Shown: piece by piece, positions 1 to 38,600 of the stretch
Position numbering within the stretch: the stretch's first letter is position 1
How the letters are laid out: each line of letters starts with the position of its first letter
Assembly: GCA_022566155.1 (NCBI GenBank)
Contig: JADFJS010000002.1
Coordinates: 1 to 38,600, forward strand
Reading direction: 5' to 3'
DNA from: Chloroflexota bacterium
GTDB lineage: Bacteria; Chloroflexota; Dehalococcoidia; Lucifugimonadales; UBA3495
Length of the DNA: 38,600 nucleotides
Translations under genes and position numbers: made by a program
The notes under the pieces: model-generated
Told to the model about the DNA's origin: nothing
Seen by the model: the letters and a program-made list of their open reading frames with translations, nothing else
The model's database searches: none

Positions 1-429
1 CTGTGCCGCCGTTTCGTCGAGCTCTCCCGAAAAGCCGGGCACAATGTAGCCATGTCCCAGATTCCTTTCTTCCGCTACTTCTACGTGGCCGCCACAGAGG
101 CTGAGGCCAGGAAGGACAGCCAAGACGCCCTCAACTGGACCCTGGACATGACACAGTGGCGCCGTACCTTCACCGTCGGCAGCGAAGTGAATCTACGGTT
201 GCAAGACTGGCGAGATACCCGCAGCGAGCTGCCCCCCAGCTACGACTATCTCTGCGAGCACCGGGCGATCATCGGCACGCCCGACCAGTGCGTGGCCAAG
301 ATCAAGGAGCTGCAGCGACAGGGCATAGAATATTTCGGGTGCAACTTTTCCTTCGGCGGCCTGGAGCACGAAAAGCTCTTGCGCTCCATGGAGCTATTCT
401 CCAAAGAGGTTATGCCCCACTTCAAGTAG
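1..429 (+). CDS. LLM-class flavin-dependent oxidoreductase (luciferase-like), C-terminal part, 5' partial
   Basis: Frame is open from base 1 (LCRRFVELSRKAGHNVAMSQIPFF...), so the ATG at 52 is probably internal. The C-terminal motif '...IIGTPDQCVAKIKELQRQGIEYFGCNFSFGG' is typical of luciferase-like monooxygenases. Confidence 0.75.
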   Translation: MCRRFVELSRKAGHNVAMSQIPFFRYFYVAATEAEARKDSQDALNWTLDMTQWRRTFTVGSEVNLRLQDWRDTRSELPPSYDYLCEHRAIIGTPDQCVAKIKELQRQGIEYFGCNFSFGGLEHEKLLRSMELFSKEVMPHFK

Positions 430-519
430 CAGAGACCGCGGGCGTCCCCTTTTTATAGAATGGGTCTGGGGGGGCTCCCAATCTTCTCTCAGCTTTGACC
501 CGTTCGCTGATCCTGGGCG

Positions 520-921
520 CTACCCCTCGGCACGCTCCGGATGGAACCCGGAATGGTCCTCAAATGCGCCCACGGCGGGGTAGATCTGCCGGTACAGGCC
601 TCGCATCCGCTCCCGGATGTAGCTGTGGGCCCGGTCCCTTAGCTGGCTGGGCCGGGCGTTCTGCGCCTGGTATTCCTGGCTCTGTAGCGGGCTGGCATCT
701 TCCAACTCCCAGATGCACAGGTATCTCAGCACACCCTGGCCCTCTTCCAGCAGGAAACGGCGGGCACTTACATAGCCGGGTATACCCAGGCGTTCCGGCA
801 GGTGCTCGTCGTTGTACCACCGATTGAATTCCTCATCGTGCTCCGGGTCCACGTCCATCATCACGACCATGATGGTGGAGCCGATGGATTGCTTTGGCTG
901 TTGGCTTTCTTTGGTTGACAT
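520..921 (-). CDS. Small conserved protein, possibly EthD/dimeric alpha-beta barrel-like
   Basis: 133-aa ORF with 'MVVMMDVDPEHDEEFNRWYNDEHLPERLGIPGYVSARRF', the usual pattern of DABB/EthD-like proteins. Confidence 0.6.
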   Translation of the reverse strand: MSTKESQQPKQSIGSTIMVVMMDVDPEHDEEFNRWYNDEHLPERLGIPGYVSARRFLLEEGQGVLRYLCIWELEDASPLQSQEYQAQNARPSQLRDRAHSYIRERMRGLYRQIYPAVGAFEDHSGFHPERAEG

Positions 922-1138
922 ACTATTTCCTCCACATAAGGCGAGATCTTAGGTGCGCAAAGATGCCGATATAGGGGGGCCATGGAAGCCACGATCTCAT
1001 CGACGGAAGTGTTGCGAGGACGTGCCGGACACACGGCGCCGGCCAGCTTGTCAGAAAATAAGGCCTAGTATACCATTGGGACGTTTAACGACCCTCAGGC
1101 TCAAAAATCCCCGGCCGGGATCACCAGCGAGGAACGGA

Positions 1139-1645
1139 TTGATTCAGCGAGTTAATCTCAAGGTCAACGGCCAGGACCACCAGTTAGACATCCCCGCCCG
1201 GCGCCTTCTGGTGGACTGCTTGCGTTACGAGCTGGGCCTCACCGGCACCAAGGAAGGGTGCAGCGTGGGTATCTGCGGCGCCTGTACCGTTCTGATCGAT
1301 GGAGAGATGGCGGCCTCCTGCATCACTCTGGCCGCGGCGGTGGATGGCGCCGAGATCACCACCATCGAAGGTCTGGCCGGCGAAGACGGCCGGTTACACC
1401 CGGTGCAGCAGGCGTTCATAGACCACGGCGGATTCCAATGCGGCATCTGCACCCCCGGCCAGGTCATGGCCGCCAAGGCCCTCTTGGACCAGAACCCCAG
1501 TCCCACCGAGGATGAGATCCGGGATTGGATGATGGGGAACCTGTGCCGGTGCACCGGTTACTATGGAATCCTGGACTCGGTGGTCAAAGCGGCTGAAGCG
1601 TCAGAAACGTCAAGGGGCGCCAATGCCAGCAACAACGCTCAATGA
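1139..1645 (+). CDS. [2Fe-2S] small subunit of xanthine dehydrogenase/CO dehydrogenase-family molybdenum hydroxylase (CoxS-like)
   Basis: CEGxxxGxCGxC-type motif 'GTKEGCSVGICGACTVLIDG' plus 'QCGICTPGQVMAAKALL' and 'GNLCRCTGYYGI'. TTG start at 1139 preceded by GAGGAA; ORF-track start 953 adds an unsupported N-terminus. Confidence 0.9.
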   Translation: MIQRVNLKVNGQDHQLDIPARRLLVDCLRYELGLTGTKEGCSVGICGACTVLIDGEMAASCITLAAAVDGAEITTIEGLAGEDGRLHPVQQAFIDHGGFQCGICTPGQVMAAKALLDQNPSPTEDEIRDWMMGNLCRCTGYYGILDSVVKAAEASETSRGANASNNAQ

Positions 1646-2544
1646 TCGATTTTGAGTTTCACAGCCCCACCACCCTGGAGGAAGCCTTCGATCTGCTGGA
1701 GCAGTACGGAGAGGACGCCCGGGTGATAGCCGGCGGGACGGCGCTGGTGCTCCAGATGAAGCAGCGGTTCGCCCAGCCGGGCCACGTGATCGGCCTGAGA
1801 AAGATTCCGGGGTTGAACTCGATAGCGATTGAAGCTATGGGAAGCAACGGCGATACCGGCAGCGTGCGCATCGGGGCGCTGTGCACTCAACGATCTATCG
1901 AATATTCAGAGATCATTGGGCAGAAGCTGCCCCTCGTAGCGGAAACCTTCCGCCGGGTGGCCACCCCCAGGATACGCAGCATGGCAACCATCGGCGGCGG
2001 ACTGGTCCACGGCGACCCCAACCAAGACCCTCCGCCCACGCTGATCGCCCTGGGAGCGTCGGCGGTTTTGACCTCCAGCCGGGGCCAGCGCGTTGTGCCG
2101 GTGGCGGAACTGTTTCTCGACTACTTCGAGACAGACCTCCGGCCGGGGGAGATCCTTACCAGCGTGGTCGTACCCCAGGCGCCTCCGGGTTCCGGGGCAG
2201 CCTACCTCAAGTTCCTTCCCCGGACCGCCGACGATTACGCCACGGTGTCGGTCGCCGCGGTGGTTACCGCCGGAGAAGACAATATGTGCCGGGACGTCCG
2301 CATCGTACTGGGCTCTGTGGGCGTCACCCCGGTGCACGCGTCGGACGCCGAGGATAGCCTGCGAGGCCGGCCTCTCAACGAAGAAAATATCCGTGCCTGC
2401 GCCGCCATGGTCAGCGATCTGGTAGACCCTCTGGACGATTATCGCGGTTCTGCCGCATACAAGCGGGAGATGGCCCAGGTGTTTACCCGGCGGGCCATAC
2501 AGCAAGCAATGGCCGCTATGTCACCGGAAAAGAACAAGGATTAA
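1642..2544 (+). CDS. FAD-binding medium subunit of molybdenum hydroxylase (CoxM/XdhB-like)
   Basis: 'ARVIAGGTALVLQMKQR' and 'ATIGGGLVHGDPNQDPPPTLIALGA', typical of the FAD-binding subunit; overlaps the coxS-like end by 4 nt. Confidence 0.9.
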   Translation: MIDFEFHSPTTLEEAFDLLEQYGEDARVIAGGTALVLQMKQRFAQPGHVIGLRKIPGLNSIAIEAMGSNGDTGSVRIGALCTQRSIEYSEIIGQKLPLVAETFRRVATPRIRSMATIGGGLVHGDPNQDPPPTLIALGASAVLTSSRGQRVVPVAELFLDYFETDLRPGEILTSVVVPQAPPGSGAAYLKFLPRTADDYATVSVAAVVTAGEDNMCRDVRIVLGSVGVTPVHASDAEDSLRGRPLNEENIRACAAMVSDLVDPLDDYRGSAAYKREMAQVFTRRAIQQAMAAMSPEKNKD

Positions 2545-2559
2545 GCAAGGGATCATAGA

Positions 2560-3018
2560 TTGAAGCTGGAAAATCGCTGCCTGGTACCGGCGGACCTGGA
2601 CACCACCTGGGAATTGATCACCGACATTCCCCGGGCCGCCGCCTGCGTCCCCGGGGTAAAAGACGTTTTCCTCGAAGGGGAGAACCTGTACCGAGCCTCG
2701 CTTCAAGCGAGAGTTGGACCCATGGGATTCACCATGTCCGGGACCATCCTGGTGCTGGAGCAAGACCGGGAAAAGGGCGAGGCCAGGTTTCAGGTCAATG
2801 CCTCCGACCGGCGCCTGGGCGGCTCCATCCGGGCGGACATGACTTTGCGCCTGAGCGCTCAACCCCAGGGCCATACCGAGTTGCTCATCATCACCGACAC
2901 CACGTTTATGGGCAAGCTGGGAGAGATGGGACAACCCGTGATCCGCCGCAAGGCCAGCTCTACCCTGGAGCAGTTTGTCAAAAACCTGGCTAAATTATTA
3001 GAGACTCCCTCCGCCTGA
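2560..3018 (+). CDS. CoxG-like SRPBCC protein (CO dehydrogenase subunit G family)
   Basis: 'ENRCLVPADLDTTWELITDIPRAAACVPGVKDV...' CoxG/SRPBCC pattern; TTG start; immediately downstream of the coxM-like gene. Confidence 0.85.
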   Translation: MKLENRCLVPADLDTTWELITDIPRAAACVPGVKDVFLEGENLYRASLQARVGPMGFTMSGTILVLEQDREKGEARFQVNASDRRLGGSIRADMTLRLSAQPQGHTELLIITDTTFMGKLGEMGQPVIRRKASSTLEQFVKNLAKLLETPSA

Positions 3019-3242
3019 CGCCTGTCCCGCCGCATCCTCCACTGTCCATCCCACGCCAAGCCGGAACGGAACGCCGGCACACCGCTATCTTTATCGACCG
3101 CAGGCTTTCTCTTTGTCCCTGAGTTAACGTATCGACCCTGGGCCTACATTGTCCTTTTTACCCTTTTCCCTCAACTCCCCTCTCGGTCCCGGAACGTAAT
3201 TGTTCCACACCGGGTCCCCCCAGCCACCCCACTCCAAGGTGC

Positions 3243-3290
3243 TGCCACCCACCCATAGGGTTTAACGCCCTGTGGGTAACCAAGGTGGCA
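3243..3290 (+). promoter_or_regulatory. Two-tier RNA hairpin in archaellin 5' leader
   Basis: Outer arms TGCCACC (3243-3249)/GGTGGCA (3284-3290); inner arms CCCATAGGG (3252-3260)/CCCTGTGGG (3268-3276, one G-U pair), loop TTTAACG. Confidence 0.6.
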
Positions 3291-3340
3291 ACCCCGTGTG
3301 CCAGCGTTATGGGCCAACCCTACACTTATCTGAACACCAG

Positions 3341-3407
3341 GGAACGGCGAGCCGCGGATGAGTGGGCCAGGGCAGAAGGCTTCCACATCCGCCGACAACG
3401 CCGTTCC
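3341..3407 (+). promoter_or_regulatory. Nested RNA hairpin in archaellin 5' leader
   Basis: Perfect outer arms GGAACGGCG (3341-3349)/CGCCGTTCC (3399-3407); perfect inner arms GCGGATG (3354-3360)/CATCCGC (3386-3392). Confidence 0.65.
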
Positions 3408-3459
3408 TAGCGGTTCACACATATGTGGGCAAATCTTAATTTCGAGAGGAGAGTTGACC

Positions 3460-4089
3460 ATGACCAGTATAAGGGGCAATTTTTTGCAGAGGCTACGGTC
3501 GCTGTTGCCCAGCCAACGAGGCATCACCGGACTTGAAACCGCCATCGTCTTGATCGCCTTCGTGGTGGTCTCGTCGGTGTTCGCCTTCGCGGCCCTGTCC
3601 ACCGGCCTGTTCTCCGCCGATAAAGCCAAAGACACCATTCAGGCAGGGCTTGCAGAGACCAGGGGCAGCATGGAGCTCAAAGGCTCTGTGGTGCTCACAT
3701 CGACCGTCGGCACCACCGGGGTTGTGTCCAACATCGCCTTCCAAGTGTCCAACGCCGCGGGCGGCGAGGCCATCGACCTGACCCCTGGCAAAACTATCAT
3801 CAAGTACAACGATGAAACCCAGTCGAGGATCTTCGACGCCGACAGTGGCTTTACCGTCACCCCAATCGGTAGTGCCGACAGCGACAAACTGCTTGAGCTA
3901 AAGGAGATCTACCAGATCGACATTATTAACCTTCATATCACCGGCGACAGTACCAGCAAGAATAATTTGTTGAACACGCTGGGTACCAACACGACCTTCA
4001 GCTTGGAAATAATTCCACCTAGGGGCGCAGTGCTCTTCATCGAACGCACCACGCCCGTTTACATGGACATCAGTACTTCGCTTGACTAA
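3460..4089 (+). CDS. arlB: Archaellin (archaeal-type flagellin, class III signal peptide)
   Basis: N-terminus 'LLPSQRGITGLETAIVLIAFVVVSSVFAFAALSTGLFSADKAKDTIQAGLAETRGSMELKGSVVLT', typical archaellin. ATG at 3460 preceded by GAGAGGAGAG. ORF-track start 3358 lies inside the structured leader. Confidence 0.9.
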   Translation: MTSIRGNFLQRLRSLLPSQRGITGLETAIVLIAFVVVSSVFAFAALSTGLFSADKAKDTIQAGLAETRGSMELKGSVVLTSTVGTTGVVSNIAFQVSNAAGGEAIDLTPGKTIIKYNDETQSRIFDADSGFTVTPIGSADSDKLLELKEIYQIDIINLHITGDSTSKNNLLNTLGTNTTFSLEIIPPRGAVLFIERTTPVYMDISTSLD

Positions 4090-4280
4090 CGGGCTACCTG
4101 TAAGTCGTGGGGCCGGTGGTACGCCAAGTACACCGGCCGGCACGGCAAATTCCGGCCCGGTCCAGCCAGCACAGTTAGTGGGCGCCTCACCCGAGCAGAC
4201 CTCGGCGGTGATATCCGTATCCCTGGAATCCACCACCGGGGCCTGTTCCCAAATACGACCTCCGGGCACAGGGATTCATC

Positions 4281-6065
4281 ATGGCGGATAAAGACACACG
4301 GGTAGACGCCCTGGAGGACGAGGTCAAGGTTCTCAAAGGCGAGGTCAGGCGGACGCTGGTGGACCTCCGGGCATTGCTGATGCGAGAGGACTCGCCCCTC
4401 AATGAAGGTTCGTTGGGACGCAGATCGACACCGATAGACTATGGCGCCGATGAAGGGCCTCCACAGGCACGAAAGGAAGTTACCGAGACGACAAAGGTGA
4501 TCGAGAACGAGCCGGCGGCGGCTGTACCGAGCGCCCCACAACCGGCTAATCCTGGTCAAGGAATCGGAAACGCCGCTCCACCATTTGCCGGTGTGGTCCC
4601 CGGTGGCATGTTTCCACCCCAAATGGGTCCTCAACCGGGGGCAGGTTGGCCCGGTCCTCAAGCAGTCCAAGCACCACCACCCCCAGCGCCAGCGCCAGCG
4701 CCAACACCACAAGCGTCGCCCGGCCTCGATGCGGCCATGGCCGAGCGAGAACGAAGGATGGTCGAACAGGAGCAAAGGATGGTGGAGCAGGAGCGGAGGA
4801 TCGCCGACCAGGAGCGGAAGATCGCCGACTCCGAGAGCGCCCGGGACCGCCGAGAACAGGACATCGCCAACGATGCAGTTAAACGGGAATCTCCCACTCC
4901 AGCCAGCCAGCCGGATTCCGTCGTGCCCGAAACAGTACGCACGTCTGTCGGAGGCAGGATGCAGGAAACGCCCACTCCAGCCAGCCAGCCGGATTCCAGC
5001 GTACCCGAAACAGTACGCACGCCTGACGAAGGCAGGATGCAAGAATCTACCCCTCCAGCCAACCAGCCGGACAGTGCATCCAAAACGGATCGCCCGCCCG
5101 AAGAAGTCAGGATGCAGGAAACACCGGCTCATGACAGGGAATCGGATCCTAGGCAGTCTGAGATGGAGCGCTCGTCCGTTGAAGTAGATCCGGAAATGAA
5201 CGGTATGGATCGGCCGGAGCCGCGGAAACGTCCTTCCGGCCGGATCCAAAACCAAGAACCCGAGGATGGTCAATCCGAGGAACCATCCCAGCCGAGACGG
5301 CTTGCCTCCCGTGGAGAACCCAGGCGTGAACCAGCGAACGACGATGTAGAGGTGGACTATGAGGATGGAGATCAGTTCGCCGGTAAGGATCAGATCGATG
5401 AACCCTATGATGACGAGTGGAACCAGCCGGACCGCGACATCTCATCTGGGCCCCGTCAAGAACAGCGGGGCCGGAAGCGAGTCTACTATGACGAAGACGC
5501 GGAGGCTGCCAGGCCTCGTTCCAGACTCCAGCATCAGGAGCAAGACTCGGCCGGCGCCTCTCAAGATTCTGATCGCCCTTCCCGCCGGCGGGTCAAGCCG
5601 GCGGAGTGGCGTCAACAGACCCAATCTGATAACGGACATGGTTACCATGAGAAATATGACGAGAATCAGAATATTAAACGCAACGGTACCGGCAGCCGGG
5701 TCTATGAAGAGTACTTTCAGCTCTTGTCTGAGACTGAGGAAAGCTACGAAGATAGCGGCGAAGCCTCCCCATCGGCGCCCATGGACATCAACCTGGTAGC
5801 CAGTTTGGTGCGCTGGGCATCGATCGCCAAACAAAGGGTGGGAGAGGACCGGTTATACGACATCCTGGAACTATACCTGCAATCGGGGCATGCTACCCCG
5901 GGGCTGCGCGAACTGCTAACACAAACCTCTGGGATGGCCGATGCTATGCCCCCTGAAACCAATCAAACCGCCCAAGAGTGTGTGGACCTGATATCCCACC
6001 TCCACGGCATACTCACCGGTTCCCTGGCCATCGCCAGAGTCCCACAGTTAAAGTTGCCGGCCTAG
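4281..6065 (+). CDS. ArlC/D/E-like archaellum switch-complex protein with long disordered, repeat-bearing middle
   Basis: C-terminal 'DINLVASLVRWASIAKQRVGEDRLYDILELYLQSGHATPGLRELL' resembles the archaeal FlaD/E domain; gene order between arlB and arlG/F/H; ATG preceded by AGGGA. Confidence 0.65.
   Translation: MADKDTRVDALEDEVKVLKGEVRRTLVDLRALLMREDSPLNEGSLGRRSTPIDYGADEGPPQARKEVTETTKVIENEPAAAVPSAPQPANPGQGIGNAAPPFAGVVPGGMFPPQMGPQPGAGWPGPQAVQAPPPPAPAPAPTPQASPGLDAAMAERERRMVEQEQRMVEQERRIADQERKIADSESARDRREQDIANDAVKRESPTPASQPDSVVPETVRTSVGGRMQETPTPASQPDSSVPETVRTPDEGRMQESTPPANQPDSASKTDRPPEEVRMQETPAHDRESDPRQSEMERSSVEVDPEMNGMDRPEPRKRPSGRIQNQEPEDGQSEEPSQPRRLASRGEPRREPANDDVEVDYEDGDQFAGKDQIDEPYDDEWNQPDRDISSGPRQEQRGRKRVYYDEDAEAARPRSRLQHQEQDSAGASQDSDRPSRRRVKPAEWRQQTQSDNGHGYHEKYDENQNIKRNGTGSRVYEEYFQLLSETEESYEDSGEASPSAPMDINLVASLVRWASIAKQRVGEDRLYDILELYLQSGHATPGLRELLTQTSGMADAMPPETNQTAQECVDLISHLHGILTGSLAIARVPQLKLPA
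4893..5123 (+). repeat. Three in-frame tandem repeats (78, 78 and 75 bp; 26/26/25 aa)
   Basis: TPASQPDSVVPETVRTSVGGRMQE / TPTPASQPDSSVPETVRTPDEGRMQE / STPPANQPDSASKTDRPPEEVRMQE. 'ctccagcca' recurs at 4897, 4975 and 5053. Confidence 0.9.
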
Positions 6066-6122
6066 ATCGGCAGCCAATGAAATTCCCGGAGACATATCAT
6101 CGAAAAATCAATCTCCACAGCT

Positions 6123-6566
6123 ATGTTCCTGATTGCCAGCGTAATCGCCGCGCTGGCCCTGACCAACGCGGTGCTGCCCGCAATGGGGAAAAGCGCCAGC
6201 GCCCTGGTTTCCGCCAATAAATCTGCCGCCGAGCGCATCAAGACCGATATTGCCATTGTTCACGCCACCGGAGACGCGGCCAATGACCAAGTCACCGTCT
6301 GGGTAAAGAATATTGGAACTCAATCAATCAAGCAAATCGACGCCAGCGACGTGTTTCTTACCACACCCAGCAGCGTGCTAAGACTGCCTTATGTAAGCAG
6401 TTGCGCCAGCGAGTGCTGGGATTATTCCATAGAAGGCGGCGGTGCCGCCTGGATCCAAGCGGTGACGGTCAAGTTTACTATAAAAACCAGCGTGGATACC
6501 GGCAATTACAATGTTTCCGTTGCCGTGGCCAACGCAGTTAGAGCCGACAAAGATTTCAGCGTCTAA
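6123..6566 (+). CDS. arlG: ArlG-like archaellum stator protein (N-terminus may extend upstream of 6123)
   Basis: 'MFLIASVIAALALTNAVLPAMGKSASALVSANKSAAERIKTDIAIVHATGD...QVTVWVKNIGTQSI', an N-terminal TM helix plus beta domain as in archaeal ArlG; position in operon. Confidence 0.7.
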   Translation: MFLIASVIAALALTNAVLPAMGKSASALVSANKSAAERIKTDIAIVHATGDAANDQVTVWVKNIGTQSIKQIDASDVFLTTPSSVLRLPYVSSCASECWDYSIEGGGAAWIQAVTVKFTIKTSVDTGNYNVSVAVANAVRADKDFSV

Positions 6567-6612
6567 ATTTAACGTTTGGGGACGGAATCAACTTTGAGAA
6601 GAGGCAGGCCGC

Positions 6613-7131
6613 GTGGGCATCGTATTAGCGGGGTTTGTGGTAATCACCACCTTCTTGATGACCTCGGTGTTGATGTTTAGCGCATTTTTGTCCGCTTCTG
6701 TATCCCAGGGGGAATCATTGAGGGTGATCACTCACGTTAGCAGCGAAAGACTGGGCAGCGCACTATCCATAACTAGTGCATCCGTTGTCACCCCGGCTGG
6801 GCCGGACGTGGCGGTGCAGGTGGATAACAGTGGCAGCCAATCGGTGGTCCGCTTTGGCGAATTGGACGTGATCATAAAATACACCGATTCGGACAACACC
6901 GCGGCCCTGCGATACCTGGCGTATACCTCGGGCGCACTCGGCAACAACCAGTGGACGATCGCCACCACCGGGGTGCAGCCCGATAACTTCAACCCGGGGA
7001 TGTGGGACCCCGGTGAGACCCTGCCGATAGACCTGCGGGTGTCCCCAGCCATCAAGGCCGGGACCGCCGCAGAGGTAGTGGTGGGAACCCCATGGGGAGT
7101 AAACGATAAGAGTTCGATCGTCAACCCGTGA
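6613..7131 (+). CDS. arlF: ArlF-like archaellum stator protein
   Basis: Single N-terminal TM helix followed by a beta-rich domain ('VAVQVDNSGSQSVVRFGELDVIIKYTDSDN'); GTG start; between arlG-like and arlH. Confidence 0.65.
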   Translation: MGIVLAGFVVITTFLMTSVLMFSAFLSASVSQGESLRVITHVSSERLGSALSITSASVVTPAGPDVAVQVDNSGSQSVVRFGELDVIIKYTDSDNTAALRYLAYTSGALGNNQWTIATTGVQPDNFNPGMWDPGETLPIDLRVSPAIKAGTAAEVVVGTPWGVNDKSSIVNP

Positions 7132-7210
7132 ACGTGCCGGTCCAATCCCGGTTAGTTGGCGAATGTGTCTACGTGCTGGCTGAAACGTATCCCCGAAAGG
7201 AGGTGACATC

Positions 7211-7933
7211 GTGACTACAGGCGCAATGGCGGATGCGGGAGGGATAATATCCACCGGAAGTAGCGAGATAGACAAGAAGCTGGGCGGCGGGATCCCTGTC
7301 GGGTCCCTGGTTCTGCTGGAGGGACAATCCGACTCCGGCAAGAGCGTCGTGTCTCAGCATTTCACCCATGGCTCATTGAACACTAGAATGTCGGCCGCCT
7401 ACTACACCACGGAAAACACGGTCAAGAGCCTGATGACCCAGATGGCCTCCCTTAACCTGGACGTCACCGATTACTTTCTGTGCGACCGATTGAGAGTTTA
7501 CCCCCTGGAGATGTCATCCACTAAGGAAAACGACACCAAGGAGGCGTTCCGGGTTCTTTTGGACCACTTCGACAGTTTACCCGTCAGGTTCAAACTGACG
7601 ATCGTGGACAGCCTTACCGGCCTGGTTTCCCACAGCGACGACCGGGCCATCATCGACTTCTTTGCCTCTTGTAAACAGCTCTGTGATCGAGGCCGCACGA
7701 TTATCGCCGTGGTCCACTCCTACGCCTTCGACGACCGCATGTTGATTCGTATACGTTCGCTGTGCGATGCACACCTGGTCCTGAAGGTGGACCAGGTGGG
7801 AGAGCGGTTGATCAAGATTATGGAGGTAGCGAAAGTTCGAAATGCCGACCAGTCCACGGGAAACATTATCAGCTTCGATGTGGAACCGGGTATGGGCATG
7901 AAAATCATCCCAATCTCAAAAGCTAAGGCTTAG
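7211..7933 (+). CDS. arlH: Archaellum KaiC-like ATPase/ATP-binding protein ArlH
   Basis: 'GGIISTGSSEIDKKLGGGIPVGSLVLLEGQSDSGKSVVSQHFTHGSL' with Walker A GQSDSGKS; GTG start with strong SD AAAGGAGGTGA. Confidence 0.92.
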   Translation: MTTGAMADAGGIISTGSSEIDKKLGGGIPVGSLVLLEGQSDSGKSVVSQHFTHGSLNTRMSAAYYTTENTVKSLMTQMASLNLDVTDYFLCDRLRVYPLEMSSTKENDTKEAFRVLLDHFDSLPVRFKLTIVDSLTGLVSHSDDRAIIDFFASCKQLCDRGRTIIAVVHSYAFDDRMLIRIRSLCDAHLVLKVDQVGERLIKIMEVAKVRNADQSTGNIISFDVEPGMGMKIIPISKAKA

Positions 7934-7936
7934 ATC

Positions 7937-9661
7937 ATGCCTGCAGGTGCTTTGCCATTCCCGGCCCAAAAAGGACACTCCCATAAGGGAGGAATCAAGA
8001 CTTGCCCGATGTTCAAGATGTTGCCGGCGGGTCTGCAAGAGGAGGCCAAGAAAAATGAGTTTTTACTGGACTACATCCACATGCTGCCGATGGACGAGGT
8101 GGGCATCCCGGAATATTACCCCGAACTGAATCGGGGCTTGGGGGATCTAAAAGACCCCAACCTTATCTATCCGGTGGGGGAACAAACCTACATTCACATC
8201 TTTGCCGACCAGACCGATAGCCGCGACTACTACATCGCCATCGAGCCCGGGATGACGCTGGATATGGACAGCCTGATGGAGGCCCTTGAAGACCGCCTGG
8301 TTGACTACGTAGACGAGCTGGACGACTTGGATGGCGCCCAAACGGACCGGGGGCAGGTGCTGCGGAACATCCTCGCCAAGGCCTGCATAGTTGTCGATGC
8401 CAAAGACCTCAAATCTCAACGGAAAAAGAACGAGAAGAAGGCCGCTGCCAGACTTCCGGTCAGCAAGGCCGAAATGGCTTCGCTACGGTACCAATTGATA
8501 CGCGACAAAGAAGGCATGGGCGTGATGGAGCCGTTGATCCTGGACCCTTACATCGAGGATATAAGCTGCAGCGGCCTGGGCTCATTGTTCCTGGAGCACA
8601 AGATCTTCAAGAGCCTGAAGACCAACATTTCATTCGGGTCCTTAGACGAGCTGGACACCTTTGTGATCCAACTGTCCGAAAAGATTGGGAAACCAGTCAC
8701 CTACCGAAACCCCATTGTAGACGCCGTTCTTCCCGACGGCTCCCGCATCAATCTCGTCTTCGGCGCCGACGTCTCCAAGCGGGGCAGCAATTTTACTATT
8801 CGAAAGTTCTCAGCCGAACCGTTGAGCATGATTGAGTTGGTGGAGTTCGGAGGGCTGACCTATGAAATGGCCGCCTACTTTTCTCTCGCCATGCTCCACG
8901 GCATGAACATGTTCATTGCCGGGGAAACGGCCTCGGGGAAAACCACGCTGATGAACGCCGTGACGGTATTTCTCCATCCAAATTCCAAGATTGTCAGCAT
9001 TGAGGACACACCCGAACTTCAGGTCCCTCATCCCAACTGGATCCGGGAGGTGATCAGGGGTAAGGCGGGAGACGACTCCTCTTCTTCGGTTACCATGTTT
9101 GACCTGCTGCGGGCGGCCCTAAGGCAGCGGCCCAACGAGATCATTATTGGCGAGATCCGAGGCGAGGAAGGGGCGATCGCATTCCAGGCGATGCAGACCG
9201 GCCATGCCTGCATGGCTACTTTCCACGCGGCTTCGGTCGAGAAGCTGATCCAACGCCTTACCGGCAGCCCCATCAACATTCCCAAGACTTATATCGACAA
9301 CCTCAACTTGGTGGTCATTCAGAGCTTGGTACGCCTGCCCAACGGCAAGGATGGCCGCCGGATCCTCAGCATAAATGAGATCGTAGGCTACGATTCGGCG
9401 ACAGATTCCTTCTCTTATATCGAAGTTTTTCACTGGAACCCTGTGGATGATTCCTACGAGTTTACCGGTTACATGAACAGCTACCTGCTGGAGGAGGTCA
9501 TCGCCTTCAAATTGGGTCTCCCTCCTCATCGAAAACGTGAAATCTACAAGGAGCTCAGCCGAAGGGCCACCATCCTGCGTAAGCTAAAAGATCAGGGAGT
9601 CACCGGGTTCTATGACCTCTTCAAAGTCATCTCGCAAGCGTCCCGCCAAGGTATCTTCTGA
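7937..9661 (+). CDS. arlI: Archaellum motor/assembly ATPase ArlI (T2S/T4P secretion ATPase family)
   Basis: Walker A 'IAGETASGKTTLMNAV', 'SIEDTPELQVPHPNW', 'RQRPNEIIIGEIRGEEGAIAFQAMQTGHACMATFHAASVEKLIQRL'. Confidence 0.93.
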   Translation: MPAGALPFPAQKGHSHKGGIKTCPMFKMLPAGLQEEAKKNEFLLDYIHMLPMDEVGIPEYYPELNRGLGDLKDPNLIYPVGEQTYIHIFADQTDSRDYYIAIEPGMTLDMDSLMEALEDRLVDYVDELDDLDGAQTDRGQVLRNILAKACIVVDAKDLKSQRKKNEKKAAARLPVSKAEMASLRYQLIRDKEGMGVMEPLILDPYIEDISCSGLGSLFLEHKIFKSLKTNISFGSLDELDTFVIQLSEKIGKPVTYRNPIVDAVLPDGSRINLVFGADVSKRGSNFTIRKFSAEPLSMIELVEFGGLTYEMAAYFSLAMLHGMNMFIAGETASGKTTLMNAVTVFLHPNSKIVSIEDTPELQVPHPNWIREVIRGKAGDDSSSSVTMFDLLRAALRQRPNEIIIGEIRGEEGAIAFQAMQTGHACMATFHAASVEKLIQRLTGSPINIPKTYIDNLNLVVIQSLVRLPNGKDGRRILSINEIVGYDSATDSFSYIEVFHWNPVDDSYEFTGYMNSYLLEEVIAFKLGLPPHRKREIYKELSRRATILRKLKDQGVTGFYDLFKVISQASRQGIF

Positions 9662-11099
9662 TAACGCCGCAATCAGCTTCGATCTGCTGTCCAACCTCAC
9701 GTACATGGCCGCGTTGGCCACCGGCGGATCGGACCGCGACACGATTCTGAAATGGGCGATCAAGCAAGATTTCAAGACGGGCACCTTTTTCCGCCGCGTC
9801 TACCTCCTCTCCAAGCGGCTAGGGTTCGAGTACACCCGGTCATTTCGCATGGTTGCCGCCAAAGCCGGCGCCTCATCGGTAAAAAACCTTTTACTGCGGT
9901 TCGCGGGCGCCATCTCCTCCGGTGTCTCCGAGGCTGACTTTCTGGCCGAAGAGGCGAGGGTCGAACGGGACCTGTACATAAACGCCTATTACCGCAGCCT
10001 CGAAACCCTGACGAAGTGGGGAGATGCCTACGCGGCCCTGCTGGTGTCGGTTTCCCTGATAGTAGTAGTCGCGATGATGTCCACCATGATCAGCAACCTG
10101 GGTGCCACTTTCGTGATTATGCTTACCTCGACCATGGTCATGGTGTCTGCCTTTGGCGTATATATCATCTATCGGACCGCGCCATACGAAATCAAGACAT
10201 ATCAAAACAACCGTGGACCAGTGGAGAGGGTTTGGGCCAAGCGTCTGTTTTACGCGCTGGTACCCGCGAGTATCTTGATTGGCATATTTCTCGGCTACAT
10301 TTACGGCTTCCACTATTTCCTCTTCTCCTTGGGGATTGCTCTTTTCCCTTCGGGCTTCATGGCCTGGATGGACAATGGCAAGGTTAACCAGCGAGACCAG
10401 GAAGCCGCGACCTTCGTGCGTTCCCTTGGCAATGTAACAGCCTCCCTGGGCACTACGCTAGGCGCCGCATTGATAAAGATAGACCGGCGCTACCTGGGCA
10501 GTCTGGAACCGTCTATCAGACGTCTGCAAGTACGTCTTAGCAGGGGAATCAACACCCAAAAGTGTTGGGACGCCTTCCGGGACGAGGTGGGCAGCGAGCT
10601 GATGAACCGGACTTCGCGCATGTTTGTCGACGGTGTCAGCCTGGGTGGACCTCCGGAAAAGGTGGGCGCCATCGCGGCGGAATACTCCCAGGACGCCGCA
10701 ACCATGCGGGCCCGCCGCATGGTGTCGGCCGCTCCATTCTCCTTTCTAGTGATTCCCCTCCACTTCGCCATGACCGGGTTGATGACCTTCGTCCTGGAGA
10801 TAATCAGAGCGTTCAATACACGAATAGAGATCGCCTCGGCAGAGCTGGCAGCGCAGTCGGGCGACGGGGCAATGGGCCTGTTGCCGGACTTGCCGATCTT
10901 CCAGACTCAGGATATGACCTTGATGTCTAACATCACCCTGGTCGCTCTGATATCCATGACCGTATCCAATGCCCTGGCGCCCAAATTCGCGTTGGGGGGG
11001 CATTCCCTGATCGTCGGCGTATTCGGCTCGATCACCTGCTTGATGACGGCTTTCAACATGGCGGTGATCCCCCCCATTGCCGCCCAGGTGATGCTATAG
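9612..11099 (+). CDS. arlJ: Archaellum polytopic membrane platform protein ArlJ
   Basis: T2SF-type multi-TM protein ('GNVTASLGTTLGAALIKIDRRYLGSLEPSIRRLQVRLSRGINTQKCWDAF'), directly after and overlapping arlI by 50 nt. Confidence 0.9.
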   Translation: MTSSKSSRKRPAKVSSDNAAISFDLLSNLTYMAALATGGSDRDTILKWAIKQDFKTGTFFRRVYLLSKRLGFEYTRSFRMVAAKAGASSVKNLLLRFAGAISSGVSEADFLAEEARVERDLYINAYYRSLETLTKWGDAYAALLVSVSLIVVVAMMSTMISNLGATFVIMLTSTMVMVSAFGVYIIYRTAPYEIKTYQNNRGPVERVWAKRLFYALVPASILIGIFLGYIYGFHYFLFSLGIALFPSGFMAWMDNGKVNQRDQEAATFVRSLGNVTASLGTTLGAALIKIDRRYLGSLEPSIRRLQVRLSRGINTQKCWDAFRDEVGSELMNRTSRMFVDGVSLGGPPEKVGAIAAEYSQDAATMRARRMVSAAPFSFLVIPLHFAMTGLMTFVLEIIRAFNTRIEIASAELAAQSGDGAMGLLPDLPIFQTQDMTLMSNITLVALISMTVSNALAPKFALGGHSLIVGVFGSITCLMTAFNMAVIPPIAAQVML

Positions 11100-11201
11100 G
11101 GTCAACTCGAACCACCTTTTCGCCCATGTTGGGTCACCACCGAAGCAGTAGAGGCGCTGCCTCCGAACCAAACAGGTAATCAATGCGAAGGAGTATCAGA
11201 G

Positions 11202-11915
11202 ATGGGCCTACTGGGCAAGATTATCAAACGGCAGAGTGCCGAGGACGCGGAAGATCTTGACTTCGAAGAAGAATTAGTCGATTCCCTGGACATGCCTGAC
11301 GAGGAGAGTGGCTCCAGTACCGGAATCCTGGGTAAAGTCCTGAAGTGGCGCGGGAAGGGTGACTCGGAAGATGCGGACGAGGACGAGGAGCCGGACGAGA
11401 TAGAGGATACGGATGAGACGGAGGATGCGGACGAAACGGATTCTGATGAGTACCCCAGCAACGCCGACGCTGCCGGCACCGCGGAAGAGGACCCTCCTGT
11501 CCAGGTAGTACGGTTGGAAGGTATTCCAGATGTACACCCTGTCGGTGATTCAAATACCAACATGACGCCGGGGCGGGGACCCGGGGCTGCCGCGGGCGCC
11601 GGGGGATCCGCCGGGCCCAGCGCTGGGCAGGATCCCGCTGCGGATTCTTCCCTGGAAGACGGCAACAATGCTGCCGAATCGCCCATAGCTGAGGTGGATG
11701 ACGCCGAGGGGGATGACACTAAAGAAGGCGACTCCAAGCAAGGCGGCGCCAGCGTACCAGACCTCGGCATTTCTTTGGAAGATATATTTGGGGAGGAGGA
11801 GGAGGTAGACGAAGCCCTTCGAGACCTCGCCGACTTCGTGGAAGATGTCGCGGCCAAAGATTTGGCCAGCGACCTGCAAGAGTTCTTAGAAGAACTGGAA
11901 GCCAGGCAGAAATGA
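11202..11915 (+). CDS. Highly acidic hypothetical protein following arlJ
   Basis: 237-aa ORF with basic amphipathic N-terminus (MGLLGKIIKRQ), long D/E-rich middle and a predicted helical C-terminus 'VDEALRDLADFVEDVAAKDLASDLQEFLEELEARQK'; ATG preceded by GAAGGAG. Confidence 0.7.
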   Translation: MGLLGKIIKRQSAEDAEDLDFEEELVDSLDMPDEESGSSTGILGKVLKWRGKGDSEDADEDEEPDEIEDTDETEDADETDSDEYPSNADAAGTAEEDPPVQVVRLEGIPDVHPVGDSNTNMTPGRGPGAAAGAGGSAGPSAGQDPAADSSLEDGNNAAESPIAEVDDAEGDDTKEGDSKQGGASVPDLGISLEDIFGEEEEVDEALRDLADFVEDVAAKDLASDLQEFLEELEARQK

Positions 11916-11970
11916 CGAAGCTATCGCAGGATAGCAGGGCGTTGACATGGTGCGCCGCCGAGGTGCAATC

Positions 11971-12000
11971 TTGACATAAAAATGCAGGCCTGAATATACT
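11971..12000 (+). promoter_or_regulatory. Sigma-70-type promoter upstream of glmS
   Basis: TTGACA (11971-11976), 18-bp spacer, TATACT (11995-12000). Confidence 0.7.
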
Positions 12001-12095
12001 AACCATAACAGGCCGGGGTTGGTATAAGACGGTTCTCGCCTTGGTCTGAGCCCTAATGCCGGACTGCTGTCCGAGTGGGTCTGCGAGGGGGAACT

Positions 12096-13958
12096 GTGTG
12101 TGGAATCGTTGGATACATAGGCCACCAGGATGCCTGGCCTATCATCCTTGAAGGGCTTCAGCGGCTGGAGTACCGGGGCTATGACAGCGCGGGTATCGCC
12201 ATCATAGACCATGCCGGAGAGTTACAGTTTCGGAAGACGGTGGGCAAAGTCAACGGGCTAATCTCCAACGGCCAAGAAGACTGGATCCAAGGCTCCATCG
12301 GTTTGGGGCACACCCGCTGGGCCACACACGGAAGACCGTCCCACGCCAACGCCCATCCCCATACCGATTGTAGCCGCCGCATCGCAGTGGTGCACAACGG
12401 CATCGTGGAAAATTTCCTGGAGCTCAAACGGGGTCTACTGGCCAGCGGCCATCGCTTCTCTTCCGAAACCGACTCCGAAGTTATCTCCCACCTCATCGAG
12501 GAGGGTATGGATCGGGGCCTCGATTTCGAGGCGGCGTTCCTTAACATGGGTCAAGCGGTGCAAGGCTCTTCGGCAATCACTGCCATGCTGCGTGGAGAGG
12601 AAGGCATGCTCTGCGCCCTCCGCCTGGGCTACGCCGGAGGGATCGTTGTGGCCCACCGGGAGAATCAAGGCATCATCGGCAGCGACCTGCCCGCGATCCT
12701 GCCACTGCTGCGCCTTCAACCCCTTGGGGAACCCGTCGGATTTCTAGACGCGGGTGAGATGGCTGTAGTTACCCGGGAAGGGGTCAAATACAGAGACCTG
12801 GCCGGGAACCACATAGACAAGCAGCTGCGCGTGGTCGTTCCGGAAGACGTCCTGATCGACAAGGGCGGCTATCGCCACTTCATGCTCAAGGAGATAATGG
12901 AGCAGCCCCAATCGGTGGCCGGCGCGTTAAGGGAACGGGTGGACTTCGAGGCGGGCCTGGTTGTGCTTCCGGATTTCCCTATCTCCGACCAGGATGTGAC
13001 CAACCTGCAGCGGGTGATGCTCATCGGCTGCGGCACCAGTCTCCACGCCGCCCAGGTGGGACGCCATCTGGTGGAGCGGCTGGCCGGCCTGCCCGCGGAG
13101 GCCGAAAGCGCCTCCGAGTTTCGCTACCGCGATCCTTACATCGACGAAAGGACCCTGGTGATCGCCGTTGCCCAGTCGGGCGAAACCGCCGACACCGTTT
13201 CAGCGATGCAGATGGTGCGTGAGAAGGGCGGACGGTTGATCACCATCTGCAATGTGGATGGCAGCCAGGCCACCCGTTTGGCCGAGGGCACCCTGCTGAT
13301 GCGTTCCGGCATCGAGATCGGTGTGGCCAGCACCAAGACGTTCATCACCGCGCTGACTCTGTTGAACCTGCTTGCCACCTATCTCGGTCAGGTCAGGGGA
13401 ACGCTGGACCGCCAGCAGTCACGCCAGATCGTGGATAGCCTGGCTCAATGTCCCCGGCTTATCGGCGAGATGCTGGCCGACACCACTTTGTACCAACGGC
13501 TGGCGCGGCGGTTTCATACCTACAACAATTTCCTATTTCTGGGCCGGGGAATCAACGCTCCCATCGCCATGGAGGGAGCGCTCAAGCTGAAGGAGATCAG
13601 CTACATCCACGCCGAAGGCTATCATGCTGGGGAGATGAAACACGGCCCCATCGCCCTCATCGACCAGGGGATGGCCACCCTGGCCCTGGCGCCTCGAGAT
13701 GCGCTATACGACAAGGTTGTGAACAATATCAAAGAGGTTAAAGCCCGGGATGGCGTGGTATTGGCCGTGGGCACCCAGGGCGATGAGGAGCTTGCCGGTA
13801 TGGTGGACGAAATGCTCCCCATCCCGGCTGCTCCCGAGATTCTCATCCCCTTGTTAGCCACCGTGCCTCTGCAACTGTTGGCCTACCACATCGCGCTGCA
13901 ACGGGGTTGCGATGTGGACCAGCCCCGCAACCTGGCCAAGACCGTGACCGTGGAGTAA
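12096..13958 (+). CDS. glmS: Glutamine-fructose-6-phosphate aminotransferase (isomerizing)
   Basis: (M)CGIVGYIGHQDAWPIILEGLQRLEYRGYDSAGIA with N-terminal Cys, two SIS domains, C-terminal 'LQRGCDVDQPRNLAKTVTVE'. GTG start at 12096 places Cys at position 2 of the primary product. Confidence 0.97.
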   Translation: MCGIVGYIGHQDAWPIILEGLQRLEYRGYDSAGIAIIDHAGELQFRKTVGKVNGLISNGQEDWIQGSIGLGHTRWATHGRPSHANAHPHTDCSRRIAVVHNGIVENFLELKRGLLASGHRFSSETDSEVISHLIEEGMDRGLDFEAAFLNMGQAVQGSSAITAMLRGEEGMLCALRLGYAGGIVVAHRENQGIIGSDLPAILPLLRLQPLGEPVGFLDAGEMAVVTREGVKYRDLAGNHIDKQLRVVVPEDVLIDKGGYRHFMLKEIMEQPQSVAGALRERVDFEAGLVVLPDFPISDQDVTNLQRVMLIGCGTSLHAAQVGRHLVERLAGLPAEAESASEFRYRDPYIDERTLVIAVAQSGETADTVSAMQMVREKGGRLITICNVDGSQATRLAEGTLLMRSGIEIGVASTKTFITALTLLNLLATYLGQVRGTLDRQQSRQIVDSLAQCPRLIGEMLADTTLYQRLARRFHTYNNFLFLGRGINAPIAMEGALKLKEISYIHAEGYHAGEMKHGPIALIDQGMATLALAPRDALYDKVVNNIKEVKARDGVVLAVGTQGDEELAGMVDEMLPIPAAPEILIPLLATVPLQLLAYHIALQRGCDVDQPRNLAKTVTVE

Positions 13959-14349
13959 CGACCGCTTCGATAGACGCCGGTTGAGCAATCTCCCCGGTCT
14001 CATCTCCGCATCCGGTTTCATCTCCGCACTTTGTTTCACCCACTCCCTGCCGGGACTCGCCAGAGTCGGGTTGCGGCACGAAAACTGCCTCTTTTCTGGG
14101 GACATACGCCCTCTGCCGGCCAAAATTCGTGTGAGCTTTCTACACCGACGAACTGCGCCAAAGTTCAAATTGACCGGTTTTTGGACCTTTTTCAGCAACT
14201 GCGTTATCATAACTGGACCGTGCTCACCGCTGATGACGCCGGAAATCCGTAAACGCGGGCGCACGAATGCTTGAACTATTGTTGGAGTGGTGAAATCATA
14301 TATGTAGGCAAAATCTGAGATGCTGCCGCGCACCTTTCGTGCCGGTTGA

Positions 14350-15663
14350 ATGAGGTTAACCATCCAGATGTATCACAAAGTCCTCCACCCGCCGGTGAGC
14401 ATCGACAGCTATCTTCCGTTCCTTTCTGACCAGTTTGCAGAAGAGCTAACCTCTCTTGCAAAGGAACTGGGTCACCTTCGGTTTGTGCACCTGAACAGCA
14501 CGGAAACCGGAGGTGGGGTGGCCGAGATCCTCCAGTCAATGGTCCCCCTGATGAACGCCCTGGGCATCGCCACGGAACGGATCGTAATTGACCCTCCCTC
14601 CGAATTTTTCCAGGTGACCAAGCGGATCCATAACCTGCTGCAAGGAGCGGAGGGCAGCCTATCGAAAGAGGAACTGGAGGTTTATTACGGAAGCGTCCGG
14701 CAAGTCGCCGACGATCTGCGCCGGCGGCCTGTGGCGGCCGACGTTTGGTTTTTCCACGATCCCCAGCTTCTTCCCCTGGCCGGGCTATTACCCCGGACGT
14801 CTCAGGAAATCCGCATCTGGATAGGGCACATAGACTTCACAACCCCCAATCCAAGCGTACTCGATACCTTGCTGCCGCTGGTCCATGATTACGACCGCCT
14901 GATCTTCTCGCTGCCTTCCTATGTACCAGCCCGGTTGAGCGAGACGCCACCGGTCTCCATCGCGCCCCCCGCCATCGACCCACTATCCGTTAAGAATGTT
15001 GCCCTGTCCGAGTCTGCGGCGGCCGATATAACCACCGCCCTGGGCATAGACCCGGCCAGGCCTCTGATCACCCAGGTTTCCCGCTTCGATCTGTGGAAGG
15101 ACCCCTGGGGAGTGATCGATGCCTTCCGGTTGGCCCGGAATCACGTGCCCGGGCTCCAACTTGCCCTGTTGGGATTGAGCCAAGCCACCGACGACCCCGA
15201 GGCGCTGGACGTTCTCGCCACCGTGTCTAACCACGCCGCGCAGGACCCTGACATTCACCTTTACTTCGATGCCAGCGTGCTAACCTGCTCGATCGACGAA
15301 GTCGTCAACGCCTTTCAAGTCGCTTCTCAGGTGGTGATCCAAAAGTCGACGCGGGAAGGCTTTGGTCTCACCGTAACCGAGGCCATGTGGAAAGCCAAAC
15401 CAGTTATCGGTGGCGACGTTGGGGGAATACGCATTCAGATCGATGACGCGGTCAACGGCTACCTGGTCAGCTCCCCGGAGGAGTGCGCCCAGCGTTTGGT
15501 GCAATTGTTGCAGGACCCTCAGTTGCGGGCCCGGTTGGGTGAAGCAGCGCGGGAGAGCGTTCGCGAGCGCTTCCTGATGCCGCGCCTGGCCTTCGACTAT
15601 CTTCAGGCGGCCAAAGCCCACGCCTTCAGTGCGGCCGAGACGGCCAGTACCCCGTCAACCTAA
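14350..15663 (+). CDS. GT4-family glycosyltransferase, trehalose synthase (TreT)-like
   Basis: 'FVHLNSTETGGGVAEILQSMVPLMNALGI', 'VWFFHDPQLLPLAGLLP', 'VIQKSTREGFGLTVTEAMWKAKPVIGGDVGGIRIQI', the TreT-like pattern. Confidence 0.85.
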   Translation: MRLTIQMYHKVLHPPVSIDSYLPFLSDQFAEELTSLAKELGHLRFVHLNSTETGGGVAEILQSMVPLMNALGIATERIVIDPPSEFFQVTKRIHNLLQGAEGSLSKEELEVYYGSVRQVADDLRRRPVAADVWFFHDPQLLPLAGLLPRTSQEIRIWIGHIDFTTPNPSVLDTLLPLVHDYDRLIFSLPSYVPARLSETPPVSIAPPAIDPLSVKNVALSESAAADITTALGIDPARPLITQVSRFDLWKDPWGVIDAFRLARNHVPGLQLALLGLSQATDDPEALDVLATVSNHAAQDPDIHLYFDASVLTCSIDEVVNAFQVASQVVIQKSTREGFGLTVTEAMWKAKPVIGGDVGGIRIQIDDAVNGYLVSSPEECAQRLVQLLQDPQLRARLGEAARESVRERFLMPRLAFDYLQAAKAHAFSAAETASTPST

Positions 15664-15904
15664 CGTCGTCCTGCGGTCAATCAAACTGTTGGTACGCGCC
15701 TACCGTCAAGGGAATGGACAAGCTCCTTGCCCATAACGGAGAAAGGATAGACCCAGCCTCTCTTGCCTCATGGATAGATCGTTGCCGTGTTGCCGCCGCG
15801 CTTCAGATGGGTTAGAGTCTTAGGGGCGTGCCACCTCGCACCGCCGTTTGGAATCCTGTTGGCGGTCTTGAAAACGCATACTACGGACAGCAGAGGTCTT
15901 CGCC

Positions 15905-17005
15905 ATGGCTCAGACGACTGTAATAATCATGGTTGACGGTTTCGACCCAGAGTATCTGGACTATTGCCCCACGTCCAACCTCCGAAGCCTGGCCAAGCAG
16001 GGTTTTATGACCGAGGCCCGGGCGATGATGCCGACGGTGACCAACGTTAACAACGTGTCGCTGATCACCGCCAGCTACCCGGAGGTCCATGGCATAACCT
16101 CCAACTACTGGCTCAACCGCCAGACCGGAGAAGAAGCCTACATGGAGTCCGGCGATTACGTCTTGGCCGAAACAATGTTTCAACGCGCTACCAAGACCGG
16201 AGCCAGGTCTCTGTTGGTCACCGCCAAGGACAAACTGCGTCGACTGCTGGGCGACGGCGCCACACTGAGCGTTTCTTCGGAAGAGGCGCCGCAATGGGTT
16301 GTGGAGGGTGCAGGCCAACCGCCGCCGATCTACTCCTTGGAAGTCAACGAGTGGGTCATCGATGCCGGCCGCTACATCTTGAGCCAGGAGCATTACGACC
16401 TCGTCTACCTGACCACCACCGACTACGCCATGCACACCTACCCGCCGGAAGATCCCGAGTCCTCAAGGCACCTGGCCTTGTTGGACGAAGCCATCGGACG
16501 GCTGGTGGAGAGCCTGCCCGACGTTCAACTTCTGCTTACCGCCGACCACGGCATGTCTTCCAAGGACCGCCTGGTGCACCTTCCGGCGGAACTGGCCCGT
16601 CACGGGATCCAGGCGCAGGCCGTGCCAATCATCAAGGACAGATACACCGTCCACCATTCCAATCTTGGCGGATGCATCTATCTTTATCTGGGAGACGGAG
16701 ACATAGACCAAGCCCTGGCAGTTATCCGCCAGATCGATGGTGTAGATCAGGCCTTGAACCGGGAAGAGGCAGCCAAAACCTTCCGGCTGATGCCCGGCCG
16801 CATCGGTGACATCATGGTGCTGGGCGGTCCGGGAGTGGTCTTTGGCGACCCGGAGCAGGTGACATTGCCGCCCACGCTGCGCTCTCACGGCTCTTTGCAC
16901 GAGGAGCGGGTACCGATTATCGGTTACGGCGGTAATTTTGACGGCTTCGAGTTCAAAGAGAATAAGGACCTGGGCCGATTCGTATTTGAGCGAGTGCTGG
17001 GCTGA
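15905..17005 (+). CDS. Alkaline-phosphatase-superfamily phosphodiesterase, phosphonoacetate hydrolase-like
   Basis: 'VIIMVDGFDPEYL', 'MPTVTNVNNVSLITASYPEVHGITSNYW', 'TTTDYAMHTYPPED', 'LLTADHGMSSK': metal-site pattern of the superfamily. Confidence 0.75.
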   Translation: MAQTTVIIMVDGFDPEYLDYCPTSNLRSLAKQGFMTEARAMMPTVTNVNNVSLITASYPEVHGITSNYWLNRQTGEEAYMESGDYVLAETMFQRATKTGARSLLVTAKDKLRRLLGDGATLSVSSEEAPQWVVEGAGQPPPIYSLEVNEWVIDAGRYILSQEHYDLVYLTTTDYAMHTYPPEDPESSRHLALLDEAIGRLVESLPDVQLLLTADHGMSSKDRLVHLPAELARHGIQAQAVPIIKDRYTVHHSNLGGCIYLYLGDGDIDQALAVIRQIDGVDQALNREEAAKTFRLMPGRIGDIMVLGGPGVVFGDPEQVTLPPTLRSHGSLHEERVPIIGYGGNFDGFEFKENKDLGRFVFERVLG

Positions 17006-17358
17006 AGGCCGGCCTTGTGACGTTGCGTAACCGGCCGTTTTAGCGGCAACATGGCGCTGACCGGCTACCCTACTTCAGCCGCCCGATTTCTACCACCTTG
17101 ATGCCGGCCGCTTAGAAAGCATCTTTTGCCCCATCTAATGGGATTGCGCCAAGGGGCGCGCAACCGATATCCTTGTCTGAAGCGTCTGACATAGTTCGCC
17201 GCCGAACACTTGAACAAGGCACAGCACCGGGCACTTCTGATCTGATCTCTCTCCCGCGCCTGTGCCCGACATGTTATGTAAATCGGTTTCGGCATGGCGA
17301 TTCCGTGTCCGCTCATCGTTGACGCCGGCGCCAGGCATCACCTGGCGGAAGGACGCAG

Positions 17359-18285
17359 TTGGATAAGGACGATCGACCCATCAGGGTAATGGCGCCCGCT
17401 ACCACGGCCAACCTGGGCCCGGGCTTCGACTGCCTGGGGCTCGCCCTGGACCTGTGGAACCAGTTAGACGTGCTACCCGGCGATCCCGGCGACGGCCCAG
17501 TGGTCGAGATAATCGGGGAAGGCGCCGATGAGCTGAGTACCGGCCAGGATAATCTGGTGTATCGGTCCATGGCTTTCCTGTTTAATGAGGCGGACCGGGA
17601 GCCACCCCCGATGAAGCTGCGATGCCACAACCAGATTCCCCTGGAGCGCGGCTTGGGTAGCAGCGCCGCCGCCATCGCCAGTGGTTTGGTGGCGGCCAAC
17701 GCGCTGTGCGGACACGCTTTCACCCCCAATGACCTGCTGGAGATGGCCGCCACCATAGAGGGGCACCCCGACAATGTGGCAGCCGCCGTGTTGGGCGGCC
17801 TGCAACTAGTGCTCGCCGAAGACCAGAAGATCTACACTGCTTCCATAAATGTGCCTCCGGAGCTTTATGCCGTCCTATTCATACCCGAGTTGCGCATCGC
17901 CACTTCCGATGCAAGAGCGGTTCTGCCCCAGTCGGTGAGCCGCGCCGACGCGTTGTATAATATGAGCCGCACCGCCTTGCTGGTAGCTGGAATGGCTGGC
18001 AACCACCCTGAATATCTATCGGTGGCGACTCAAGACCGGATGCACCAGCCATACCGCCTGCAATTGTTCCCGGCCATGAAACTGCTCTTCAAGGCGGCCC
18101 TAGATGCCGGCGCGCTGGGAGTGTTTCTCTCGGGCAGCGGTTCCACGGTGCTGGCCCTGACCCGGGGACGGGAGATGACCGTGGCCTACGAGATGGCCGA
18201 GGCGGCTCGTCAGGCGAGCGTACCCGGCCGATTGCAGATCACCCAACCAACCCTCCAGGGTGCCCACGAAGTGGCTATTGAGTAG
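17359..18285 (+). CDS. thrB: Homoserine kinase
   Basis: 'RVMAPATTANLGPGFDCLGLALDLWN' and 'PLERGLGSSAAAIASGLVAAN' GHMP kinase motifs; TTG start; followed by lysC. Confidence 0.93.
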   Translation: MDKDDRPIRVMAPATTANLGPGFDCLGLALDLWNQLDVLPGDPGDGPVVEIIGEGADELSTGQDNLVYRSMAFLFNEADREPPPMKLRCHNQIPLERGLGSSAAAIASGLVAANALCGHAFTPNDLLEMAATIEGHPDNVAAAVLGGLQLVLAEDQKIYTASINVPPELYAVLFIPELRIATSDARAVLPQSVSRADALYNMSRTALLVAGMAGNHPEYLSVATQDRMHQPYRLQLFPAMKLLFKAALDAGALGVFLSGSGSTVLALTRGREMTVAYEMAEAARQASVPGRLQITQPTLQGAHEVAIE

Positions 18286-18327
18286 TGAGTGGACATTGAC
18301 TAGCCAGCGAAGAGGAATTGCCACTAG

Positions 18328-19554
18328 ATGCCTCTGGTAGTGCATAAATACGGCGGAACATCGGTGGCCGACGCCGCCAAGATCCTCAGCGTGGCCCGGG
18401 GGATCGGCAAGGTCAGGGATTCGGGTGTAGAGGTCGTCACCGTGGTGTCGGCCATGGGTAACACCACCGACGACCTGGTGCGGCTGGCGGAGACGATCTC
18501 TCCCGACCCGGACCCCCGGGAAATGGACCTTCTCCTGTCCACGGGCGAACTGGTGGCCTGCACCCTGATGACCATGGCCCTGAGATCCTTAGGCTATGAC
18601 GCGATAAGCCTGAGCGGGTCACAGGCCGGCATCCACACGGATACCGTCTATGGAAAGGCCCGCATCGACCGCATCGATACTGCCAGATTGAAAAAAGAGC
18701 TGGCCAAGGGCCGGGTCATCGTGGTAGCGGGGTTCCAGGGAATCACCGCCGACCAGGACATAACCACCTTGGGCCGGGGAGGGTCCGATACCACCGCTGT
18801 AGCCCTGGCTGCCGCTCTTGGGGCGGAACGATGTGAGATTTACACCGACGTGGAAGGCATATACTCCGCCGATCCAAAATTGGTGCCCGGTGCGCGTAAG
18901 CTGGCGGAAATTGGCTATCGCGAGATGCTGGAATTGGCAAGTTACGGCGCAAAGATGCATCCCCGGTCCATTGAGCTGGGGCGATACTATAATGTACCCA
19001 TCTACGTGTCTTCCAGCTTCAGCGACGCTTCCGGCACTCTAATCCATCAAGGACCGGATGAACAACCCATGGAAAACAGAGTCAAAATTGCCGGGATTAC
19101 CTGTGACACCAATGTGGCCAAGATCACAGTACGATCCGTATCGGACAGGCCTGGTATCGCCGCCGCGCTATTTGAACCCCTGGCCGACGCCGGCATGAGC
19201 GTAGACACGATAGTGCAGAACACCAGCCTGGACCGCACCACCGATATCAGCTTCACCGTCAGCCGCGGGGATCTGCCAGGCGCACTGCGCCAGGTGGAAA
19301 AAGTTTTGGAGACCATTGGCGCCCCGGATGTGGCCAGCGACTCGACTCTGGCCTCGGTGAGCATCATTGGCTCAGGCATGCAGAACACGCCCGGCTATGC
19401 CGCCCGCATGTTTCGTATCCTGGCCGAAGGCAACATCAACATCGACATGATTACGACTTCGGAGATCCGCATCTCCTGCATCGTCAAGGAAGAGCAAGTT
19501 GAAGAGGCGGTGCGTCTGCTGCACCGTGGCTTCGAGTTAGAGGAGGCGCAGTAG
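18328..19554 (+). CDS. lysC: Aspartate kinase
   Basis: 'VVHKYGGTSVADAAKI', 'TTLGRGGSDTTAVALAAALGAERCEIYTDVEGIYSADPKLV', tandem ACT domains. Confidence 0.96.
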   Translation: MPLVVHKYGGTSVADAAKILSVARGIGKVRDSGVEVVTVVSAMGNTTDDLVRLAETISPDPDPREMDLLLSTGELVACTLMTMALRSLGYDAISLSGSQAGIHTDTVYGKARIDRIDTARLKKELAKGRVIVVAGFQGITADQDITTLGRGGSDTTAVALAAALGAERCEIYTDVEGIYSADPKLVPGARKLAEIGYREMLELASYGAKMHPRSIELGRYYNVPIYVSSSFSDASGTLIHQGPDEQPMENRVKIAGITCDTNVAKITVRSVSDRPGIAAALFEPLADAGMSVDTIVQNTSLDRTTDISFTVSRGDLPGALRQVEKVLETIGAPDVASDSTLASVSIIGSGMQNTPGYAARMFRILAEGNINIDMITTSEIRISCIVKEEQVEEAVRLLHRGFELEEAQ

Positions 19555-19560
19555 GGAATC

Positions 19561-20343
19561 TTGCGCCCCGTCTTTCTATCCATCGTAATCCCCACCTACA
19601 ACGAAGAAGCGCTGATCAGCGATACATTAGGGCAGGTGGCGGAATTCTTAAGTAACCGCGAGTACACCTGGGAGGTGGTGGTTGCCGACGACGGCAGCAC
19701 CGACGCCACGGCCCGGTTGGTCGAGGACTTTGCCAAAGACAACCCGCAGGTTCGCCTCCTCGGTCTGAGCCACCACGGCAAGGGCTGGGCCGTGCGGGAA
19801 GGTATGCTGCAAGCATGCGGCCAATACCGCTTCCTTTGTGATGCAGACCTCTCCATGCCCATAGAACAGGTGGAACGGTTCCTCCCTCCCCAGGCCGTTG
19901 GACTGGACCTGGCCATCGGCTCCAGGGAAGTTGCCGGAGCGCGGCGCATCGGCGAGCCGGCCTATAGACACATAATGGGCCGGTTTTACAACGCTCTGGT
20001 ACGCATACTTGTGGTGCCGGGTGTGCGGGATACCCAGTGCGGCTTCAAATGCTTTCGGAGCGATATTGTTCCGAGCCTCTTCCTGCGTCAGACGATGGAG
20101 GGTTTCGCCTTCGACGTCGAGATCTTGTTTCTTGCCCGCAAAGATAAGCTGAGTATCGGGGAGATCGGGATCGACTGGCACTTTCGGCAGGGAAGCAAAG
20201 TACATCCTCTGCGGGATTCGCTCGTCATGACACGTGACCTGCTCATTATCCGCTGGCGTAACTGGCGAGGCCGCTACGATCGAGGCTACCCCGGCAACGC
20301 AATGGAAGAAAACACGCCTGGAAATGACCGGGATGGGGGTTGA
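19561..20343 (+). CDS. GT2-family glycosyltransferase (dolichyl-phosphate glucosyltransferase-like)
   Basis: 'LSIVIPTYNEEALISDTLGQV', 'VVADDGSTDATARLVEDF', 'CDADLSMPIEQVERFLP', 'RDTQCGFKCFR'; TTG start. Confidence 0.88.
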   Translation: MRPVFLSIVIPTYNEEALISDTLGQVAEFLSNREYTWEVVVADDGSTDATARLVEDFAKDNPQVRLLGLSHHGKGWAVREGMLQACGQYRFLCDADLSMPIEQVERFLPPQAVGLDLAIGSREVAGARRIGEPAYRHIMGRFYNALVRILVVPGVRDTQCGFKCFRSDIVPSLFLRQTMEGFAFDVEILFLARKDKLSIGEIGIDWHFRQGSKVHPLRDSLVMTRDLLIIRWRNWRGRYDRGYPGNAMEENTPGNDRDGG

Positions 20344-20593
20344 CCGCCAGTGTGATTTTAGTGTAACTAGATATTGGCGGGTATTATACATAACCAACGA
20401 ACAATGGAGTCGCCGGTAAAGTTACAGGGAGGTGGGGAGTTGATCACCGGCTGCTTGATCCCTGGCCTATAAATCTCGTCCTCTTCGCTCAAACCCAGCG
20501 GTAGAATTGCCTGCACAGGAGCTTGCGCGGTGGTGTGTGGAGGTTCAGGGATGGCGAATGTGGGGCGAACCAAACGCCGCGTTGTTTAGCCCG

Positions 20594-20607
20594 GACCAAT
20601 TTTGGTC
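20594..20607. promoter_or_regulatory. Palindrome GACCAA-TT-TTGGTC, operator-like
   Basis: Perfect 6-bp arms, 2-bp spacer, in the region upstream of the TPR gene. Confidence 0.4.
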
Positions 20608-20687
20608 AAATAAGGGTTAAAGCAATCCCATCGGGAAATGTTAAATTCTCTCAAAAAGTGTGTGCAAAGTCACAGTTGATCAGCGTC

Positions 20688-20701
20688 ATGGTATGTACCA
20701 T
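20688..20701. promoter_or_regulatory. Palindrome ATGGTA-TG-TACCAT, operator-like
   Basis: Perfect 6-bp arms, 2-bp spacer, 52 bp upstream of the start at 20753. Confidence 0.4.
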
Positions 20702-20723
20702 ATACATAACAATAACTAGAGGA

Positions 20724-20741
20724 GGTAAGGCACCCCTTACC
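20724..20741 (+). promoter_or_regulatory. Hairpin between Shine-Dalgarno-like AGGAGG and the start codon of the TPR gene
   Basis: GGTAAGG (20724-20730) CACC CCTTACC (20735-20741); AGAGGAGG at 20718-20725; ATG at 20753. Confidence 0.5.
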
Positions 20742-20752
20742 CTGGAAACACT

Positions 20753-21547
20753 ATGAATATGAATCTAACGAAATCATTGGATCAAAGCAGGCCTACACGG
20801 GAATTAAGTCGAGACGCAATCTCGCTGGCTCTGCAAGGCGAGTGGGAGCGCGCCGCCCAAGTGAACCAGCTTATACTGGATTCGAGCGCCGATGTCGACG
20901 CCATGAACCGCCTGGGCAAGGCTCTGATGGAGCTGATCCGATACGGCGAGGCCAGGGAAGTGCTGGACAAAGTGGTCAGCATTGCCCCGTACAATATTAT
21001 CGCCAAGAAGAACCTCGCCAGGTTAACCCAGTTGGAAAATACACCGTTGACCAGCAGGCAAGTCCGCAAGGCCGGCAGCGCACCTCAGCTATTCATTGAG
21101 GAGAGTGGCAAATCCGGAACGACCCTGCTTCAGAAGGTGTCCACGGGTCAGGTGGTAGCCCGGATCGCCCCCAGTGAGTCTACCGATCTGGTGGTGGAGA
21201 ATAACACCATCAAGGTATATACCCGGGATAACGAGTACCTGGGCCAGATTGAGCCGAAACTAGGCAGGCGGCTCATCAGGCTGATGCTGGGCGGCAACAG
21301 ATACGATTCCGCGATCATTGGCGTCAACAACCAGGGCATCTCAATAATCATCCGCGAAATATTCCGCCACCGCAGCCTGCATAACGTCTGTTCTTTCCCC
21401 ACCCGCACCAAGGAAGAACATCGGGTTTACCTGTCCGAAAGCATGGCCAAGTATATGGCCGGCGATGACCTGGAAGATGATGATGATGATGACGAAGCCG
21501 TCATCGAAGAAGACGAGCTTGAAACCGGCTGGAGCGAGAACGAATAG
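20753..21547 (+). CDS. TPR-containing protein with C-terminal beta domain and poly-Asp tail
   Basis: TPR-like helices ('WERAAQVNQLILDSSADVDAMNRLGKALMELIRYGEAREVLDKVVSIAPYNIIAKKNLARL'), then 'NTIKVYTRDNEYLGQIEPKLGRRLIRLM', tail 'DDLEDDDDDDEAVIEEDELETGWSENE'. Confidence 0.75.
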   Translation: MNMNLTKSLDQSRPTRELSRDAISLALQGEWERAAQVNQLILDSSADVDAMNRLGKALMELIRYGEAREVLDKVVSIAPYNIIAKKNLARLTQLENTPLTSRQVRKAGSAPQLFIEESGKSGTTLLQKVSTGQVVARIAPSESTDLVVENNTIKVYTRDNEYLGQIEPKLGRRLIRLMLGGNRYDSAIIGVNNQGISIIIREIFRHRSLHNVCSFPTRTKEEHRVYLSESMAKYMAGDDLEDDDDDDEAVIEEDELETGWSENE

Positions 21548-21649
21548 AGGCCGGCGGGCCAGGTCAAACGGGTTGCGCCGGGGACTGTATTTGTAGAAAT
21601 CCAACGACCGTGGCAGAAGAAAGCTGCCCCGGCGATGATTTAACGTTAA

Positions 21650-21710
21650 AGCGGACTATAGACTTTTGATTCAGGGACGGGATTTTGCCGTCCCTGATTT
21701 ATTGTCCGCT
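21650..21710. terminator. Bidirectional terminator-like stem-loop between convergent genes
   Basis: TCAGGGACGG (21671-21680) GATTTTG CCGTCCCTGA (21688-21697), followed by TTTATT; outer arms AGCGGAC (21650-21656)/GTCCGCT (21704-21710). Confidence 0.75.
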
Positions 21711-21810
21711 CTCTTGGGCCAAAGCTGCTACAGGCAGTATACATACGGAGATTTGAGCCTACCTTCAAGCTGCCACCCAGTCCGCAAAAGCAGAATACCG
21801 GCTATGTCTC

Positions 21811-24339
21811 CTACTGCGGCCAGTCTAGGATCGTGACTTCACCATCCGAGGTCACGATGGCCCGGTACTGGGTCACTGTGCCGTCGGGCGACACGGCGGT
21901 CATGTTGTACAGAGTGCCCCCGGTGCTGCTGCCGCCCTCGGCGGTTACCACGGTTTGGACCGCCGCCAGGGCCGCTTCCACGATCGCTCCGACCAGGTCG
22001 AGCAGAGCCTGGAAGTCGTCGGCGTGAAAAACGTGGTCCGAGTAGTAGGGGTCCGGGTTGGTGTCGTCGAATACAGCTTCGGGGTCGTCGGGGTCATAGG
22101 CGATCGCGAAGAGATCTTCTCCATCCACGTCGGCGGCCGCCCCTACGCCCACGGCAAAGACCTCGGCGCCGCTGCCGGCCGAGGCGTTGGCGATACTCTG
22201 GCCGGGCATGGATGACCCGTCAACGATCACGATCAAAAGGTTGGGAACCTCAGCGCGGTCCCCCAGGCCGCTGTCAAACTGGGTCCCGGTGACAAAGTTA
22301 AATGCCGACACCAGGTTAGCACCGCCGCCCTGGCTCGGCGCCGGCGCCAGATTCTCATCGATCCCGTCGTGCAATGGGAGGCTGCTGGAGGCGCCGGTGG
22401 TTATCTTCAAGAAGGATGAATGTTCGTCGGCGCCTCCCCAGCGGTATTGGAAAAGCCGTTGGTTGACATTGGACTTGTCGCTCCAGACCTCCACACGTAC
22501 TCGTAGCTTGTCTCCAACCTCCACGTCGATGCTTGACGGATGGGCGAAGGACAGCACTTCATCGTCGAAGTTGGGTGGTGTGGTGGCTGACGCGGTAGTG
22601 AAGACGGTGACAATGCCGCCGCCGTCCTCCACGAGCTGCAATTTCCACCGCCAGCGGTTCTGTGAGTGGCCCGACTCGATCCACTGGGTGAATGCCCACG
22701 TGGCCGCAGAAATCGAACCGGCGGAGCCGAAGGCGGTTGTTTCCCAGAAGTCCGAAACCTCTTCCCACTCACCTTCCACCGAGAAATCGGTCCCTTCGGC
22801 CGGGGTATGGCTGCCTTCGGTTGAAGCGCATCCTTGAACAGTGCCCAATGGATATGGAGAGCCGCCGCCACTATTTGGAAAATAAAGGGTCGCGTTGATG
22901 GGGGCTGGAGAGTGGGAGTCCACGTCGGTCATATCGGCCACGGAGCTGGACTGGCCGCCAAAACGAGTAAGGCCGATCCTTATCCTGCCCTCGGTCGTTT
23001 CCAGGCTAAACCCGTCAACCATCGCGTTGGCCGCTTGCCTGAGCTGGACTAACTGGCAGTCATCGACGCTGCCGCTGTTGTCCAGAAGGAGCACGGTGTC
23101 GGCAAACGCAATGGCCCAGCTGTTGAATCCGACCGGTTCATAGATCAACTGTATCTCGTTGAAGAAGGCCAAACCGGGGTCCGCCTTGGTGGTGGCTTTC
23201 AGCGTCTGGATAAGCTCCTGACCCGCGGCGATGGTGAACAGGGGAACATCGTCGTCCCCGGTCTCCCAGGTCAGCGTGCAACGCTGCAGGCCGGTTATAT
23301 CAGGGGGCTGGGTGCAAGGTGCCGGGACCGACGTTGGATCGGAGGAGCTGATGCCGCTGCTGGAGCCCGCCTGGTAGATGAATCCCGGGGGAAGGATGTC
23401 TACCATCTTGGTCACCGGCAGCGCGTTGGAGGTGACATTCTCAACGCTCACGGTGTAGGTAACTTCGGTCTCCCCCGGGGCCAAGATCCGAATATCTGTT
23501 ACCTTTTTACGCACCAATAGCTCCAGGTTGAAACCGCACTTTGTGCCGCCGTCCCCAACGGTTACCTCGGCGGTATAGGGCGTGTGGACCTCCACGGTGG
23601 AAGCCGGGTCCCCGATCAGGTAGCTCATGGTCACTTTGTTGTAGTAGATCCCGTCGGGCAGAGTCCCGGTCGCCTCGAATGTCAGCGTCTGAATATCCTG
23701 TGGGGCAATGACGATGACCGGTGAGAAATCCCAGGTTAGCTGGTCGGGTTCGTCCCCACAGCGTTGGTCTCCAGCGGCTAGGGAGATGTCCGGATTGCCG
23801 CTAAAATTAAGGACACCATTGAAGAAACCCTCGGTCGTGTTATCGGTGTACTGAAACAGCGGGGGCAGGTAATCGATGAGTTTCTCCAGGGATATCGAGC
23901 TGGTGCCCTGGTTTTTCAAGGTGATAGTGTAGGTGAAGGTGGTAAGGGTATTCAGCGTCGCCTTGTTGGGGGTAACCTCCTTGAAGCCGCTCTGTATCTC
24001 TTGAAAGCTGTAGCCTGGCGAATCGCCGGGCGACGCAGGCAGCTCGGTTGCCGTTAGCGTAATCTGGTCGTCGCAGAATGTGAGGGTTTCCTCGCCGCCG
24101 GGGTTGTCATCAAACCAGGCCAGCCAGCGTTCCGGATCAAGAGCCAGATAGCGTATATATTCACGTACGCCCAAGTCGCAATATTGGCGCTTGAGGATCT
24201 TGGTTTTGACCCGCGAGTCGATAGCGATGGTGCTGGACAAGCTCAAGGCCGCCGTAATGATGGGCACACCAAAGGCCATAAATGCCAGGACCAACAATAT
24301 GGCCACCCCACCTCTCTCGCCGGTCAACAGAGACCTCAT
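21811..24339 (-). CDS. VWA + DUF11-like repeat surface protein with pilin-like N-terminal TM; candidate T4P tip adhesin
   Basis: N-terminus 'GGVAILLVLAFMAFGVPIITAAL'; two DUF11-like segments ('TYTITLKNQGTSSISLEKLIDYLPPLFQY', 'TYTVSVENVTSNALPVTKMVDILPPGFIYQAG'); VWA MIDAS-like 'VLLLDNSGSVDD'. Confidence 0.8.
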   Translation of the reverse strand: MRSLLTGERGGVAILLVLAFMAFGVPIITAALSLSSTIAIDSRVKTKILKRQYCDLGVREYIRYLALDPERWLAWFDDNPGGEETLTFCDDQITLTATELPASPGDSPGYSFQEIQSGFKEVTPNKATLNTLTTFTYTITLKNQGTSSISLEKLIDYLPPLFQYTDNTTEGFFNGVLNFSGNPDISLAAGDQRCGDEPDQLTWDFSPVIVIAPQDIQTLTFEATGTLPDGIYYNKVTMSYLIGDPASTVEVHTPYTAEVTVGDGGTKCGFNLELLVRKKVTDIRILAPGETEVTYTVSVENVTSNALPVTKMVDILPPGFIYQAGSSSGISSSDPTSVPAPCTQPPDITGLQRCTLTWETGDDDVPLFTIAAGQELIQTLKATTKADPGLAFFNEIQLIYEPVGFNSWAIAFADTVLLLDNSGSVDDCQLVQLRQAANAMVDGFSLETTEGRIRIGLTRFGGQSSSVADMTDVDSHSPAPINATLYFPNSGGGSPYPLGTVQGCASTEGSHTPAEGTDFSVEGEWEEVSDFWETTAFGSAGSISAATWAFTQWIESGHSQNRWRWKLQLVEDGGGIVTVFTTASATTPPNFDDEVLSFAHPSSIDVEVGDKLRVRVEVWSDKSNVNQRLFQYRWGGADEHSSFLKITTGASSSLPLHDGIDENLAPAPSQGGGANLVSAFNFVTGTQFDSGLGDRAEVPNLLIVIVDGSSMPGQSIANASAGSGAEVFAVGVGAAADVDGEDLFAIAYDPDDPEAVFDDTNPDPYYSDHVFHADDFQALLDLVGAIVEAALAAVQTVVTAEGGSSTGGTLYNMTAVSPDGTVTQYRAIVTSDGEVTILDWPQ

Positions 24340-24881
24340 CAGTCCAGTTTCCTGATGTGGGTTGTGAGACTGATGCTTTCCGTTGTACCTCGATCGGCAT
24401 CAACCGCCAGGTCGAATTTGAGGTCGTTATTGCAAAGGGAGAAGCCCACGGACCCTGATACAACTTCCCTGGCTACGACGGTTGTTAAACCGTCATAGTC
24501 TCTGTTCAGGGTGTCGCCCGTCACCAGGTAGGTGACTACGTGGGACCCACTGCCGTCGCTCAGAATCAAGGTCACGCTGTTGGCTGGTGAGGTGGGATTA
24601 CAGGAGAGGTTGGTCCCAGCCGGAGGCGGCCCATCCAAGACATTTTCCGCTTTCAGAGCATCGCCGGCGAACCTGCTGCCGGCGTGGCGCAGCTCCATCG
24701 TGGCCACCGCGCCGTCGCGCCAGTACCTCTGAATGCTGTGGACCTGGAATAGCGCGCCGCCAATCATACCCGTGGCCATGGTGAGAAGGCCCACGGCAAT
24801 GACCAACTCTATCAGGGTGAATCCACCACCGCCGGCCAGAGTTGATTTCAAAGCCTTGGCTTTTTCCAGTATTGTCGCCAA
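24339..24881 (-). CDS. Prepilin-type N-terminal cleavage protein (minor pilin, PilW-like)
   Basis: 'GGGGFTLIELVIAVGLLTMATGMIGGALF' class III signal peptide. Confidence 0.85.
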   Translation of the reverse strand: MATILEKAKALKSTLAGGGGFTLIELVIAVGLLTMATGMIGGALFQVHSIQRYWRDGAVATMELRHAGSRFAGDALKAENVLDGPPPAGTNLSCNPTSPANSVTLILSDGSGSHVVTYLVTGDTLNRDYDGLTTVVAREVVSGSVGFSLCNNDLKFDLAVDADRGTTESISLTTHIRKLD

Positions 24882-25124
24882 CTGTTGCTGCTCCGTTGGG
24901 CACGGCGATCAAACTACCGATTACTCAGACATTGCCGGAGTTTCTACTACAGGTGCAATACTGTGCCCATCTGCCGAGTCGTAGCTTGGGAGGTCCCAGA
25001 CCGATCGTGGGAGAGATCGATAGGCCCTGCCGGCTCCGGTATTGCCACCAAACTTTGGTATGTGCAGTGTGCCGTTGGGCGGGATCTGGAACCGGAAATG
25101 CCCGGCAATGCCGTGCCGGAGAGG

Positions 25125-25724
25125 CTAGTTGGCCCTCAGCGTCTCCAATACCAGCACAGCCCGCCCCTCCACGCTGACGGTTACCACCACTCTTTCAACG
25201 GTCCCCTCGTAGCTGTCGGAGGCCTGCAACTCCAACGCTACGGCGCAGATGCTATAGCCGGTGGAGGAACCGCAGGCATTCGCCTCGGCGAGAGTATCGT
25301 ACGCCACGGGCTGGGACTCAGCGGGCTTGTAGGCCTGATTGAATACGGACTCCATCTGGTTGCGGGCGAGGCGCTCGGCGATTGAATGGTCTTCCACTAA
25401 ACTGGCCGAAATGTGGGCCGTGCGGACGCCCAGCACCACGGCCGTACCCACCGCTCCGAAAATAGTTATCGCCAGGACAACCTCTATCAACATCTGGCCC
25501 GAGGAATCCCGGGCCAGCCTCCAGGGTTCCAGCCAGAACCCCCGGCCCATCCGCCGCAGGAAGGCTAGTGCACGTGCTGAGCCAGTTGTTGCGATCCATT
25601 TAAAAGCTGGAAATAACATTTTTGCTAGGTTCTTCCTGGTGCCGGCTCTTGCCCATCTTCTAAAGCCTAGGAACAGCAACGCCCGGCATTTGCTGCATAG
25701 TGCTGCCGGGCATTGCTGTCCCAC
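25125..25724 (-). CDS. Minor pilin-like protein with atypical prepilin motif; true start likely downstream of 25724
   Basis: 'DSSGQMLIEVVLAITIFGAVGTAVVLGVRTAHIS' pilin-like helix; the extreme N-terminus overlaps a strong stem-loop. Confidence 0.7.
   Translation of the reverse strand: MGQQCPAALCSKCRALLFLGFRRWARAGTRKNLAKMLFPAFKWIATTGSARALAFLRRMGRGFWLEPWRLARDSSGQMLIEVVLAITIFGAVGTAVVLGVRTAHISASLVEDHSIAERLARNQMESVFNQAYKPAESQPVAYDTLAEANACGSSTGYSICAVALELQASDSYEGTVERVVVTVSVEGRAVLVLETLRAN
25673..25719. promoter_or_regulatory. Strong intercistronic stem-loop between major pilin and minor pilin genes
   Basis: ACAGCAA-c-GCCCGGCA (25673-25688) / TGCCGGGC-a-TTGCTGT (25704-25719): 7 + 8 bp perfect arms with one mismatch. 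Confidence 0.65.
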
Positions 25725-25780
25725 TAACCTATCATCGATGGATGGCGCCCCACCGCCAGCTTAGAGCCCTTGGGGCACCG

Positions 25781-26158
25781 CTAGCAATCTGTTTGGGCTA
25801 GAAGTTTACCCGTAGTGTCCCAAGTGTAACAGTAGGCGGTGGAGTCGTCCCTGAAGTACTCGGCTATCAGTTGCCCACTGCCGAAGTCGGTGGTATTGGT
25901 GATCGCGGCGGCGGTGCCACCGGCCGTAACTGAGGTCAAATTGTTGTCGGTGATCATGAGATCAATGGCCGCTTGCACGTTATCGAACTCCGACTTCTTG
26001 GCGCCCTCTTCACCGCTTCCGGAGAACTTGATGACCGTGGGGACGATGACCGCGGCCAAGGCCACGATAATTCCCACCACGACGAGCATTTCGATAAGAG
26101 TAAACCCCTTTTGGCTCTTGCCCACCTTCTCTTGGATGTTTTTGAGCATTTTCCGCAT
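25781..26158 (-). CDS. Major type IV pilin-like protein (PilA)
   Basis: 'KSQKGFTLIEMLVVVGIIVALAAVIVPTVIKF' canonical prepilin motif; short pilin with C-terminal Cys pair; SD AGGAGG before the ATG. Confidence 0.88.
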   Translation of the reverse strand: MRKMLKNIQEKVGKSQKGFTLIEMLVVVGIIVALAAVIVPTVIKFSGSGEEGAKKSEFDNVQAAIDLMITDNNLTSVTAGGTAAAITNTTDFGSGQLIAEYFRDDSTAYCYTWDTTGKLLAQTDC

Positions 26159-26428
26159 TTCACTTACCTCCTGTGCGGCTATTGTTCCTGCCTATCGGTC
26201 TATGAAGTGTACCGAAGCATTGCCTAACATTCTAGCAGGATAACGGCGAGATTCTGTGACATTCTACACTGGAAGATTGTGCCTTTCGTCACACTTCGCC
26301 GGGTCTCCTCTCGTATATTGATTCTACCGCGTCCGCTGCACGACGATGCCGGGAAAGTTGGATCTACCAGGCTGCCAAGGCGGCCCTGGTAATTGCCAAG
26401 TAGCGTCAGCCTGGATTATTCAGCTCCC

Positions 26429-28168
26429 TTACTCTTCTGCTTCGAGCACCGGGATTGTAGCCATGATGGCAAAGCTTACACCTCCCTTTTTTTCTTCGCT
26501 CACTTGCTGCACGGTGGCATTGGCGAAGGCAAGTTCATTGCGTAGGTTAGCCGAATATTCTCCGGTTTCATCTTGATATTTGTCGAAACCCTGCCTGGTA
26601 AACAGCCTGTATTGGCGTAGGCCGGCGGCATATTCGAGCACCTCCCCACTGTCGGATGCTATGCCGGTCAGAAGAAAATTACCATCCTGGGGGACCAAAG
26701 ACACGAGTTCAACACCTTCGGGCAGGGCTCTGCTGGTAACGGTCTCCAGCCTGACCAAAAGATCAGCCATGCTGCCGCTCATGTCCAGAAGTTGCGTCTC
26801 CAGCGCTTGGATCTCGATATCGGCCGCCTTCAAATCACGAGCAGTGGACCTCAATCGGTTGGAATCCAGGCGCAGACCCCGCTCCCCAGCCTCCTTGTCT
26901 GATTTTTCAGCGGATCGCAAGTCCGCATCCTGCACCGCCTCGGCGACGGGGCCAGCGACGCTGAAAGCAAGGCCCGCCAACAGGAAGAGTCCGATAAATA
27001 CGCCAATCGCTAAAAACGGGAATGGCCGCGGCCGGTAGCGCTCTGGCAGAATGTTGAGCACCGGGCCAGAATCACGCCAGGTTTTCCCCTTGGCCTTATC
27101 GCCCAGGAACAATCCAAGGTTTGCCGCATATTCGCTGGACGGGAAATCATCCGGGCAATCCAATGATGGCGTAAAGGGCAGCACGGGGCCCTGTAAAACC
27201 CGAGGGAGAGCTTCCGCCAACCGGCTGTTTGTAGCGAGTTGGCCGGTCAAGACAACCGGCAGGGTCTGGGTGACTTCCTCCGGGTCCACCATCTGATAAA
27301 AGCCCTCTACACGGTCCACGACCGACGCCACAGCCTCGGCTTGGTCCTCGGCAGAGGTGATGCCTTCGGGGAATTCCATCTGGTGGACTACCCTGGGCAT
27401 GCGGTCTCGCACCAGAACTACCGCCGTCTGAGCGCGTTCAATGTGAACTATGATGACGTCCGGCACGCCCACGGCGAAGGCCAGCGCCGCTTCTTTGGAG
27501 TACACGGCCTTGAGCGTCCCACCGGCTTCCTCGAAGAGCTGCACCTGAGTGTCCATCTTGCTTTTAGGCACCGCCGCCGCGATAACCTCATGGCCCGCGC
27601 TGTCCCGGCGGCGGAGCCAGTTGATATCCACTTCAAATGGATCGAATGGAATGCTATTCACGACCTCGGCGTGGATGATCTCTTCAAGGTGCGCTTTGCT
27701 GGTCCCGGGCAGACGCATGTGACGCATCAGGGGTATGTACAGGGGCAGGTCTGCCACCAACCGGCTACGCCTTTGCTGGATCTCCTCCAGCATGACGCTG
27801 AGCTCGCTCTTGGGCGGGGGGGCCGGCATATCATCGGAGCCCTCTTCGGGCGTGTCCTGTGCCGGTTTACCTTCCCCTGGCGGTTGCGCCTCAGATGCGG
27901 ACCCTTCTTTATCGAGAGATGCGCTTTCCAGAGAAGCCGATCTCCATCCGAGCACCTGGGCCCCCTTGAACACCACTGCCCGTACTTGACCGGACTCCAT
28001 GCTGAGGGTCACTGTCTGGGCGCGGAACCTCTGGGTTGACGCTTCCAGCCTCACGGATACACGGCGCCAGATCGGGCTTAACACGCGAGTTACGCCACCC
28101 AAAGCCCCCGCTATCGCTTGACGCAAGGTAGTGACGGCCCTGGCTATCGCTTGACGCATGGTAGTCAC
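26429..28168 (-). CDS. Fused PilM-like/PilN-like T4P assembly protein
   Basis: N-terminal actin-like PilM region ('LPLYIPLMRHMRLPGTSKAHLEEIIHAEVVNSIPFDPFEVDINWLRR'), then 'VLNILPERYRPRPFPFLAIGVFIGLFLLAGLAF' and a coiled-coil/PilN-like C-terminus. Confidence 0.8.
   Translation of the reverse strand: MTTMRQAIARAVTTLRQAIAGALGGVTRVLSPIWRRVSVRLEASTQRFRAQTVTLSMESGQVRAVVFKGAQVLGWRSASLESASLDKEGSASEAQPPGEGKPAQDTPEEGSDDMPAPPPKSELSVMLEEIQQRRSRLVADLPLYIPLMRHMRLPGTSKAHLEEIIHAEVVNSIPFDPFEVDINWLRRRDSAGHEVIAAAVPKSKMDTQVQLFEEAGGTLKAVYSKEAALAFAVGVPDVIIVHIERAQTAVVLVRDRMPRVVHQMEFPEGITSAEDQAEAVASVVDRVEGFYQMVDPEEVTQTLPVVLTGQLATNSRLAEALPRVLQGPVLPFTPSLDCPDDFPSSEYAANLGLFLGDKAKGKTWRDSGPVLNILPERYRPRPFPFLAIGVFIGLFLLAGLAFSVAGPVAEAVQDADLRSAEKSDKEAGERGLRLDSNRLRSTARDLKAADIEIQALETQLLDMSGSMADLLVRLETVTSRALPEGVELVSLVPQDGNFLLTGIASDSGEVLEYAAGLRQYRLFTRQGFDKYQDETGEYSANLRNELAFANATVQQVSEEKKGGVSFAIMATIPVLEAEE
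28110..28158. repeat. Two copies of GCTATCGCTTGACGCA at 33-bp spacing encoding duplicated N-terminal helix
   Basis: Copies at 28110-28125 and 28143-28158; protein MTTMRQAIARAVTTLRQAIAGALGG. Confidence 0.85.
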
Positions 28169-28977
28169 CGCCCCAGCCGCGGAGAGTGTCCTGTACTCCC
28201 CGCCGAACTTGAGGCTGCCGCCGGCCTAGGAGTAGACGTGGGGTGGGGCACCGCGGTTGCAACCGGCGGCTTTGGAGTGGCGGTCGGAACAGTAACCGGA
28301 GAAAGGAAGAACAGAAGCGTAACCTGAGCAGACGGGTCCTCGTCCAATTTAGAGAACCTGATGTCAGTGGCGGTGGCCACAGGGACCGTTTCCCGGAGCA
28401 GGGCTAGAAATTTAGAGAAATCGACCGGCCCTCCTCTCAAGTTCAAACCTACCCGCCCGACTTGGTAGTCCATGGGCCCCACATTCTCGATCTGCGACTC
28501 GCCAGACGAGATGGAGATCAGGGTCATTCCCGTTTCCAGGGCGGTATCGGCCACGATCTTCAGCAATTCGTCGGTGGAGGAGTACTGGAAAACGCCGTTG
28601 AGGGCCTTCAACTGTAAGCCCCCAGCTTCCAGCAGCAATTTTTTGGCTTCTAACTGCTGCTTCAGCGCGTCGATGTTTTCCTCTAGCAACAGCTTCCGGG
28701 CTTCAAACAGCAGTTCTCCGCCTTTCAGCTTTGGGTCCTCGGTTTGCAGCCGCACCTTCAGGGATTCTAATCTCCTCTCCGGGTCCTTCACCGGGGAGAG
28801 GGCGGCTATCTTGCGGTCAAGGACACTGATGTCCTTTTCCAGAGAGGACTCATCGGACTGAGCTTGATAGTACCGAAACCCCTGGTATGCGAAATAGCCG
28901 AGCAGTGCCACTCCCATGATGCCTGCGATGGCGATCCAAGGCTTGACTCTTTTCAGGAGTTGTCGTAGTTGGTCCAA
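28165..28977 (-). CDS. PilO-like T4P assembly protein
   Basis: Single N-terminal TM, long coiled coil, C-terminal 'YQVGRVGLNLRGGPVDFSKFLALLRE'; adjacent to the PilM/N gene; 4-nt overlap. Confidence 0.75.
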   Translation of the reverse strand: MDQLRQLLKRVKPWIAIAGIMGVALLGYFAYQGFRYYQAQSDESSLEKDISVLDRKIAALSPVKDPERRLESLKVRLQTEDPKLKGGELLFEARKLLLEENIDALKQQLEAKKLLLEAGGLQLKALNGVFQYSSTDELLKIVADTALETGMTLISISSGESQIENVGPMDYQVGRVGLNLRGGPVDFSKFLALLRETVPVATATDIRFSKLDEDPSAQVTLLFFLSPVTVPTATPKPPVATAVPHPTSTPRPAAASSSAGSTGHSPRLGR

Positions 28978-29013
28978 TATCTATGGTGAAGGCACGAATA
29001 TGGTCTATCGGCG

Positions 29014-30231
29014 CTAGGGGGCTATGGCGTCCATTCCAGACATGATGGGCATGAACATGGACAGTGCCATAAACAGTACAACTCCCCCCACGGCGAAAGT
29101 AGACAAGGGCTCCATCAGGGATAGGATGGCGGCCAGCCGGTTCTCCACTTCAGCCTCGTATGCATTGGCCAGGTTTTCCAGTGTCTGGGGCAGGAAATTG
29201 TTTTCCTCCCCCACCATCACCAATTCCACCCAGAGCCTGGGTAGGACAGGGTATTCCTTGAGGGCTTGTGCCATACCGCGCCCGGCTAAAAGGCTCTGTT
29301 CTCCAGCCGCGAAGGCAGCATAAACCACCAGGTTCTTGCACCCGCCGATGGCCAGAGGCAGGGACTCGGCCAAGGATACACCGGCATTTAGCAGCATTGC
29401 GTTGGTGCGGGAAAATGCCGCTATCTCTTTGGACACCAACAGGCTACCGATGACGGGTAATTTGGTGCTCGCTAAGTGCATCTTGTAATGGATAGTGGGG
29501 ATACGGCTCCCAACCGCGTAAGCGACCGCCAGGAATACGATGACCCCGACTATGATCAATAGATTGTCCGAGATGAACCCCACAACGCCCATGGCGATGG
29601 CGGTGATCAGAGGGGTATCGGCGTCGAAGGCCTCGAAAGATTCGAGGAGGGGCGGCAGCATGACGGTCATCATGAGGACCAGCATCGCCACGGAGGAACC
29701 CATGGTGAAGAGGGGCATCATCATGGTCCGCTTGAACCGCTGAACCGCCTCGTGCTCCCGCTCCATGGAGTCGGACAGCTGCTCCAGGGCCGATGCAAGA
29801 CCGCCGGTGTGTTCGCCAACTTCCACCACGCTTACAAAACGGGCGTTGAACACCGCAGGGTGCTTGGCCATCCCAGAGGAAAGGCTGCCACCTTCGTCTA
29901 GGGTCTTGCGGATGCTGGCCAGGATCTTGCGTAATACTCTATTTTTGCTCTCAGACTCCAACATTTCAAGCGAGCGTTGAAGGCTGCTTCCGCCCAGTGT
30001 CATGGTGGCTAGCTGCCGGGACAGGCGCACCAGGTCCCCAGTTTTGACCTTGAACAGGGATGGGAAAATCTCGTCAATGGGAGGAAGCTTCCGCGCAGGT
30101 TTGAGCTGAAGCAGCCTCAACCCCCTGCCAAGGACCTCTTCCCGGGCCTCATACTCGTTCTCGGCATCCACCCGGCCTTTGATCACGCCCTGCTCCAGGG
30201 TGTAGGCCACATAGTTGAACTGCATAGACAA
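29014..30231 (-). CDS. pilC: Type IV pilus inner-membrane platform protein PilC (T2SF)
   Basis: 'LVRLSRQLATMTLGGSSLQRSLEMLE', 'SGMAKHPAVFNARFVSVVEVGEHTGGLASALEQLSD'. Confidence 0.92.
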   Translation of the reverse strand: MSMQFNYVAYTLEQGVIKGRVDAENEYEAREEVLGRGLRLLQLKPARKLPPIDEIFPSLFKVKTGDLVRLSRQLATMTLGGSSLQRSLEMLESESKNRVLRKILASIRKTLDEGGSLSSGMAKHPAVFNARFVSVVEVGEHTGGLASALEQLSDSMEREHEAVQRFKRTMMMPLFTMGSSVAMLVLMMTVMLPPLLESFEAFDADTPLITAIAMGVVGFISDNLLIIVGVIVFLAVAYAVGSRIPTIHYKMHLASTKLPVIGSLLVSKEIAAFSRTNAMLLNAGVSLAESLPLAIGGCKNLVVYAAFAAGEQSLLAGRGMAQALKEYPVLPRLWVELVMVGEENNFLPQTLENLANAYEAEVENRLAAILSLMEPLSTFAVGGVVLFMALSMFMPIMSGMDAIAP

Positions 30232-30237
30232 CCCTCT

Positions 30238-32019
30238 CTACTCCAACGTGAATAGAACCCGCATTACTTCGTAGGGAGTAGTGATTCCCGCATCCACCTT
30301 CTCCATGCCGTCACGCCGCAGATAGGTCATTCCGTCCTTGAGGGCCTGTTCCCAAAGCTTGTAACGGGGCGCGTCTTCCATGAAGAGCTGGCGGATTGCG
30401 TCGGTCATAGCCATAATCTCGAAGACGCCGGTGCGGCCCAGGTATCCAGTCTGGGCGCAAGCGTTGCAGCCGGCGCCATAGTAGAACCTCTCTCGGGTGC
30501 GTCCCATCTCTTCGGCAAAGACCTGCTGCTCAGCCAGTGGGCGTGAGGTCAACGCGCCGCAGGTGGAGCATACGCGACGCACCATTCTCTGGGCCACTAA
30601 ACCTGCCACCGAAGAAACGATCAGGTAGGGGGGCACGCCAAGGTCTCTGAGGCGTATCAGCGCCGAAACAGTGTCGTTGGCGTGCAGAGAGGTCAGCACC
30701 AAGTGGCCGGTCAGGGCGGCCTGGGTGGCGATGATCGCCGTCTCCTGGTCCCGGATCTCCCCGATCAGTATAACGTCTGGGTCCAAGCGCAGGATGCTGC
30801 GCAGCTGGGTGGCGAAGGTGATGCCGGCGTCATTATGAACTTGCATCTGATTAACGTCGGCCATATGGTATTCCACCGGGTCTTCAATGGAGATCATCTT
30901 GTTCTCCACCCGGTTCATCTGCATCAGCGAAGCGTAAAGGGTGGTGCTTTTCCCGGACCCGGTGGGGCCGCAGACGATAATCATGCCATAGGGAAGTTTC
31001 AGCAATTTCCGGTACTGCTCTTGAGATTCTTCATCGAATCCCAATTGCTCCAGACCCAATAGCGTGAATTTGGCGTTGTCCAGCAGGCGCAGCACCGCCA
31101 TCTCACCGGTAACGGTACCGCTAACGGCCACACGCACGTCGATCTCCCGCCCGTGGGCTTCAAAGTTAAGCTGCCCATCCTGAGGCCGCCGCCGCTCGGC
31201 GATGTTCATTCCGCACTCGATCTTCAGACGGGAGATGATGGTGGCATGCATGTCCATGGGCAGATTCATTACCTCATGCAGGATACCATCGATGCGAAAC
31301 CGGATTCGAAGCCGTTCCTCTGCCGGTTCGATGTGTATGTCCGAGGCCCGGTCCTGGAGCGCCTGACGCAGCAAAAGGTTGATCACCTGAGCCGGCCCCG
31401 CCTCTCGGACCTTCCGCGAGGTAACCCGCTCGTTGGGCTGGCCATCTTCGTCCACGTCGGTGGACTCCAGCGCCTCGCTAAGGCGATAGTAGAGGTCGAT
31501 GTGTTCCTGGATGTCGTCCCCAGTGGTGACCACCGGATCGATGATTCGACCGGTCCGGGCCGCCAGGTCTTGAAGGAGCTGAAGATCGGTGGGGTCGGCC
31601 ATGGCCACGGTCAGATGCCCATCCTTCTGGCTCAACGCAAGGACCATATACTTGCGCGCCACATCTTCGGGGACCAACCGGACCGCCGCACGGTCAATGG
31701 TCTCGGCTCGGAGTTCAACCATGGTCAGACCCAGGTGGAGGGCAGTCAGCGTGGCCAAGACCCTTGAGGCCACCAGGTCATCCCGCACCAGGATCTGCCC
31801 CAGAGGAAGACGCTCCCGCCGGGCCTCCTCCTGCGCTCGGTTCACCTGGTCGGAGGATAGAATACCTCCCTCCACCAGCATCTGCGCTAATGAAAATCCG
31901 CGAGCACGGCCAGCCGGTTTCGAAACCGGACTTGGCGCACTTAGAGTGGAAACCTCGGTTCCACCCAGGTCTGCGCTTCCGCCCCCGCCGTTGATTTCGA
32001 TGCCATTATCTTCGCGCAT
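30238..32019 (-). CDS. pilB: Type IV pilus extension ATPase PilB (GspE family)
   Basis: 'IIVCGPTGSGKSTTLYASL', 'ISIEDPVEYHMADVNQMQVHNDAGITFATQLRSILRLDPDVILIGEIRDQETA', CxxC pairs, MshEN-like N-terminus. Confidence 0.95.
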   Translation of the reverse strand: MREDNGIEINGGGGSADLGGTEVSTLSAPSPVSKPAGRARGFSLAQMLVEGGILSSDQVNRAQEEARRERLPLGQILVRDDLVASRVLATLTALHLGLTMVELRAETIDRAAVRLVPEDVARKYMVLALSQKDGHLTVAMADPTDLQLLQDLAARTGRIIDPVVTTGDDIQEHIDLYYRLSEALESTDVDEDGQPNERVTSRKVREAGPAQVINLLLRQALQDRASDIHIEPAEERLRIRFRIDGILHEVMNLPMDMHATIISRLKIECGMNIAERRRPQDGQLNFEAHGREIDVRVAVSGTVTGEMAVLRLLDNAKFTLLGLEQLGFDEESQEQYRKLLKLPYGMIIVCGPTGSGKSTTLYASLMQMNRVENKMISIEDPVEYHMADVNQMQVHNDAGITFATQLRSILRLDPDVILIGEIRDQETAIIATQAALTGHLVLTSLHANDTVSALIRLRDLGVPPYLIVSSVAGLVAQRMVRRVCSTCGALTSRPLAEQQVFAEEMGRTRERFYYGAGCNACAQTGYLGRTGVFEIMAMTDAIRQLFMEDAPRYKLWEQALKDGMTYLRRDGMEKVDAGITTPYEVMRVLFTLE

Positions 32020-32087
32020 CTCGCTTTGATTCCCTCCGGGTGGCCAAATCGGTGACCCGTCAAAGGTGATCTGCCTGATATCCTCGT

Positions 32088-32861
32088 TCAGCCCAACGAC
32101 ACTTTAAGCTGACGCTCGTTGGAATCGGTGTCTATCCCATTGGGGGCGGCCACCTCGGACACACCTTCGATCTCGAGCAGGATGGTTCTAAGCGGCATGG
32201 GCTCCCTGAGCCTTAGCCATATGTCCATGCCCTCCCTCCGCTGGTCGGCGGTCAATCGCAACAGGTGAAAATGCTGATTGTTTCTGAGCTCGTCAACGAA
32301 CCGGATCATGGCCCTGATGTAACCGGCGCTCTTTATCATCAGCTTGACGGTACCTTCGTAGACCTCTTCGTCGACCGATGGAGCGGGTACATCCAGGTCG
32401 ATGGGGGGCGCTGGAGGCGGTTCCGGGACCACCAAAGGCTCCGGGATCACTCCCCCATCGTAGCGGCGCAAGACGGCCTTGACCCTTGCGGCCAGCTCAG
32501 CTATGGCGAAGGGTTTGGTCACATAATCATCGGCGCCCAACTCCAGGCCCCGCACCTTGTCCTCGTCCCGGTTTTCGCCGGTGACCATAATGATGGGAAC
32601 CTGGGAGAATTCTCGAATGCGCTGGCACGTGGTGAAACCGTCGATGCCAGGCATATTCACATCGAGCAAGATCAAAACCGGGCTAATAGTCTTGATGATC
32701 GCCAGCGCTTCCTCTCCACTGCCGACGGTCTCCACCGGGAATCCCTCTTCTTCCAGGACGAATTTTTCCAATCGCTGGGTGCGGGAATCGTCATCCACGA
32801 CGAGAACCAGGCCTTTCTGGGGGCCTTTTTCCTCGGCTTCGTTCGAGTTCGCTTGCGCCAT
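32088..32861 (-). CDS. Response regulator with non-canonical C-terminal domain
   Basis: Receiver: 'VLVVDDDSRTQRLEKFVLEEEGF', 'LILLDVNMPGIDGFTTCQRIREFSQVPIIMVTG', 'GADDYVTKPF'; C-terminal domain lacks an obvious HTH. Confidence 0.88.
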   Translation of the reverse strand: MAQANSNEAEEKGPQKGLVLVVDDDSRTQRLEKFVLEEEGFPVETVGSGEEALAIIKTISPVLILLDVNMPGIDGFTTCQRIREFSQVPIIMVTGENRDEDKVRGLELGADDYVTKPFAIAELAARVKAVLRRYDGGVIPEPLVVPEPPPAPPIDLDVPAPSVDEEVYEGTVKLMIKSAGYIRAMIRFVDELRNNQHFHLLRLTADQRREGMDIWLRLREPMPLRTILLEIEGVSEVAAPNGIDTDSNERQLKVSLG

Positions 32862-32916
32862 GGGGTGGAAATCCTCGCCTCAGTGTCTCATGATGACCAC
32901 TTTAGCAGTTTTCATT

Positions 32917-32934
32917 AGGGTTAACAGGGTTAAC
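32917..32934. repeat. Tandem 9-bp repeat AGGGTTAAC x2 in divergent intergenic region
   Basis: Exact copies at 32917-32925 and 32926-32934. Confidence 0.8.
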
Positions 32935-33091
32935 ATTTCCGATTTCGATTATATCAGGATTGCGGTATTCAGGCATTGTAAACGAGCCCGGCCGGACAGA
33001 GACCTGCGATTGGGTATTGATTACGCAGGGGTATACCTATAGAATGAGGCGTTCCTTAGTTGGGGAAATACCAAGGGAGGAGGGCAGGTGA

Positions 33092-33457
33092 TTGAATGTA
33101 CTAGGTCTTCATCTTTTGCTGGAACTCAGGGATTGTAACTCCGGTCTTCTCAACGATCTCAACCACATCCGTTTGGCCATGCTCCGCGCCGCGGAAGACG
33201 CCGGCGCCCACGTTATCGGCGAGTCTTTCCACCAATTCAGCCCGCAGGGCGTAACTGGTATCCTGGCCATCGCGGAATCCCATATCTCGATCCATACCTG
33301 GCCCGAGTACGGATACGCGGCGGCCGATATCTTCACCTGCGGTTCCGGTGTCCAAGCCAGGAAAATCGCCGGTACATTGGTGGATGTGCTCGAATGCCGG
33401 GACCCAGAGATCACCGAAGTCGTCAGGGGTTTGCTTCACGAGTCCGCGGTCAGCTAA
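33092..33457 (+). CDS. speD: S-adenosylmethionine decarboxylase proenzyme
   Basis: 'GLHLLLELRDCNSGLLNDL', 'LAIAESHISIHTWPEYGYAAADIFTCG' including the self-cleavage Ser; TTG start with upstream GGGAGGAGGG. Confidence 0.93.
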   Translation: MNVLGLHLLLELRDCNSGLLNDLNHIRLAMLRAAEDAGAHVIGESFHQFSPQGVTGILAIAESHISIHTWPEYGYAAADIFTCGSGVQARKIAGTLVDVLECRDPEITEVVRGLLHESAVS

Positions 33458-33484
33458 CCTCCCGCTGCTAGGTCAGCGAGGTTT

Positions 33485-34396
33485 ATGGACATTTCCGGCA
33501 AATGGTTCCTTGAGACGGTCTTTCCGGACCTTGCTGTAATGCTCAAAGTCCGGAAGGTTCTCTATTCAGGCCACACAGCCTACCAGGCGGTGGAGATCCT
33601 GGAGTCGGAGGTGTTTGGGCGTAGCCTGGTTCTCGACGGCAAGACTCAGTCCACCGAGCGGGATGAGCACATCTACCACGAGGCCCTGGTCCATCCGGCC
33701 ATGCTTTTACACCCGGGGCCCCGCACCATATTCATTGGTGGCGGGGGCGAGGGCGGCACATTGCGTGAGGTGCTGGCCCACGAAGGTGTGGAGCGGGTAG
33801 TGATGCTGGACCTGGACCCGGAGGTGGTAGAATTGTGCCGCCGTTACCTGCCCCAGCACCATCAGGGCAGCTTCGATGACCCCCGGGTGGAGCTGCTGCA
33901 CCAGGACGCCCGGGAGTACCTGGCCGCCAGTTCCGAGACATTCGACGTTATGATTATGGACCTTGTCGATCCCATCGAAGGGGGGACAGCCTACCTGCTC
34001 TATACCGACGAATTCTACCGCATCGTCAAGGCCAGGATGAGCCCCGATAGTATCTTGGTCACCCAATCCGGTCCAGCCGGATTACTGAGCCATCAGGAAT
34101 GCTTTACCACAGTCTTCAACACTTTGACCGGCGTCTTTAACCACACCGCGCCAACCACGGTACACGTACCGGCTTTTCAGACCATGTGGGGCATGACGTT
34201 GGCGTCCGATTCGCCCTTCCCAACGCTGTCCGACGATCAGATCGATGGGTTGATCGCCCAGCGCATCGACAAGACCCTCAGATTTTACGATAGCGAAACC
34301 CACCGGAACATGTTTGCCCTACCCAAATACCTGCGGGAGAGCATCCGCTCGGAAAGCCGCGTCAACCGCGACGCCGATCCCGTCTTCATGATCTAA
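33485..34396 (+). CDS. speE: Spermidine synthase
   Basis: 'SVFGRSLVLDGKTQSTERDEHIYHEALVHPAM'-type motif, 'IFIGGGGEGGTLREVLAHEGVERVVMLDLDPEVVEL', 'MIMDLVDP'. Confidence 0.93.
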   Translation: MDISGKWFLETVFPDLAVMLKVRKVLYSGHTAYQAVEILESEVFGRSLVLDGKTQSTERDEHIYHEALVHPAMLLHPGPRTIFIGGGGEGGTLREVLAHEGVERVVMLDLDPEVVELCRRYLPQHHQGSFDDPRVELLHQDAREYLAASSETFDVMIMDLVDPIEGGTAYLLYTDEFYRIVKARMSPDSILVTQSGPAGLLSHQECFTTVFNTLTGVFNHTAPTTVHVPAFQTMWGMTLASDSPFPTLSDDQIDGLIAQRIDKTLRFYDSETHRNMFALPKYLRESIRSESRVNRDADPVFMI

Positions 34397-34441
34397 GGCG
34401 GGTCGGCCGAGGTAACGTCGAGGCGAGATACTCCCCCTCCC

Positions 34442-36394
34442 CTACTCTTCTTCGCCGTACTGTTCCATCAATGCCTGAACCACCGCCGGGTCGGCCAGCG
34501 TAGTGGTGTCACCCAGGGTCCTGCCTTCAGCAATATCCCGCAGCAGACGGCGCATTATCTTGCCGCTGCGAGTCTTGGGAAGCTCGCCGGTGAAGTAGAT
34601 CTCGTCGGGACGGGCCATTGCCCCGATCTTGGTGGTAACGTGCCGCTTCAGCTCGGCGACGATCTCCTCACTACCGGTTACATGGTCCTTCAGGGTCACA
34701 AAGGCCACGATGGCCTGTCCCTTTATCTCGTCGGTCCTGCCGATGCAAGCGGCCTCGGCCACCTTTGAGTTGTCCACCAGGGCGCTCTCCACCTCCATGG
34801 TGCTGATGCGGTGGGCGGAAACGTTGATCACGTCATCCACCCGTCCCAGGAGCCAGAAATAGCCATCCTCGTCGATCTTCGCCCCGTCGGCGGTAAAGTA
34901 GATATCGGGGTAACGAGCCCAGTATTGCTCCACGTACCGGTCCGGGTCGCCGTAGAGGGTCCGCAGCATGGCCGGCCAGGGACGCTTGATGACCAGGTAC
35001 CCGCCGGCGCCCGGGCCCACGGGGGCGCCGGACTCGTCCACCACCTCGGCCTCAATGCCCGGAAAGGCCCGGGTAGCGGAGCCCGGCTTCAGCGTTGTGA
35101 TTCCCGGCAATGGGGTAATCAGCACCATACCCGTCTCGGTTTGCCACCAGGTGTCCACCACGGGGCAACGTCCGCCGCCGATGTTCTTCCAGTACCATAC
35201 CCAGGCTTCCGGGTTGATGGGCTCCCCCACCGTGCCCAGCAGCCGCAGCGACGTCAGGTCATGCCTCTCCGGGTACTCCTCGCCCCAACGCATAAAGGTG
35301 CGGATGGCGGTGGGGGCGGTGTAGCAGATGGTGATTCCATACTTGGCGATGATGGCCCAGAACCGGTCCCGGTCCGGCCAATCGGGAGAGCCCTCATACA
35401 TCACCGTCGTTGCGCCGTTTGCCAGGGGTCCGTAGACGATGTAGCTGTGGCCGGTGACCCAGCCGATGTCCGCCGTGCACCAGTAGACGTCGTCCTCCTT
35501 CAGGTCGAAGATCCACTTGGTGGTGGCATAGGTGCCCACCAGATACCCACCGGTGGTGTGTACGATGCCCTTGGGTTTGCCCGTGGTGCCGCTGGTGTAC
35601 AGCAGATACAGCATGTCCTCGCTGTCCATCGGCTCGGGTTCGCAGGTCAGCGGCTGGCCTTCCACCAGGTCGTGCCACCAGATATCGCGGCCGTCGACCA
35701 TATTTTCGTCGGCATGGCCGGTACGGCGCACCACAATCATCTTCTCCACGCTGGGGGCACCGTCGAGGGACTCATCCGCATTCTGCTTGAGCTGGATGAT
35801 GTTGCCCCGCCGGTAGCCTCCATCGGCGGTGATCAGTATCTTGGATTGAGAGTCGTTGAGCCGGTCGCGTATGGCTTCGGCGCTGAACCCGCCAAACACC
35901 ACGCTATGTGGCGCGCCGATGCGGGCGCAAGCCAGCATCGCGATGGGCAGCTCGGGGATCATGGGCAGGTAGATGGTGATGCGGTCACCCTTTTTGACCC
36001 CCAAGCTCTTTAATCCATTGGCGAACCGGCACACCTCCCGGTAGAGGTCCCAGTAGGTATAGACCTGCCGGTCCCCGGGTTCTCCCTCCCAGATTATCGC
36101 GGCCTTGTTGCGCCGGGCCGAGGTCAGATGCCGGTCGATGCAGTTGTAGGAGACATTGAGCTTGCCTCCAACGAACCATTGAGCATGGGGAGGGTCCCAC
36201 TGCAGGACTTTGTCCCATTTCTTGATCCAGTCCAGTTCGTCGGCGAATTTGGCCCAGAACGCTTCCGGGTCCTTTAGGGCCTCTTCGTATATATTGGGGT
36301 CCGATATGTTCGCTTGTTTCTTGAATTCCTCGGAGGGCGGGAAAGTACGGTCCTCATGCAGTAATGCCTCGATGCTTCCCGAGTCCTGTGCCAT
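34442..36394 (-). CDS. acs: Acetyl-CoA synthetase
   Basis: '[34 protein letters not shown]', '[18 protein letters not shown]'. The ATG at 36394 has SD CGGAGG; ORF-track start 36469 adds an unsupported N-terminus. Confidence 0.95.
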
Positions 36395-36589
36395 CTCAAA
36401 AACCTCCGGGGTTACGTTCTGCTTGCACCTGTTAGACGACGGACCCGCCTCGGCTGGGCCAGACTGCATAGGGTGCCTGACTCACGCATATTTAACACAA
36501 GGCGGCTGCCTTTGCAAACCTCGGTGTAACTCTATCCGATACGCGAGGCCCCAACAATTGGCATACGAATTGACGTACAATCTCTAACC

Positions 36590-38053
36590 ATGTCCATGCC
36601 CGCCGACAAGCACTCCGGCACGTTGAGTTCCACCACAGGAGGGCGCTGGGGTGAGGTCATGGTGGCAGTTGTCGCCGGCCTAGGCATGTTCCTGGGAGCC
36701 CTGGACATTGCGGTCAACGTCGGATTGCCCTCGATCACCACGGCCTTCAACACCGACCTGGAAACCGTGCAGTGGATCATCGTGTCATTCGTCGCCACCC
36801 GAGCCGGTCTGGTGATGGGCGCGGGCAGCTTCGCCGACCGGTTCGGGTTGCGGGAAGTCTACATCTTTGGCGCATCGGTTTACCTGGTGGCCATGATCTG
36901 CATCGCATTATCGCCCAACCTGGGATCGGTGGTGGGGTTTCGAGTCCTTCAGGCCCTGGGGACCGGGAGCTTGTTCGCCGTCTCCCCGGCCATACTCGTC
37001 AGGCTATTCCCGGCCGAACGGCGTGGGCTTAGCATGGGGTTTGCCACCGCCAGCCAGGCCCTGGGGATGCTGGCCGGCACGCTGGGCGCGGGCCTGCTGG
37101 TGCAGTGGACCGGGTGGCAGGCCGTGTTTTTGGGTAGGATTCCCTTCATCGTTTTGGCGCTGGTGCTCGCCGTCATGTTCCTGGGCCGGGAATCCCGGCC
37201 GAGGCTAAAGGCATCCTTCGACATCGCCGGGGCCACGTTGCTGATGGCCGCTCTCATATGCCTGGTTGTCGGCATGCGGCTGGGGCGTTCCCAAGGGTGG
37301 GACCACCCGGCGGTGCTAACCTTGCTGCCGCTGGCGCCCATACTCCTGGGAATATTCTGGTGGGCCGAGGGGCGAGCCCAGTGGCCGGTGCTGCCCCGGG
37401 AGTTTTTCAGAGTCAGAGGGGTCGTCTTCGCCGGCGCCAGCGTGTTTCTGGTACACCTGGGCGTGTTCGTCATCTGGTTCATCTTTCCCTTTTACGTATC
37501 CGACGGCTTGGGACGGGGACCGTTTACCCTGGGGGCCTTGCTGGCGGTGATGGCCGCCTTCAACGCCGTCTTTTCCGGAGTGGGAGGATGGTTGTGTGAC
37601 AAGGCCGGCACCATGCCCGTGGGGATGTGCGGCCTGATAATGCTAACCTTAGGGTTGGTTTACGTGGGATTCCTCGACAATGATTCCAGCCTGACCCAGG
37701 TAGGCCTTCGCATGGCCGCCGTCGGCGCGGGGATGGGGTTGTTTCAAGCGGCGGCCTACACGTTGATGATGAGCAGCGTTCCCGACCAGCGCTTTGGCAC
37801 GGCGGCCGCCTCTCTTTCCTTGGCCCAGTCTTTCGGCACGGTGCTGTCGGTGGCCGCCATCGGTGGCATCTTCACGCTGATCGAAGACCACCGCCTCGCC
37901 GGCCTCGTGTCGGCAAGCGTCACTACGACCCAGGCGATGGATCTGGCATTCGTGCTGGCCTTCCAGGACGTGTTCCGGCTGGGAGCGGTTTTAGTGGCCC
38001 TGGGCGCCGGCGTTTTCTTGTTCAGCCCCAGGCGGCGGAGGATGGTCCCGTAA
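36590..38053 (+). CDS. MFS transporter, DHA2-like (drug:H+ antiporter) family
   Basis: 'FLGALDIAVNVGLPSITTAFNTDLETVQWIIVSFVATRAGLVMGAGSFADRFGLREVYIFG', multi-TM, 487 aa. Confidence 0.9.
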   Translation: MSMPADKHSGTLSSTTGGRWGEVMVAVVAGLGMFLGALDIAVNVGLPSITTAFNTDLETVQWIIVSFVATRAGLVMGAGSFADRFGLREVYIFGASVYLVAMICIALSPNLGSVVGFRVLQALGTGSLFAVSPAILVRLFPAERRGLSMGFATASQALGMLAGTLGAGLLVQWTGWQAVFLGRIPFIVLALVLAVMFLGRESRPRLKASFDIAGATLLMAALICLVVGMRLGRSQGWDHPAVLTLLPLAPILLGIFWWAEGRAQWPVLPREFFRVRGVVFAGASVFLVHLGVFVIWFIFPFYVSDGLGRGPFTLGALLAVMAAFNAVFSGVGGWLCDKAGTMPVGMCGLIMLTLGLVYVGFLDNDSSLTQVGLRMAAVGAGMGLFQAAAYTLMMSSVPDQRFGTAAASLSLAQSFGTVLSVAAIGGIFTLIEDHRLAGLVSASVTTTQAMDLAFVLAFQDVFRLGAVLVALGAGVFLFSPRRRRMVP

Positions 38054-38171
38054 CGCTGGGCCGATGATCGCTTCAGGATGCCGGTGGTTTTGCCAGGTAA
38101 TCCATCGGCGCATTTCGTCGCGATTCATTGCCTTGACGCCCAATCGGGCCGTTGCTAAACTGCAAGAGCAT

Positions 38172-38212
38172 GGGCGGTTAGCTCAGCTGGTTAGAGCACT
38201 TGCTCGACACGC
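38172..38212 (+). pseudogene. tRNA-Val(GAC)-like 5' half, truncated inside the anticodon stem
   Basis: Acceptor 5' strand GGGCGGT, D-arm GCTC-AGCTGGTTA-GAGC, anticodon arm CTTGC-TCGACAC-GC. The rest of the anticodon stem (expected GCAAG), T-arm and acceptor 3' strand are not found in the remaining sequence. Confidence 0.75.
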
Positions 38213-38279
38213 CTCCCGCTCTTAACGCTGTGCTTCCGTAGCTACAGCCCCCTTTAAAATGTGTCCAGTTATGTTCTCT

Positions 38280-38311
38280 AAAAAAGCCCGCGAATTAATC
38301 GCGGGCTTTTT
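38280..38311 (+). terminator. Rho-independent terminator
   Basis: AAAAAA-GCCCGCG-AATTAAT-CGCGGGC-TTTTT; perfect 7-bp GC stem (8 with A-T) and T5 tail. Confidence 0.92.
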
Positions 38312-38343
38312 GCTAACCAGGCAGTAATCAGGAAAGAAACTAC

Positions 38344-38600
38344 ATGGCACCAGCGACAGTACTCGAACTCGTGGATCGTCTTGAGGATGTGAAAAAGGCA
38401 ATCGGCCAGGCCCAGGCGTCTTTTGGCGCTGATTGGATCTCTAATAGCGATGTTCGCTCGCAGTGGTTCGATGGGGTTTTTAAGTCCCTCATAATTACAC
38501 AAGCCCACCTGCATCTGTATAAGAGCTATCTAGGCGATTACTCATGGTGGCAAACCATTGCACCCAAGATGCCACAGAGCCACATGTCGTGGATTCTGTC
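38344..38600 (+). CDS. Unknown protein, 3' partial (runs off the window)
   Basis: Frame open from ATG 38344 to window end: MAPATVLELVDRLEDVKKAIGQAQASFGADWISNSDVRSQWFDGVFKSLIITQAHLHLYKSYLGDYSWWQTIAPKMPQSHMSWIL...; upstream AGGAAAG. Not listed in the ORF track. Confidence 0.65.
   Translation, partial: MAPATVLELVDRLEDVKKAIGQAQASFGADWISNSDVRSQWFDGVFKSLIITQAHLHLYKSYLGDYSWWQTIAPKMPQSHMSWIL

Follow-up and report, generated by a model that had tools for sequence, protein, structure and literature searches.

Does a bacterial contig on which archaeal-type motility genes stand among bacterial neighbours carry a complete archaellum operon, and does the bacterial version hold anything that the archaeal ones lack? 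This question is raised by positions 3460–11099 of a 38,600-nucleotide stretch of DNA (hereafter the window; contig JADFJS010000002.1, assembly GCA_022566155.1) from a marine-type SAR202/Dehalococcoidia genome that is 67% complete. The initial annotation read the locus as an archaellum operon in Chloroflexota; this reading is correct and the phenomenon is already published, as had been thought probable (PMC10444878, PMC12488501, PMC13319060). Archaella are known from 243 Chloroflexota genomes, including that of the swimming Litorilinea aerophila, for which a 2.7 Å filament structure is available (PMC12488501), and archaellum genes are also known from SAR202 isolates (PMC10444878). What is on record is the transfer of a whole rotary motor between domains; what is new is an unnamed acidic protein that ends essentially every such bacterial operon and no archaeal one examined.

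The arl genes and their products

The arl genes follow one another on the + strand with tight spacing, every ORF lying where it had been placed, and HMM searches name archaellin, ArlG, ArlF, ArlH, ArlI and ArlJ, in agreement with the earlier claim of an archaeal motility set. The archaellin gene arlB (3460–4089, +) matches PF01917 (4e-23) and encodes a class III signal peptide (SQRG followed by ITGLETAIVLIAF); against PDB sequences the best matches of its product are 9i5h, 9sie and 9sii (1.9e-35), 9SIE and 9SII being the L. aerophila filament. The stator-type proteins are encoded by arlG (6123–6566, +; NF052591, 1.9e-10) and arlF (6613–7131, +; PF22201, 1.1e-5; NF052590, 1.8e-4). Both score under the curated cut-offs, their top families nonetheless being archaellum ArlF and ArlG, in the expected order. 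The KaiC-like regulator gene arlH (7211–7933, +) matches NF004723 (4.5e-83) and NF052589 (4e-62), and its product also matches the sequences of the crystal structures 4yds (2.3e-35) and 4wia, so that the lack of a match to archaeal ArlH, which had been named as grounds for rejecting the reading, is not what is seen. The platform gene arlJ (9612–11099, +) matches NF004703 (1.9e-112) with 376 bits, under the 570-bit cut-off; its start may fall within the overlap between arlI and arlJ.

The motor ATPase gene arlI (7937–9661, +) encodes a product that reaches 662 bits with the archaellum motor model NF058587 (cut-off 550), compared with 180 for bindosome BasE, 156 for TadA and 56 for PilB. Its Walker A and B motifs, Asp box and His box are all intact, and 4ii7 and 4ihq are matched among the PDB sequences. 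These scores bear on the alternative that the cluster encodes a non-rotating type IV pilus or is a decayed operon, for which the divergence of ArlF/G and ArlD/E could be cited, as well as the reported non-motility of SAR202 isolates (PMC10444878). We consider this very improbable: ArlI exceeds the cut-off of the archaellum model and scores 480 bits more with it than with the bindosome model, the archaellum-specific ArlH and ArlF/G are present, every reading frame is open along with the intact ATPase motifs, and non-motility was once assumed for L. aerophila too (PMC12488501).

The locus had been described as near-complete, which was over-cautious. The genome-wide check for a prepilin peptidase that had been proposed finds a Peptidase_A24 of either PilD or PibD type, that is, a class III signal peptidase, encoded away from the operon (G000:C76), and the prepilin peptidase is likewise found elsewhere in the genome in the published Chloroflexota archaella (PMC12488501, PMC13319060). 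The genome thus holds an archaellin with a class III signal, an archaellum-type ArlI, ArlH, ArlJ, ArlF and ArlG, a ring protein and the signal peptidase. Judged from sequence, the run of seven arl genes is no chance event, and the locus is in all probability a complete archaellum operon, of which the terminal acidic "tail" family described below forms part. By homology to L. aerophila, the source organism may swim by means of a rotating archaellin filament, which ArlJ and ArlI would assemble and turn; ArlH would act as regulator, ArlF and ArlG as stators, and the ArlD/E-type protein as the cytosolic ring.

Lineage of the operon and integrity of the contig

The loci nearest to this one come from MAGs of the SAR202 cluster/Dehalococcoidia, with ArlI identities of 78–67%, and genes flanking the operon on both sides, glmS included, are common to four of them (L034, L035, L036 and L066). 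It had been suggested that evidence of an archaeal or chimeric contig would undo the reading, and the bacterial genes adjoining archaeal-type ones might invite that suspicion. Since the nearest loci are of SAR202/Dehalococcoidia origin and share the flanking genes, the contig is neither archaeal nor chimeric; identical junctions in these independent MAGs, an even G+C content and the nesting of ArlI among Chloroflexota sequences leave such an explanation scarcely conceivable.

In the ArlI tree, 29 Chloroflexota sequences form a single clade (support 96/98) beside 20 archaeal archaellum ArlI sequences drawn from a single archaeal phylum, and this clade is separate from the haloarchaeal pilus ATPases and from PilB. 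The root is uncertain because PilB forms a very long branch. A placement of ArlI inside Tad or type IV pilus clades, the other outcome that had been named as fatal, is contradicted by model scores and tree alike; taken with the PDB sequence matches, these rule out a Tad or type IV pilus identity for ArlI and ArlJ. Of the 396 genomes available for the class, 60 contain ArlI (38 among the 221 good ones); the phylum-wide ArlI searches gave matches from this same class only, so that the locus comparison covers Dehalococcoidia, with the Anaerolineae (including L. aerophila) lying outside it. We suggest that the SAR202-type operon, of the arl2 (G-F) kind, goes back to an archaeal source, having entered an ancestor of the group and then descended vertically to the genome studied here.

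As in L. aerophila and other Chloroflexota (PMC12488501, PMC13319060), there is a single locus with the arl2 G-F order and a ring protein of the ArlCDE type rather than ArlX. It differs from them in that the PilM/N-like and PilO-like genes belong to a type IV pilus cluster some 15 kb distant, and in that no match to LysM was seen here. 'Candidatus Lucifugimonas marina', represented by SAR202 isolates, belongs to the same SAR202 clade and likewise has flaB followed by flaGFHIJ, but with six tandem flaB genes where there is one here, and its description reports no D/E-type or tail gene (PMC10444878). With the euryarchaeal ArlCDE-type archaellum the locus shares ArlB, a D/E domain, F/G, H, I and J, while its G-F order is unlike that of arl1. 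The initial annotation had credited the locus with an architecture of its own, and this stands in part: a repeat in the ring protein is local, whereas Chloroflexota as a rule have the G-F order (PMC12488501) and the tail ORF is general to the lineage.

The ArlD/E-type ring protein

The ORF between arlB and arlG (4281–6065, +) encodes an ArlD/E-type cytosolic ring protein, made up of a conserved N-terminal coil, a long disordered linker and a C-terminal DE domain. The full product has no match in Pfam or NCBIfam. The DE domain (5781–6023, +; pLDDT 85.8, pTM 0.77), comprising about the last 81 residues, with four predicted helices and an invariant W and Y, is conserved over the Chloroflexota loci and homologous to archaeal ArlD/E. 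When a profile of the bacterial domain was run against 2959 ORFs, the first match beyond the family was an archaeal protein (E 6.9e-5) that itself matches Arch_fla_DE at 2e-22, and of 20 archaeal loci, 6 yield D/E proteins to the profile at E<0.05. A structure search of the PDB with the domain matched none. The N-terminal coil (LKGEVRRTLVDLRALL) has no Pfam match to archaeal ArlC (FlaC, PF05377), and a coil profile misses archaeal ArlC as well; of the earlier label "ArlC/D/E-like", the D/E part is therefore borne out by the C-terminal homology, and the C part is not tied to archaeal ArlC. In contrast to the euryarchaeal arrangement, the D/E domain and this lineage-specific coil are combined in a single protein. 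The linker is highly variable, whole ring proteins ranging from 175 to 908 aa across loci, and in the window it holds the repeat noted at the outset, a 26-aa unit (78 nt) present three times (4886–5120, +), found in the source genome and absent from the relatives compared.

A conserved acidic ORF at the end of the operon

Downstream of arlJ lies an acidic ORF (11202–11915, +) with two basic amphipathic patches (MGLLGKIIKR and GILGKVLKWRGK), an acidic linker and a conserved C-terminal domain (11751–11912, +), which has an invariant F and L and three predicted helices. The initial annotation had listed it as a feature of this locus; it is real, and it belongs to a widespread family. Relatives detectable at BLAST level come from the nearest clade only, and matches are weak when a single sequence is used as query. 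By position, however, every one of the 36 Chloroflexota operons whose end is on the contig finishes in an ORF of about 105–285 aa, a count into which L057 entered via an alternative ORF and L037 (where the operon-final ORF is cut by the contig end), L039, L060 and L067 by position and eye.

The non-circular test of the family was a profile built from the C-termini of six members of the window clade and run against 2959 ORFs: 21 operon-final ORFs of other clades rank first (E 2.5e-6 to 0.55), and the first unrelated ORF follows at 0.63. Across the 396 genomes, the first six non-self matches of this profile all lie behind arlJ/arlI. A 25-row profile, which is partly circular, gives 34 matches at E<=1e-4, 26 of them 0.25–2.5 kb downstream of ArlI on the same strand. 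Two further matches sit behind arlJ at contig ends in genomes whose search had yielded no ArlI, so that there the tail predicted the archaellum. The ORF comes last in both gene orders, H-I-J and J-DE-H-I.

At the arl locus of 24 archaeal archaellum genomes, all from one archaeal phylum, the family was found in none, and the three Chloroflexota sequences run alongside as controls scored 1.5e-17 or better; three weak partial matches were obtained, all on contigs other than that of the arl locus. The additional terminal ORF thereby sets the bacterial operon apart from the euryarchaeal one. From these profile and position data, the assignment of the tail family as the operon-final gene of Chloroflexota (Dehalococcoidia) archaella appears well supported; the conserved ORF is unmentioned in the main text of PMC12488501 or PMC13319060. 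Derivation of the C-terminal domain from a diverged D/E domain was ruled out (hhalign probability 0.3%), and matches of the tail profile in archaeal D/E proteins are weak, corresponding to acidic stretches of 13–20 residues. A tail-like small protein also occurs apart from archaella in one family (f63).

The surroundings of the ORF agree with its inclusion in the operon. A ribosome-site-like aaggag closely precedes its ATG at 11202, and no terminator-like site was seen between arlJ and the tail ORF. Before glmS there is a promoter-like TTGACA-18-TATACT (11971–12000, +; 11/12), by far the best in a region where the total number of promoter-like sites is not above chance. As this site separates the tail ORF from glmS, the former is placed in the arl unit and the latter outside it.

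Possible roles of the tail protein and the question of chemotaxis

The N-terminus of the tail protein consists, in the window clade, of two to three copies of a basic patch of the form G-hydrophobic-hydrophobic-(G/S/D)-K/R, with a modest hydrophobic moment in the window protein; most other clades have other short basic or amphipathic starts, and in L039, L099, L100 and L107 a transmembrane-like hydrophobic stretch is followed by K/R. The middle is strongly acidic in most members, the window protein having a net charge of -58. The C-terminal residues (about 45) are predicted to form three helices, at modest confidence (model pTM 0.39), and a structure search of the PDB with this domain matched none. 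Because a transmembrane helix replaces the amphipathic start in some lineages while the C-terminal domain is kept, the protein would be attached to the membrane with that domain in the cytosol, a location suggested by composition. The acidic bulk could work against membrane binding.

The reading that we favour, tentatively, is that the protein would tether the cytosolic motor ring to the membrane. The N-terminus, through its basic amphipathic helices or its transmembrane helix, would hold the protein at the membrane, the long acidic linker would bridge a gap, and the short helical C-terminal domain would bind a cytosolic part of the motor (ArlH, ArlI or the ArlD/E ring), thereby tethering the soluble ring. 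This role is favoured because ArlX of Thermoproteota is anchored in the membrane by its transmembrane helix, whereas euryarchaeal ArlCDE has no such anchor, a lack for which the polar cap is suggested to compensate in Euryarchaeota (PMC8978795). Bacterial archaella may then hold a component absent from archaeal ones, a membrane-tethered acidic adaptor acquired when the operon passed into Chloroflexota or later, and anchoring the ring instead of ArlX or a polar cap; we put this forward as possible rather than probable, its mechanical role being the conjectural part. The likeness to ArlX of Thermoproteota is in proposed role only, that of a protein anchored in the membrane and partnering the cytosolic motor (PMC8978795): no sequence relation to the tail is shown, and ArlX is the ring itself, whereas a separate ring protein is present here.

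The same membrane-seeking N-terminus, disordered acidic linker and short binding helices would also fit a protein that places or stabilises the machinery, as a polar localisation factor or an assembly chaperone, with no mechanical tethering. These bacteria are not known to have a polar cap, which may be counted in favour of such a role. Sequence links to MinD, polar or chaperone families are absent, and we regard this second explanation as somewhat unlikely.

The third candidate is a signalling adaptor, and it depends on the chemotaxis genes, a search for which had been proposed. CheF was found in none of the 36 archaellum genomes searched, archaeal controls being positive, which sets them apart from euryarchaea and agrees with the CheF absence stated for Chloroflexota (PMC12488501). 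A CheW domain is present in 9 genomes and missing from 27 of the 36 (25 of the 34 good ones), and these 27 therefore have neither CheW nor CheA. With CheF in none and CheW in 9 of 36, most of these archaella appear to run without a Che array. For the source genome itself the absence of CheW is weak evidence, as that genome is incomplete. In both lineages examined (L042 and L052), the operon is followed by genes for histidine kinases and response regulators.

The lack of CheF-arch, the proposal that Chloroflexota evolved another linking protein (PMC12488501) and the position of the tail ORF within the arl operon could suggest that the tail is the missing chemotaxis adaptor, standing in for CheF as the link from CheY to the ArlD/E ring. 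This is disfavoured, and we hold it to be improbable, since many genomes without CheW carry the tail (e.g. G146, G388, G270, G344, G035, G034, G061 and G083). Response regulators encoded next to some of the operons could yet signal to the tail. Whatever its role, the conserved operon-final protein offers a concrete gene for probing bacterial archaella, and it touches on how a soluble archaeal ring is fitted to a bacterial envelope and on how switching proceeds where CheF is lacking and, in many cases, CheW as well.

The leader upstream of arlB

The structured leader that had been noted before arlB is confirmed by folding, the segment 3140–3456 folding 4.85 standard deviations better than shuffled sequences (z -4.85). 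No Rfam family was matched, and a consensus structure computed from five sequences is poorly supported, with thin covariation. The leader is conserved among five relatives, and its part at 3186–3348 (+) has blocks in common with the four closest ones; the motif, found upstream of arlB in the window clade only, could be either an RNA element or a promoter/operator.

Variation among archaellum operons

Two adjacent arlI genes are found in the compared loci L099 (10324-13813), L100 (8076-11567), L101 (4508-8074), L107 and L108, as well as in the archaeal loci L069 (8045-11470) and L156, with the Walker A, Walker B, Asp and His boxes intact in every copy where these are readable. In the ArlI tree, the copies from L099 and L100 form two orthologous clades (support 100/99 and 98/94), so this pair is old; the L101 pair and the archaeal pair have separate origins. 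It is possible that such pairs form a hetero-hexameric motor; a literature search returned no paper on this.

Many Dehalococcoidales operons carry, directly ahead of the gene for the ArlD/E-type cytosolic ring protein, a separate mini-gene (approximately 57-68 aa) whose product matches the N-terminal coil of that protein. Examples, among further loci, are L051 (7993-8193), L041 (8021-8224), L056 (8086-8259), L057 (8129-8296) and L039 (3094-3291); the window operon has no separate coil mini-gene. Its conserved leader upstream of arlB (3186-3348) had no match in Rfam. Some SAR202 operons have a giant ORF (approximately 1286 aa) between arlG and arlH, as in L061 (3650-7513), for which PD40 beta-propeller repeats were shown, and L064 (3101-6958). 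These proteins could possibly contact the stator or the envelope.

Genes outside the operons

A C-terminal domain of the type seen in the operon-final acidic ORF also occurs outside archaellum loci, in a small protein in one family, f63 (L103 3680-4081, on G187:C85; L104 and L083). No CheW domain of any kind was found in 27 of the 36 archaellum-bearing genomes of the class; the archaella of these 27 apparently occur without a chemosensory array. In the window, a type IV pilus-like cluster (21811-32019, - strand) lies 10 kb from the archaellum operon and encodes a PilM/PilN-like fusion, a PilO-like protein, PilC, PilB (MshEN and T2SSE), proteins that resemble pilins and a VWA/DUF11 protein; in Litorilinea aerophila, PilN and PilO have been proposed as archaellum anchors.
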